From the NCBI RefSeq assembly GCF_014633365.1, contig NC_068341.1, positions 25,588,339 through 25,652,338 on the forward strand: a DNA stretch of 64,000 bases, in the 5' to 3' direction. Under the pieces are notes generated by a model that saw only the letters and a program-made list of their open reading frames with translations, was not told where the DNA came from and did not search any database. The translations under genes and the position numbers were made by a program. This document shows positions 1 through 64,000 of the stretch, in pieces. Source of the stretch: Diospyros lotus. Its lineage: Eukaryota > Streptophyta > Magnoliopsida > Ericales > Ebenaceae. Positions within the stretch are counted from its first letter, which is position 1; each line of letters opens with the position of its first letter.

Positions 1-987
1 AAGTCGTTCAATTGCCCAACCTCTAACAGTATCCACGCGAGCTTGCAATCCAAGAACCTTACAGGGGCGGCTTCCCTAAGGACGAAATAGTGCTAGCTCA
101 AGAGGCCAGTGTGGGAGCTTTCTCTCATGCACGTTAAACGACATTAATGGCTAGGAGAGGCACACAATTCATTACAAAAGCAACCACATAAGGGCTATTT
201 ATAACACAAGCACAAGGAGATAAGGGAATATTTGAAGGCTTTTAAATTACTTCAACTTTTTACCTTTATCGTCAATTTTTCAGCAACTATTGGGATCAAC
301 ATAAACATAAGAGTGAGGGGACAACCTGAGGCATAATTGAGCATAAACTTTATAGAGACAAAAAGTAGCATATGTGTTAGAGTAAATCAGAATCTTTAAA
401 AGCTAACCAAAAGTAGTTTTATTTCAAAAAGAGAGCTTTACCTTTATGCATGGGAATGTCAGGTCTGAGTAATACGGTACAAAGGTAAAAATTAACCATA
501 GAATATACCTCTTGGTGTGTACCAAAAAAGGATATAGAGAGGGAATAAATCAAAGATGATCGCTTAACTTCAATCGACTATAGTTACATCTTTTGTCGAT
601 CGAAGATCAAATGTCAATAATCCAGTTGCCTTCAATCGACTGAAGATAATTCTTCAGTCGACTAAAGTTATCCAGTGACTCTAGGCAAAAAGTTCGATCG
701 ACTTATCAGTCGACTGAAGATGAAGGCCAAACTTTATGTCCAACTTCGGTCAACTGAAGATGTTCTTCATTCAACCTAAGTTGCACATAAACAAACACAC
801 ACTTTTTGCCTTATTTTGGTTGACTGACTCACAACTTCGGTCTATCAAAGATACTTGGACATGAAAGAAATATAGAGCATGCACACACAAATGTATACAA
901 CACCTTTGAGCATAAATTTTATAGGAATCAAAATCTTTTTTGTAAATTTTAGGGAAATAAATTTTTGTAAGCATCAAAATCATTTTA
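1..987 (-). mobile_element. Part of a Sirevirus-like copia LTR, running off the left edge
   Basis: No protein is encoded. Read on the minus strand, this has the plan of an LTR: a TATA box (TATAAATAG, 196-203) with an array of GTCGAC-containing repeats just upstream (541-870). The same plan (GTCGAC repeats beside a TATA box) is seen in the LTRs at 26295-29096 and 49444-50694. The U3 side seems to continue through 3183-3866 and 6456 to about 6880, because solo LTRs with perfect TSDs are inserted at 987/988 and 3866/3867. Sequence left of 196 would be R/U5. The assignment to a Sirevirus-like lineage is inference from LTR plan and from the polypurine tracts at 6930-7080. Confidence 0.5.
541..870. 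repeat. Array of short GTCGAC/CTGAAGAT repeats in LTR U3
   Basis: About nine degenerate copies of a motif around TCGACTGAAGAT and its reverse complement, including the perfect palindrome CTTCAGTCGACTGAAG overlapped by several partial copies. It lies immediately upstream of the minus-strand TATA box at 196-203, so an enhancer-type role in the LTR promoter is plausible (inference). Confidence 0.6.
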
Positions 988-3177
988 TGATATACCCCAA
1001 AATTTAATGTAAAGGTTGAGTGTTGCAATAAAGTGTTTATGAAAGTTTAGGGCTTAAGTGTAAATGGGAATGGTTTTAGGACCCAAAAGCAAATATCATA
1101 ACTTGTAAAAAAGATAGCTTGTCTCCAACAAATGGGAATATTAGCAATGATGAATTCTTATTCAAGAAGGCTTGAGTTGGAAAGTTAGGATTGGAGAATT
1201 TTTCCTAAAGTCCTAAAGCCTTATGATGGTAATAATTGGATTCACCCTAAAAGTCAAAAGTAATATAACTTGTGAGAATTTTATTGGCTTACAAAAGAAG
1301 AAGTTCTTATCCTAAAACCACGTGAGGGAGTATTTGGAGGTTTAAGATTGGAAGAAAGGAGAAGCTTGAATAGGAAGATAAAAATATTCAAAGGTTGGAA
1401 TGATTGATTTTTATCCTAAAGTCTAAACTTGGAGAATTAGGATTGGCTAGGATTTGCTTGCAAAGGAAGAATATGATAAGGCTTATCTTGAAGGTGTATT
1501 TGGTAGCCTAGGATTGGAAGAAGCAGAGGCTTGCATTGGAAGATTGGAAGAAATTTCAAAGCGTAATAATTACTAGGGTGCAAAATGAGTAACTTGGAGG
1601 CCAAGTGAAATCTTGAGGATTTAGGAATTTAAAGGCTATATAAAGGTAAGGAGTTAAGGCCACGAGAAGCTAAGGGAAAAGGAAACAAGCAAGTGCAAAG
1701 AAAAAGCAAAGAAGAAAGGATAGAGAGATCTGATCGGAAAACTACCAAAAAAGAAAGGAAAATGAAAAGGTAAGCTAACTTTCTTTTCGTAGGATCGTAG
1801 ATCACAAAAATAGGAGTCTGTGGGTTCAAACGGAGAGCGAATTGGATAAAAAATGAGCAAGATATAGCCGTTTTAATTTCTAGGTGCAGAATCCATAACA
1901 CGGAGGAGGGCAGCGCGTGACCACCCTTCCGAAGGCGCGTGAAGGCGCGTCCGACCTCCATTTGACCTGAAATTTTTAATTTTGTTCTCCTATTTTAATT
2001 ACCTACAATCCTATATAAACATATTTAAGGTTTGGTTCACTGAAATCTGTGATTTCTGCAAAAACAACCCCTAGTGCTCGAAACCGGACTGTAAACCATG
2101 CTATCGAATAGAAACGATCAAGGTGAGTGGTTCTTGTGCATGCTTCCTCTTGATCATTCTTGATTTCATTTGTAAGTGATTCTTATTCCTATTGATCACT
2201 CTTGGTTTTCACTTGTGGATGGTTTGTTGCTTACATCTTATGTTCCCTTTGTTTCGAACATATCCTTTCTACTTTGTTGCATCGAGTTTGACCATAACAT
2301 CTTTCATGCGTGGCTTGTGATCATATTCCTTCTGTTTTTTCATACATCTTGTCATTTGGTGGTTGTGGCTAGTTGGTGGCTTGTCGTGTGTGAACTACCA
2401 CGGGGACCTGTGTAAGAGGGCTGACCACGTGGGCCTGTGTAAGGGGGTTGAGAGGTTCATACATGGCAAGTTAGGAGGATATCTCATGCCTATGTAAGGG
2501 GGCCGAGAGGTTACATCTCATGTGTTTGTTGCTTTTGAGCAAATCTTGCCTATTGCACATGCATCTCGATATTTGTATTTGTGGCTATTTGTTGGGGTAT
2601 CACAGGGGATCTCATGCTCTTGCGGTGAGCTGTGATCTTGGGAAATTTCATTCTTGTTTCTACATGTCTCCTGGAAAAGCTGCATATTACTCTTGCATGC
2701 GCTGTTTCTTTCTTTCTTACCACTCACTTAGATGTGATAATCTAACTCGGGTGTTTCATACCGCTGGAACATTCAATGTTCCAAGTATGTTAAGCTTATC
2801 AGGTACTCTAGGTTCTAGCACGAGCAAGGATTTAGAGGTGGTGCTTGGCTGATTTAGAGTTGGATTTATTTGTGTACCCGTGTAATCCCAATATTGTAAT
2901 GTAAATAGTAGTTAAGATACTTAAGGATGTATGGTGATTGTGTGCAGTTCTGTGACTGTACCATAAAATTTATGTATTTGTGAAGCTGCTATAACTCTCT
3001 GATATATGGGTGCGTGACGGACTTTTATTTAAACTTGAGGAAATCCTAGCTATTTAGCATACTCAAGTTCGATCCTTGCTTCTGTTGATAAAGGATTTCC
3101 AATAACGCCCAAGGTCATTATTAGCATATAATGAATATCTTATTGCTTCATTATGTAATTGAAAGTGGGGCGTTACA
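988..3177 (+). mobile_element. Solo LTR, 2.19 kb, TSD TTTTA
   Basis: Begins TGATATACCCC and ends GGGGCGTTACA, flanked by TTTTA at 983-987 and 3178-3182. The start is a diverged form of the TGTAATACCCC start of the family seen at 3867, 7948, 13667 and 17804. A TATA box (TATATAAA, 1637-1644) gives the plus orientation. A 19-bp near-palindrome at 2765-2783 is shared with the other family members. No internal region or second LTR is present, so it is the product of LTR-LTR recombination. The ORFs inside it have no recognisable protein content. Confidence 0.88.
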
Positions 3178-3182
3178 TTTTA

Positions 3183-3866
3183 TTTTAACACCCTTGAGCA
3201 TAACAATATCTTCATTCTTATTCGAGTAATTAACCACTACTCGACTAAAAGCTTGAGGAGATGGATTTTCAGCAGCTTAACCAAATGCTACGTGGAATCA
3301 ACAAACCTATAAATACTTGAATCAAAGCAACAAACATGCAACTAATAAAATCATAAATGTTATTCCATTAAATTTCAAAGCATGGAGAGCCTTAAGACCT
3401 TTGATACTAAATATCAAATAGAGCACTTAGGTTTTATGAATTTAGAATATAGAATCACTTGCCTAAGCATATATATATTTATACAAGAGCAAAAATAATT
3501 GAAATTAAATAAAACACATTGTTCCTAGATTTAAGAGATACTTCCACATATTTTGAATACTTCAGATATTTTCCAACCTTAAGTATACTAAGTGTCATGA
3601 GGATATATGACATTTATCCATGACACTAATACATTAGAATACTTAGCATATCCCTTGAAATCCTAGAGCAACGTATTGACATACCAAGCACATAAATAAG
3701 AGCAAAATTAATCACAAAAAAAACATAGCATGGTTATTAGCACAACCTTATCATAAAGGATAAAACGACGTAGTTTCTACAAATCAGAACTCAAGTATCA
3801 TCACTTGAGTATATGATCATTTACACAAAAATCTTGATGTTTGACACTTAAACATCAAATATGAAA
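3183..3866 (-). mobile_element. AT-rich segment of the interrupted Sirevirus-like LTR
   Basis: Non-coding AT-rich sequence between two solo LTRs. It shares a short phrase (CACCCTTGAGCATAA) with sequence near 900-915, on the other side of the first solo LTR. I read it as the middle part of the U3 that starts at the left edge. No gene, promoter or structured RNA is visible. Confidence 0.35.
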
Positions 3867-6450
3867 TGTAATACCCAAAAATTTTGTAAATGAGTGTTTT
3901 GGTGGATCAAAATATGAAATTTTGTGAAAAATGCATATCAAAATACCCTGAATAGGTGACTGAATCAACTGCAAGGAGTACCCTGGAGCTTAAATACCTA
4001 AGTAAAAGGTTATGTGGTCGACAAGCGTCCTGAGATAAGATTTATGACATAAAGAGAAATTAAATTAGAGACAGTTTTCGGTACATCGGTGATTCAGGCT
4101 AAAAAATTGAATGATAGTAAGAGACTTCTGAAAAGTCAATGGAATCTTGAGAAGGTTCATATGTTGCATAAGGAACAACCCTTAAATAGTTTCGAGATGA
4201 AACAAAAGAATTTGCGGTCAAAACATGATCTTACATATATTCAGGCCTAAGTGTAATTTTTAATTCTAGTTAGAAAATGGTTGAAAATGATATTTTTTCA
4301 AATTTCTTGGGCCAAACGAAGAGCATGGAACTTAGGGGTTCAAGTGGTAAAAATATCAAAGCTTAAGGACTTCAAATAAGGGCCAAAATAAAATTTTTAA
4401 AATAGCAAAGGGTCAAAGTGCAATTTTTTAAAGAGCAACCATGGCCATTGCCAACCAACCACTGTCACCACCGGCCAGCCTCTTGCCGCTATCTCGAGAG
4501 TCATCCTAGGGCTTAGAGTAGGTCCCAGGGCATGGTAGATCGATCAAGGGTTGAGGCATGGTTGAGAATGGCCGTAATTTGACGTCGGTAAGGTAAGGGG
4601 GATGGTAAGTCACCAAAAAAATTGGGTAAGGGTGTTAAAGGAAAATCACAATGATTTGAGGTGATCTAAGGTCGTGTCAAGGCATTAAAGGCTTGGATTT
4701 GACAAGGAATGGCTCGACATGGCTGGAAATCGAGTATAAATAGGGGTTAGACATGGTCAAAAACTTCAAAGTTTAAACTCAGAAAATCCAAGAGTTTGAG
4801 AAAGAATTGAGGGAGTAGGATAAGGAGATTTTGTTCCCCATGTCTAGAAGGTAATTTCTAGAGAGTTTGAGAGCATTTCGTACAGGTTTAGTGGGGTTTT
4901 AGGCTTCGCCAGAAAATTGGGTGGGTCACCGAAGCATCCAAGGGTGCCAATAGGATCAACTGAAAGAGGGCTTAAAGGTGGTACAAAAAAATCAGTGATC
5001 GGAATAGTCATGACGACCGAAAGATCAAAGAAGACGACCGACGCGTAAGCTCATACGCTGGACAATTGCTTCAGGCACATGAGATAGGCGCGTGAGGGCG
5101 CGTGGCAAGGTATTTATTTTTGAAATATTTTTTGAAATTTCCCCAAAATTATTTTATGATTTATGGTGGAGAAAAATTTGAGAAAATATTTGAGGACATA
5201 TTTATTTTGGAATTTTTTAGGAGAAAATATGAGAACATTATGAAAAATATATATTGATATTCTTTTGAATGAATATGATGTCTAGGGATCGTTGGAGCTC
5301 GAGGTTGAGTAATAGTACGATTATTTGAGGCCTGGCAAGAAAATTGAAGTTGGCACGAGAATTGAGGTATTCTAAATTACAATTAAGGTGAGTGTTTGCC
5401 CATATAACTTGATTTATTGAGAGTAGTTCTACCGAAAAACTTATTTGACTTGTGAGAATTTATACTTACTTGGTTTTTATGGGTGGTTTGACCCTATACT
5501 TGATTTTATTTCATGCAATGGTTTTGAAATGCAAATAGTTGATTTCATGTGGATGGTTCATCCAAAATGTTTATCTATGTGTGCAATGAAATACGTGTAT
5601 TGAAATGTCGTTTTATGTAATGCATCATTACATGTTGTGGTTATGACATTGGCATATGTGTTGAAAATGGGTAGCGTTTCTGGGATGCTTTTAAGTGGGA
5701 ACGTAATCTTTAACGTGATTGTGGTGTGCTGGGTTATTGCGTTAATGTTGACCCTCTTATGTCAGGAGTGGTAACTATTGTTCCCGAGATGTTGGAGAGA
5801 TGCGTTGATATTTTCCCTCTTAAGCTATGATTGTGTTATGCCAATATGTCGTTGTGATTATGTTGTCTTTAAAGAGATTGCTCTTTTTTCGTGGTATGGG
5901 TTAAGCGTTGTATGGGATTCTCTTAGGATAGGACATGTCGAGATATATCAGTTTGCTCATAGTCTTGCATATATTCATGAAAATGTTTTGAACTCTCACT
6001 TAGATTATTCAACATCTAATTTGGACTATATCTCTAGAACATTCAAACGTTCCAGGCGAAAGCAGAGACGCCAAGGGAAATGAGGTTATCGAAATGTAGC
6101 CGTTGATTACATTGGAGACCTTTAACATATATATTGATTATGTTTGAGGTGTTTAGTTGTATTCCTGAGGGATTAATCTCTGTGTATTTTAATTTGAAGA
6201 TGTCATGTCAAACAATGGTATGGTTTTTATATTATAAATAAAGGAAATTCAATTATGTATCAATTGAGGTTTCGATCTTGATTCTTCATTTTATGATGAT
6301 GTTACCTATCTTAGCTTATTGATTTTTAAATTTGATATACAGAAAGGGTAGAACGGGATTGTTGGGAATGATTTATGTTGAGCGTATGTTGAAAAAAAAT
6401 ATTCCCAAAATTTCAAGTTAACGCACGCTTAGGAAAAACGGAATGTTACA
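3867..6450 (+). mobile_element. Solo LTR, 2.58 kb, TSD TGAAA
   Basis: Starts TGTAATACCC and ends ATGTTACA, flanked by TGAAA at 3862-3866 and 6451-6455. The TATA box TATAAATA is at 4735-4742 in plus orientation. It carries the family palindrome at 6035-6054. It belongs to the same LTR superfamily as the non-autonomous element at 7948-16454 but in opposite orientation. A GC-rich block upstream of the TATA box (4440-4510) and an AT-rich 3' half are shared family traits. The 101-codon ORF at 5778-6083 overlaps the palindrome and has no recognisable product. Confidence 0.9.
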
Positions 6451-6455
6451 TGAAA

Positions 6456-7085
6456 TATAGAATACATTACTCTGAAATTTTGAGTAATGTTGTCACCTAG
6501 CATATCATGAGCTCTACAAACCACTTATGCATTATCTTTAGGATGACTCCAAAGAGAGGTATAATAAAAGATATATCAATAAAGCATGTGGCTAAAACAA
6601 GTTAAACACATATGGATCATTAATAGATAAATCAACTAAAAGATAAATCTTTCAAAGTTCCTTGACCTCATATATTCTCAAGGCAACCTTAACACATATT
6701 TTATCAAGCTAGGCTTACCATATCCTTAACTAATATTCTAAAATAGAATAATTTCTATACATATTAATAAGCCTATGGGAATATTATATTATCAAGATTC
6801 CTTAAGACAATCTCAAAGCATCATTAACATAGAAAAATCCTTACATTAAAGTTTTTTATAAGATAATTATCATCAGAACATTCAAGAAGTTTGATACCGG
6901 CCACATGGAGCATATGATACCAAGAGAATAATCTTCTCCCCATTTTTGAATTTATCATTCTTTTGAGGATTATGCTATCAAGAGATAAAACTCTCCCTGA
7001 GTTTATTACCTAATACTCATTGAATCTTTAAGATAAAAATCTCCTGAGCATACTTTATATTAGAAAAGCTCCCCCTGAATTATTG
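6456..7085 (-). mobile_element. Copia 3' non-coding region with three polypurine tracts, joined to LTR start
   Basis: On the minus strand three related units each hold a purine run: around 7068-7079 (TTCAGGGGGAGC), 6991-7001 (CTCAGGGAGAG) and 6934-6944 (ATGGGGAGAAG). Multiple polypurine tracts upstream of the 3' LTR are a known Sirevirus trait. The LTR probably starts near 6880 (minus strand TGTTCTGATGATAA, like the TGATGATG near the starts of the LTRs at 29096 and 50694). No RT or RNase H coding sequence lies between the integrase remnant at 7090-7947 and these tracts, so either a large deletion or a junction between two copia elements is present. Confidence 0.45.
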
Positions 7086-7947
7086 AGAAGGCTCATTTGT
7101 GTCATCTGAGCCTTATTGGTCATCTTGAGCTCCATGTTAATGTTGTTCTAGAACAAGTGCAGGAGGAGTTATGTTTATATCAAACTCATCACTATATTAA
7201 GATATTGACTTACCTACCTTGTCAATATCCTATATTATTTTATTCTCCACAAACACATCTCTATTTCTAACTATTTTCTTCTCAATAGGATCATAGAATT
7301 TGTAATCAAACTCATCCTGACCATACCCCCACAAACACACATTGTTTTGTCTCCACATCTAGTTTAGATCTCTTATCTTTGGGATTGTGCACAAAGGCCT
7401 CACATCCAAAGACACGCAAATGATCATAAATAATATGCTTCCCTATCCAAACCTTGTTTGGTACATCAAGCTGCAAAGGAGTACATGGTGAAAGATTCAA
7501 TACATACACAATTGTATTCAAGGCCTCACCCCAAAAGGATCTTAACAATTTTGCCTATGAAAGTAAACTTCTCACTCTCTCAACCAATGTTCTATTCATC
7601 TTCTCAGCTAAACCATTTAATTGTGGCGCCTTTGGAGGCGTTTTCTAATATCAAATGCCTTGTTGCCTACAATACTCATCAAATGGTCCTTAATATTCCC
7701 CTCCATTATCTATGCGTATACATTTCAGTTTCATTCTTGTCTCTTTCTCAACTGAATTTTGAAACTGTTTAAACACATCCAACACTTGATTATTATACTT
7801 TAAAGTATAAACCCATAATTTTCATGAATAACCATCAATAAAGGTGACAAAATAAAGAGAACCACCAAGTGTGCTTGTCTTCATAAGGCCACAATGTTTT
7901 GCGTCCTGGAAAGAGGGTGTGACTTAAAGGATACTCTATTTTGTTTT
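7086..7947 (-). pseudogene. pol: Ty1-copia (Tork/TNT1-like) integrase remnant
   Basis: Decayed integrase of a Tork/TNT1-type copia polyprotein. The clearest open part is 7312-7548: SFWGEALNT, then a W-I-G-K motif, then HLRVFGCEAFVH, PKDKRSKLD and the CVFVG motif, all standard for the copia integrase C-terminal half. Upstream of it the catalytic-core sequence (DNGGEY, QLNGLAEKMNRTLVERVRSL) is readable in two frames with stops. Downstream the 'FYDPIEKKIVRNRDV' stretch follows and then resemblance ends near 7090. The gene is cut at 7947 by the element at 7948-16454; the upstream half resumes at 16460. RT and RNase H are not visible. Non-functional. Confidence 0.85.
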
Positions 7948-10684
7948 TGTAATGCCCAACTTTCCTGAGCGCGTTATAAATTGGGACAATTCTGGGAAAA
8001 TAAATTTTTCTTTCAAACACTAAAGCTAAACCACATCATACCTCGAATCCGTCCCAAAATTCCCATACATTAATCTCGAAAGAGAATCACTTACACATCA
8101 AATGCGGAAGTAATGATAGAAACCTGATATCTTAACATTAATCATAAATAAATTCTTACATCTTCAACATTCCTCAAAACGTTCAAAATCTAAAGTAGCA
8201 GAACTTAAATACATGGTCTACGTTACATACATTTCATTTCTCATGCACTCTGCTAAGTGCCATTTCATGCCTCATTTATCCTCGTATCTGCTACAATCTC
8301 CACCTGGAACGTTTGAATATTCCAAGGGCAAAACCCAAGTTAGATAATGAATCATCTAAGTAAGGATACAGAAAACATATTTCGTGCATGAATGCAATGT
8401 CCTTCATCGTAGGTGTCAACTGCACCCCTCATGCTACCTACCATTTATGCGGCCCCCTCTTTCAAAGTTGAGATGTATGAGTGCACCCTTGGTAAAGCAG
8501 CGATGCCAGTTCGTACTCCCTACGGCCTCAAATGAGAGTGATCAATGATATCAACGTGTATTTATGCATTTCATAGTCATGTCATGTATGCAGTCTACGT
8601 GATGGATTCATATCAGGGCATGTCAATATGATGAAAACATTTTCAAGGAACATAAACCACTTACTAACCAAGCATTTTCCATAAAACTAACTTTAATTGG
8701 GGAGTATCACTTACCTTCTCAAGCTTATCTGGCTACCTCGATATTCGTGCCTTACCTCGTGCACCGCCTCAATTTGCATACCAACCTCAAAATTTGACAA
8801 GTCACTTCAACTTATTCCTCAAAGCATCTTAATCACCATAATTATTTAAATAAATATTAAAACCTATTTTTTCATAATTTCTGGCATTTTCTATAATTTT
8901 CTTTCTATTTCTTCCTAATTTTTCTCAATAAATCCAACCTAAATATTTCTAAAATATTTTCTCAAATTTTATTCTATGAAAATTTATAAAATAATATTCT
9001 TGAATTTTTAGAATTTTTTAGAAAATTTTACTTACCTTAACTTAGCATCTCTAACTTTCTCGGTATGCGTGTCGTATCCTCAAAACGCGTGCCCGAACTA
9101 TTTTCTTGCCCAAAATCTCTGAGATATTACCGAAATATAATTTCCTATTTTCTGGGATATTTTTGAGAATTTTCTTCATTTTTTTCTATTTTTTCCCTTT
9201 TTTCTTTTCTTTTTTTTTTCTTTTTTCTTTTTTCTTTTTTTTTCTTTTTTTCTTTTCTCCTATTCATCTTCTTCTCCATGCTCCTTCTTCTTCGCGCCTG
9301 CAACTCTGCCATTCTTCTTTCCCTCTTTTTTTTCTTTTTTTTTCTTCTTCCTTTCCTTTCTTTTTTTTTTCCTTCTTCTTCTTCTCTTCTCTTCCCTTCT
9401 CTTCTTCTTCTTTACCCACGAGCTGCCTGCAACCAGCCCGCCCACCATGCGCACCCAGCAACTTTGCCTAGCTGCCACACAACCGCGTTGCCGGCCCTCA
9501 CTTCCGTCGGTCGCTGCACAGGCCGCACCGCGCTCGCCGCTGCGAGCTGCCATCGCGGCAGTTCCCCCGCGCATGCTGGCTGAACATGGCCCCCCAGCTG
9601 CAATAGTCGCGGCTGCCATGGCTGAAACCAGCCATCCCGGCCACCTCCGACAGCCTCCGTTGTCGCCTCCCGAGCCTCCGGCCGCCTCCGCGTTGCTGCT
9701 CCGCCCCTGCTCGCTGGCTCGCCTTCTTCCACGTGTCTTGCAAGTCACGGCCATGGCTGCTCCAACTCACTGCCATGGCCGAATTCGGCCTTCTCTTTCC
9801 TTGCTTCAAATGCTCTCAAGCTCTCTCTCCCTCTCTTAATCTTCCTTCCCTCAATTTGCTTTCAGCTCCAAGGTTTTTTTCCCTATTTATAGGCATTCGA
9901 TCGCTCCCTCACCTCACTGCCCCATGCTTCCTTGGCGTGCAAAATCTTCCTTGCGTGTAAAATACTTCATTTACTGCCATGGATCTGCAGAGGCATGGCC
10001 TCCACGCACATGCATACACATCACATTTAATGCCAATATTGCTTCCTTAGATTTACTGCTCTAATTCTGATTCTTCCACTCACTCTTCAATTGCATTTTA
10101 ATTTCAATTTGGCTCACTGCTTGCCTCCAATTTACTTAATTTGCAGCCACTGCTTCACGCCCATGAATAATGACACATATATATTATATATATAACTATA
10201 TATTACACTATATTATAAAGACATTTACACATTTAATCTCAAATTTTATCTTTATTTCACTTGAGAAATTCCTTAATTATAATTATACCCTCAAACATCG
10301 AATTAATTTACATTTCAATACAGAAAACGTAAAATTAATAATCTTAAAGTTACTCGATAATACCGATTTCGCCCCAATGTCCTCACCGGAGCCCCTCTAG
10401 GGTTCCGTTGATTTTTCGAAAGTCTCCTACGACAATTCGGCTTTACAGCCTAAATGGCAGCTGTATTTTAGCTGTACCGAAAATTGTTCCCGATCTGATT
10501 TCTTTTGATATCATAAATCCTAACTCGATACGCTCGTCGAGATCATATAATTTTCCTTAGATAATTTCACTCTGAGGCATGCCCTACAGTCGATTCGGTA
10601 CGTATAACTGCTATCAAACCAATTTTCGGTGTTCTAAACTCATCGAAATTACGTGGCAACCTCATACGAACATGGGGTATTACA
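7948..10684 (-). repeat. 3' LTR of the LARD-like element
   Basis: 2737 bp, starting TGTAATGCCC and ending GGGTATTACA on the plus strand. Minus-strand TATA box TATAAATA at 9884-9891; downstream of it (leftward) the transcribed leader is GC-rich (9420-9790) and then a 230-nt purine tract on the RNA strand (9178-9412). Family palindrome at 8305-8324, with a second palindrome near 8341-8362 (AGATAATGAATCATCT). Confidence 0.9.
9178..9412. repeat. Pyrimidine-rich low-complexity tract inside LTR
   Basis: Over 230 bases of almost only T and C on the plus strand (T6-T10 runs with CTT units). On the transcribed minus strand this is a purine-only leader segment. The Lys/Glu/Arg-rich and Phe/Ser-rich ORFs that cross it are products of composition, not genes. 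The matching tract in the other LTR is 14905-15130. Confidence 0.8.
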
Positions 10685-10699
10685 TTCTCCCCTCCTTAC
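10685..10699 (-). other. Polypurine tract of the LARD-like element
   Basis: Plus-strand TTCTCCCCTCCTTAC directly abuts the end of the left LTR; on the minus strand it is GTAAGGAGGGGAGAA, the expected plus-strand priming purine run just upstream of a 3' LTR. The following TTTCTTCCTCGAAATTT is similar to the sequence after the chromovirus polypurine tract at 33621-33660. Confidence 0.8.
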
Positions 10700-13652
10700 A
10701 AAAATTTCTTCCTCGAAATTTGCCACATGTCCTAAATCTCAAAATTTCATCATTGGTCCACGAGTCTCAACTCGAGCTCCTATCCAAGTCAATACACATA
10801 TCGTCGTAATGAGCCCGTAACTCTCATATCCATGTTATCAATTTTTAATTTGCTTTTCACTAAGTCATCACGACACTTCTTCTAATTTTGATTTCCTATG
10901 ACATCATTCATTTTGAACTAATCAGTCATGTTTTGATAATCTTCCAACCTTAACAAAAGTCCCTGGTCTCGATACATCTTAACTTTTATCAAATTGATCC
11001 TCAAAGAAATATTTTTTTTTTATGTCACCAAACTATTTCACGTACCCTTGGATCCAAAAATATCACAAATATACGTCATCACATATCCTTGAAAATAGCT
11101 ATGCCTCACCTTAGGTCATCTCAAACTTAGTCATTGCTTAATCTTTGCGCTAATCTATTCGAGATTTCTATTGTTTCTTCATTCTTGTAGGTATTCATCT
11201 CTACCAATTGACCACAATCATCTTCTAATCATGTCATGTAACTTCAAGAAATCTTTATTAATAGATTCTATCTATCTCCAAAACTTCTTTTCGTAACTTA
11301 ACCTTTAATATCGACCGAAATCTAACGTTGTCTTCTAAGTCTAGCAATACTAATATCCTTGCATCGTTTGCTCCTTTGTTACTTGGTCACCAAACTAATA
11401 CCTATTCATAGCTTAAATAACTCATTGCACTATTCGAATTGATCCTCAAATTTGCTTGAATTAATCCTCGAGTGATAACATTTCATATCAATGGACTCTA
11501 AATATGCTCGATCCTTTTCGAAGCTACTTACTTAGGTTACCAATCTTTGCTCAGACTAATCCTTTCCCAAAACTTTCAATTCGTCTCCTGAAATCTTATC
11601 ATGACATTTGACTTTTCAGAACTTCATAAACTTACGGTGCTTACGACAATCAACTTTATTCGTACTATTCTAGTCTTTTAGTCCACACATAGCTCAGCAT
11701 CTATTAACCTCAAGCCATCATTGGTAAATTCAGACTTATCATTTAAGAAATAGTCCCAATAAATTCTTCGGGAATACGTCCTACCATTTCTTCTGCTTAC
11801 TACATATCCACAAGCTCATCATTTTTATTTTTATTTTATTTACTGACATCATTTTAATCATTGTCTAGCTACACATCCTCGATTTGCCTACCAAGGCTAT
11901 CTTAAACAAGAGCTTTATCGAACATCTTAGATCTCTAATAGATTTCGATCTATCATTGTGACCAGACATCTTAGCACATCTGCCGTTACTTGTCTCTCTC
12001 AAGCACGTTAAAAAATTCTCACAACTTTCTAGATGACAATCCATAATTATACTAGAGTAGGCAGGTACTTGCGTTACCCATGATACTCCAATCCTCGAAA
12101 ATCCCAAATCGATTCATCTTTGAAGATCTTTATTTAGATCATCTTACCTGGTTCCAATTATTTCCTAAAAACAACCGAACCTCATACTTCCAAGGACTCT
12201 CTACCGAATGATACTTTAAACCTCAATAACGATTTAAGTCCCCATACCGATGCACAAGGCATAACTTATTCACGAGTCTTCTCTTACAGACTTTCGAATT
12301 CTTCAAGCCCACTTGGCACACTGAACTGTAGTCACAACCTCTATTGACTAGGTTTCTCATCATCATTCCTTAGGGTCAATATGACCTACAAGCAACTCTT
12401 GCCTTTTAGGTACCCGATCTCTACTTTGAATCGAGACTACCATCTCATGATCCCATTGCCCTACCAAATACCGAGGTATTTTACTCCTCAAGTCTTGCAC
12501 TGTTTGTCGTGTCACCTACTCCCAAGATGATCGCGAACCCTGATATAATTCTTTACTTAGTCCATACTCAATCTATTTCATTTCGGGTTGATTCTCTAGG
12601 CTTCCGGCCTCGATCAATCATAGCTAGTGGTACACCTCACTCCTAGACCATTGGGACTTAGGCCCACACAAGGTATAGACCCTACTGGGCTGTCCCAAAT
12701 GTTCATCATCTGATCGTCTCCCAGGCAGTCTACTATGATGCTTCGATCGACGGGCTTCCCGTATCTTATCGTAAGTCATCCATTAACCATCTGCACGTGG
12801 GTCCCTAGATCCAGATCTGTCACTACGAACCCGAATCAGTAGTGCCATCACGCGGCTAGGGTTCCTTATCCCTTCTCTGCGAGTCACATCGGTTGTACCA
12901 CTATCACCTTATTAATTGACGTGACTCATACACCATCACTTGGCTATCTCTGGCCTCTTGCTTGACCCAATCCATTGGATCCCTAATCTTTACATCTCAT
13001 TACCGAGACACTAAATGATCCTCGAAAAATATTTATCATTTGATCCTAACTCTTTAGCTAGGCCATGTTACATCAGAATAATCATCTATGATTCGATCAT
13101 CCTCGATAACCTTGGTTACCTTATCTTTCATTATAAGCATTTCAACTAGTGACCTCAAATTAGCAGTCTCTGAATCACGGTCACCAAGTCAATCTTACAC
13201 CCGATTCAAACTTCAATAGCTAGATCATTGTACTAGCTTCCATCAGGCTTTTACTATTCACCAAGAATAGTAATCGTATACTGGAATAATGTCTGTACAT
13301 GAATAGTACACCAGGTAAGTTCCCAGGAAAGAGAGGTGGGTCACAAATGGACACACTTAAATACCAAGTCTTTCCTTAGCCAGAACTTGCCTAGACATGC
13401 ACTTCCACTACACAACACTTAATCCAGCAACCTCTAAGCCTTCAACCGATAATCCCTGAATCTCCTAAATAGGGATTTCGTCTTACGTACCCTTGTCTCT
13501 TTTCCCTAAGCCTCCACTTGGGGTTCCTACTAACTAGTTCCATCAATACTGGATACCCTTAAATCTCCAAATTGTTATTCCCTAATCTTCAAATAGGATT
13601 TAACTCCGATATCTACTCCATCAGATTCACTTAAGGCTTCCAATCAACTTAA
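10700..13652 (-). mobile_element. Non-coding internal region of the LARD-like element
   Basis: About 2.95 kb with no open frame above 80 codons and no retrotransposon motif on either strand. Composition is mixed, without long low-complexity runs, unlike the LTRs. It may be a deeply decayed or replaced coding region, or structural RNA needed for packaging; the sequence does not say which. Confidence 0.7.
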
Positions 13653-13664
13653 GCTCTGATACCA
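13653..13664 (-). other. Primer binding site, tRNA-iMet type
   Basis: Plus-strand GCTCTGATACCA lies two bases left of the right LTR. Its reverse complement TGGTATCAGAGC matches the 3' end of plant initiator methionine tRNA, the usual primer of chromoviruses and copia elements. It fixes the minus-strand orientation of the element. Confidence 0.9.
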
Positions 13665-13666
13665 AC

Positions 13667-16454
13667 TGTAACGCCCCGCTTTCTCTAGCGCGTTGTAAAT
13701 TGGGACAATTCTGGGAAAATAAATTCTTCTTTCAAACACTAAAACAAAACCACATCATACCTCGAATCCGTCCCAAAATTCCCATACATTAATCTCAAAA
13801 GAGAATCACTTACACATCAAATGCGGAAGTAATGATCGAAACCTAATATCTTAACATTAATCATAAATAAATTCTTACATCTTCAACATTCCTCAAAATG
13901 TTCAAAATCTAAAGTAGCAGAAATTAAATACAGGGGCTACGTTACATACATTTCATTTCTCATTCACTCTGCTAAGTGTCATTTCATGCCTCATTTATCC
14001 TCGTATCTGCTACAATCTCTACTTGGAACGTTTGAATATTCTAGGGGCAAAGCCCAAGTTAGATGATGAATCATCTAAGTAAGGATACAGAAAACATATT
14101 TCATGCATGAATGCAATGTCCTTCATCGTAGGTGTCAACTGCACCCCTCATGCTACCTACCATTTATGCGGCCCCCTCTTTCAAAGCCGAGATGTATGAG
14201 TGCACCCTTGGTAAAGCAGCGATGCCAGTTCGTACTCCCTACGGCCTCAAATGCGAGTGATCAATGATATCAACGTGTATTTATGCATTTCATAGTCATG
14301 TCATGTATGCAGTCTACATGATGGATTCATATCAGGGCATGTCAATATGATGAAAACATTTTCAAGGAACATAAACCACTTACTAACCAAGCATTTTCCA
14401 TAAAACTAACTTTAATTGGGGAGTATCACTTACCTTCTCAAGCTTATCTGGCTACCTCGATATCCGTGCCTTGCCTCTTGCACTGCCTCGATTTGCGTGC
14501 CAACCTCAAAATTTGACAAGTCACTTCAACTTATTCCTCAAAGCATATTAATCACCATAATTATTTAAATAAACATTAAAACCTATTTTTCTATAATTTT
14601 TGGTATTTTCTATAATTTTCTTTCTATTTCTTCCTAATTTTCCTCAATAAATCCAAACTACATATTTCTAAAATATTTTATCAAATTTTCTTCTATGAAA
14701 ATTCATAAAATAATATTCTTGAATTTCTGGAATTTTCTAGAAAATTTTACTTACCTTAACTTAGCATCTCTGACTTCCTCGGTATGTGTGTCGTATCCTC
14801 GAAACGCATGCTTGAACTATTTTCTTGCCCAAAATCTCTGGGATATTACCGAAATATAATTTCCTATTTTCTAGGATATTTTTGAGAATTTTCTTCATTT
14901 TTTTCTATTTTTTCCTCCATTTCTTTTCTTTTTTTCTTTTTTCTTTTCTTTTTTTTTCTTTTTCTTTTTTTTTTCTTTTTTTTCTCCTATTCATCTTCTT
15001 CTCCATGCTCCTTCTTCTACGTGCCTCAACTCTACCATTCTTCTTTCCTTCTTTTTTTTTTTTTTTTCTTCTTCCTTTCCTTTCGTTTTTTTCCTTCTTC
15101 TTCTTCTCTTCTCTTCTCCTCTTCTTCTTCTTTACCCGCGAGCTGCCTGCAACCAACCCGCCCACCATGTGCGCCCAGCAGCTTTGCCTAGCCGCCACAC
15201 AGCCACGTTGCCAGCCCTTGTTTTCGTCAGTTTCGACACCGGTCGCACCGCGCTCGCCGCCGCGAGCTGCCATCGCAGCAGCTCCCCCGCGCATGCTGCC
15301 CCGCAGATGGCCGCCCAACTGCAACAGTCGTGGCTGCCATGGCTGAAACCAGCCATCCCGGCCACCTCCAACAGCCTCCGTTGTGGCCTCCCGAGCCTCC
15401 AGCCGCCTTCGCGTTGCTGCTCCGCCCCTGCTCGCCGGCTCGCCTTCTTCCACGCATCTTGTAGGTCGCGGCCATGGCTGCTCCAGCTCACTGCCATGGC
15501 CGAATTCGGCCTTCTCTTTCCTTGCTTCAAATGCTCTCAAGCTCTCTCTCTCTCTCTCTCTCTCTCTTAATCTTCCTTCCCTCAATTTGCTTTCAGCTCC
15601 ACGATTTCTTTCCCTATTTATAGCTATTCGATCGCTCCCTCACCTCACTGCCCCATGTTTCCTTGGCGTGCAAAATCTTCCTTGTGTGTAAAATATTTCA
15701 TTTACTGCCATGGATCTACAGAGGCATGGCCTCCACGCACACACATACACATCACATTTAATGCCAATATTGTTTCCTTAGATTTACTGCTCTAATTCTG
15801 ATTCTGCCACTCACTCTCCAATTGCATTTTAATTTCAATTTGGCTCACTGCTTGCCTCCAATTTACTTAATTTGCAGCCACTGCTTCACGCCCATGAATA
15901 ATGACACATATATATTATATATATAACTATATATTACACTATATTATAAAGACATTTACACATTTAATCTCAAATTTTATCTTTATTTCACTTGAGAAAT
16001 TCCTTAATTATAATTATACCCTCAAACATCAAATTAATTTGTATTTCGATATAGAAAACGTAAAATTAATAATCTTAAAGTTACTCGATAATACTGATTT
16101 CGCCCCAATGTCCTCACCGGACCGTCGTTTCATCCCAAAACTACTGAAAGGTTGCTCATTACGCAAAATCGTTCCGTTGATTTTTCAGGAGTCTCCTACG
16201 ACAATTCGGTTTTACAGCCTAAATGGCAGCTGTATTTTAGCTGTACCGAAAATTATTCCCGATCCGATTTCTTTTGATATCATAAATCCTAACTCGATAC
16301 GCTCGTCAAGACCATATAATTTTCCTTAGATAATTTCACTCCGAGACATGCCCTACAGTCGACTCGGTACGTATAACTACTATCAAACCAATTTTTCGGT
16401 GTTCTAAACTCATCGAAATTACGTGGCAACCTCATACGAACATGGGGTATTACA
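13667..16454 (-). repeat. 5' LTR of the LARD-like element
   Basis: 2788 bp, starting TGTAACGCCCCGC and ending GGGTATTACA on the plus strand. Minus-strand TATA box at 15615-15622, purine-strand tract at 14905-15130, CT microsatellite at 15540-15566, family palindrome at 14024-14043 and a neighbouring AGATGATGAATCATCT palindrome near 14061-14076. Confidence 0.9.
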
Positions 16455-16459
16455 GTTTT

Positions 16460-17803
16460 CCTGCCAAGAAATGATCACACTTTTACAAGTGTGTACTTTT
16501 CAAACACATAAGAGGTTCTGCTTGTCCAACACTATCATTCATTTTTCACTTATATGTCCAAGTATCTGGTGTCATAACTCAACAGTACTTAGATTTTCAA
16601 TTCCATTAATTATGTCTATAGAGTGTTTTTCCTGTAACGTATACATTGTAAGAGATTTCTTACCTCTAGCCACAACCATTGAACATTTAGTAAGTTTCTA
16701 CTGACCATTGAAGAAGGTACTACAAAATCCTTCATCATCAAGTTTACTTGTTGAGATCAAATTCAAACGAATATTTGGAACATGTTTCACATCTCTAAGA
16801 AGCAACTTGATGCCACCTTGAGTCTTCAAGCAAACATATCCAATGCCAATAACCTTAACCACACCTTCATTACCCATCTTCACAATTCTGAAATCACCAG
16901 CTATATAAAATGTAAAAAGATTCTTTTGTGAAGTAGTATGTGTAGAGGCACCACTGTTAATTACCCATGAAGACTTATGCCATGCTATGTTGATCACATC
17001 ACTGTCATCAACAAAAAGAAAATCTTCTACTATAGCAACTATGCCTTCATTACTATTATCATTTTTCTTCTTTTCTTGATCATAGTTCTTTTGTTCTTCT
17101 TCTTTAGTTTCCTATAAAATTTCTTGATAGTGACCTTTCTTGTCACAATGGTAGCACTTAACATTTGTGTATCTTCTCTTAGATTGATATCTATTGTTTT
17201 CTCTACCCTTGGATGCATGATTTTTGGTCCTTCCCCTATTCTCAACAACCAAAGCATTTGACTGTGAAGTGGAAAGTTGTGTTCTTCTTCTTATCTCTTC
17301 ATTCAAAACATTGCTTTTGGCCAAATACATTGAAATTACACCATTTGGAGCTGAGTTATACAAAGATGTTATGAATGTCATCCATGAATCTAGTAATGTA
17401 CCAAGAAGCAACAATCCATATACTTCTTCATCAAATTTGATTCCCATTGTAGCTAGTTGATTCATAATTCCCTAAAAAGTATTCAAGTGGTATGTCATAA
17501 GAGTCCCATCCATATATCTCAAAGAAATCATTTGTTTTATTAAAATCAACTTATTATTACCAATTTTCCTTGCATACAGCTTCTCAAGCTTATTCCATAA
17601 AGTTCGTGCATGTGTCTCCCCACTAATATGGTTTAACATATTATCATCAACCCATTGTCTTATATACCGACACACCTCCCTATGAAGTAAAGTCCAATTT
17701 TCATCAGTTTTATCTGTAGGTTTGTTAGATCCAAATACAGGAGCTTGGTAACCTTTCACATAAAGAAAATCTTCCATTTTTCCTTTCCATATGGCATAAT
17801 TAG
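16460..17803 (-). pseudogene. gag-pol: Ty1-copia (Tork-like) gag, protease and pre-integrase remnant
   Basis: Minus-strand copia coding sequence, read right to left. 17472-17803 is most of the gag capsid region (YAIWKGKMEDFLYVKG, IRQWVDD, LWNKLEKLY). 17112-17465 continues gag, with a CCHC zinc knuckle starting CYHCDKKGHY that is then lost to a frameshift. 16698-16997 has the protease: W-V-I-N-S-G-A-S-T-H, in which the catalytic Asp of the usual DSGAS is replaced by Asn, so the protease would be dead. 16460-16700 holds the pre-integrase segment (VELWHQIPGH-like). Frames shift at least twice. The rest of the integrase lies at 7086-7947 beyond the inserted element. Confidence 0.87.
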
Positions 17804-20088
17804 TGTAACACCCCACTTTCTTGGGGTTGTTATAACTTGGGATAATAATTTTTTTCTTTCAAACTAATGCTAAACCATATTATTCTTTATATCCATCCCA
17901 AAATTTTCATACATTTATCTCGAAAGAGAATTACCATAAACATCAAATGTGGAAGGTAGATTCGAACCCAACATATTAACATAAATCATAAATCAATTCT
18001 TACATCCTCATTAACCATAAATAAGGTTATACATCATCATTCCTCAAAACGTTCAAAATTCAAAGTAGCAGAACTTAAATACATGGGCTACATAACATAC
18101 ATACAATTCATCATTTAATTCATCATGCACTTTGTTAAGTGTCATTTCATGCCTTATTCATACTCGTGTCTGCTACAATCTCCATCTGGAACATTTGAAT
18201 ATTCCAGAGGCAAATCCCAAGTTAGATAATGAATCATCGAAATAAGGGAACAATAAACATATTTTGTGCATGAATGCAAAATGCAAAATGTACTTTCCAT
18301 ATCATTTCGATTTGAGTCGACCGCACCCAACTGTTATTCTCCATTGTTACAATCTCTTTACCAGGCCGAGGTGTATGAGTGCACCCTTGGCAGAACAACA
18401 GTGCCAGTCCTAATCCCAAACCCAATATGCAATGCATGATCAATATTATCATCGTGAACATATGCACATTTTATCATCAATACATGTAAATGCAATCCAC
18501 ATGATATATTCATATCAAGGCATGACAATATAATAAAATCATTTACTTAAAATCGGGTTTTGGGTTGAACCATTTACAAATCAAGCATTTTTCATAAAAC
18601 TAAATCCAATTGGGAAGTACCACTTAATTTCTCAAACTTATCGGGCTACCTTGATATTCGTGCCTTGTCTCGAAATATGTGCATCGCCTCGATTTGCGTG
18701 CCAACCTCAAAATTCGTACAAGTCACTTCAACTTTAAGCCTCAAAGCATCCTAATAACCATATTTGATTAAATAAGTATTAAAACCTATTTTTCCATAAT
18801 TTCTTATATTTTCTTTATTTTTCTCTCTCTTTCTTCCTATTTTTCCTCAATAATCCAAACTAAATATTTCTCAAATATTTCACTATAACAATTCATAAAA
18901 TAATATTCTCAAAATGCGTGCCCGAATCATTTTCTCGTCCAAAATCTCTGAAATATTAGTAAATATCCATTTCTTATTTTTCGAGATTTTTTTGAGAATT
19001 TTTCCTATTTTTCTTCTATCTCTTTTTCTTTTCTTTTTGTTCTTTTTCTTTTTATTTTTTTTCCTTCATTCTTCTTCTTCCTCCTCCTCCTTCTTCTTCT
19101 TCCTCCGCATTCTTCTCTCTACCCGACCTGTGCGCGAACCAGCTTCACACCAACCATCGCCCGCAAGCCTACCGCTTCCCTCGTTGGCTACTGGCGCCTC
19201 CGCCTACTGCGCCCCGCCCGCCGTGGCCGACTTCAGCCCAAGCTCTCACGAACTCTCTTGCCTTCTCTTATCCGATCTCTCTCTCTATCTCGATCTCCTT
19301 TTCTCTCTCGGCCAAGATTACTGCCAATTTATAGGCAGTGACAGCTTGAGCTCCACGCAAAAAACATATATATATATATATCACATCACATTATCACTCA
19401 ATCAAATTTTCTACAAAAATCCTTCCAAAATCTTCTCAAGTCTCGTTGCCAATTTCTCCAACTTACTGCAAGGTATGGCATGGAAGAGACAAAGGCATGG
19501 CCTCCATGAACGTGCATGGACAAACAACTATACATATATATAACTTTGTATATTATACTATATTGACAACAAATTTATATATTTAAACCTCAAATTTTAT
19601 TCTAAATTCATTGGAATAATTCTCTAATTACAATAATATCCTCAAACACTGAATTAATTTACATTATGATACTGAAAATTCAAAATTAATAACTCATGGC
19701 TTACTCAATAAAGACGATTTCATCTTTTCACCCTTACGGGACCCTTACTTCATCTCGAAACCACTCAAGGGTTGTTCTTTACTAAAAATCGGAGCCCCCT
19801 CGGGCTTCCGTTGTTTTCCCGGAGGTCCCCTAAGATGATTTGGTTTCTTAGTCTGATTCGCAACTACATTTTAGCTGTACCGAAAATCGTTCCCGATTCA
19901 ATTTATTTCGATATTATAAATCTTATCTCGGAACGCTTATCAAGACCATATTATTTTCCTTAGACAATTTCACTCCAAGGTATTCCCTACAGTTGATTCG
20001 GTACTTATAACTGCTATCAAGCCAATTTTTTGATATTTTAAACTTGCTTAAATTACGTAGCAACCTTACGAAAATATAGGTTCTTACA
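17804..20088 (-). mobile_element. Solo LTR, 2.29 kb, TSD ATTAG, in copia gag
   Basis: Starts TGTAACACCCC and ends TTCTTACA, flanked by ATTAG at 17799-17803 and 20089-20093. Minus orientation, with a TATA-like ATAAATT at 19326-19333 and the usual pyrimidine tract (18990-19110) and GC-rich block (19120-19260) of the family. Family palindrome at 18187-18206. Inserted near codon 8 of the copia gag gene. Confidence 0.9.
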
Positions 20089-20093
20089 ATTAG

Positions 20094-20112
20094 AACCATT
20101 CAGGTTAATCAT
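20094..20112 (-). pseudogene. gag: Start of the copia gag gene, cut off by a solo LTR
   Basis: On the minus strand an ATG at 20112-20110 opens a short stretch MINLNGSN that reads in frame, across one copy of the ATTAG duplication, into the gag sequence YAIWKGKMEDF at 17803 and leftward. This start is about 60 bases downstream of the primer binding site, the normal place for a Tork-type gag start. Confidence 0.75.
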
Positions 20113-20168
20113 TATCTTTGTATTAACATCTATTATTCAAGTCACAAGACAACCAATCCAAGCAATCT

Positions 20169-20181
20169 GGCTATGATACCA
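20169..20181 (-). other. Primer binding site of the Tork-like copia element
   Basis: Plus-strand GGCTATGATACCA; the reverse complement TGGTATCATAGCC matches the tRNA-iMet 3' end with one mismatch (A for C). It stands two bases from the LTR at 20184. Confidence 0.8.
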
Positions 20182-20183
20182 CT

Positions 20184-21083
20184 TGTTGAGAGAAAAACAC
20201 GTTAAATCAACAATTTAATATAAGAATACCCAAATATTTTATTCTCTTCACTCTTATGTGAACCTAGTAGGAGTTAAATCAAGCATATATAAAGTAATAT
20301 AAAATAAGTGCAACAATCAATCATTCACAAAAACACCAAAATTTTATGTGGAAAACCCTCTCAATGCAAAAAGTAAAAACCACGAGACAAGAGTCCATCC
20401 AAAATTTCTACTATCAAAGAAATAATGAGAATACACGGAAGTCTTCTCTAATTGTCAATAATTAGAGGAACATAACAATATATCTTCAAGAATAATTACT
20501 TTTGAAATCAAGCAACTACAATAAGAAATAAAATAAATCTAAAAAAAACTCGAAAACTACTACAAAAACTTGTTAACATAGAGCTCCAAAATTGATCTCC
20601 ACCGTTCAGATTCTATGTTCGTGTGTTGTGAACATACTGACCAAATTTCAACCAAATCGAACCACGAATCAATCCCCAAACAGCCTCTTGATCAAATCTG
20701 GACTGCAACAACAACTACTATAGAAACTTGTTAACCGAGAGCTTCAAAACTAATCTACCATACAGATTGTAGGACTGTGTGTTGTGAACACGTTGACCAA
20801 ATTTCAGTAAAATCAGACCACGGATCAAACCCCAAGCAGCCTCTTCATAAAACTGGACTACACCTCTTTTTAAAATTTTTGCACTTTTCTTTTTCGCATT
20901 TTTTTTAATGTACAGCAGCCACATTAGATGGGTTTAAAACCCTTTAATACTTAATTTTTTTAGAACAAAAGTACCTCTGGATCTTCCATATAAGCCTAAC
21001 TCATATGTGCTTCACTTTACTTAATCAATGATTAAGGAAAAATTAATGGGCCATCTCCACAAAGGAGAAAACCCAGCCCAACA
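20184..21083 (-). repeat. 5' LTR of the Tork-like copia element (right boundary tentative)
   Basis: Begins TGTTGAGAG next to the primer binding site. The right boundary is set at CCCAACA (21083) because this gives TGTTG/CAACA inverted ends, about 0.9 kb long; it cannot be checked since the other LTR is not in the window. An imperfect internal duplication is visible (20570-20700 against 20710-20850: ACTTGTTAAC..GAGCT, GTGTGTTGTGAACA, ATCAA.CCCCAA.CAGCCTCTT). Confidence 0.55.
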
Positions 21084-24000
21084 GAACAAATCCGCAACTA
21101 TTGAATCATCTCGGTTGGGCAGTGTGGTATTCCGAAACTACGAAATTTTTCTGATGTAATGTAGTAGCCTTTGGATTGGTTGGAGGAGAGTTGATAGATC
21201 GGACACCTTTATCAAGTATGGATTGGAGAGTTATTTCTCTCTCTCCTGGCTCAAGCCAGCACTCTTTTCAAGAAAGAAAATAAGGGGAATCTATGGAACC
21301 ATTTTAGTGCATTCACAGATTACTGATCCAATTCAGATTATTAGTTATGGAGTCCCCAAGTACTCATTCATTTTAAGGGCTTGGCCCGATTCATATGCCT
21401 GTTCCTCAACGGGTTCTCCTAATATCCATAATTGGAAGAGGACTCTAGTAACCTCTTCCAATTTTCCTAATCATAAATATCCAGCATAGATCGATCTGTT
21501 TTCCTCTAATTTCTGGCATCATAATTCATGAATGCTGTTTAAACATATATGGAGAAAACTCATCGAACATATAGGCACAATAATCCCAAAAAACCACAAC
21601 ATTAGATAAGCTTTGCCATCAAGTCGACCTTACATTTAGAGATGATTTGTGAACTTATTTCCGTAGAGGATGGACGAAATGAAATTTTAATGACAAACGA
21701 AACGAAACGAAATGGCTATAACTAGTTACAATCAAGTCAAACCCCTTGAGGTAGATGTCTTTTGGGGTAAGGTGTACAAAATTTTCAAGATATATGAATG
21801 AAGGTGGATTCGTTATTGTTAATGTTATAGTTGTGTTGGGCATGTGCTCTTTCCCTCCATATGAAGTCTCTTTGTTTTGTTCACCTCTCCAAGTTATTCA
21901 AATACATTCTCCCACACTCAAAGCATTACGCCTCCGTGCAAGTCATCCTTTTCTTCAAACTAACATAACTTAACTGTATACTGTATTGGATGGTATATTA
22001 GTAAGCTTAAGCTATATATGTTTTCCTTCCAAATTATTGTGATGATTACTTAAACTCGACATATGATTAAGAATTCGAAGGAAAATAATTTCTTCTAACA
22101 ATATAGATAGAGTCATGCATTATTGAGCTGAGCTGTGGGAGGAGAACTCTTCCTTCTCTTCTATTAATTTTAATTAACTTATCCAGTGATAGCATTGACC
22201 CACCTCATCAAATTTAGCCTAAAATTTACTCAAGTATCTCATACTTCATAATTTAGAACACCCGAAAGATAACGTTTTTATAGTTTAAAGTAAAATAATT
22301 CATATTTGAATCATAGAAGCGAATCAGTCTTCAATTTATTTTAAATCATGGAAGTAATGTAATCTCTAAAAATTATTTTTTTATTAAATTTTTTATTATA
22401 AATATGGTTTTTGATTGAATTTTCAAACATGCAAAAAAAAAATTTGAATTTTCTTGTTTTTTCTTCTCAATAAAAATGATTTTTCATTAAATTTTCAAAC
22501 ATTATATTTGTGTTTCCAATTTCAAAAACATTATATTTATGCTAAGGCTCATGAAATTAAAAATTATGTGACAAAATTTGAGTCGTCATCAATTAATATT
22601 AGTCATATATAACAAAATATTTTAACTAAAATAAAATTGTCTTGTAACCACACTTCAAGATGAACAATTTTTTTTCTTTTTATGCCACATGCGAAGGTGG
22701 TTATGTACAAGAGTTACAACACTAGAGTACTAAAAATATAACATTTAAATTGAATAATCTACACAATAACAAATATCTCGTGACATTATGGACCCATTAA
22801 ATGGGGTAAATAAATGACATTATAACAATAATACTAAATATTCTCTTATTAGTGCATGCACATTGATTCTAAATTATAATTGCTAATTTTTATTAAAAAA
22901 TTACACCTACGGAAGTAACACGAGCCACATCTTTAAATTAGAAATTATAAGAATAATACCTTATAAAAATTAATTTTGGAATGATTGAACATAAAATGGG
23001 CATGTTAAACTGATCAGAAGTTCCCATTGATTGAACGTAAAGGTGGCTGGCGGCCATGATGATCATCGTAAAACAAGGTCCCTTCCGCCACAAGCAAATG
23101 ATATCTTTTGCGTATATACTTAAATAAAAATAAATGATTAGAATAATAAGAGAAATTTACAATTGACTTATATAAAATTATAAACATATTATTATTATCT
23201 TATATATATATATTAATGCAATCCTAACCTATGTGATCCTTACAAAATAGAAAGTCTCAAAACTGAAATATATATATATATAATCTTTTTATATGCTATC
23301 GAAGCAATTCTTTATTCAAAAATTTTGTGAAAAGGATGGGTCGGTGCGTGAGTGGTTGATGCATCATGATTCAACCAACACTGGATGATCATCATTTGAC
23401 ATTATTATATATATATATATATATATATCTTTTTGGTTAATTGTTTGGCCAAGACGAGGCGAGGCATAATATTCTATCGTATCCATGTCCCTCCCTGGAC
23501 ATACCTTCTCCCACCAACACCATGCAAACAAATTAAAGCTGCTTTTGAGGGGGAAAGCATATTTGGTTTTGTTCTTGTTTTTGCCGTTCCTTTTTGTCTG
23601 TCTCGACTGGACTGTTGATGATGAATTTCCCTGGCTTGCTGTCCAGATATACACAGCTTTAACCCATCAAATTATGATGGCTTGATTTGATATGATATGA
23701 TGGAATAATGGAAGTACACTACCCAATTTATGTCTATGTTTCTTAGATTATTATTATTATTATTATTATTGGATATATTGTTATTTAGATGTAGAATCTT
23801 AATATTAATAATTAATTATTTGTATGTTAGTAATTATATTTAATGCACAGCAAATAATCACTGGTAAGCAAGCAAATAATTATCAATTAATATTAAATAT
23901 TACACAAATTATGTAAATAAAATATTGGTAATTATTGTTTCTCCTCTGTGTGTGTCACTACTCTCCATGGCTGGCTGGCTGGCTGGCTAGCTAGCTAGCT

Positions 24001-24261
24001 AGCTCTGCACAGAAAACGCCAAAGTACATGTAGGTAGCTAGGATAGCCATGGTGGAGGAGCTTTAATTAGGATGAGTACCTTCGCTTTCTCAACCTAATT
24101 TGTCTGTCTTTGTAATTAAAGCGAGTGAAGCGGCTGTGTACTTGATTGACAGTTTAAAAAATATCTAGTGCTTGTCCTATATATCGTGGAAGAAGAGAAA
24201 GCACGAATACGCCGGTGAGCAATATGCCGGCGTCCTATAGCTCGAGTGATAGATAAATAAT
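21084..24261. other. AT-rich spacer without recognisable genes
   Basis: No ORF here has a recognisable domain; the longest (21223-21489, 88 codons, and those at 23364-23685) look like chance frames. It holds simple repeats: (AT)n at 23405-23429, (ATT)n at 23746-23770, and a GGCT to AGCT tetranucleotide tract at 23969-24004. It could include diverged transposon debris or regulatory DNA of a gene outside the window, which I cannot show. Confidence 0.6.
23969..24004. repeat. Compound tetranucleotide repeat (GGCT)n(AGCT)n
   Basis: Five GGCT units run directly into about four AGCT units. The AGCT part is self-complementary. A typical microsatellite compound array. Confidence 0.9.
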
Positions 24262-24862
24262 AACTCCGTTTGTTATAATTTAATTAAAGAAATTATAATT
24301 TTTAGTTTTTTAATTATAATTTATAAAATTTTAAATTTTTAAAATTTAAATTAAGTTGTGAATCAATTTGTTGTAATTTCTTAGAAGTTATAGTTAAATA
24401 GTTGTGGTATTTAATATCATAAACTGTAAAATAATTTATTTTTGTATAATTGTCTATAATACCATTAATAGTTATAGAATGATAATTTAAAAATTAATTA
24501 GTGTATATATATAAATTTCAAGTGTTATAAAAAAAATTAATTAGAATATATAGAGAGAGAAAGATGGTGAGAGAGGGGAAAAGATTTAAAAATGGAGATG
24601 GCAGTGGAGAAGAAAAATCCATGATTACGTAGACAAAAGGGTAATTTTTTGTTAAAAATAAGAGTAAAATTGTTACAAAAATGTAATTATTTAGGAGAAG
24701 TTGTAAAAGCTGGGGTATCCCAACTTTGAAAAAGCTAGTTTCTACCCCTTGTAAAAGCTAGTAGAAATTATAAATTATAATTCTATAAGTTAAAACAAAC
24801 ATTACATCCTAACTTTTTTAAAGGTAAAAGTTAAAAATTGTAGCTTTTAAGCTGCAACAAAC
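24262..24862. mobile_element. Candidate MITE with imperfect terminal inverted repeats
   Basis: A 0.6-kb AT-rich unit whose left end CTCCGTTTGTTATAATTTAA resembles the reverse complement of its right end (GTGCTTGTTTGTTGCAGCTT) for about 40 bases at roughly 70% identity by eye. Near-terminal pairs such as TAAAAGCTA/TAGCTTTTA add to the inverted character. No clear target duplication was found, so class and exact ends are uncertain. Confidence 0.35.
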
Positions 24863-26289
24863 AAGCACAATACATCTATGTTAATTTAGTAAATTATGAA
24901 TTTAATTTTTATTTTATTTAAAATTTTATAATAAAAAATACAATATCAAAAATAGTATAAGAATGATGATTTAAAAAAAATATGAAGTTAGTAGAAATAA
25001 AAATAAAATTATTTTATATTTTAATTTCTAAAACTATACTACCATACTATACATATATCTAATAAACTTTTAAGCTCCACTAAATGAAGGGGCTGTTGGG
25101 TTACAGGGAAAGCCCATTGAAAGGTTTAAAAAGTTTGAAATTTTAAAATAATTTTTTGAGTTAAAAAGTATAAATTTTTTTAAAAACCTCATGTAACTCG
25201 TAAATTAGATAATTTTAACATTTAAATTTTTTTAAAGAAGATAACGTCATCTATAAGAAATAAATATTATTTAAAAGAATCTTAATACTAATAGAGTTAG
25301 AAAAATTTAAGATATGTGTTATTTGTAAAAATTATAATGCTAACAAAATTAAGAAAAAAACAAGATAGACGTTATCTATAACAATCATAATCTTAAATTA
25401 TTTAGCATTACTCTATAATCCTCTAAAAAAAAAAGACCCTCATTCCTAAAAAAAATACGTTTTTTATATTAATTTCAATACAATCTTTATCATTTTCAGT
25501 ATCTAAATTAAGTATCGGAGTATTTAGTTAGAGATCTCCCTGCGTTCTCTAATTGTTTTCTTTCTTGCAGGCTCAAATGACTTGACAATGATATTTTCTA
25601 TCAAATAAATTTATTATTGTATCTTAATAATAACAATGACAATATAAAAGTATCCAATACAAAATCTTAAATATTCAAATTAATTACTTCTATTTTGACA
25701 ATGATAGGTGAGGGTCCTCATTTTATATAACTTGGGATATTGTTTATAGTTTAATGTATGACATATCAATTGCAAAAAAGTAAACAAATAAATCTTTTCT
25801 ATATGATTTTTGTTTAATTGTGTAACATTATTATGATGCAAACTTTGTATATATAATAGCCTCTAGTATAGCATAATATTATATATATATATATATATAT
25901 CAAAGAAATTAGTTTCATCTGTGTATGTATGGTTGCATGGAATCTTGCTCGTAGCCCATGCATAATATATGTAGCATAAAAAAGTTAAATTTTAATTAGG
26001 TATATACTTGTTGCCCATTCAAGCATAATAATAAATTTATTAATCTAAAATCACATAATTAAACAACTAGAATTTTACAAGGAAGATAGCGATCAAATGG
26101 CATAAGATAATTTATGTGTAAACAATTTGATACTTAAACCAGATAATAAAAACTTAATTATTATATTGAAACCAATATTTAAAACGTGTCTTTTTCAAAC
26201 TGATGAATCATCTATTTTAAAAACTTAATTGAACTTGAAATTTTTTTTGATACAAATTAAGGCTTTAGTGATTTAAAACGTAAAACATA
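24863..26289. other. AT-rich spacer without recognisable genes
   Basis: Very AT-rich, no coding signal on either strand; an (AT)n tract lies at 25876-25901. Nothing else is identifiable. Confidence 0.6.
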
Positions 26290-26551
26290 TAAAATGACAA
26301 ATGAACAAAGATAAATATGTTAACCAAGTGGGGAATAATGAAATGTTTGAAAAGATAAATAGATCAAAGAATACAAGCACAAGAAAACACAAGGATTTAT
26401 AGTGATTCGGCCTAATCCAAGCCTATTCCACTACCTTAGTTCCTCACTAAGAATTTTACAAACAATCCACTAAAATCTCATACTTAACCAAGTAGGCACT
26501 TTAGTCCAAGACTAGGAAATTACAAATCTCTTGCTTATACAAGCAAGCCCT

Positions 26552-27864
26552 CACTACAAGAAAATTGATTTTTCGCGGCAATTTTTTTGGGGCGATTTTA
26601 ACACGGTGTTTTGGAAACCGCAGCAAAATACGTTTTTTGTGACAGTTTCTTTAACATTTAGCAGCTATTTTTCAAAATCGCCGCAAAATTCATTAAAAAT
26701 TTAATTTTACGATGGTTTTCAAAAAATCGCCGTTAAATTTAAAAAATAAATAATTAATTAAAAAATTAAATTAAATTTTGCAGTAATTTTTGAAAAATCA
26801 CCGCTAAATTCAAATAAAATTAAATAATTAAATAAAAATTAATTAATATTTGCGACATTTTTTTTAAAATCGTCGCAAATATTTAAAAAATATTAAATAA
26901 TTATATAAAAATTAAATTTTTATTAAAAAATAAAAATAATTAAATAAAATTTAATTAATATTTGCTGCGATTTTGAAAAATCATCGCAAATATTTAAAAA
27001 AATTAAATAATTAAATAATTTAAAAATATTAAATAAATAAATAACAATTAAATTTTTTATTTAAAAAATAATTTAAAAAAATAAAAAAACATGCAGCAAA
27101 ATTTTAATAATTTTAAAAAATATATAAATCTTTATTTTATTTTTTAATCAATTAATTTATTTAATTTAATCTAATTAATTTATTTAAAATTTATTCTATT
27201 ATCCTTTTAAAAAATAATCTATCAATTTATGTTTTGCAATTTATTTTTAATTTATTTTAAAAAAATATAGAATATAATTTTAGAAAATTGAATTGATTTA
27301 GTATATAAATTATATGTGCGAATAACAATTAAGAAGGCTTCACAGATCAGCTGGTCTCGGGCGCGCGCGTACGGGAGGTTGCGGGTTCGAATCAAGGGAA
27401 ATGGGAGGCTGGAAATTAAATTTCCAACATGGCCACGTGGTGCGCACGGTGAGGGCCAGTGCGAGCGTGCGGGCCCGCGCCCACGCCCGCGAGCTGCCAG
27501 GCACCCAACCTTGCTTTACCACACTAGTGCGGTAATTAAACCGCCGCTAAAATTCAAATATTTTGAATTTTTTTGAAAATTCAATATTTTGCAATTTTTT
27601 TGCGGTGGTTTCGAAATCGCCGCTAAATATTTTAAAACCGCTGCTAAATACTTAGTTTGTGGCGATTTTTAAACCGCCACAAAAAATAGCATTTAGTGGC
27701 TGTTATTTTAGGGGTTGCTGAAAACCGTCGCTAAATACTTCACAACGCTTGACTTAGCGACAGTTTTCAAAATCGTCGCTAAATTACGTGAACCGCAGCA
27801 AAATGCAAAAAAATCGCCGCAAAATACAAAAAAAAATCGCCACTAATGCTATTTTTTTGTAGTG
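26552..27864. mobile_element. Non-autonomous CACTA (En/Spm-type) element, TSD CCT
   Basis: Terminal inverted repeats CACTACAAGAAAAT and ATTTTTTTGTAGTG with a 3-bp duplication CCT at 26549-26551 and 27865-27867, the hallmark of CACTA transposons. 1313 bp, no transposase. Both halves hold many copies of a subterminal motif around AAAATCGCCGC / GCGGCGATTTT in both orientations, the likely transposase binding sites by analogy to En/Spm. The centre (27344-27520) is GC-rich and contains a tRNA-like segment. Confidence 0.92.
27340..27400 (+). repeat. tRNA-derived (SINE-like) segment inside the CACTA element
   Basis: A plausible RNA polymerase III A box (AGATCAGCTGGTCTCGGGCG, 27344-27363) is followed at normal spacing by a good B box (GGTTCGAATC, 27384-27393) in the setting GGAGGTTGCGGGTTCGAATC. 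This is the look of a tRNA-related SINE head. No cloverleaf acceptor stem or full anticodon arm is present, so it is not a tRNA gene. The GC-rich sequence to 27520 may be the SINE body; no poly-A or TSD was found. Confidence 0.45.
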
Positions 27865-28262
27865 CCTCTAGCACCTAATTAGGAATTTTAACCCCTTGCT
27901 TCAAAGAGTAAGTCCTCTAGCACAATAAGTTAGGAAAATAAAAATGATACAAATGAAAGAGAGAAGGTAAGAGTTAACACTCTTAGTTACAAGTTCTCTC
28001 ACAATGAAAACAAAGTTTAAGAATATATTAATAATAATATAATGAAACCTTGGAGAGAAAAATATAACAATAAAAGCACAAACATTGTAAGCTCAAATAA
28101 AAAGATTCGTAATCTTTAGATCAACTCGTTCCCGTTCATTTTTTTCTTCTTGATCTCCTTGATTTGTATTTATAGGCTTCCCAAAAGCTTTACTCGAAAC
28201 TAGCCATTTTTGAATCGTTGGAGAATGAGAAACTAGTCGTTGGAGATTCTCAGAAACACAAA

Positions 28263-28600
28263 CTGTCGACAGATTAAAGAGATTAGTCGACTATATTTTT
28301 GAATAAAAATAAGACATAATCGATACATATATAAGCATAGTCGACAGATAATCAACCAAAACTATTGATAGTTGACAAACACTTTCACATAGTCGACACA
28401 CCCAAAATACAAAGAAACTTTCTAATATCATACACACAAATAGTCGACAGAACCAGCACAATAGTCGATAGAGCAAAACATAGTTGATAGATGCTTAGGT
28501 GTAGTCGACAGATTGAAGAAGATAGTTGACAGAATGAAAGGATGTAGTCGACAGATGGAAGAGCTAGTCGACAGTTTGAAGACACTCAGTCGACATATGA
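28263..28600. repeat. Array of TAGTCGACAGAT-type repeats in LTR U3
   Basis: About twelve copies of a 10-12 base motif (consensus TAGTCGACAGAT) at irregular 20-40 base spacing. It sits immediately upstream (in LTR orientation) of the TATA box at 28167-28174. A weaker array of the same motif is at 50150-50460 and a related one at 541-870. Confidence 0.8.
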
Positions 28601-29134
28601 AGACTTAGAAGATACAATACATCACAACATATTTACATTTACGTAAATGTAAATAAGAAAGTATCCCATATTTGGATTCAATAAAAATATCCAAAAAATC
28701 AAAATCCATAATCATAAAAAAATAGAATTTCTGTTTTAGTACAAACTCGGGATTTAACAAGTTTACCACTCTCAAAAAACATATATTCTATTTATTGAAA
28801 AATTCATTAAAAATCGTTTTAATAATAATGAATATTATTGATCAAAATACCGAGAAAGAGTTTTTTAAAATGAAAATATTTTCTTATATGCCTTCTTATA
28901 ATGCACTAATATTCCAGACTTAGAAAAATTATATTAAAGGTAAAAACATCCACTATCCAATTATTCAAAACCAATTTGATGAAATCATTTAGGAGATTCT
29001 TTTAGATCTAAAAGCTTGTCTGTGCAAATCTCCATCTTAGGGAATAAATTGATTCTTTTTTTCATCATCAAAACCAAACACAAGAGTAAAATATCATAAA
29101 AAATCAAAAATCAGATGTGAACACAGCAAAGAAA

Positions 29135-31128
29135 TTGGTCGCCGCATTGCCACCGCACATAGAGCTATTTTCAAGCGATGGGACGGCCGAGGGAGGGCTA
29201 GGGAAGGTTGTATACGGCGTGGGAAGGCTTAGGGGGCCAAGCCTTGGCCTCTGATTGGTTGAAAATGGCTAGATTTTGCCTATAAATAGCTAGGTTTTCG
29301 GCCAAGAGTTAGCACAAAAATTGGTCGAGTTTGAGGGTGAATCGAGGGAAACCAATAGAGGGATTTTGTTCTTGGAGTGGTGGGCATCATTTCTGGAGCA
29401 TTTGGAGGGTTTTTATCACGGTTTGAAGCTGTTTCAAGCTTTATCGAAAAATGTGAGGCGGACGCAAGGAGGCGACCTACAATTGGCTTTTTGAAGGTTT
29501 TTTCGGTGACTTTTCAGGAAACCAAGGGTGCTGTTGGGATCGACTTAGAGAGAACTTCAAGGGGGTGTGCTTAGATCGGGGATCCGAGCAGTCGCTGCCG
29601 GCCGGAAGCGAGGAAGAGGATCGGAGCGTGAGGGCGCGTGGGCCAAGAGTATTTTCTGGAATTTGTTTCAATATTTTTCTAAAATTATTTTAGGAATTAT
29701 CATGTTGAAAAATTTAGAAAAATGTTTGAGAAGATAATTATTTTGGAATTATCGAGGTGAAAACTAAGAGAAAAATAGAGGAAATTATGAAAAATTAAGG
29801 AAAAATGGATTTTGATGCTCCTTTAAATAAATATGATGTTTAGGGAGTGTTGTGGCTCAAGATTCAGTATAAGTACGGGTGTTTGAGGTTTGACATGCAA
29901 ATCGAGATGGTGCACAAGAATCGAGGTGTTCTAAATACGATCAAGATGAGTGTTTACCCCAAAACTTGTTTCATTGTGAGTTGTTCTACCCTAAAGACTT
30001 GGTATTTGTGCTACCTAAATGTGTTATGATTTCATGTAAAATGATTTTGTTGCATGCGAATGATAACCAGTAACGGTTGGTTTCATGTGGGAGGTTCGTC
30101 CCCAAATCATTTGGTTTCATGTGCATTATATTTTATGTAATTAATGGTGTCTATAAAATGTTGTTTATGTGTTGCATTGAGTTATGGAATGTGTCATTGT
30201 CATGCATTTTGTGTTGTCTGAATAGTGTAGCCGTAATTTTTTAAGGGTGTTGCCGAAATAATGTATAAGGGCATCTTGTGCTGGTGGGCATGCCGAGATA
30301 GCCGCCTAGGTTTCCATGCCGGGTTGTGTGGCCAGGAAACTTGCACTAGGAAGATTGGTGGTCCATATGGGATATGAGTTAGGATTGGGTAATGGTTCTT
30401 GAATGCTTTTAAGTGAGAACGTAATCCTTGATGTAATTGTGGTGAGTCGGGTTTCTACGTTGATGTGACCCTCTTGGGTTGGGAGTGGTAACGATTGTTT
30501 TCGAGGTATTGGGGAGATGCATTGGCATTGCCTCTCTTAAGCTAGGACCGTGTTGTGTCAATGTGTCGGTGTGGTGATGTTGCCTATAGAGAGATTGCTC
30601 TTTCCCCGTGGTTGAGTTAAGCGTTGTGTGGAATTCTCTTCAACTAGTGCTTGTCGGGTGGTGTCGGTTTGTTCATGTCTCGCATACATTCGTGAAAACA
30701 TGTTTTGAACTCTTACTTAGATGATTCATCATCTAATTTGGACTATGTCCCTGGAATATTCTAACGTTCCAAATGAAAACAGCGGTGCGAAAGGAAAGAG
30801 ATTGCTGATGAGTGACGGCGAGTAATAGATAGTTTATAGTATGTCGTTTTAATTATGTTGTTTATTTTAATGACGTCATGTAAATGATGGTTTGACTTTA
30901 AAGTTATAACTAAGATGGTTTCGGTTGTATACCATTTGAGATTTCGATCTAGCTTCCGCATTTGAGATGGTTTACCTGTCTTAGTTTATTAATGATTCCA
31001 TGCTGATATACTGATAAGGTGTAACGGGATTTTCGGGAAATAATTTATGTGTGGAGTTTCTATTGGAAAAAAAAATATATTCCCGAAATCTTACGTTATC
31101 TAATGTCCTGAGAAAGCGGGGTGTTACA
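29135..31128 (+). mobile_element. 5'-truncated LTR of the TGTAATACCC...GTTACA family
   Basis: Ends GGGGTGTTACA at 31128 and carries the family TATA box (TATAAATA, 29281-29288), an 'AGGGATTTTGTTC' region as in the solo LTR at 3867-6450, and the family palindrome at 30752-30771 with a neighbouring AGATGATTCATCATCT palindrome. The family's usual start and most of U3 are missing, so the left end is approximate. Contains no genes. Confidence 0.75.
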
Positions 31129-31434
31129 AAGAATTTTATGTTTTAGCTTGAATAATTATTTTTGAGTTTTTGATGGATTTTTTTTTGATTTTTTGAATGA
31201 ACTTGTTACTATGACACATTAGTACTTGTTTTATTATGATATCGCTATACGTTGATAATTTATAAAACAAATGATTCTTCAAACCATTTCAAAATAATTG
31301 AAATTCGTGAAACTATATATCATATTGGGAAGCACATTTGGTTAAATTTCAGGGTTTAATATATTTAATAAAGGTCTGAGCTATATTAACTAAATATAAA
31401 ACATCATCATCATGATCCTTGTTATATTATTATT
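31129..31434. other. AT-rich spacer
   Basis: No coding or structural signal. Its sequence resumes after 49260, showing it to be the integration site of the chromovirus. Confidence 0.6.
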
Positions 31435-33620
31435 TGTAAGCACCCTCGCCCGGATATCCCAACCGCCTGGTCTATCCGAACGGAAGCGCTTACAAAAGGG
31501 AAAGAGAAATAAACACAAGACAAAAATACCCTGACATGCATACATACGAAAAACACAACAGCGGAAACAAAACAATTCACATGCACGCCCACAAGCACCC
31601 TGCTGGAACAGCAGTTAAGGAGTATATAAAAATATACAGACACCTATGCCAACAAATAAAAGATACAAGAAACAACCGGGCATAGTCAAAAATGAGAGTC
31701 AGAACTCCTAACAAAACATCAGAGAAGACGGGGGTAGCTAACTATACACCCTACCGACATGGCTGGCTGCTAGGGGGCGCGGTCCTCGCCCTCGACTTTT
31801 GCTTTACCCTTACCTGGAATGATGGAAAGCAAGGTGAGTTGCAAGACTCAGCAAGTTTATATGAAAAGGAAAGCTGTAAACGAAACAGAAGAAGAGACCA
31901 CCCCAAATATAAACCCACATGTACACACAAGCCATGTGATGCAACAATGCACCATAATAAAACACATAACGGTCATTGGGGCCCCCATAAAACACCTGAC
32001 ACCCAAGTCCTCTACCAACTTGCCACTGCCCTGAAAGGAAACAAGGATCCCCAACAAACCTGTGCGCATTGTCCCGGGTCGGTACTCCCATCACCCGTAT
32101 CCCTGCTGGTACTCCCGACAGCCGAGCCATAGGCTCCCTCGGAATGGTACTCCCGTCCATGCAATGCATATAAAATGCAAGGCGTAATGAGCATCAACGT
32201 GATACAAAGTGCCCATACATCCAGGCATCAGGCCATGCTCCGCCCACGTAGTAAACCACACGCGATGCATATGCCCGTGCTGGATGCAACCTGACCAAGC
32301 TAGAATGTCCGTGATCAAGCATAACTAAATCATGATAATCCCATCATCCAGCCCGTACCCATGTGCATACCAAACCATGCAACAAGAATAAAATATAATC
32401 CAGCATGCTATAATCACATAACGATAGAGTTAGTCAGCAGTGCCTGACACCGATCAGCGGTCAGTGACTAGGAGAGATCATCTGACGGCCTAAGATAGAC
32501 CGTACAATAGTCACACCGTCACCGAACAGCTAACCCTTGCCCCCACTGCCCAACCGCTCTAGCCAATAAATAACTGAAAATCCAATAATAATACCCGACA
32601 GCTAAGAACCTAGCCCCAGGTGAGTACGACATCATTCTCATAGGCTTGGGGGTGATACAAACCCCCGTAGGCAACCAACGAATAATACCCTCGAAACCAG
32701 GTTAATAAATTAAATTATTAAACACACCGTTTAAATTCCATAATTTATTAACAGTCGAAATCAATGAAGGGAGGTCAAATAAATTGACATCGAAAGAATC
32801 GACAATGAGGGTATAAAGAACTTACCTTTCCGAAGATAGCCTTAGACTCAATTTGACCAAACGCGGTCAAAGCTATACAAACTGCAATAATCCAATTATT
32901 GACAAAATTAATAAAATTGGACCCTAAATAAAATTTCAACTGCAGAGAATATTAATTACTAACTGCTCTACATACCTGGATAATTAAATCAGGGATTAAA
33001 CAGAGTTTAATCCGATTTTTGAAGCATCAAATTTCTCAAATTTCCCTCGCGAGTTGCTGTTCTTTTCTATAAATCTCTTACTGTTCAATTTCACCAAAAT
33101 CATGCCCGAAATCGGGCAAAAATTCGGCTTTAAATTGGCCAAAAGGAGTGGCCAGCACGCGGCCACGTGGCAGCGCTGGGGTGGCCATCGCCTTCAGCCC
33201 AAAACGACGTCGTTTTGACGTCTAGGGGCTGAATTAAATATGCCAAAATTCCCCCCCTCGCGCGCAACCGCTCGCGCCCGCACGCTCACCTTAACCTATA
33301 TGCACAGCCATTTAATTTAAAGGGATTCTCGATCCCTTTTCTGAAATCGCGCCAGCCTCCCTCCAAATTCCATAAATTAAACTAACACCCACTTAATTAA
33401 TTACATTAACACCTGAAATTTCTAAAAATCCCACAATTGAATTTATTTAAATTTTTCTCTAATTCCAGAAATTCCTAAATAACAAAATTAATTATCTTAA
33501 TTTCCTATTTCCTTAAACTCACAAAATTTAATTTTATTTAATCACAACCAATAATTTTACCATTTCCTTTAATTTAAATTACCCCAAAATTAAATTAATT
33601 TGCCATTTACGAGCATGACA
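31435..33620 (-). repeat. 3' LTR of the chromovirus
   Basis: 2186 bp, TGTAAGCACCC...GAGCATGACA. On the minus strand a TATA-type sequence (TTTTATATACTCC) lies near 31621-31635, about 190 bases from the LTR end, with the hairpin CTGCTGGAACAGCAG (31601-31615) nearby. A perfect 16-bp palindrome AAAACGACGTCGTTTT is at 33201-33216 in U3. The 146-codon frame at 31692-32132 is not conserved in length in the other LTR. Confidence 0.93.
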
Positions 33621-33636
33621 GATCCTCCCCCCCCTT
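33621..33636 (-). other. Polypurine tract of the chromovirus
   Basis: Plus-strand GATCCTCCCCCCCCTT, i.e. AAGGGGGGGGAGGATC on the coding strand, directly before the 3' LTR. Confidence 0.92.
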
Positions 33637-33668
33637 AAAAGAATTTCGTCCCCGAAATTCGTACTTGG

Positions 33669-33834
33669 CTAGGCAAATAATTGAGGGTGAAGTCGCCTCA
33701 TGTCCTTCTCTAGCTCCCAAGTAGCCTCCTCAAGGGTATGCTGCTGCCATTGGACCTTCACATAGGGAATCGTATGGTTACGGAGCACTTTTTCTTTCTG
33801 ATCCACAATGTTAGTAGGCAACTCGGTGTATGAC
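33669..33834 (-). pseudogene. pol: Chromovirus pol C-terminus (chromodomain-like), separated by insertion
   Basis: Last 54 codons of pol. The frame runs through VLRNHTIPYVKVQWQQHT and EEATWELEKDMRRLHPQLF to a TAG at 33669-33671. The V-x-W ... E-E-A-T-W-E pattern is the usual C-terminal chromodomain-type tail of plant chromoviruses, thought to guide integration to heterochromatin. The preceding codons lie at 42421 and beyond; the frame is in phase across the nested element when one ATGAC copy is counted, so this segment was intact when the nested element inserted. Confidence 0.88.
33830..33834. repeat. Target-site duplication ATGAC (left copy)
   Basis: ATGAC here and at 42416-42420 flank the nested element exactly at its TG and CA ends. 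Confidence 0.95.
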
Positions 33835-34174
33835 TGATTCGTGATCAATTTTGTAAAAATTTTGTTATAATTTCACCCTTATTTTGATCTTAAAATAGTT
33901 TAAATTGAATATTATTATGCATTTTGTGATTTTGTGCATATTTAAAATATTAATATAAATATATATATAAAATATATAAAATATATAAAATATAAAAAAA
34001 ATAAATATAATATATATAATAATATAATAATATAAAAATATGGAAAGCCCAGGCCCAAGCCCAACACAAGGAAGGCCCAAGCCCAAGCCCAACACAAGGA
34101 AGGTTCAAGCCCAAGCCTAACACAAGCAAGGCCCAAGCCCAAAAATATGAAAAGCCCAAATCTCACAAATTGAT

Positions 34175-34290
34175 GACATCATCGCTTACATCATGGGTTG
34201 GAATGACATCATCACTTACATCATGGATTGGGATGACATCATCGCTTACATCATGGGTTGGAATGACATCATCGCTTACATCATGTATTA
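34175..34290. repeat. 30-bp tandem repeat upstream of the LTR TATA box
   Basis: Nearly four head-to-tail copies of a 30-bp unit beginning GACATCATCGCTTACATCAT, about 110 bases upstream of the TATA box. Each unit provides TGACATCA, one base from the TGACGTCA bZIP site. A promoter-enhancer role is inference. The identical array in the 3' LTR is at 41004-41119. Confidence 0.9.
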
Positions 34291-34397
34291 GATATTTTAT
34301 TTATCTTTGTATTTTTAAATTAGTTATTTTGTTTTTCTTTAGATATTTTGTATTATTAAATTATATAATTAAATGGTCTCCATTACATCCTAAAGCC

Positions 34398-34405
34398 TAT
34401 AAATA
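34398..34405 (+). promoter_or_regulatory. TATA box of the 5' LTR
   Basis: TATAAATA in the setting GCCTATAAATAGAGCAC, the canonical plant TATA context; transcription would start about 30 bases on. The 3' LTR copy is at 41227-41234. Confidence 0.8.
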
Positions 34406-34587
34406 GAGCACTTGGGGTTCATTTGTAAGAATTCAATTTTTCTATAATGAAAGTATAGTTTCGTTCTTAGGATTTCTCTCTCAAATTTTCACTTTAGTTT
34501 CAATATAGTTTCGTTCTTAGAATTTCTCTCTTAAATCTTCAACTTTTGTTTCCATATAGTTGTATTATGTTATTCAGATTGTCTTTT

Positions 34588-34800
34588 TATTATATACTGC
34601 CTATATGGTCGGTTGAATATTGTCTTTAAATATTGTCTTTTCATTATATACCGCCTATATGGTCGGTTAAAAAATAGTCTTTCAATTATTATCTTTTCAT
34701 TATATACCGCCTATATGGTCGGTTAAAAAATAGTCTTTCAATTCTTGTCTTTTCATTATATACCGCCTATATGGTCGGTTAAAAAATAGTCTTTTAAATA
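34588..34800. repeat. 56-bp tandem repeats in LTR leader
   Basis: Four copies of a unit that reads TATATACCGCCTATATGGTC then GGTTAAAAAATAGTCTTTCA, with the first copy most diverged. They lie downstream of the TATA box, hence in the transcribed leader. The other LTR has the same four at 41417-41630. Confidence 0.9.
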
Positions 34801-35591
34801 CTGTCTTTTAATTTTCGTCATTTAAATTCCTGCCAATTTATTTAAAAATGAAGATAAGTAGCTAAAACCAATCTTGGGTTAAGGCAAGGACAGTGTCCAA
34901 CGCCAATGATTCCCAAAGAAAGCTGCGCTTCAATTGTGTAATATTAATCTGATTTAATTTGAGCAGTGTGCGTATAGTGTATCTTTGAGTTTGGATTGGA
35001 GCATAAGCCTAACTTAGAGTTTCCATGCCACGTATGGAGATTGCTAGACCTGGAAATGTTTTCATACCCAAGCCCAAATGATTAATCTGTACCTATAAAT
35101 TCTATCTGTGGGATATAATTCAATTTATGATAATTGCTTAACTTAGAATTTCCATGCCATGTATGGAGATTACTTAAACAAGAATTATCATTATCTTGAA
35201 CTAAAATTACTCATAGATCTGCAAAACTTAATTCAAATGAATATTATTGATCTTTTCTATTAAGTTGGGAATTAATTAGTTTTGGCACTGAAATTGTCTT
35301 GACCCAAGCTACTTAAATTCAGTATTAGTTTAGTTTTAATTCTTACCTTTAAATCATCTTAATCACCTCCTAAACTCAAATATTTTATGATTTTTACTTT
35401 CAACCATAAATAATCTCCCTGTGAACCGACTCGGACTTACCGAAATATAAATTTAAAATTATACTACACGCACACTCGTACACTGGCGAGTATAATCGCC
35501 CTACACCTACTTTAATAAAAGGATTGACGTCTGATGAATTTGGTTGTAGTTTTGATAAATAAATGTGCAGGGTAGCGTAGCAGTCAGTTTT

Positions 35592-35609
35592 TGGCGCCGT
35601 TGCCGGGGA
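35592..35609 (+). other. Primer binding site complementary to tRNA-Asp
   Basis: TGGCGCCGTTGCCGGGGA begins five bases after the LTR. It is the exact complement of the last 18 nt (with CCA) of plant tRNA-Asp(GTC), the primer known from Athila-type elements. Confidence 0.9.
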
Positions 35610-35879
35610 GATTAAATTTGGTTGAATTTTGTTGTTTAAAAAAATATTAAAAAAATATTTTCAAAAAAATATATATATAAAATATATATTTGGAAAAAAA
35701 ATAATAAAATAATAAAAAAATATAAATTAAAAAATAATAAAAAATATAAATTAAAAATAATTAAAAAAAATTAAATTTAAAAAAATTTAGATAACTTTTA
35801 GTTACTAAACAGTGCAAGAGATTACGGTCAGGTATGATTATTGAAACATTAATTGATTCATTAGCATCATTATCTGCCG
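35610..35879 (+). other. AT-rich leader between primer site and ORF1
   Basis: Low-complexity A/T runs (35637-35800), no coding sequence. A longer than usual untranslated leader. Confidence 0.7.
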
Positions 35880-36908
35880 TTGAATTGTCATTTCATATTC
35901 TCTATGTCTCAGTATTTTAGCATGTCGGTGACTTCTAATGCATTTGGCCATCCCGATCCCAGCGAGGGGAGATTTTCTTTTGACCAGAGTCAGAGGGAGA
36001 ATTCTTATATGTCGGGCTACAACCCAGATCTTTACACTGATTACCCCAATTCCTATGATCATTGGAATTATCCTTGGAACAATGACTCTGTGTTCCAATC
36101 TCATGAGCCTTTTCCTCCACCACCTCATCAATTTGAGTTAGAACAAGGGGTTAGATCTAATGCTTATCAACCTCAGGATGAAAAATTTTTAGAGGACACC
36201 CTTCAGGAGTTTATGCAAGGTCAAATGAATTTTAACGCACAAGTGGTTGAACTTCAAGAACAAACCACTAAGGCCATAGGTGACATTTTAAAACAATTGA
36301 CCGAGTTTACACAGACCTTGAGCGTGAGTGAACCTAGCGAGTTTCCAAACCAACCTAATCAAAATTCCATAGGTCAATATCTTGGGGAGGAATCGTCATT
36401 CAATGCACCCATAGGTCAAGAGTCGGTCCAATCTATACCCATCCCTAGGAATGATGAACCAATTGAGAGACTTGATGACCCTAGGATGGTACGAGCAATC
36501 ATAGAAGAAAAATTGGGCCAAAATGATGTGAGAAAAGAAGAAGCCTGGGAGAAAGAAAAGGATAAAACCCAAGAGCCCAAATGTGAAGATACCATGGGCC
36601 TAGCCAAACTTGAGCCTAAATTTATGTCTTTTAGGCTAGTCTATATTATTGGGGATCAAATAAAACTAGACATGTGTGAAGTGTTTGTGCGAATTGTTGT
36701 GTCGTACTCTGATGTAATAAAGCCAACACCTCCGGATGACATATTTTCAAAATATGTATGTGCATTTATGAGAAAAATCAATTTACATAATTTTGAAAAT
36801 AACTTTAAAAGTGGTGTAATGAATGGGAGTTATTATACGAATAGGTGGGCAACCACTTATTTGATTCTTAACTGGAAGAAAAGAAAAAAACTCTTAAAAA
36901 ATATTTAA
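35880..36908 (+). CDS. Gag-remnant protein of the LOG-carrying element (ORF1)
   Basis: 342 codons, open throughout. The N-terminal half resembles the gag C-terminal linker of Athila/Tat elements: an aromatic/Asn/Pro-rich stretch (YDHWNYPWNN, then PFPPPPHQFE, about residues 60-83), a helical segment (LEDTLQEFMQGQMNFNAQ, about 105-122) and a QPNQN-type motif near 160. The capsid core and zinc knuckle of a full gag are missing. From about residue 215 it continues into a Lys/Glu-rich hinge and a C-terminal 110 residues I do not recognise, ending in a basic tail. The first Met is used, but Met at codon 9 or 14 is equally possible. It could still bind particles or RNA; alternatively the tail is a read-through of non-coding sequence. 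No stop or frameshift, unlike neighbouring elements. Confidence 0.6.
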   Translation: MNCHFIFSMSQYFSMSVTSNAFGHPDPSEGRFSFDQSQRENSYMSGYNPDLYTDYPNSYDHWNYPWNNDSVFQSHEPFPPPPHQFELEQGVRSNAYQPQDEKFLEDTLQEFMQGQMNFNAQVVELQEQTTKAIGDILKQLTEFTQTLSVSEPSEFPNQPNQNSIGQYLGEESSFNAPIGQESVQSIPIPRNDEPIERLDDPRMVRAIIEEKLGQNDVRKEEAWEKEKDKTQEPKCEDTMGLAKLEPKFMSFRLVYIIGDQIKLDMCEVFVRIVVSYSDVIKPTPPDDIFSKYVCAFMRKINLHNFENNFKSGVMNGSYYTNRWATTYLILNWKKRKKLLKNI

Positions 36909-37050
36909 AAATATATAATAAAATAAAATTTGTTTTTGTAATAAATAAATATAAATATATATATACACAAAAGAAAAAAAGATAGAGAAAAGAGGGAGAC
37001 AGACATATCGCTGACGGCAACCACTTTTCTGGGGCAGTGCAATCACACTG

Positions 37051-37192
37051 CCCTATAAAGAAAAAGGACACAATACCCTATAAAGAAAAAGAAACATCAA
37101 GCGTTGAAAAATAAACACCGAAAGTTGAAAAAGGAGACGCCGAAAGTTGTAAAAGGAGATGCCGAACGTTGAAAAAAGGAGACGCCAGACGT
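37051..37192 (+). repeat. Direct repeats of the internal promoter-like region
   Basis: Two copies of CCCTATAAAGAAAAAG (37052 and 37076) followed by four roughly 22-bp units around GTTGAAAAAGGAGACGCCGA (37102-37189). They stand 65 bases upstream of a TATA box, the layout of an enhancer-plus-core promoter. This region is unlike the AT-rich sequences on both sides. Confidence 0.75.
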
Positions 37193-37256
37193 GACCCTGC
37201 ACTTGTGGCACGCCTCGAGCCAAGTGTGGTTGTTGGAATGGTGACTTCCACAGCCC

Positions 37257-37264
37257 TATAAGAG
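37257..37264 (+). promoter_or_regulatory. Internal TATA box upstream of ORF2 and LOG
   Basis: TATAAGAG in GCCCTATAAGAGACCTG, 150 bases before ORF2, followed by a pyrimidine-rich likely start region (CTTCTTTGAGCTCAGTCTTCT, here about 37288-37308). With the repeats at 37102-37189 it could drive ORF2 and LOG without the LTR. Not proven by sequence. Confidence 0.45.
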
Positions 37265-37337
37265 ACCTGTATCTGCATGAGGCAAGCCACACTTCTTTGA
37301 GCTCAGTCTTCTCTCCTTTGTGTTGTTCTCTGATCAG

Positions 37338-37394
37338 GTACTCTCGTTCCTTTTGTAAGATTCATAATTTTGTTTTATTTCTCTTTTACTATAG
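37338..37394 (+). other. Predicted intron in the 5' UTR of ORF2
   Basis: Donor CAG|GTACTC, a T-rich 57-base body and acceptor TTACTATAG|TTCTG. ORF2 starts 15 bases after the acceptor. A second acceptor-like sequence, CTACTTTCAG|GGCAT (ends 38116), lies 24 bases before the LOG start, so splicing the same donor to it would give a LOG mRNA lacking ORF2. Short for a plant intron but acceptable. Confidence 0.4.
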
Positions 37395-37409
37395 TTCTGT
37401 TTTAAAAAA

Positions 37410-37955
37410 ATGGATCTTCAGCTCTTGAAAATTCACAAGTACTATCCATCTCTCCCACAAAATGATTTAAAAAAGATTTATGCCACTAGGTGTGAAAGAC
37501 TTCGGATGTTGATGTATAAAAATATCCCTGAGGATATTCGTTGGTTAATTGAAGCAAAAGTTCGATTTCTTGACGAAACCTCACCTAGTTTTAAGCATTT
37601 TCCAGGATTGGGAAAGAGTAGTTTTTCGAAAAAAAGAAGAGCAAAAAGATTAAATGGTTGTCACAAATGTGCTCGATGGACTTGTAACACACGATGCAAA
37701 TCTGTGGGGTTTACTTCCATAAATCGAGATGATAAAATTTGTTTCATAAAGGATGGGCTGAGTAAGGAGTCTTTGGATGATATCCGATTGACTCTTGAGA
37801 CGCATCCGTGTGGAATAGTGCAGCGAGAAATTCTTGCTTTATGGACCCAATTTAGAAGTGACCACCAATGCTATAGTCTTGGGAATCTGACTATAATTGA
37901 CCCTGTTTGCCAATCTATAAGAAAATTGGATGGGAAGCCTATCCCCGCTTCATAG
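37410..37955 (+). CDS. Basic cysteine-motif protein resembling flexivirus nucleic-acid-binding proteins (ORF2)
   Basis: 181 codons, open. Residues 37-56 (KNIPEDIRWLIEAKV...) precede a hallmark segment at 68-84: G-K-S-S-F-S then the basic run KKRRAKR (74-80), then the cysteines C84-x2-C87-x4-C92-x3-C96, followed by a 'K-I-C-F-I-K-D-G' stretch near 109-116. That order (small residues, arginine-rich run, compact zinc-type Cys motif, then a short hydrophobic-basic segment) is the layout of the small cysteine-rich nucleic-acid-binding proteins of carla- and vitiviruses (Betaflexiviridae), which in those viruses are nuclear or silencing-related. The likeness is from motif memory, not a search, and the Cys spacing is tighter than usual. 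The last 50 residues are unrecognised. If real, it is a virus-type accessory gene domesticated by a retroelement; alternatively an unrelated plant zinc-binding protein. Confidence 0.55.
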   Translation: MDLQLLKIHKYYPSLPQNDLKKIYATRCERLRMLMYKNIPEDIRWLIEAKVRFLDETSPSFKHFPGLGKSSFSKKRRAKRLNGCHKCARWTCNTRCKSVGFTSINRDDKICFIKDGLSKESLDDIRLTLETHPCGIVQREILALWTQFRSDHQCYSLGNLTIIDPVCQSIRKLDGKPIPAS

Positions 37956-38140
37956 AAGGTGTTTAAGCCGTTTCTGGACGTAAAACCAGAGGAAGATGTG
38001 AGCCACAATCACAACTACTTGTATATACGCATGATTTTTGTTTATGTTTATTTATTGTTGAATTTCTATGTAGTTACTTTTGATTGCCAAACCTCTTTAA
38101 CCAGTTCTACTTTCAGGGCATACATAAAGAACTAACATAA
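37956..38140 (+). other. ORF2-LOG spacer with a splice-acceptor-like site
   Basis: 185 bases, T-rich toward the end (TTTAACCAGTTCTACTTTCAG, ends 38116). The LOG start codon follows 24 bases later in the setting ACATAAATGG. Without splicing, LOG would be the downstream frame of a two-gene mRNA, poorly translated in plants. Confidence 0.55.
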
Positions 38141-38800
38141 ATGGAAAGCCAGCCAGTTCGTCGAATCAATACCATATGTGTACTATGTGGCTCTCAACCT
38201 GGGAGCGATATTTGTTACGCACTTGCAGCAAGCGAACTTGGCATAAAATTGGGAGAGAGAAAAATTAATTTGGTCTATGGAGGGGGAAGTCGTGGATTGA
38301 ATGGATGTGTTTCACAGGCTGCACATCTTGGGCAATCATATGTGGTAGGTATTATGCCAATCCCTTTGGCTGATCCACAGATTTTCGGGTACACACGAGG
38401 TCAACTTATAAGAACGACTTCTATGTTTGAGCGCATGGCTTGTAAGATTTATCAGTCAGACGCCTTCATTGCTTTGCCAGGAGGTTTTGGTACACTTGAA
38501 GAAATCTTTTGTATAATCTCCTGGGCCAAGAGCAATCTCCATGCCAAACCCATTGGACTTTTAAATATTAACCATTTTTTTGATGGGTTGCTCTCTTTTC
38601 TTGATCAGGCTATGGAACAAAAGTTCATTTCTCTTTCTGCAAGAAATATTCTCATTTCCGCATCCACCATTGAGGAGCTACTAGAGAAATTACACACTTA
38701 TGTTCCACAGCATGATCCTTACGAGCCTCGGATAGACTGGTCTAAAGTAATTGGAAGCAAGCGCAAAAGGGGTCCGATTAATTTAGATTTATCCCTCTAA
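38141..38800 (+). CDS. LOG: LOG-type cytokinin riboside 5'-monophosphate phosphoribohydrolase carried by the retroelement
   Basis: 219 codons. LOG enzymes release active cytokinin bases from their riboside monophosphates in one step, normally in cytosol and nucleus. Seen here: ICVLCGS at 12-18, the phosphate-binding YGGGSRGLNG at 46-55, Arg98 in SMFERMA, the signature PGGFGTLEE at 113-121 with its catalytic Glu, the KPIGLLN strand at 136-142 and the usual YVPQHDP end. Length fits plant LOGs (about 210-230). Changes from the plant norm: MFERMACKI for the MHQRKAEM type and GLNG for GLMG. The tail adds a basic GSKRKR (205-210) and ends INLDLSL, an LxLxL EAR-like motif. Plant LOG genes have several introns; this copy has none, which points to capture from spliced mRNA. 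No stop or frameshift. Alternative: another member of the Rossmann LDC-like family, but the signature is specific. Confidence 0.9.
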   Translation: MESQPVRRINTICVLCGSQPGSDICYALAASELGIKLGERKINLVYGGGSRGLNGCVSQAAHLGQSYVVGIMPIPLADPQIFGYTRGQLIRTTSMFERMACKIYQSDAFIALPGGFGTLEEIFCIISWAKSNLHAKPIGLLNINHFFDGLLSFLDQAMEQKFISLSARNILISASTIEELLEKLHTYVPQHDPYEPRIDWSKVIGSKRKRGPINLDLSL

Positions 38801-39010
38801 GGAGAGCAAGTCTATAATAACATGGCTGAGTAAGGAGTACTTTTCTGTACTCTTGAGACGCATCTGTTTATTTTGACTTGCATGAATTTATTTTATGTTT
38901 TGTTTTAAAAAATTATGGAATGTTGTTAGGCAAGTCTATGATAAGATGGCTGAGTAAGGAGTACTTTTTGTACTCTTGAGACGCATTTCTTTATTATATG
39001 ACTTGCATGA
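38801..39010 (+). repeat. Two 120-bp tandem copies of an ORF2-related module with a hairpin
   Basis: GCAAGTCTAT(A/G)ATAA..ATGGCTGAGTAAGGAGTAC (38806 and 38930 onward) occurs twice. Both carry a hairpin GAGTAC-loop-GTACTC followed by TTGAGACGCAT. The words CTGAGTAAGGAGT and ACTCTTGAGACGCAT also occur once inside ORF2 (37757-37806), so these are duplicates of an ORF2 segment placed after LOG. A role in 3'-end formation is possible but unproven. Confidence 0.7.
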
Positions 39011-40668
39011 ATTTTTCTTATTTCAGTGTGAAAAAAAATAAAAAAAATATAAAAAAATATATGTAGAGTATTCTCACTTGTTTGTTGAAGATTTAGCAGT
39101 TCACAATAAACTTACAGACTCGTGGAGTTACAGGTATTCCTAACAACCCTATTTTATTACAGCAATTCAAGTTGGGGGGAGTAAGGTATATTTATGAATT
39201 ATCTAGTCCATGTTTAATTGTGAATTTGTAACTGCATGCTTGTAGTTTTATGTGAATTATTTACTTTTATCTACTCCTATTAAAAATTAAAAAAAAAATT
39301 GTGTGTGCTTTAAATAATGCTATCCCTAAAGCTTTGGAGTTATAAACTGATAGCTAGTTGAATTTGCAGTATGAATCATGAATGCATTAATTTCTTATTT
39401 GAAAACGTACATGTATGGGATTAGAATAAGTGATTTGCATGCATCGGAAGTTCAATAATTAGAAATTGGTTTATCGGTCATAAAGTCAAAGGCAATGGTA
39501 ATTAGCACATTGCATGATCCCTTAACAGAAGTGGAGACTATTACCCGAGTGAGTGTTTGAGCCTAATGATCATTAATTTTGAGTGAAATAACACTTATTC
39601 TAAATGCGCTTTATTGTTGATCTCATATTTTCAATAGCTTCAAAACATCAATTTGCTTTGAATGTCTAGTATGATGGCAGATGAATTTGGCTGATTTCAA
39701 ACTCTGAATTAGTTGACTGAGTAACATCATTTTATAGAAGCATGATAGGGGATCAATTTCTTTCAATTTGGGCCTATTAACCTTTTTCTTTCTTTACATT
39801 AACCCCCTTGCTAGCCCATTTGAACTGTTCTTAGCATAATTCCTTTCATTACCCTCGTCTAACCTAGAACCATATGAAGTTTATCCAACCTGGTGTGTTT
39901 TTAGGAATCAGTCTATCTCGGTACTTTCATATTAAAAAGAAACAAAAAAAAAAAAAGAAAGAAAAGGAAAAAAAGAAAAAATAGAAGTTCTCTTAGCTTT
40001 TCAGCACGAGTGTTTCAAAATAAATGCTGAAAAAAACAATACGTCCAATTTGATATTAGTGTCAAAAAAAAAAAAAGAGAGAAAAAAAAATCTCGACACA
40101 CCATTTGCACACTTTACCCTTTTCTTTGACAACCCGTATTAACCTCATAGCCCCATTACAACCCGGTCTGGTCCCTCTTGATGCTATAAATCATGTGATC
40201 TTAGGATTCGAGTTCAGAGTAAAGAATTCTGTTTAAATTCAGAAGTTATTTATCTATGGCATTATTCCAGTCATGAAACTATGTTAAATTCCCTATTCTT
40301 TCATGAAAATACGTTCTTTGTATTTGGGACGACACCGAGTTTGAACTTGTTTTACATTTACTCTTAAAACGGTGGCTCCCTTGTGTGTACACCCGAGGAA
40401 TCATTTTTTTTATTTGAGGGAAAATCCATAGTAAGGTTTGAAGTCGAAACTTCGAGGGAATAAGGTAGAATAATGATCATCCTAATTGCCATTCCTAAGA
40501 TTGTATAACCTTTGACCGAAATCTAATTTAGAATATTCGACTGTATGACAGATGGCTTGTTCTGTTCTATGTATTTCCGTTTTGAATTTGAAATTTTTAT
40601 ATTCATGTGATTATTGTGAATAAATCTGGCCAGTGTAAAGTTTAATTGCTATGGGACTAGCAATGTTT
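39011..40668 (+). mobile_element. Long 3' non-coding region of the LOG-carrying element
   Basis: No ORF of note. A polypurine-tract-like AAGTTGGGGGGAGTAAGG lies at 39169-39186, almost the same as the true tract at 40669. Two A/purine-rich tracts (39930-39990, 40060-40092) flank a short coding-free stretch. Such long 3' regions are usual in Athila-type elements. Confidence 0.7.
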
Positions 40669-40681
40669 AAGTTGGGGGGTG
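40669..40681 (+). other. Polypurine tract of the LOG-carrying element
   Basis: AAGTTGGGGGGTG immediately precedes the 3' LTR. Confidence 0.88.
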
Positions 40682-42415
40682 TGATTAGTGATCAATTTTG
40701 TAAAAATTTTGTTATAATTTCACCCTTATTTTGATCTTAAAATAGTTTAAATTGAATATTATTATGCATTTTGTGATTTTGTGCATGTTTAAAATATTAA
40801 TATAAAAATATATATAAAATATAAAAAAAATAAATATAATATATATAATAATATAATAATATAAAAATATGGAAAGCCCAGGCCCAAGCCCAACACAAGG
40901 AAGGCCCAAGCCCAAGCCCAACACAAGGAAGGTTCAAGCCCAAGCCCAACACAAGCAAGGCCCAAGCCCAAAAATATGAAAAGCCCAAATCTCACAAATT
41001 GATGACATCATCGCTTACATCATGGGTTGGAATGACATCATCACTTACATCATGGATTGGGATGACATCATCGCTTACATCATGGGTTGGAATGACATCA
41101 TCGCTTACATCATGTATTAGATATTTTATTTATCTTTGTATTTTTAAATTAGTTATTTTGTTTTTCTTTAGATATTTTGTATTATTAAATTATATAATTA
41201 AATGGTCTCCATTGCATCCTAAAGCCTATAAATAGAGCACTTGGGGTTCATTTGTAAGAATTCAATTTTTCTATAATGAAAGTATAGTTTCGTTCTTAGG
41301 ATTTCTCTCTCAAATTTTCACTTTAGTTTCAATATAGTTTCGTTCTTAGAATTTCTCTCTTAAATCTTCAACTTTTGTTTCCATATAGTTGTATTATGTT
41401 ATTCAGATTGTCTTTTTATTATATACTGCCTATATGGTCGGTTGAATATTGTCTTTAAATATTGTCTTTTCATTATATACCGCCTATATGGTCGGTTAAA
41501 AAATAGTCTTTCAATTATTGTCTTTTCATTATATACCGCCTATATGGTTGGTTAAAAAATAGTCTTTCAATTCTTGTCTTTTCATTATATACCGCCTATA
41601 TGGTCGGTTAAAAAATAGTCTTTTAAATACTGTCTTTTAATTTTCGTCATTTAAATTCCTGTCAATTTATTTAAAAATGAAGATAAGTAGCTAAAACCAA
41701 TCTTGGGTTAAGGCAAGGACAGTGTCCAACGCCAATGATTCCCAAAGAAAGCTGCGCTTCAATTGTGTAATATTAATCTGATTTAATTTGAGCAGTGTGC
41801 GTATAGTGTATTTTTGAGTTTGGATTGGAGCATAAGCCTAACTTAGAGTTTCCATGCCACGTATGGATATTGCTAGACCTGAAAATGTTTTCATACCCAA
41901 GCCCAAATGATTAATCTGTACCTATAAATTCTATCTGTGGGATATAATTCAATTTATGATAATTACTTAACTTAGAATTTTCATGCCATGTATGGAGATT
42001 GCTTAAACAAGAATTATCATTATCTTGAACTAAAATTACTCATAGATCTGCAAAACTTAATTCAAATGAATATTATTGATCTTTTCTATTAAGTTGGGAA
42101 TTAATTAGTTTTGGCACTGAAATTGTCTTGACCCAAGCTACTTAAATTCAGTATTAGTTTAGTTTTAATTCTTACCTTTAAATCATCTTAATCACCTCCT
42201 AAACTCAAATATTTTATGATTTTTACTTTCAACCATAAATAATCTCCCTGTGAACCGACTCAGACTTACGGAAATATAAATTTAAAATTGTACTACACGT
42301 ACACTCGTACACTGGCGAGTATAATCGCCCTACACCTGCTTTAATAAAAGGATTGACGTCTGGTGAATTTGGTTGTAGTTTTGATAAATAAATGTGCAGG
42401 GTAGCGTAGCAGTCA
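40682..42415 (+). repeat. 3' LTR of the LOG-carrying element
   Basis: 1734 bp, starts TGATTAGTGATC and ends GTAGCAGTCA, then ATGAC. 18 bases shorter than the 5' LTR, mostly in the AT microsatellite near 40800-40860. Same 30-bp (41004-41119) and 56-bp (41417-41630) arrays; TATA box 41227-41234. Confidence 0.94.
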
Positions 42416-42420
42416 ATGAC
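42416..42420. repeat. Target-site duplication ATGAC (right copy)
   Basis: Matches 33830-33834 exactly. Confidence 0.95.
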
Positions 42421-43574
42421 GCATCCTCTTGCACCACAAGTGGATGATAATCAATAATATGCCCGGGATCTGCCACATACTTGCGAAGCATAGAAACATG
42501 AAAGACATCATGTACGTGGGCTAACTGAGGGGTTAAGGCTAACCGGTAAGTCAACGGTCCGACTCGCTCAAATATCTCAAACGGTCCCACATAACGAGGA
42601 CTCAACTTGCCAAATACTCCAAAGCGTCGAACACCCCTCATCGGCATAACCCGAAGAAAAACGTGATCACCCACATCAAACTTCAAATCCCAGCGTCGTT
42701 TGTCTGCGTAACTCTTCTGACGGTCTCGAGCTGCCTTCATCCTAGCCCGAATCAACTGGATCTTCTCTAATGTCTGCTCTACCAACTCCAGTCCAAGCAA
42801 TGCTCGTTCCCCAATCTCAGTTCAACAAAGCGGTGATCTACATGGTCACCCATACAATGCCTCAAATGGTGCCATCCTAATGCTGGCTTGGAAGCTATTA
42901 TTGTAGGCAAACTCCACTAGCGACAAATGATCATCCCAGCTCCCATAGAAATCCAGTACACAGGCGCGGAGCATATCTTCCAAAGTCCGTATGGTTCGCT
43001 CCGACTGCCCGTCAGTCTGAGGGTGGAAGGCTGTACTGAAAGTCAACTGGGTCCCCATAGCACTCTGTAACGCCTCCTAAAATCGTGAGGTAAATCGAGG
43101 ATCCCTGTCTGATGCAATGCTAGCTGGGACTCCGTGCAGTCTCACCACCTTATCAATGTATAATGTGGCCAGTCGATGAATAGGATAGGTCTTCTTGACA
43201 GGTAGGAAGTGCGCTGATTTAGTCAACCGGTCGATAATCACCCATATCGAATCCTACCCCCTGCTAGATCGCGGCAATCCCGAGACAAAATCCATAGCTA
43301 TGCGCTCCCATTTCCACTCCGGCACAAATAAAGGTCGTAACAATCTCGTGGGTCTCTGGTGCTCAGCCTTAACTTGCTGGCACACTAAACATCGCGATAC
43401 AAACTCTGCTACGCTTCTCTTCATGCCGCTCCACCAATATTGACGCCGTAAGCCCTGATACATCTTCGTCGCTCTAGGGTGGATAGTATAAGGAGAATGA
43501 TGAGCTTCCTCTAAGATCCTCTGCCTGATATCACTGTCACTCAGCACACAAATCCGCCCACGGAACAATAGCAA
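42421..43574 (-). pseudogene. pol: Chromovirus integrase
   Basis: Integrase domains in order on the minus strand. HHCC zinc-binding part (43254-43574): HHSPYTIHP... CLVCQQVK. Catalytic core: [10 protein letters not shown] and a SDRDPRFTS motif (43080-43250), then [17 protein letters not shown] with the catalytic Glu (42990-43050). C-terminal GPY/F-type part (42421-42800): GDHVFLRV, KLSPRYVGPFEI, YRLALTP, FHVSMLRKYV. All in one frame, with in-frame stops at about 43250, 43075, 42840 and 42815 that look like single transitions of Trp/Arg-type codons. Cut at 42421 by the nested element; the chromodomain tail is at 33669-33834. Confidence 0.92.
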
Positions 43575-45479
43575 GCCATCGTCCCTCTAGCTGTACCCCA
43601 ATGGACCAAATCTCTCTATATCAGCCATGATCCCGCCAAGCTCCACATCCTATCGCTGTCGATCGCGAATTTGATCCTCAAGATCCGAATGGATACTCAT
43701 GGCAGCACAATAGAGTGTAGGATTATCTGATGCCACTGAGATAGTAAGATCACTCATCTGCTCCAATAAGAACCACTCCTGCACCATCATAGCTGTAACT
43801 GATGCTCCACGACGACTCAATGCATCTGCAACCACATTAGCTTTACCTGGATGATAGAGGATCTCGCAATCATAATCTTTAAGCAACTCTAACCAACGGC
43901 GTTGTCTCATATTAAGTTCCCTCTGTGAAAAGAGGTACTTGAGGCTCTTGTGATCCGTGTAAATCTGGACTCTCTCACCATAAAGATAATGCCTCCAAAT
44001 CTTCAAGGCAAATACTACGGCCGCCAACTCCAGATCATGTGTAGGGTAGTTCTCTTCGTGCCTCTTCAACTGTCTGGATGCATAAGCATTTACTCGGCCG
44101 TCCTGCATCAAAACACATCCCAACCCTGCATACGAGGCATCACTATATACAGTAAATAACTCACCACACCTGGGTATCGTCAGTACTGGCGTCGAAGTCA
44201 AACGCCGCTTCAACTCCTGGAAAGATCTCTCACAAGAGTCGTCCCAAATAAATCTGACGCCTTTCCTCATCAACTTCGTCATGGGTGATGCAAGCCGTGC
44301 AAAGCCTTTTATGAATCGTCGATAATATCCGGCAAGGCCAAGAAAACTCCAAATCTCTGTCACTGTCATCGGTCTCGGCCAATCCATCACGGTTCTAGTC
44401 TTTTCTGGGTCTACTGAGATACCCTCACCTGAGACCACGTGTCCTAAGAATACCACTCGGGTCTGTCAAAACTCACATTTCGAAAACTTGGCATAGAACT
44501 GCTCATCTCTGAGCTTCTACAAAACCACGCTCAGATGTGCCTCGTGTATCTCAGGGCTCGGTGAGTAAATTAGGATGTCGTCAATGAAAACTATGACAAA
44601 AGAATCCAAATATTCCTTAAACACCCTATTCATCAAATCCATAAATACTGCAGGTGCATTGATCAACCCAAATGGCATGACCACAAACTCATAATGGCCA
44701 TAACGTGTACGAAATGCGGTCTTCACAATATCCTCATCTCTGACCCGCACCTGATGATAACCTGACCGCAAATCTATCTTGGAAAACACCGATGCACCAC
44801 GCAATTGATCCAGTAAATCATCCACACGGGGTAAGGGGTACTTATTCTTAATTGTTACCTGATTAAGCTGTTGGTAGTCTATGCACAGCCACATAGACCC
44901 GTCTTTCTTACGCACAAATAATACTGGAGCCCCCCATAGCGATGTGCTCGGTCGAATAAACCCCTTCTCCAAAAGATCTTGCAACTGCACCTCAAGTTCT
45001 TTCAATTCATTAGCAGCCATATGGTAAGGAGTCTTGGAAATAGGCTGCGTACCTGGCAATAGATCGACTGCAAAATCAATCTCCCGGTGCGGTGGTAGTC
45101 CAGGCAACTCATCTGGGAACACATCTGGAAAGTCTCGCACCACAGGATAGGCAGCCAACTCCTTCTTCTCCCCAGCTATCATGGTCACAAATGCAAAATA
45201 GGCTTCACACCCACGTCGTATAAGCCTCTCAGCGTGCATAATCGATATCATCGGCGTAATCACCACTGGCTTCACACCCCAGTATGTAACAACTGGTCTC
45301 TCCGGGTGCTCAAATGAAATCACCTTAAGACGACATTCAACTCGAGCATAGTGCCGTGAGAGCCAATCCATACCCAATAGTAAATCAAAATCCTGGATCG
45401 CCAAAACAATAAGATCTCCCCAAAATACCTGGTCATGAATCCCTATCTCGCAATCCCTAACCATCTCACTCCCCAACAA
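43575..45479 (-). pseudogene. pol: Chromovirus protease C-terminal part, reverse transcriptase and RNase H
   Basis: Same frame as the integrase. Residues of 44517-45479: the end of the aspartic protease ([16 protein letters not shown]), then RT with [35 protein letters not shown] (catalytic Asp), [11 protein letters not shown] and the FIDDILIYS active site. 43650-44456: RT thumb/connection ([19 protein letters not shown]) and RNase H with [35 protein letters not shown] and [12 protein letters not shown], all RNase H acidic residues in place. Two stops between the ORFs (44457-44516) and one more near 43620. RT active site intact, but the gene as a whole is dead. Confidence 0.93.
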
Positions 45480-46909
45480 TACCGTCCCTCGCGGTGTCGA
45501 AATAGATAAATCATATGGTAGGGGTTACACGGGATCGGGATCTTATGCAACAAATGGGGTGCTATAAAAGAATGGATAGAACCTGTATCAAATTAAGCAC
45601 GTACATCGTGACTATGGAGAGAAAGTATACCTTGTACCGTGTCACTGCCCTCAGCTGCCTCTGCGGCTGTCACCACAAACGCCTTCCCCTGCATCTGTAC
45701 CCTCTCTGTGGGCCCTGAGCGCTGTGCTGCTAGTAGGGGTAGTGGTGCTCCTGGACCTTGTGCCCTAGGTGTAAACTGTCTCTGAGCTGGTCTGGGTCCC
45801 ACACCTCCCATCCGTATCCCTCCAATCTGTCCTGGCTGGGTACATACATTCGCTCGATGGCCCCTCTGTCCACAGTGAAAGCAAATGACATCCTGCCCTG
45901 TGGCCGGTGTAGCCGGTCTGGGCCCCTGTGGACAGTCCCTCTTCAAATGTCCCAATTGACCACAGCGATAACACACGTCCCGACGTACATCCCGGCACTG
46001 CCCCTGGTGCCTCTGCCCGCACTGCCGGCACTGTGGAAGCCCAAAACTCTTACTGCCCGCATCCCACTTTCTCTTCTTACTGCTGCTCCTTGCACTCTTC
46101 ATGACTGACTGATCTAATCGTGCCTCCAATCGGTGCCACTCCACTGCGTGGGCTCGCTATACAGCAGTAGGAAAGTCGGGTGCCTCGATACCAGCCATGG
46201 CGTGACGAATCTCTGGTCGTAGCCCCCTCTAAAACTTGCTGACTCTGCGAGACTCAAGGGTCACTAACTCTGGAGCATATCGAGATAACGCCACAAAGTT
46301 AGTCTCGTACTGTGTGACTATCTTGCTCCCCTGTTGTAAGTCAACAAACTCAAACACCTTCTGCTCTCTGACCCAAGCCAGTACATAAGTCTCATTAAAC
46401 GCCGCAACAAACTGTGCCCATGTCGGGTCCCCATCACCATATCGCTGTCTGGTGGTCTCCCACCATCGCTCGGCGTCTCCTCGTAACAAGAAGGTCCCCA
46501 GTCGAACTCTATGGGCCTCTGCACAGCCTATAGATCGCAAATGCTTCTCCATATCCAGTAGCCAATCCTCGGCCACTGTCGTGTCGGCGCCTCCACTAAA
46601 CTCTGGTGGTCGTAGGGCCATAAAGTCTTTAAGTAATGCGGCACCAGAATTGTCCCTTGCTCTCGGCGTACCTGAATGTGACGCTTGGGCCGTAGCGGTC
46701 CTACCATCATGACTGCGCTCCTGACGTAACTGAGATGCTGCCAGTACGTCCACAACTCGTAGAAGACCTACCAATGTCTCATGCATGTCCGGAGGCCCTG
46801 GCTGTCTCTCATCTCCTGTATCCGTCGCCTGTACCTCAGGAGTAGGAACAAGATGCCCTCTACCTCGCATCAGCGGTCTACCACGACCTCGTCCACTGCG
46901 TGCGTCCAT
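45480..46909 (-). pseudogene. gag: Chromovirus gag with zinc knuckles, and protease start
   Basis: Start chosen at ATG 46909 (MDARSGRGRGRP), the first Met with a family-type basic start; an in-frame Met lies 17 codons earlier. Capsid part: LRPPEFSGG, EDWLLDMEKHL, WWETTRQRYGDGDPTWAQF. Nucleocapsid: CYRCGQLGHLKRDC and CFHCGQRGHRANVC, two CCHC-type knuckles, plus a preceding CRQCGQRHQGQC. After a stop the protease motif FDTGSIHSFI follows (about 45550-45590) with its DTG intact. Frame changes once near 45510, joining to the pol frame. Two other stops lie at 46145-46228. The original was probably one gag-pol frame, as in Tekay-type chromoviruses. Confidence 0.92.
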
Positions 46910-47030
46910 GAGTCCTACATAACCAAAATTAATTAGAAAGCATTTCGAAATTAAGGACACGACTTAACACTCTAACTCAACCTAACAGCCTTGATGTACA
47001 GTTACTTGTCCCCCAAATTGACTCAATGAT

Positions 47031-47042
47031 GCTCTGATACCA
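47031..47042 (-). other. Primer binding site of the chromovirus, tRNA-iMet type
   Basis: Reverse complement of plus-strand GCTCTGATACCA is TGGTATCAGAGC, four bases inside the 5' LTR boundary. Confidence 0.92.
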
Positions 47043-47046
47043 ACAT

Positions 47047-49255
47047 TGTAAGCACCCCCGCCCGGATATCCCAACCGCCCGATCTATCCGAACGGAAGCG
47101 CTTACAAAAGGGAAAGAAAAATAAACACAAGACAAAAATACCCTGGCATGCATACATACGAAAAACACAACAGTGGAAACAAAACAATTCACATGCACGC
47201 CCACAAGCACCCTGTTGGAACAGCAGTTAAGGAGTATATAAAAATATACAGACACCTGTGCCAACAAATAAAAGATACAAGAAACAACCGGGAACAGTAA
47301 AAAATGAGAGTCAGAACTCCTAACAAAACATCAGAGAAAACGGGGGCAGCTAACTATACACCCTACCGACACGGCTGGCTGCTAGGGGGCGCGGTCCTAG
47401 CCCTCGACTTTTGCTTTACCCTTACCTGGAATGATGGAAAGCAAGGTGAGTCGCAAGACTCAGCAAGTTTATATGAAAAGGAAAGTTGTAAACGAAATAG
47501 AAGAGGAGACCACCCCAAATATAAACCCACATGTACACACAAGCCATGTGACGCAACAACGCAACAGTGCACCATAATAAAACACATAACGGTCCTTGGG
47601 GCCCGCATAAAACACCTGGCACCCAAGTCCTCTACCAACCTACCGCTGCCCTGAAAGGCAACAAGGATCCCCAACAAACCTGTGCGCACTGTCCCGCGTC
47701 GGTACTCCCGTCACCCGTATCCCTGCCTGTACTCCCGACAGCCGAGCCATAGGCTCCCTCGGAACGGTACTCCCGTCCGAGAACTAATAACTACCAGTAA
47801 CCATGCAATGCATATAAAATGCAAGGCGTAATGAGCATCAACGTGATACAAGGCGCCCATACATCCAGGCATCAGGCCATGCTCCGCCCACGTAGTAAAC
47901 CACATGCGATGCATATGCCCGTGCTGGATGCAACCTGACCAAGCTAGAATGTCCGTGATCAAGCATAACCAAATCATGATAATCCCATCATCCAGCCCAT
48001 ACCCATGTGCATACCAAACCATGCAACAAGAATAAAATATAATCCAGCATGCTATAATCACATAACGGTAGAGTTAGTCAGCAGTGCCTGACACCGATCA
48101 GCGGTCAGTGACTAGGAGAGATCATCTGACGGCCTAAGATAGACCGTACAACAGTCACACCGTCACCGAACAGCTAACCCTTGCCCCCACTGCCCAACCG
48201 CTCTAGCCAATAAATAACCGAAAATCCAATAATGATACCCGATAGCTAAGAACCTAGCCCCAGGTGAGTACGACATCATTCCCATAGGCTTGGGGGTGAT
48301 ACAAACCCCCGTAGGCAACCAACGAATAATACCCTCGAAACCAAGTTAATAAATTAAATTATTAAACACACCATTTAAATTCCATAATTTATTAACAGTC
48401 GAAATCAATGAAGGGAGGTCAAATAAATTGACATCGAAAGAATCGACAATGAGGGTATAAAGAACTTACCTTTCCGAAGATAGCCTTAGGCTCGATTTGA
48501 CCAAACGCGGTCAAAGCTATACAAACTGCAATAATCTAATTATTGACAAAATTAATAAAATTGGACCCTAAATAAAATTTCAACTGTAGAGAATATTAAT
48601 TACTAATTGCTCTACATACCTGGATAATTAAATCAGGGATTAAACAGAGTTTAATCCGATTTTTGAAGCATCAAATTTCTCAAATTTCCCTCGCGAGCTG
48701 CTGTTCTTTTCTGTAAATCTCTTACTGTTCAATTTCACCAAAATCACGCCCGAAATTGGGCAAAAATTCGGCCTTAAATTGGTCAAAAAGAGTGGCCAGC
48801 ACTCGGCCACGTGGCAGCGCTGGGGCGGCCACCGCCTTCAGCCCAAAACGACGTCGTTTTGATGTCTAGGGGCTGAATTATATATGCCAAAATTCCCCCC
48901 CTCGCGCGCGCCCGCACGCTCACCTTAACCTATATGCGCAGCCATTTAATTTAAAGGGATTCTTGATCCCTTTTCCGAAATCGCACTAGCCTCCCTCCAA
49001 ATTCCATAAATTACACTAACACCCACTTAATTAATTACATTAACACCCGAAATTTCTGAAAATCCCACAATTGAATTTATTTAAATTTTTCTCTAATTCT
49101 AGAAATTACTAAATAACAAAATTAATTATCTTAATTTCCTATTTCCTTAAACTCACAAAATTTAATTTTATTTAATCACAACCAATTATTTTTACCATTT
49201 CCTTTAATTTAAATTACCCCAAAATTAAATTAATTTGTCATTTACGGGCGTTACA
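47047..49255 (-). repeat. 5' LTR of the chromovirus
   Basis: 2209 bp, TGTAAGCACCCC...GGGCGTTACA. Differs from the 3' LTR by scattered substitutions (a few per cent by eye, densest in the first 400 bases) and a 23-24 base segment at about 47778-47801 absent from the left copy. Palindrome AAAACGACGTCGTTTT at 48845-48860. Confidence 0.93.
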
Positions 49256-49260
49256 TTATT

Positions 49261-49443
49261 ATTATATGATTTATATGAACACTATGTTATAGACCAAATT
49301 TATATTTTTTTATATTTTTATATTTTTTTATGTGGTCACTCAAATTTTTATTATTTTAATTATATTTTTATACCTATTTTTTCAATTCAATTTAATTTTT
49401 ATATTTTGACATTTTTTATTTGACTAATATAATTGTATAACAA
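49261..49443. other. AT-rich spacer
   Basis: Continuation of the sequence at 31129-31434. No feature seen. Confidence 0.6.
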
Positions 49444-50694
49444 TGACACCAAAACCCAAGAGAATGGTGAATTGGATTATTTAAAAAATTTGTTTGAAAA
49501 TTTGAATTTATTTTTATGAAAAATAAGATTTTAATACAAGTGAGAATTATTAAAATGCTTAAAAATAAATGAAATAATGAACACGATCAAAAAAGGGGCA
49601 CAACGATATATAGTGATTCGACTTAAATCAAGCCTAATCCACTCTCTTACCTCATCACTAAAAAATTTAAAAATAATTCACTATATTCCTTCTATCACTC
49701 TGAATAGGCCCTCTAGCAATAAAGTAGGAATATACAACCTCTTACTTAGATGAGTAAATCCTCTAACAACAAGCTAGGTATTGCAATGTCTTGCTTCAAT
49801 AAGCAAATTATATAACACAACAAACTAGGAAATGTACAAATATGATACAAGATAAGAGAGAGTCTAAGAGTTAGCACTCTTAGTTACAAATTCTCTCAAT
49901 AAAGAAACAAGACTTGAAAGTAGAATTACAAAGATGAAAGTAAAGCCTTGGAGAGAAATAAATTCAACAATAAAGCACAAAAACGAATGAATACTTGGGA
50001 GCTTGCAACGTAATCTCTTGGGTGGTTGAAGCATCTATTTGACCTCTATTTATAGAGTTTGGTGATTCATTTGAAAAATATTGTCGTTAGTAGTGGAATG
50101 AGCCATTCGAAATAGTGGAAAAACTACCTGTTAGAGATGTCAGACAAAAGAAACTGTTGATAGACGAAATGAGTTAGTTGACAGATATAAGAAAAATTCA
50201 AAGGTTAGTCAATAGATGTTCTACTATATGTAAACATATGCAAGTGAGATTTTTACAAGCATTATGTTTGTTGATAGATGCCCTCTCATTTGTCGACAGA
50301 TGTATGTTAAATTTCAAACATGCATTCTGTGAGTCAATAGATCCAAGGAGGTTAATCAACTAATTAAGGCAAAACTTCAACAGATCAAAAACTATAATTC
50401 TGTCTAACCACAAATTACTTGAAGATAGTTGACATATCAAGAGAAATTTTTAATATAGTCAACAAATGATTGATTTTGTTTTAAGAAAAATCTTTCATAT
50501 TTCTTCTAAGAGGTTTGTTTGAGAAATGTTTCACTTTCTTTTTTCAATCTCCTCATGATGTTCATTCATGCTTTGAATGTTCATTTTATCAATTGAAATT
50601 GATTTTTATTTGAGAGTTATGAACTTGAATATTTGAGAAAAACTTACTTAGAACTTTTCATCATCAAAACCTTAATCACAAGGGTAAAATATCA
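49444..50694 (-). mobile_element. Sirevirus-like LTR, 1.25 kb, no matching TSD
   Basis: TGACACCAAAACCC...GGGTAAAATATCA has the same ends as the solo LTR at 26295-29096 and shares the GTGATTCGAC and 'AAGCCTAATCCACT' phrases. TATA box (minus) at 50047-50054, with a weak GTCGACAGAT array at 50150-50460. The flanks AACAA and ATGAT do not match, so it may be a recombination product between two elements, or the flanks have decayed. Confidence 0.65.
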
Positions 50695-50856
50695 ATGATA
50701 ACTTAAACTTTTCGTTTTTTCGATTACACTTTTTTAGTTAATTCAACTCCTATGTTTTAACATGTAAAAAAAATAAATTAAATTAATTCATCTCACTTTA
50801 TCTTTTTTTTACACTTTAAAGTATAAGAATTAAATTAATTTAAAAATATAGAGTGA
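50695..50856. other. Short AT-rich spacer
   Basis: 162 bases of T/A-rich sequence between two LTRs; nothing recognised. Confidence 0.5.
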
Positions 50857-51408
50857 TGATGCGGTAGCCAATCACCTCCCTCTGCCTCAACCTGAGTACC
50901 TGCAATGGAGTCGGGGACTTGTTCCCCTGGTATCCCTTCAACGTTTAAGTCAGATTATCGGAATATCTTTAACACAAAAGAGTGCGATTTTAGAGTAGAG
51001 AGAGAGAGAGAAAAAAAAAATATTCGATCCCTTACCCGTTGCTGGTCCTCTCCCTTTTATCCTCCTTCTAAAGTAAGGATCCTCTTTCAAATTATTGGGA
51101 TCCTTATCTTGCTCTTCGCAGAGCTGGGATCCTACCGGTATGGATTCCATAATTGCCTCTGAGGAGTTCAAGGTAGTTTCCATTTCCATGATCCTCGGTG
51201 GGATGATTGATCCCGAGGAATCAAGAGAATCCTCGTCGACTAACAAGCTAGCTAGTGTGGTGATATGCATCTGCCACATGTCTCCTCCAGACTCGGGTAA
51301 GATGACGTCAACAGAGTATCTCATCAGTGGGCATGGGGTACTGCTGCCAATGGCCATATTTCTAGGGTATTGGAGTAATTATGAACCTGATGGTGTTTTC
51401 CCTTATCA
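50857..51408 (-). repeat. 3' LTR of the Tat element
   Basis: The right end TTATCA is fixed by the adjoining polypurine tract. The left end is set at TGATGCGG (50857) to give TGAT...ATCA ends; 50854 is also possible. About 0.55 kb. A TATA-like GATAAAAGGGAG on the minus strand lies near 51050-51062. Confidence 0.65.
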
Positions 51409-51424
51409 CTTGCCCCCCACTCCT
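51409..51424 (-). other. Polypurine tract of the Tat element
   Basis: Plus-strand CTTGCCCCCCACTCCT, i.e. AGGAGTGGGGGGCAAG on the coding strand, right before the LTR. Confidence 0.82.
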
Positions 51425-51825
51425 CGAGCCCCTTAGCTTAAGCAGAGCTAAGGGGCTCTAGGAGTGTTGAAGTCCCCGAAGGTTCTTGCTATCATTTGCC
51501 CCGAGGGTCAGGATCTACTGAGTCCTAAGAATGGTGGTATTCCTTCTTCCTGCGCGTGTCTGTAGGGCACGGTTTTCGATTTCTTCCCATGTCCACGCCT
51601 GTTCCCCAGACGCTATCCAAACCTTTCATATCTCAAGCTGCGTACTTTCTGGGCAATTAATGCTCATCATTTCCTGCCCTTTGGTTTCCTACCATCAAGG
51701 TTTTAATAAGCGACCCCTATCCTTCTATTCTCTTCTTCTCCCGATCTCTTTCTGCTTAGCTAGTTGTCTTGTTAGCGCATATTCCTTTCTTCTGCATCTC
51801 CTTGCCTTCTCCTCGGTTTTCTGTG
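51425..51825. other. Tat 3' non-coding region, upstream of the antisense ORF
   Basis: Contains a strong inverted repeat: CGAGCCCCTTAGCTTA / TAAGCAGAGCTAAGGGGCTC (51424-51461), able to form a long hairpin. The rest would be the 5' leader/promoter of the antisense ORF; no clear TATA box. Confidence 0.55.
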
Positions 51826-52528
51826 ATGGCGATTACTGGTTCCAGAAGGCTTAACTCGGCCGGTGTGGAGCTCGTTAAGTGGGAGAATCACCTTGCCGCT
51901 TCCATTCCCTTCCAATGGATGAGTGCCAACAGTTTCAAGAGAAATACGTGATTCCCGATGAGTGGGAGGTCGAGTTCTACACCAATCTCCTAGCATGCCA
52001 TCCCGTCGTCGGCCGCCTCTATATCTACAAGTTCGCCTTCGACCAAGGTTTCCGCTTGCCCCCCCGAGAGAGGGTTATGTTGCTTCTACAACATCTCACC
52101 ATCGTTTTAGCCCAGCTATCCCTTTCGGGTAGAGGTACCTAATGGGGTTTATTATCATCTGCTATTTTGGTAAGATAGAGCATTCGGAAGATCTTTTCGA
52201 CTTCTTCTTCACCACCAACTGCGACCCGGGGGCTGGATTTCAATCTCACCCAGGATAGTAAGAGAGGGCAGTATCATCGCGACCAAGGAGCATCCCGAAC
52301 TAGAAATCAAGGCCTCGACACTCATGCAATCTGGAGGGTCGAAAGACTCAGACGACTAGAAGGAGTGCTTTGTCTTCGTCCGCCCTAGACCATCCAGTTC
52401 TTCATAGGAGATTTAGTCCATGTGCAATGGGTGGACTCTGGACACCGAGCACAAACGTCCGAGTGTCGAAGACATTAAAGAAACAACCGATAAGCTCATG
52501 AAGATGAGTCGGAACTGGGAAGAGGGAT
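51826..52528 (+). pseudogene. Antisense accessory ORF of the Tat element, first exon
   Basis: Opposite in strand to gag-pol. Begins ATG at 51826 (MAITGSRRLNSAGVELVKWE) and shifts frame near 51940 into KYVIPDEWEVEFY, PVVGRLYIYKFAFDQGFRLPP (seen in 51879-52142), LLQHLTIVLAQLS. The 'IP..W ... YK..F..GFRLPP' pattern is that of the gag-like or 'putative plant transposon' proteins encoded by antisense ORFs of Tat elements. Frameshifts and stops follow; cut by a solo LTR at 52529. Confidence 0.65.
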
Positions 52529-53910
52529 TGTGACACCCATAACTTACTTACATGCTTAATGATAATAATATTCATATAAAAATGTCCGGAGCTTAAAACC
52601 AAAATCATACTTCCTTTAAATCAAATAAAATTCCAAGACATGCTTTATAGCATACATATAGGAAAAGATTAGAGTTCAACCCTAAAAACATTGTTTTCAA
52701 AAGGAAACTAAACTTAAGTTCTTGAAAATCCTTTTTAAACAAGCCACCACGCTCCACGTCCATGTCCTGGTCTCCTCATTCATGCTCACCTAGGGAAGGG
52801 GGAAACATAAGGGGGGTGAGATTATGCAAATCTCAGTAAGTACAAGAGAACCATCATATGTATTTAAACAAGTCATGACATAACATAACATATCGTATAG
52901 AGACACGAGAGGTTCCACCAACTTGCAGGGGTAAGAACCCTCGTGCGTAGCGTTACCGAGCTCCGGTCCCGAAACTTGCGTGAACATAACATAACATGAG
53001 GGACCACATAACATAGTTCATAGTCATGCTTAAACATCATAAATAGTTCATAATGTACTTACCTTAACTTGGTTTGATGAGATTTGAATGCTGAAGGCTT
53101 CACCTTTACAAAAAGCTCGAAGCACTCCCGTTTAGCATGAATTTATCCTAACTTAGAATGAGGAAACTCTTGGCCATGAGCCCTATTTATAGGCTTGGAA
53201 ACTTGGTCACCAAGTAAGTCACAATCATTTCAAATCTTTTCTAAATCTTTCAAGATATTCCAATCATTTCAAATCTTCTAAAATATTCTCTAATCATTCC
53301 ATATCTTCTAAGATATTCTGCAATCATTCTTATCAAATCTTATCCAAATAAGATCTTATCAAATCTTATCAATCAAATCTTATCCTTAAAGTCATCATGA
53401 GGCTTAATCTTTATCTCTAAAGTCATCATGAATACTTATCTTATCTCTAAAGTCATCATGAGCCTTCATCTTATCTCTAATATCATCATGAGTCTTCATC
53501 CTTATCTCTAATATCATCATGAGGCTTCATCCTTATCTCTAAAATAATTTATAAGGCTTTTCTTGAATCTCCCAAATGCCCTTAGGAAAAATATTTCAAG
53601 AATTACACTTTGGCCCAAACTTTTCAGGTAATTGCACTTAGACCCTTTTCAACTTGGTCCCTAGGCCAATTTTTTATTGCATTTTAGTCCCCGAAGAAAG
53701 GACTAATTACGCTAATACCCCTGGTTTTTAGGTAAATTACACTTTTACCCGAACCTCAATATTTACGATTTTGCCACTGGCTCAAAAACTGAACCTTTGT
53801 CTTAAGGCTTCTATAATCCCTTGAAAGGACATATTTCCTCAAGTATTAGAAGCTAAAATAAAATCCCAAGTATTACATTATATTTTAGTTTAAAAATCTT
53901 GGGCGTTACA
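52529..53910 (-). mobile_element. Solo LTR, 1.38 kb, TSD GGGAT
   Basis: TGTGACACCC...TTGGGCGTTACA with GGGAT at 52524-52528 and 53911-53915. Minus-strand TATA box TATAAATAGGG at 53182-53192. A series of related segments (TCATCATGAG.CTT.ATC.TTATCTCTAA, repeated about five times at 53390-53550) lies upstream of it in U3. Family related to, but shorter than, the chromovirus-type LTRs. Confidence 0.9.
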
Positions 53911-53915
53911 GGGAT

Positions 53916-54945
53916 GGCTCTCCAATCCGATGCTCACCAAAGAGGGCTTAGATGGTGAAGCCTATAAGCCCTAGCCTTCGCCTTTCTTCTATCTTCTTCA
54001 CCTTTTTTTTTACCAGACATTGATTTTCGTTATTCTTTGTGAACAGTTGAAAATCTTTGGGAGATAACTTATTCTCCTATCACCGAGGGGATGGTCTTGG
54101 ACTTCCCCGAGACCAAGGGTCCTTCGGCCCCTGCCAAAACTAGGAAAACATCTAAAAAGGCCTCCAAGCCTTCTCAAAGCAAAGGGCTCTCAACCCCGTA
54201 TGAGAAAGCTCTGAAGAGCGCTAAAAATAAGGGACCTTCGGTTTCCACCCGATCCAAGAGAATAGCGGAGGGGGATCTTCAGACCTTTTAAGAGGCTGCC
54301 AAGGACAACACTGAGGTGCCTTCGAAGAGCCCTTCGGTGGGATCCTAAGCCCCAAGGAATAAGAGGGACTCCCGACCTACTCAACCACCAACAGTTACAC
54401 TTGGCTCCTTGCGAGATCAATCGAAGGGTGATGGTGAAACTATTACCCAAGCACTAGAGATGGCTAGAGTAGGGGCTTAAGGAAATCAACTAGCTGCAAG
54501 TATGGAGTCAACCATAACGCATCTCGCCATCCCAACCTCTTCTATTTTTTGGCGCATACTAACATCCCTATCACCAGAGGATCACCCGGAATTATCAAGG
54601 AAAGCTTTACTGGAGGAGACTTCAGTGCTGTCTCCTAAAGAAATTTTGGCCAGGAGAGCAAAGCGTCGAAGGGTCGAAGGTGCCCCTGCCTCCTCAACGG
54701 TTGGAATGAACGATGACCCCCAAGCGTTCGAAACCCCTAGCAATCCTCTGATGGCTCCAGCCTCTTCTGTGGCTGGAATAAACAACGGCCCTCAAGCGAC
54801 CAAAGCTTCTTCAAATACTTTGACTGCTCCAGCCTCCTCTTCAACTCTCGCTCCTGAGCCAGCTATAGATCCTTTGGACTTAACTGCTCCTATACCTCCG
54901 CTAACCCCTGGTGAGACGGACTACTATGCTGAGACCTTGAAGCTA
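53916..54945 (+). pseudogene. Antisense accessory ORF of the Tat element, middle part
   Basis: Resumes after the solo LTR. An intron acceptor (TTTGTGAACAG, ends 54046) precedes a single frame running from 54047 to 54945: VENLWEITYSPITEG, then a Lys/Ser/Pro-rich low-complexity part with basic clusters (KTSKKASKPSQSKG), then LARRAKRRRVEG and Ala/Pro/Ser-rich spacers, ending DYYAETLKL. Three in-frame stops (about 54289, 54346, 54478). A disordered, basic, possibly nuclear linker; the function of these ORFs is not known. Confidence 0.6.
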
Positions 54946-55030
54946 GTATTAAATAATTCTATTTTTCCTCTTCAGGCTTTCTTTCCTTTAGCAGGTTTAG
55001 TAATAGCGTTTTTCTTGTCTTCTTCCACAG
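54946..55030 (+). other. Predicted intron in the antisense ORF
   Basis: GTATTAAATAATTC ... TCTTCTTCCACAG, 85 bases, T-rich. Splicing joins LKL in phase to YLSAFKNFIA and the coiled-coil exon. Confidence 0.6.
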
Positions 55031-55669
55031 TATCTTTCAGCCTTCAAAAATTTCATAGCCCAATGAAAGTCTGATTACTTGGCTCGCCTATCAGTTTTGG
55101 AATCTAAGGTTCGGCGACTCCAAGGGTCTGAGGCCCTATCTTCAAAGGTAGTGGACCTCGAACACCATGTACGTGTCCTCGATAAATCTATCGAGCTAGC
55201 TCGAGAGGAGGCCAAGCTTGCAAATAAGGCCGAAGCCCAGGCTCACTAGGAGTTGGAACTAGTGAAAAATGGGATGCTGGAAGCTTGTCAAGCTAACTCT
55301 AGTCTCGGAGAAGAGTTGGATGCTACAAAGGCTGTTAATGAGAAGCTCAGGGAAACTACCAAAAAACTATCCGTGGAACTGAAAGAGAGCAAGAGGAGCT
55401 AAGCTGAAACCCTAGAGTCCTACAGCCAATGTAAGGAAGCTCTTCATGTGGCTAACGCGAAGCTCCGATCCGCCTTTGAAGATACCTGCATATCCTTTCA
55501 AAAGGGCCGCCAGGAATTTTGAAATTCTGAAGCTTATGGTGCGGAGCTAGAGGGGGTTCTTCAAGGTGGATTCGAGTATATGAAGAAGTTTACGAAGGAA
55601 CGCTTCTCGAACCTGGATGTGGACTCCATTTCCTTCGATGTTTTAGCAGCTCTATCTTCCTTAGAATAG
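55031..55669 (+). pseudogene. Antisense accessory ORF of the Tat element, coiled-coil exon
   Basis: One frame to a TAG at 55667-55669 with a few stops (TGA at 55064, TAG near 55248, TAA near 55400, TGA near 55520). It encodes a long heptad-rich coiled coil (LSVLESKVRRLQ, VVDLEHHVRVLDKSIELA, LGEELDATKAVNEKLRETTKKL) and a conserved-looking end (EGVLQGGFEYMKKF..ERFSNLDVDSISFDVLA). This is the usual C-terminal plan of these Tat-associated proteins. Confidence 0.65.
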
Positions 55670-56167
55670 ATGTCTTTGTATTTTGGATTTAATATTTCAA
55701 TAAAATTTTCTTGCTTACTTTCTCTTCATTTGAAAGCTACCGGCCTTAGTTAATTAATCAAAAATCGTAATTCTAAAATCGGAGGGTTATATTTAATCCT
55801 TTTTGTACTTTAAAAATTTTTCCTCGCACTTTATCAGAGACTTTGAAAATTTGTTCCTCGCTCTTTATCAGAGATAAAAAATCTCTTAGTGATCAAATCT
55901 GATCCTTTACTTTTTGGAGGGAGGTTTCGGATTTGAGGTTTTGGGCCCCCCCGAGGATCACATCTAATCCTTTTGTTTTTGTCGAAGGTTCAAGGCCCCC
56001 CGAGGATCACATCTGATCCTTTCGTTTTTGTCGAGGGTTCGAGGTCCCCCGAGGTTAGCCTTATTTTTTGTCAGGGGTGGTCCCTTGGGATCTTTTACGG
56101 CGAAGAACTTTAGCTGATGATAGAGAAAGATAGATTTATTTCAAAAAATCATGATCAATAAAGAACA
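55670..56167. other. Overlap region between the antisense ORF end and pol end
   Basis: Non-coding. Holds three imperfect repeats (about 55905-56055) of a unit around CCCCCGAGGATCACATCTGA followed by TCCTTTTGTTTTTGTC, and two of TTTTTCCTCGC.CTTTATCAGAGA (55808-55870). Possibly shared poly(A) signals of the two convergent genes. Confidence 0.6.
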
Positions 56168-57378
56168 TTACTGGAAAAATTTCCTCAAATTCTACACATT
56201 CCAAGTGTTTTTAACCGGTACACCCTTGGTGGTCTGGAGTTTGTAAGCGCCAGGGCTGAGGGCTTCCACCATTCTAAAGGGACATTCCCAGCTCGGTGTT
56301 AACTTGTTCGCTTCTCGGGCCCCTCGAACATTTGCTCGTCATAATACCCAATCTCCAAGAAGAAAACTCTGAGCCTTTACCCTTCGATTGTAGTATCTTT
56401 CAATATGTCGATTGTAGGCAGCCTGCCGAATCTTTGCCTGATCACAAAGTTCATCAAGGAGGTCTAGGTTGTCTCTCAAAATTTTGCTTGTTGGACTCTA
56501 GGCTAAAAAGCTCCACCCTTAAGGTAGGCACTTTTATCTCGACTGGGATTAATACTTCTGAACTATAACATAGGTTGAAAGGAGTTTCACCCGTAGATAC
56601 CTTCACGGTGGTTCGGTAAGACCATAGGATACTCAGTAATTCTTCCACCCAGCTGCCATCTGCCTTATCTACTCATGCCTTTAGACCATGCAACAATGTT
56701 CTATTAGCGAGCTCAATTTGGCCGTTGGCCTGCGAGTAGGCCACTGAAGTGAAATGCTACCTTATTCCCAACTCTTGGCACCATTCTTAGACAGATCGAT
56801 TAGTGAACTGAGTGTCGTTACCAGAAATTAGAACTCGACGATTCTCGAAGCGGCATATCACATTTTTCCATAAGAACTTGCTTCACTCGTCGAGTAGTAA
56901 TGGAAGCTACCAGTTTGGCTTCCACCCACTTCATGAAATAATTTATGGCAGTAATGATATATTTAACCTGACCAGCTGCCAGGGGGAAAGGATCCAAGAT
57001 GTCGATGCCCCATTGAGCAAATGGGTAAGGCCTAACTAGGTGAGCTAGAGTGATAGCTGGTACATGAACCAAGTTGGAGGTTCATTGGCATCTATCGTAG
57101 GTCCTGACCAACTGTTCTGAGTCCTTCACCATCATCGGCCAATAGTACCCCTGCCGAAGAGCTTTTTGGCTGAGGGTTCGGGCCCCAATATGGCTTCCAC
57201 AAATGCCTTCATGAATCTCCCTTAGGATATAGTCTGTTTCGCGAGGCCTAATGCATTTGAGCAATGGTTGCGAGAATGATCTCTTGTAAAGTTCCCTGTT
57301 AACTAGTATGAAACTTCGGGCTTTCCTTCTGACCTCTCGAGCTTCCGAGTCATCCTGGGGAAGTTTTTCCTCCTTCAA
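56168..57378 (-). pseudogene. pol: Tat integrase
   Basis: HHCC part at 57082-57378 (EIHEGICGSHIGARTL ... YDRCQ), core start at 56818-57072 (GIDILDPFPLAAGQVKYIITAINYF with the first catalytic Asp), then a frameshift, NDTQF and NGQIELANRTL, then 56454-56648 (VEELLSILWSYRTTVKVSTGETPFNL). The C-terminal end reads PSWECPFRMVEALSPGAYKL and PVKNTWNV up to a stop at 56168-56170, in the Tat manner. Several stops and at least two shifts. Confidence 0.88.
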
Positions 57379-57990
57379 CTATAATAACAAAGGATTCACA
57401 CAACTAGGTTCATCCTCCACACATAACTGATCGGCGAACTCTTCGATACTCTTCTGTGGTAAAGAATCAATCCGAATTTCTCGGGAGCTCATAGGAAAAA
57501 AGGAAGAAGCAATCCGGGACAACAAATCTGCTTCCGTGTTCCTAGCCCGAGGGACATACTCCACCTTCACTAACTGAAAACGCGCGATTAGTTCCCCGAC
57601 CATAGCCAAGTATCTTGCCATATGACCTTCTCGAGCCTCATACTCCCCGGTCACTTGCTGTACTACCAAGTTAGAGTCCGAACTCACCTCGATTCGCTGC
57701 GCTCCCAACTGTTCAGCTAATCTCAATCTTGCTAACAAGGCCTCATATTCAGCCTCATTGTTAGATACTCGGAAGTCTAAATGCAAGGCATAGGGCCATA
57801 CCTGCCCATCAAGACTTCTGATCATTAGCCCTGCTCCGCCATCGCCCGAGGTCGAGCTCCCATCTACGGCCAACATCCATGGCCTCTGATCCTCTTCCGA
57901 AGCTTCTAGGGGTCCTATCCTTTCAGCAATGAAGTCTGCCAATGCTTAGGCCTTGATGGCCGGCCGAGACTTGTACTCAATATCAAAAAC
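57379..57990 (-). pseudogene. pol: Tat second (archaeal-type) RNase H
   Basis: RNase H fold with LAVDGSSTSGDGGAGLMI, SNNEAEYEALLARLRLAEQL, VSSDSNLVVQQVTGEY and NTEADLLSRIAS. The acidic residues (Asp, Glu, Asp, Asp) are all in place. This extra domain, located between the retroviral-type RNase H and the integrase, is a mark of the Tat lineage. Open over 187 codons. Confidence 0.87.
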
Positions 57991-58005
57991 TGTGAGCTCC
58001 ATTGC

Positions 58006-58759
58006 TCATTTCAACATCCTTCCTGAGAGCTCTGGTTTTTTAAGAACATACCTCAAAGGTTGGTTAGTAAGCATAATAATGGTATGAGCTTGAAAATATG
58101 GCCGAAGTTTCCTCACCGAGACCACCAAGGCAAAGGCTAACTTCTCCACGGGAGAATACCGAACCTCCGCTCCTGTCAACCGCTTACTGGCATAATAGAT
58201 GGGCCTCTTCCTTTTATCTCCTTCTCGGACCAGCACTGAACTCACGGCTTCTTTGGCTATCGCCAAATAAAGATACAGTGATTCTCTTTGTTGTGGCTTA
58301 GTAAGGACTAGAGGCGAGGCTAGATGTTTCTTTAGCTTGTTAAAAGCTTCTTAACATTCAGCGTCTCAAACAAAATTCTTCGCCTTCGATAGCACCTTAT
58401 AGAAGGGAAGACCCTTTTCTGCCAATCGAGAGAGGAATCTTCCTAAGGCCGTCATTCTTCCTATAAGGCTTTGCACTTCCTTGATATTCCTTGGGGCCGG
58501 CATGTCCATAATGGCTTTAACCTTTTCTGGGTTTACCTCAATCCCTTGGTGATGAACTATATAACCTAAAAACTTTTCTGCAGAAATGCCAAAAGCACAT
58601 TTGACAGGATTAAGCTTTACATGAAACTTACGAAGGATTTGGAAGCACTCCTCCAAATCTAGGGGATGATGTTCAGCGACGAGGCTTTTCACCAGCATGT
58701 CATCCACATAAGCTTCCATATTCCGACCGAGCTGGTGCTGAAACAGCTTATTCACCAGG
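58006..58759 (-). pseudogene. pol: Tat reverse transcriptase C-terminal half and RNase H
   Basis: 58366-58755: LVNKLFQHQLGRNMEAYVDDMLVKS with the YVDD active site, KCAFGISAEKFLGYIVHHQGI, IKEVQSLIGRMTALGRFLSR. 58006-58266: RNase H connection (REGDKRKRPIYYASKRLTGAE, YSPVEKLAFALVVSVRKLRPYFQAH). Its N-terminal half is at 61381-61716, beyond the solo LTR inserted at codon TYQ|RLV. Confidence 0.9.
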
Positions 58760-58764
58760 CGCTG

Positions 58765-61375
58765 TGTAATACCCTTGATGAATTATGATAAAATCGCCAA
58801 TTAAGAGAATAATGTTGCATGGAAATTTCTGTAACTGTCCTTGAATCAAAGGGAATGCATATAATAAATGGAGATGCCTTAAGAAGGGCAAAACGGTAAT
58901 TTGGAATCCCATCCCATAAAGGTAAATTATTTTGTGAAAAAATATTTATATATTGGGGAATTGGATTTTTTGGGGAGAATTTAATTCTTGTTTAATTGCA
59001 TGAAAAAATGCATGGATAATTAGGAATTAAAATGGAAGCCAAGTAAGGTAGATTGGTGACACTTGGCAAAATCTTATGAAACAAGATGTGAGATTAAAAG
59101 AAATTCATAAAGGAAAAGGAAAATGGTCTCTCAAGCATTAAATGAGAGTTATCATGGTGTGAATTAAAGAAATTCTTTATTAAATTAAAAATTAGTCATG
59201 CATTTATGTGAAAAAAAATAGTGAATTAAAGTAAATGCAAAATAAAAAGGATTATGTCTTTCAAGAGTGATGTAGTGAAAATTGTCTCATTTAATTAAAT
59301 AGTGAGAAATAAAAGATCCAATGGTTGAGGATTTAACTTGGAGAGAATCAAGATCTAATGGCTACAATTGATTCTTGAAAGTGGCATGGATTGCCAAATT
59401 TGCAAATAAATAAATATCTAATGAGCCTAATAAAAAGAATGGAGGATGAAGATTTGGTTTTTAATTTATCATCAAGCGTGGAGATTTAAAGGGACTAGAT
59501 GGCAAGGATTGTGTTTTTCTTTAAGGGTGGAGATTTAGTTTCATCTTGATCTATGGCTAAGAATAAACCCTCTTAAAGCACAAGGATTGTGCTAGTTTCA
59601 AGGGTTAGGATTTATTCTTCAAAAGAATGATCAAGGGCTAGAAATTGGTCTTGAACTTGTGAGATGTCAAGACATTATATATAAAGAAGAAAAATCTCTA
59701 AGTGAAAGTTTTGCTTGGTGGAAGAAAATTAGAGAACAAGGGAGAGTTCTCTTGTGAGCTTCCAAAGGAAAGAAAGGTAAGTTTTGATCTAAGTCTTTTC
59801 TAGTAGAAAGAAAGAAAAGTCTTTATTTCTCCATTTCATTTCTCTAGTCTTCAAGATCATCTAATGTTCTAAGAATCCTTTTCTTAAGGTGGTTGAAAGA
59901 AAAAGAAATCTTGGAAGCCAAATCTTGTTAAAGCTCTCAAGAGAGAAGAGGTAAGGGATGACCTCAAGTAGTGGGGTTTGCTTGCATTTGTAAGTGTTTT
60001 GTATAAGTTGCATGTAATGGTCACATTTGCATGATTTGTGTTCTAGTGTACCTATGGCCATATGGAGGACTAGTGATGTGAGAAGGGTTGGTTGGTGCCT
60101 TAACTTATGGAGGTTACGAGGGCATGGAAGATTGCCCATTTATTGTATTGCATTTTGCATTACATGTTTTTCTCATTTTACATTTACTTATGCACAGCAC
60201 CCTTATTGAGCAATGGCTCATAAGGTCCTTTGGCCTCTTTGTAGGTGAAGAATCTTCTAAAGGAAAGAAAGTTTTGGAAGATTGAAGGAGATGGAGCAAG
60301 AAAAGTGTGTGATGGTGTATGTTTTGACTTGTGTATTGATGTATTTATTTAGTTGATATGTATGTATACTTATTGTGGATGGATGGAGGAAAACTTTGAG
60401 GTTTTGGAAGTATTTTGGAATGAAGGGCCATTCTGGAAATTTTGGTTTAAAAAGGGAAAAAAATAATTTTTTTTGGGTGGAAGTCGAGCTAGCGAGGCCG
60501 GGCAGGCCTGGGGCGCGGCACGCGGCTAGCACGCGCGTGCAGCCCGCGCGCTGGGGGTGCGACTGGTGCTGCCGCTACCCCTTGCTACTATTTTTTTTTA
60601 TTTATTTATGCTATTTTGGAATTTCTGGAATAAAAGCATGTTTAAAAGAAAATAAATAAATGTGGATTTGAGCCTCCAAAATATTTATTAAATTAATATA
60701 GATTTTGAGGCATTTTTGGAAAAATTCTTATATTTTAGAAAATAAAATAAAGGAGTATTTTTCTTGAATTTTGGGAAAATGGATGAGGAACTTGAGGTTT
60801 GAAGTTCAAAAATTTACTTCCTAAAGGTTGGGAATTTAAGGTATTTTTTTTAAATAAATAAAAGAAAATAAATGGAGATTTGGTAACGAAAAATTTATTA
60901 ATTTTTCAAAGGAAGATTAACCTAAATATTTTCTAAAGAATTTGAAAGTGAGAAAAATGGTTAATAATTGGGCCAAAATTTATTTTCTAACAATTAAGGC
61001 CTTATGCCATAGTTAAATGAAACGAGTATGGTTTGCTTGTTTTGTCGAATCATGGGAAAGGTCATCCTTAGTTCTTCATTAAGAGCTTGAGAAGGGTGAT
61101 GCTTCACCAAGGATTTGAGTTTTATTTTCACGAGGTCTTTTTGATATTTTTAGCACCAACATATGTACGGTCTCAACCGCTGGGCTATGCCCATGGGGGC
61201 GTCTTTTTGATATTTTCCCGGATCCTTGAGTGGAGCGAAGGGAGGCGCAAAACCTAGTTCCCACTTAAGGTGTTTCTCATTGAAATATAGTCCGTCTCTT
61301 CATTGTTCCCTTAGCGAGTGAATAGTTAGTTGATTATTCACGAGTAACACCCGTAAGTGGGAGCGGAGCGTTACA
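58765..61375 (+). mobile_element. Solo LTR, 2.61 kb, TSD CGCTG/CACTG, in Tat RT
   Basis: TGTAATACCC...GGAGCGTTACA. Flanks CGCTG (58760-58764) and CACTG (61376-61380) differ by one CpG transition. Plus-strand TATA-type TATATATAAAG near 59677-59687. A GC-rich block lies at 60484-60575. The small ORFs inside (59861-60659) are not conserved proteins. Confidence 0.87.
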
Positions 61376-61380
61376 CACTG

Positions 61381-62100
61381 GTATGTGACTCCTGCATTCT
61401 TCAAGCCGAACAGCATTATTGTGTAATAGTAGGGTGCTTTATTGGTGATGAATGTCGTTTTCTCCTGATCTTCAGGGTGTAATAGGATCTGGTGGTATCC
61501 CTGGAGGGTATCCAGAAAACTCATCAACAAACAACCAGCAGTCCCATGAATCAGGGCATCTATTCGAGGAATAGGGTAGCTATCCTTCGGGCAAGCCTTG
61601 TTAAGATCAATGAAGTCAATATAAAGTCTCCATTTGCCCTCTCCTTTAGGCACCAGTACCACATTTGCTAACCATTCAGGATAATCAACCTCCCGAATAT
61701 ACTGCACCTCCATCAACTTAGCGACTTCGACATCAATCGCTCTGGCTATTTCTAAGGCGAAACTTCGCTTCTTCTAATTAATTGGACGGAAACTTGGATG
61801 TATTCCCAACCTGTGCATCATGACCTCTGGATCAACCCCCGGCATATCTTGGGTAGTTCATGCGAAGACGTTTGCATACTGCCGAATGAGGGCTAAAATC
61901 TGATCCCTTAACAGGTCTTTTAACTCAGCACTTATCTTTATGCAACGATCTGGGTAATCCTCCCTTAAGGGTACCTTCTCTAGCTTGTCCACTGGCTCTG
62001 CTGTTCTTGGATCTTCCGACCCTTCCAATAGGAAACTAACCTCCTATGGGGGACTCTCCTCATTCTCTCCTCTGGAGTTCCTTCGCTGACCAGGAGCTTC
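61381..62100 (-). pseudogene. pol: Tat reverse transcriptase N-terminal half
   Basis: 61381-61716 reads IREVDYPEWLANVVLVPKGE, LNKACPKDSYPIPRIDALI, MSFLDTLQGYHQI (first catalytic Asp) and LFGLKNAGVTYQ, stopping exactly at the solo LTR. Upstream (61717-62100) the protease-RT linker (VMMHRLGIHPSFR-like) is readable with stops. Confidence 0.88.
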
Positions 62101-62103
62101 TTC

Positions 62104-62640
62104 TCATGGCGTTTTTTCTTTCATCTCAGCACTCCTTGCTATGCTTATAGAGGCCATGTAACATTTGCGGGCTGAGCGTAAATCTCCTCGCACCTCACCT
62201 ATCCCACCGACCGTAGGGAACTTTATCATCATATGATATATGCTAGGAATAGCCCGAAGAGCGTTGAGGCCCAATCTTCCCATAATCATGTTATAAGCCG
62301 CAGGAACATCCACCACTAAGATATCTAGCATGACCTGGGAGGTTCAAGAACCTTTTCCCAAGGTTAGCAAAAGCTGGATGACCCTATCTAAATATAGTGC
62401 TTCCCCATCAAATCCCACCAAGGGGACCCGAGCCGGCCTTAGCTGCTTCATCCTGTACCTCATGCCCAAGAAGGCTTGTCTATACAAAATTTCTGAAGAA
62501 CAACCTAGGTCCATGAGGATCCGCTGAAGCTCACACCTTCCAAGTTCGGCTGTTATTACCAGGGGATCACGATTTGGGTACCCAGGGAGGTCACTATCCA
62601 AAAAAGAGATCGTTTCCCCCCTCCTCGACCACTTTTTCCC
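62104..62640 (-). pseudogene. pol: Tat aspartic protease region
   Basis: 62344-62601: VITAELGRCELQRILMDLGCSSEILY, where the family has a D-T-G-S-S active site; here it is D-L-G-C-S, so the protease should be inactive. 62104-62331: LDILVVDVPAAYNMIMGRLGLNALRAIPS, the normal C-terminal protease/linker motif. Confidence 0.87.
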
Positions 62641-62851
62641 AGAGATTTGGCTACTCGCTGCAACCTCTTCGCCTTTCGCCCCCCAGGACTTCCCCCGCGG
62701 CCAACGTATGAAATACTCGAGGCTGAGGAGGATCTTCTACCACCTGCAGTGGTCTCTCCCTTCGGGGCGAATGCTAAACTCTATCTCGCCCTTCAGCTCG
62801 ATCCCTCCTGGTGGAGAGACTACGCGACCGCAAATGCCGCTCCCTCCCCCT

Positions 62852-64000
62852 TCAGGGATCTGCTTCCCTAGCAACATAATTTCTAAGAAAACCTAGATTA
62901 ATCAGCTCTTGGATCTCTTCTTTCAACTGGTGACATTCCTCCGTATCATGACCATGATCTCGATGGAAGCGACAATACTTATTCCGGTTCCTTTTGTCAG
63001 ACGGTTCTCTCATCGGTCGGGGCTTCTTCAGATAGTCCTTATCCACGATGGTGGCAAGGATCTCTACTCTTGGGGCATTCAGAGGGGTAAAACTAGTCAA
63101 CTCCTACCGAGGACGATGCTTATCTTTTTTATCCTCCCTTCTGCCCTCGCTCTTATGTTATTCGGGATGTCTCTTTTTTTCCTTTTTCTCAGTGTGCTCT
63201 GCCCTTTTCGCCTGCATAACCTCCTCGGCATTAATGTACTTCGTGGCCCGGCCTAAGATATTCGTAAATGTAAGCGGGGGAGTTTTAGCCAGTGACTGAG
63301 CGAAGGGACCAGGCTTAGGGCATTCTAGAATGCCACCATAACGACACTATGGTCGAAGTTTTCGATACTCAGAGCTTCCATATTAAAACGTGAGACAAAA
63401 TCCTTCAAAGATTCACCTTGGTTCTGCTTCAGGCTCACGAGGGCCATAGTGGACCTTCAGTGCCTCCGGAGAGGCACAAAGTGGGCTAGAAAACTACCCC
63501 AAAGCTGCGCAAAATTAGCTACCAAGTGATGGGCCAGGTTTGAATACCAAGCATGTGCGTGCCCCTCCAGTGTTGCCAGGAAGACTCTACACCACATTAC
63601 ATCAAGGGCATCTTGCACCATCATAGGGGAGATAAAAAGATCTAGGTGGTCCATCGGGTCAGAAGTCCCCGCATAAGGCTTGATGGCAGTATGGCAACCA
63701 TGATTTTCGGACTAAGGGGTTAGTTCACCATTGTCCCCTAAGACTCACCCAGCTTTGGCTTTAGGGCTGCAATCTCTTCCTCCAAGTGCCACAACCTTCT
63801 CTCATGTTGTTGCTGCGCGTACAACATACCGGAAGACTTTGCGGCCTCCCCATGCTCGTCCTCCCTACCGTACCCCCGAGTGTCCCTCTCGAGCGGGCAA
63901 GATTCCTCCTCCTTCAAGGGTTCCTGCCTCTCTTCCGCCTGAGAATGATGGGCTTGCTAGTGTTGGTGGTCCAAGAAGCCAGTGAGAAACTCCGTCAAGC
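62852..64000 (-). pseudogene. gag: Tat gag, partial at window edge
   Basis: 62852-63100 has the Tat-type zinc motif YCRFHRDHGHDTEEC (C-x3-H-x4-H-x4-C) and LKEEIQELINLGFLRNYV. 63457-63654 has the capsid part DPMDHLDLFISPM... VFLATLEGHAHAWYSNL. Between and right of these it is broken by shifts. The gene continues off the right edge toward the unseen 5' LTR. Confidence 0.85.

Follow-up and report, generated by a model that had tools for sequence, protein, structure and literature searches.

A LOG gene inside an LTR retrotransposon

The window, a stretch of 64,000 nucleotides of the Diospyros lotus genome, contains an LTR retrotransposon at 33835–42415 that has an LTR pair with TG...CA ends, a target-site duplication (TSD), a primer binding site, and a polypurine tract (Table 1). 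The element carries a gag-like frame, a frame that we call NABP after its Pfam match, and a frame for a LONELY GUY (LOG) protein. The primer site lies 3' of the 5' LTR and the purine tract precedes the 3' LTR; therefore LOG is on the sense strand of the element. The sequence-only reading had proposed an intact, intronless LOG gene with PGGFGTLEE and the active Arg and Glu on the sense strand of a TSD-bounded element, and all of this stands: the frame encodes 219 aa at 38141–38800, with R98 and E120/E121, and lies inside the LTRs, the ATGAC duplication, the primer site, and the purine tract. The further statement that all neighbouring genes of the element carry stops is incorrect, as the NABP frame (37410–37955) and the gag-like frame (35904–36908) are open. 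NABP, the EAR-like tail of LOG, and the repeated stem-loop went unnoticed in that reading.

Table 1 Features of the LOG-bearing element in window coordinates
Feature	Position	Strand	Remarks
Target-site duplication ATGAC	33830..33834 (left), 42416-42420 (right)		5 bp
5' LTR	33835..35586	+	TG...CA ends; 1752 nt
Primer binding site TGGCGCCGTTGCCGGGGA	35592..35609	+	Just inside 5' LTR
Gag-like ORF	35904..36908	+	334 aa, open
NABP ORF	37410..37955	+	181 aa, open; KKRRAKR basic run and Cys-rich finger CHKCARWTCNTRC
Stem-loop 1	37751..37807	+	Inside NABP frame; CTGAGTA / TTGAGACG internal loop
Candidate U-rich intron	37998..38116	+	Between NABP and LOG; ..GAT/GTGAGC donor-like, TTCTACTTTCAG/G acceptor-like (slash, putative boundary)
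LOG ORF	38141..38800	+	219 aa, ATG to TAA; Rossmann-fold phosphoribohydrolase family
LOG C-terminal tail SKRKRGPINLDLSL	38756..38797	+	Basic run and EAR-like LxLxL (INLDLSL)
Stem-loop 2	38820..38867	+	Behind LOG; lower stem weaker than in others
Stem-loop 3	38944..38990	+	Behind LOG; shares 109-nt duplication with stem-loop 2
Polypurine tract AAGTTGGGGGGTG	40669..40681	+	Directly before 3' LTR
3' LTR	40682..42415	+	TG...CA ends; 1734 nt

The 5' and 3' LTRs have diverged at 20 of 1734 sites (K 0.0116), which, at rates of 1.3e-8 and 7e-9, dates the insertion to 0.45–0.83 My. Both LTRs contain ~56-bp tandem repeats (34569–34869 and 41398–41698), the number of which may vary among related copies, to judge from overlapping matches. 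The gag-like frame has no Pfam match. The ORF list holds no pol-like frame of at least 50 aa between the LTRs, and the window copy is therefore not autonomous.

The element is nested in the internal region of an older Ty3/gypsy element (about 31434–49255), the LTRs of which (31434–33620 and 47046–49255) are 94.6% identical and the TSD of which, read by eye, is TTATT. The interrupted gag-pol pieces at 42330–46963 (minus strand) are assigned to this enclosing element, not to the LOG element. Elsewhere in the window are three related repeat units (7948–10684, 13667–16454, and 17804–20075; 92% and ~74% identical), additional direct repeats of 71–73% identity (5083–6420 and 29619–31098), and further retroelement fragments on the minus strand (57382–57942 and 61303–61770) with Pfam matches to RVT_3/RNase H and reverse transcriptase.

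The LOG protein keeps the fold and the catalytic residues

The LOG frame has zero internal stops and zero introns; capture through mRNA would fit the absence of introns. The protein matches Pfam Lysine_decarbox (PF03641; 8e-32, above cut-off) and NCBIfam TIGR00730 (146 bits, cut-off 96). It scores 92.6 against the NF058542 equivalog cut-off of 300, which is also missed by three other element-type LOGs and two host LOGs tested (131–132). The nearest solved relatives are Arabidopsis At2g37210 and At5g11950, at 44–48% identity. An AlphaFold2 model (mean pLDDT 85, confident over most of residues 4–201) is superimposable on At2g37210 with a TMt of 0.94, and its top PDB matches are At2g37210, At5g11950, and bacterial LOGs. 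Residues 202–219 are modelled with pLDDT under 50, and the C-terminal tail is probably disordered. In viral contigs, a single-sequence search with LOG detects no relatives, and an alignment search detects 29 loci at 22–40% identity.

Plant LOG enzymes convert inactive cytokinin ribotides to free cytokinin, which favours division in meristems. The catalytic residues of LOG, which we take to be R98, E120/E121, and PGGxGT, are conserved: the window LOG has PGGFGTLEE and R98; among 108 element-type LOGs, R98 is kept in 98%, E120 in 97%, and E121 in 98%; and all three residues are kept in 37/37 in-frame copies of the window LOG. Other positions have diverged. Across 122 host LOGs, 107 columns are at least 97% invariant, and the window LOG keeps 69 of these and changes 38, including K99 and M54. 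Most element-type LOGs have lost K99, which does not vary among the host LOGs sampled; M54, G65, and Q130 are additionally changed in the clade of the window LOG.

Element-type LOGs form a group with a C-terminal tail

The LOG ends in a basic run followed by LxLxL. Among the 120 LOG matches listed, LxLxL lies within four residues of the end in 87, and a basic run (loose pattern) precedes it in each of these. The tail is found in 86 of 103 near-full-length non-host matches and in 0 of 119 matches of a host-LOG query; its absence from host LOGs is valid for this 119-match sample, which is skewed towards LOG1/LOG3-like proteins, and for P0105, P0115, and P0119. Within Diospyros lotus, the tail is kept in 37/37 in-frame copies of the window subfamily and in 8/8 copies of a second subfamily described below.

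LOGs with the tail come from plants that include Diospyros, Populus, Diplodiscus, Reevesia, Pterospermum, and Rehmannia; Diospyros, the one in which location within an element was observed, belongs to Ericales. Full-length frames with the catalytic residues and the tail come from named sources in several plant families. The matches from Xanthoceras and Primulina have the basic run and lack LxLxL. In a tree of 49 proteins, one branch (support 100/100) separates 30 element-type LOGs, the window LOG included, from 19 host LOGs, which are mostly LOG1/LOG3-like. With their basic and LxLxL tail, the element-type LOGs are set apart as a group from the host LOGs sampled.

The LxLxL sequence corresponds to the EAR motif found in TOPLESS-binding repressors of plants. 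We assume from this short motif that the tail would bind TOPLESS. The LOG fold may have been repurposed, making no cytokinin and serving as a nucleotide binder or scaffold that carries the EAR-like tail to TOPLESS and disturbs host repression or silencing. In favour of this reading are the tail and basic run themselves, shared features absent from the sampled host LOGs, together with the loss of K99 in most element-type LOGs and the changes at M54, G65, and Q130 in the window clade. However, a bare scaffold does not need the residues regarded as catalytic, and these are kept at 97–98% or more. We consider repurposing possible but doubtful.

Conversely, LOG may be a plain cytokinin enzyme that only raises free cytokinin, with the tail playing a minor role in stability or localisation. 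The preserved fold and motif, and the dN/dS of 0.31 given below, are in accordance with this. However, the tail is here as well kept as the active site (37/37 and 8/8 copies) and is present in 86/103 near-full-length matches, the Xanthoceras and Primulina proteins without LxLxL notwithstanding, and we regard a plain enzyme as rather unlikely.

NABP is related to nucleic acid-binding proteins of carlaviruses

NABP is encoded just upstream of LOG by an intact frame. Viral NABPs have a basic run before a Cys-rich finger, and the element protein has the same arrangement. It matches Pfam Viral_NABP (PF05515; 2.4e-7, 31 bits, cut-off 23) and Carla_C4 (PF01623; 1.2e-4, above cut-off), families of carlavirus and allexivirus proteins such as chrysanthemum virus B p12; the Pfam match covers residues 38–119 only. 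Unlike the carlavirus proteins, it is encoded by an LTR retrotransposon; it has 181 aa and a function predicted from its sequence. A Viral_NABP match at E of 1e-3 or less is obtained for 17 of 20 aligned homologues, each alone. The AlphaFold2 model of NABP is poor (pLDDT 54).

A protein search returns 349 homologues of NABP. The named organisms among the 120 listed are all plants (Populus, Xanthoceras, Acer, Rhamnella, and Orobanche), and no relatives are found in viral contigs. Three predicted Orobanche proteins (P0166, P0199, and P0238) contain the NABP and LOG domains in one chain. In addition, contigs of 8723 and 4511, matched by size alone, recur in the match lists of both proteins, which suggests that the NABP–LOG neighbourhood is also present in other plants. 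The carlavirus p12 of chrysanthemum virus B is described in PMC7588395 as a nuclear transcription activator and a cytoplasmic silencing suppressor.

NABP and LOG are carried by many copies, with and without pol

A DNA search of the same assembly with LOG returns 895 first-look candidates. The 40 that were scored are 98–100% identical, 39 spanning all 660 bases and one spanning 659. NABP and LOG occur together, some of them broken, in 39/39 other copies fetched. LOG is intact in 35 of the 39, with a stop in two and a short or shifted frame in two; NABP is intact in 30, with a stop in four and gaps or a partial frame in five. Upstream of NABP, 15 copies have integrase sequence (in L059, only a short 52% match), a window-type gag frame is present in full or in part in 21 (full and open in 14), and three have neither.

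Three integrase-bearing copies were followed upstream, and each reads LTR, gag-pol, NABP, LOG, and 3' LTR sequence. The C11 copy has a TSD (GCGGG) and LTRs that differ at 6 of 1883 sites (0.3%); its gag-pol is one uninterrupted frame of 1846 aa, in which gag, protease, RT, RNase H, and integrase domains are recognised. The C1 copy has a TSD (AAGTG), an LTR K of 0.0102, and an open gag-pol frame of 1840 aa; in the C5 copy the frame is broken in two. The primer site of the window copy is the same in these three, one of them with a single base changed. Intact pol-bearing copies thus exist in the genome, the gene order of the lineage is LTR–gag-pol–NABP–LOG–stem-loops–LTR, and the pol-less window type is presumably mobilised by pol-bearing copies.

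The NABP–LOG part is 97–99% identical to the window in pol-less and pol-bearing types alike, whereas the window-type gag-like region matches the gag-pol frame of pol-bearing copies only at 36155–36377 (~70% identity) and has no match in them outside this stretch. Since gag differs while NABP and LOG are near-identical, the pol-less type did not arise by recent loss of pol from the present pol-bearing copies; 3' parts have probably been swapped between the two types. The occurrence of NABP and LOG in pol-less copies is compatible with a benefit to the element and is equally explained by recent exchange with pol-bearing copies; because of this exchange, it is weak evidence of benefit.

A second subfamily was found through P0002, a protein annotated as LOGL10 of Diospyros lotus that is 84% identical in amino acids to the window LOG. 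When the assembly is searched with the P0002 protein, 1127 first-look candidates are returned, 150 of which were scored: identity is 96–100%, 149 cover residues 1–219 and one covers 1–218, and nine have a stop. In the best-scoring 8 of these 150, NABP (88% identical in amino acids) directly precedes LOG. In total, at least 190 LOG copies were scored across both subfamilies.

The annotation of P0002 as LOGL10 is the point in favour of reading these LOGs as host genes that are merely near transposons, or as annotation artefacts. For Diospyros lotus, a host gene beside a transposon is refuted by the LTRs and TSD and by the NABP adjacency. LOG lies between LTRs with a TSD, a primer site, and a purine tract, and the further copies for which the sequence-only reading had called turned up in number, NABP adjoining LOG in 39/39 and 8/8 copies out of 895 and 1127 first-look candidates. 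We consider the host-gene reading hardly credible.

Outside the genome, the contig L001 has an integrase followed by an NABP that is 69% identical in amino acids to that of the window, and the ~980 nt beyond this NABP contain no LOG frame; the NABP–LOG pair is therefore not obligatory. L001 is a plant-like retrotransposon contig filed under a Candidatus Nomurabacteria MAG, probably a contamination of a public bacterial genome.

LOG and NABP are under purifying selection between subfamilies

Comparison of the two subfamilies gives a dN/dS of 0.31 for LOG (window versus L087, 0.33; bootstrap 0.20–0.55) and of 0.19 for NABP (bootstrap 0.10–0.34). LOG dS is 0.25, and the noncoding divergence is 0.19 behind LOG and 0.12 between NABP and LOG. 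For NABP against L001, dN/dS is 0.25 (NG86) or 0.39 (LWL85). These values indicate purifying selection on both genes between the subfamilies. The copies in the selection tests are the best-scoring ones, and database matches are a biased sample in which protein prediction favours open frames.

Within the window subfamily, against a spectrum-corrected expectation, omega is 0.52–0.55 for NABP (p 0.006–0.012), 0.76–0.77 for LOG (p 0.14–0.15), which is near neutral, and 1.2–1.3 for the gag-like frame. Pooled pN/pS is 0.27, 0.57, and 0.63 for NABP, LOG, and the gag-like frame, respectively, and pN/pS of LOG in copies compared with the window alone is 1.10. Near-neutral variation of LOG among young copies is what insertions that have ceased to transpose would show. 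The pattern fits elements that are conserved while transposing and drift after insertion. By the dN/dS test that the sequence-only reading had set, LOG looks maintained between subfamilies (0.31) and is close to neutral among young copies (omega ~0.76, p 0.14).

A one-off passive capture special to one insertion, the outcome that the sequence-only reading had set against a working module, is not what we find, as many copies in two subfamilies have LOG. In a broader form, LOG may have been captured once and ride along as a passenger that does not help the element. The omega of ~0.76 within the window subfamily, not different from neutral (p 0.14), is consistent with this, as are the pN/pS of 1.10 against the window and the fact that L001 manages without LOG. 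The omega of 0.31 between subfamilies (bootstrap 0.20–0.55), seen once so far, argues against it, and so do complete frames from several plant families that keep the catalytic residues and the tail. We consider a passenger improbable. LOG looks maintained, because it is full-length in the scored copies, a second subfamily also has it, and dN/dS between the subfamilies is 0.31.

Stem-loops and other RNA features

The pattern CTGAGTANGGAGT...ACTCTTGAGACGCAT, which marks the three stem-loops, occurs three times in the window (37758, 38826, and 38950) and in 0 of 100 shuffles. The fold z-scores of the stem-loops are -3.0, -3.9, and -5.7, and that of the counterpart in L001 is -3.1. The likeness of stem-loops 2 and 3 is not independent, because both are part of a duplication. 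A scan of the window, L001, and eight second-subfamily loci finds 29 instances, 11 of them distinct; it required TGAGTA and GAGACG, and the sameness of the loop in these instances is partly a consequence of that requirement. Each half of the internal loop is unchanged in 37–39 of 40 window-subfamily copies, which are nearly identical anyway.

The stems covary. Inside NABP the pair is GGATG/CATCC, and behind LOG most copies have AGATG paired with CATCT or CATTT; AGGAGTC/GACTCTT corresponds to AGGAGTAC/GTACTCTT; the apical loop is variable. Rfam has no family match for the stem-loops (matches listed have E 0.44–6.3, far below the gathering scores of their families). Synonymous constraint at the NABP stem-loop is not significant on its own, in comparison with either L001 (14/17 versus 66/104 codons, p 0.10) or L087 (18/20 versus 114/135 codons, p 0.40).

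Codons 156–180 of NABP are synonymously constrained in both comparisons (L001, 19/20 versus 61/101, p 0.0014; L087, 21/21 versus 111/134, p 0.026). The stretch that follows the NABP stop (37956–38010) is also strikingly similar in the distant L001 (2345–2420), and a splice donor or some other signal in the RNA may lie here. The sequence around this stop codon does not fold unusually (z -0.4 and -0.7). The U-rich stretch at 37998–38116 could be an intron, judged from its ends, which are kept in 36/40 (donor-like) and 32/40 (acceptor-like) copies.

Relation to known elements

The primer site is presumably the complement of the 3' end of tRNA-Asp, a PBS type that we take to mark the Athila lineage. 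On the basis of this site and of the gag-PR-RT-RH-INT domain order, seen in one copy scanned with Pfam, we call the lineage Athila-like. Extra genes between pol and the 3' LTR are a further shared feature; the difference is that the extra genes here are NABP and LOG. Pfam scans of three ORFs from the window and of four pieces of gag-pol give no ATHILA ORF1 or env-like match; such an ORF is not known from all Athila elements.

With respect to its enzyme, the element LOG shares with plant LOG phosphoribohydrolases the fold, PGGxGTxEE, R98, and the length, and differs from them in the basic and LxLxL tail, the loss of K99, the intronless frame, and the one-branch split from the sampled host LOGs.

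Two Athila-like elements are reportedly similar to LOGL4, in work by Steinbauerova and colleagues. PMC9289625, which cites Steinbauerova et al. 2011, places a LOG domain, under the name YgdH, in consensus sequences of LTR elements from two Citrus species and, once the filter of that paper is removed, from Populus. These are likewise LOG domains in plant Ty3/gypsy LTR elements, and LOG in such elements is therefore not new. Both sources reportedly only name the domain, whereas our analysis adds the NABP pairing, the EAR-like tail, purifying selection between subfamilies, pol-bearing and pol-less copies, and repeated stem-loops. LOG-related terms do not occur in the passages searched of PMC7264820, PMC6317226, and PMC11728184, nor does 'nucleic acid binding' in those of PMC7264820, and in open-licence literature we find no report of the NABP–LOG pair, the EAR-like tail, or the stem-loop. 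A plant LTR element with a cellular enzyme as an extra gene has a parallel with a different enzyme in Phalaenopsis, a single genus, in which Ty3/gypsy elements carry an AlkB-type RNA demethylase with activity tested in vitro, according to PMC9289625.

A proposed host-directed role for NABP and LOG

We infer that both NABP and LOG adjust the host cell for the element. To the full proposal, in which an Athila-like Ty3/gypsy lineage has NABP and LOG as its two accessory genes, both with this role, we give about even credence. NABP, by analogy with the related carlavirus p12, would act as a nuclear regulator, a silencing suppressor, or both. Active cytokinin released by LOG would keep the cell that expresses it dividing and meristem-like, so that new insertions can reach the next generation. 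The tail of LOG would direct the protein to the nucleus and to TOPLESS-type corepressors, and the stem-loops could be recognition sites on the element RNA, perhaps for NABP. The most economical model would be a cassette of two accessory genes that together improve the conditions for transposition and inheritance in the cell expressing them.

A wider version is tentative, and we hold it to be unlikely as a whole. It envisages a lineage resembling complex retroviruses over several eudicot orders, which combines gag-pol with a host-control cassette of a zinc-finger regulator and a cytokinin enzyme with a TOPLESS-recruiting tail, and which marks its RNA by stem-loops. The cassette would bring about a dividing, meristem-like state with weakened repression, and NABP would have been exchanged with carlavirus-type viruses, in either direction.

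On this wider reading, the NABP common to both would be a sign that retrotransposons and carlavirus-type RNA viruses have traded genes. For genome annotation, the element LOG P0002 is annotated as host LOGL10 and has NABP beside it at eight loci, and plant LOG gene counts may accordingly be inflated. NABP and the EAR-like tail make the purpose of extra ORFs in plant retrotransposons directly testable with small proteins. If the element enzyme works, a mobile element makes a selected hormone-releasing enzyme, which would link transposition to the control of cell division.
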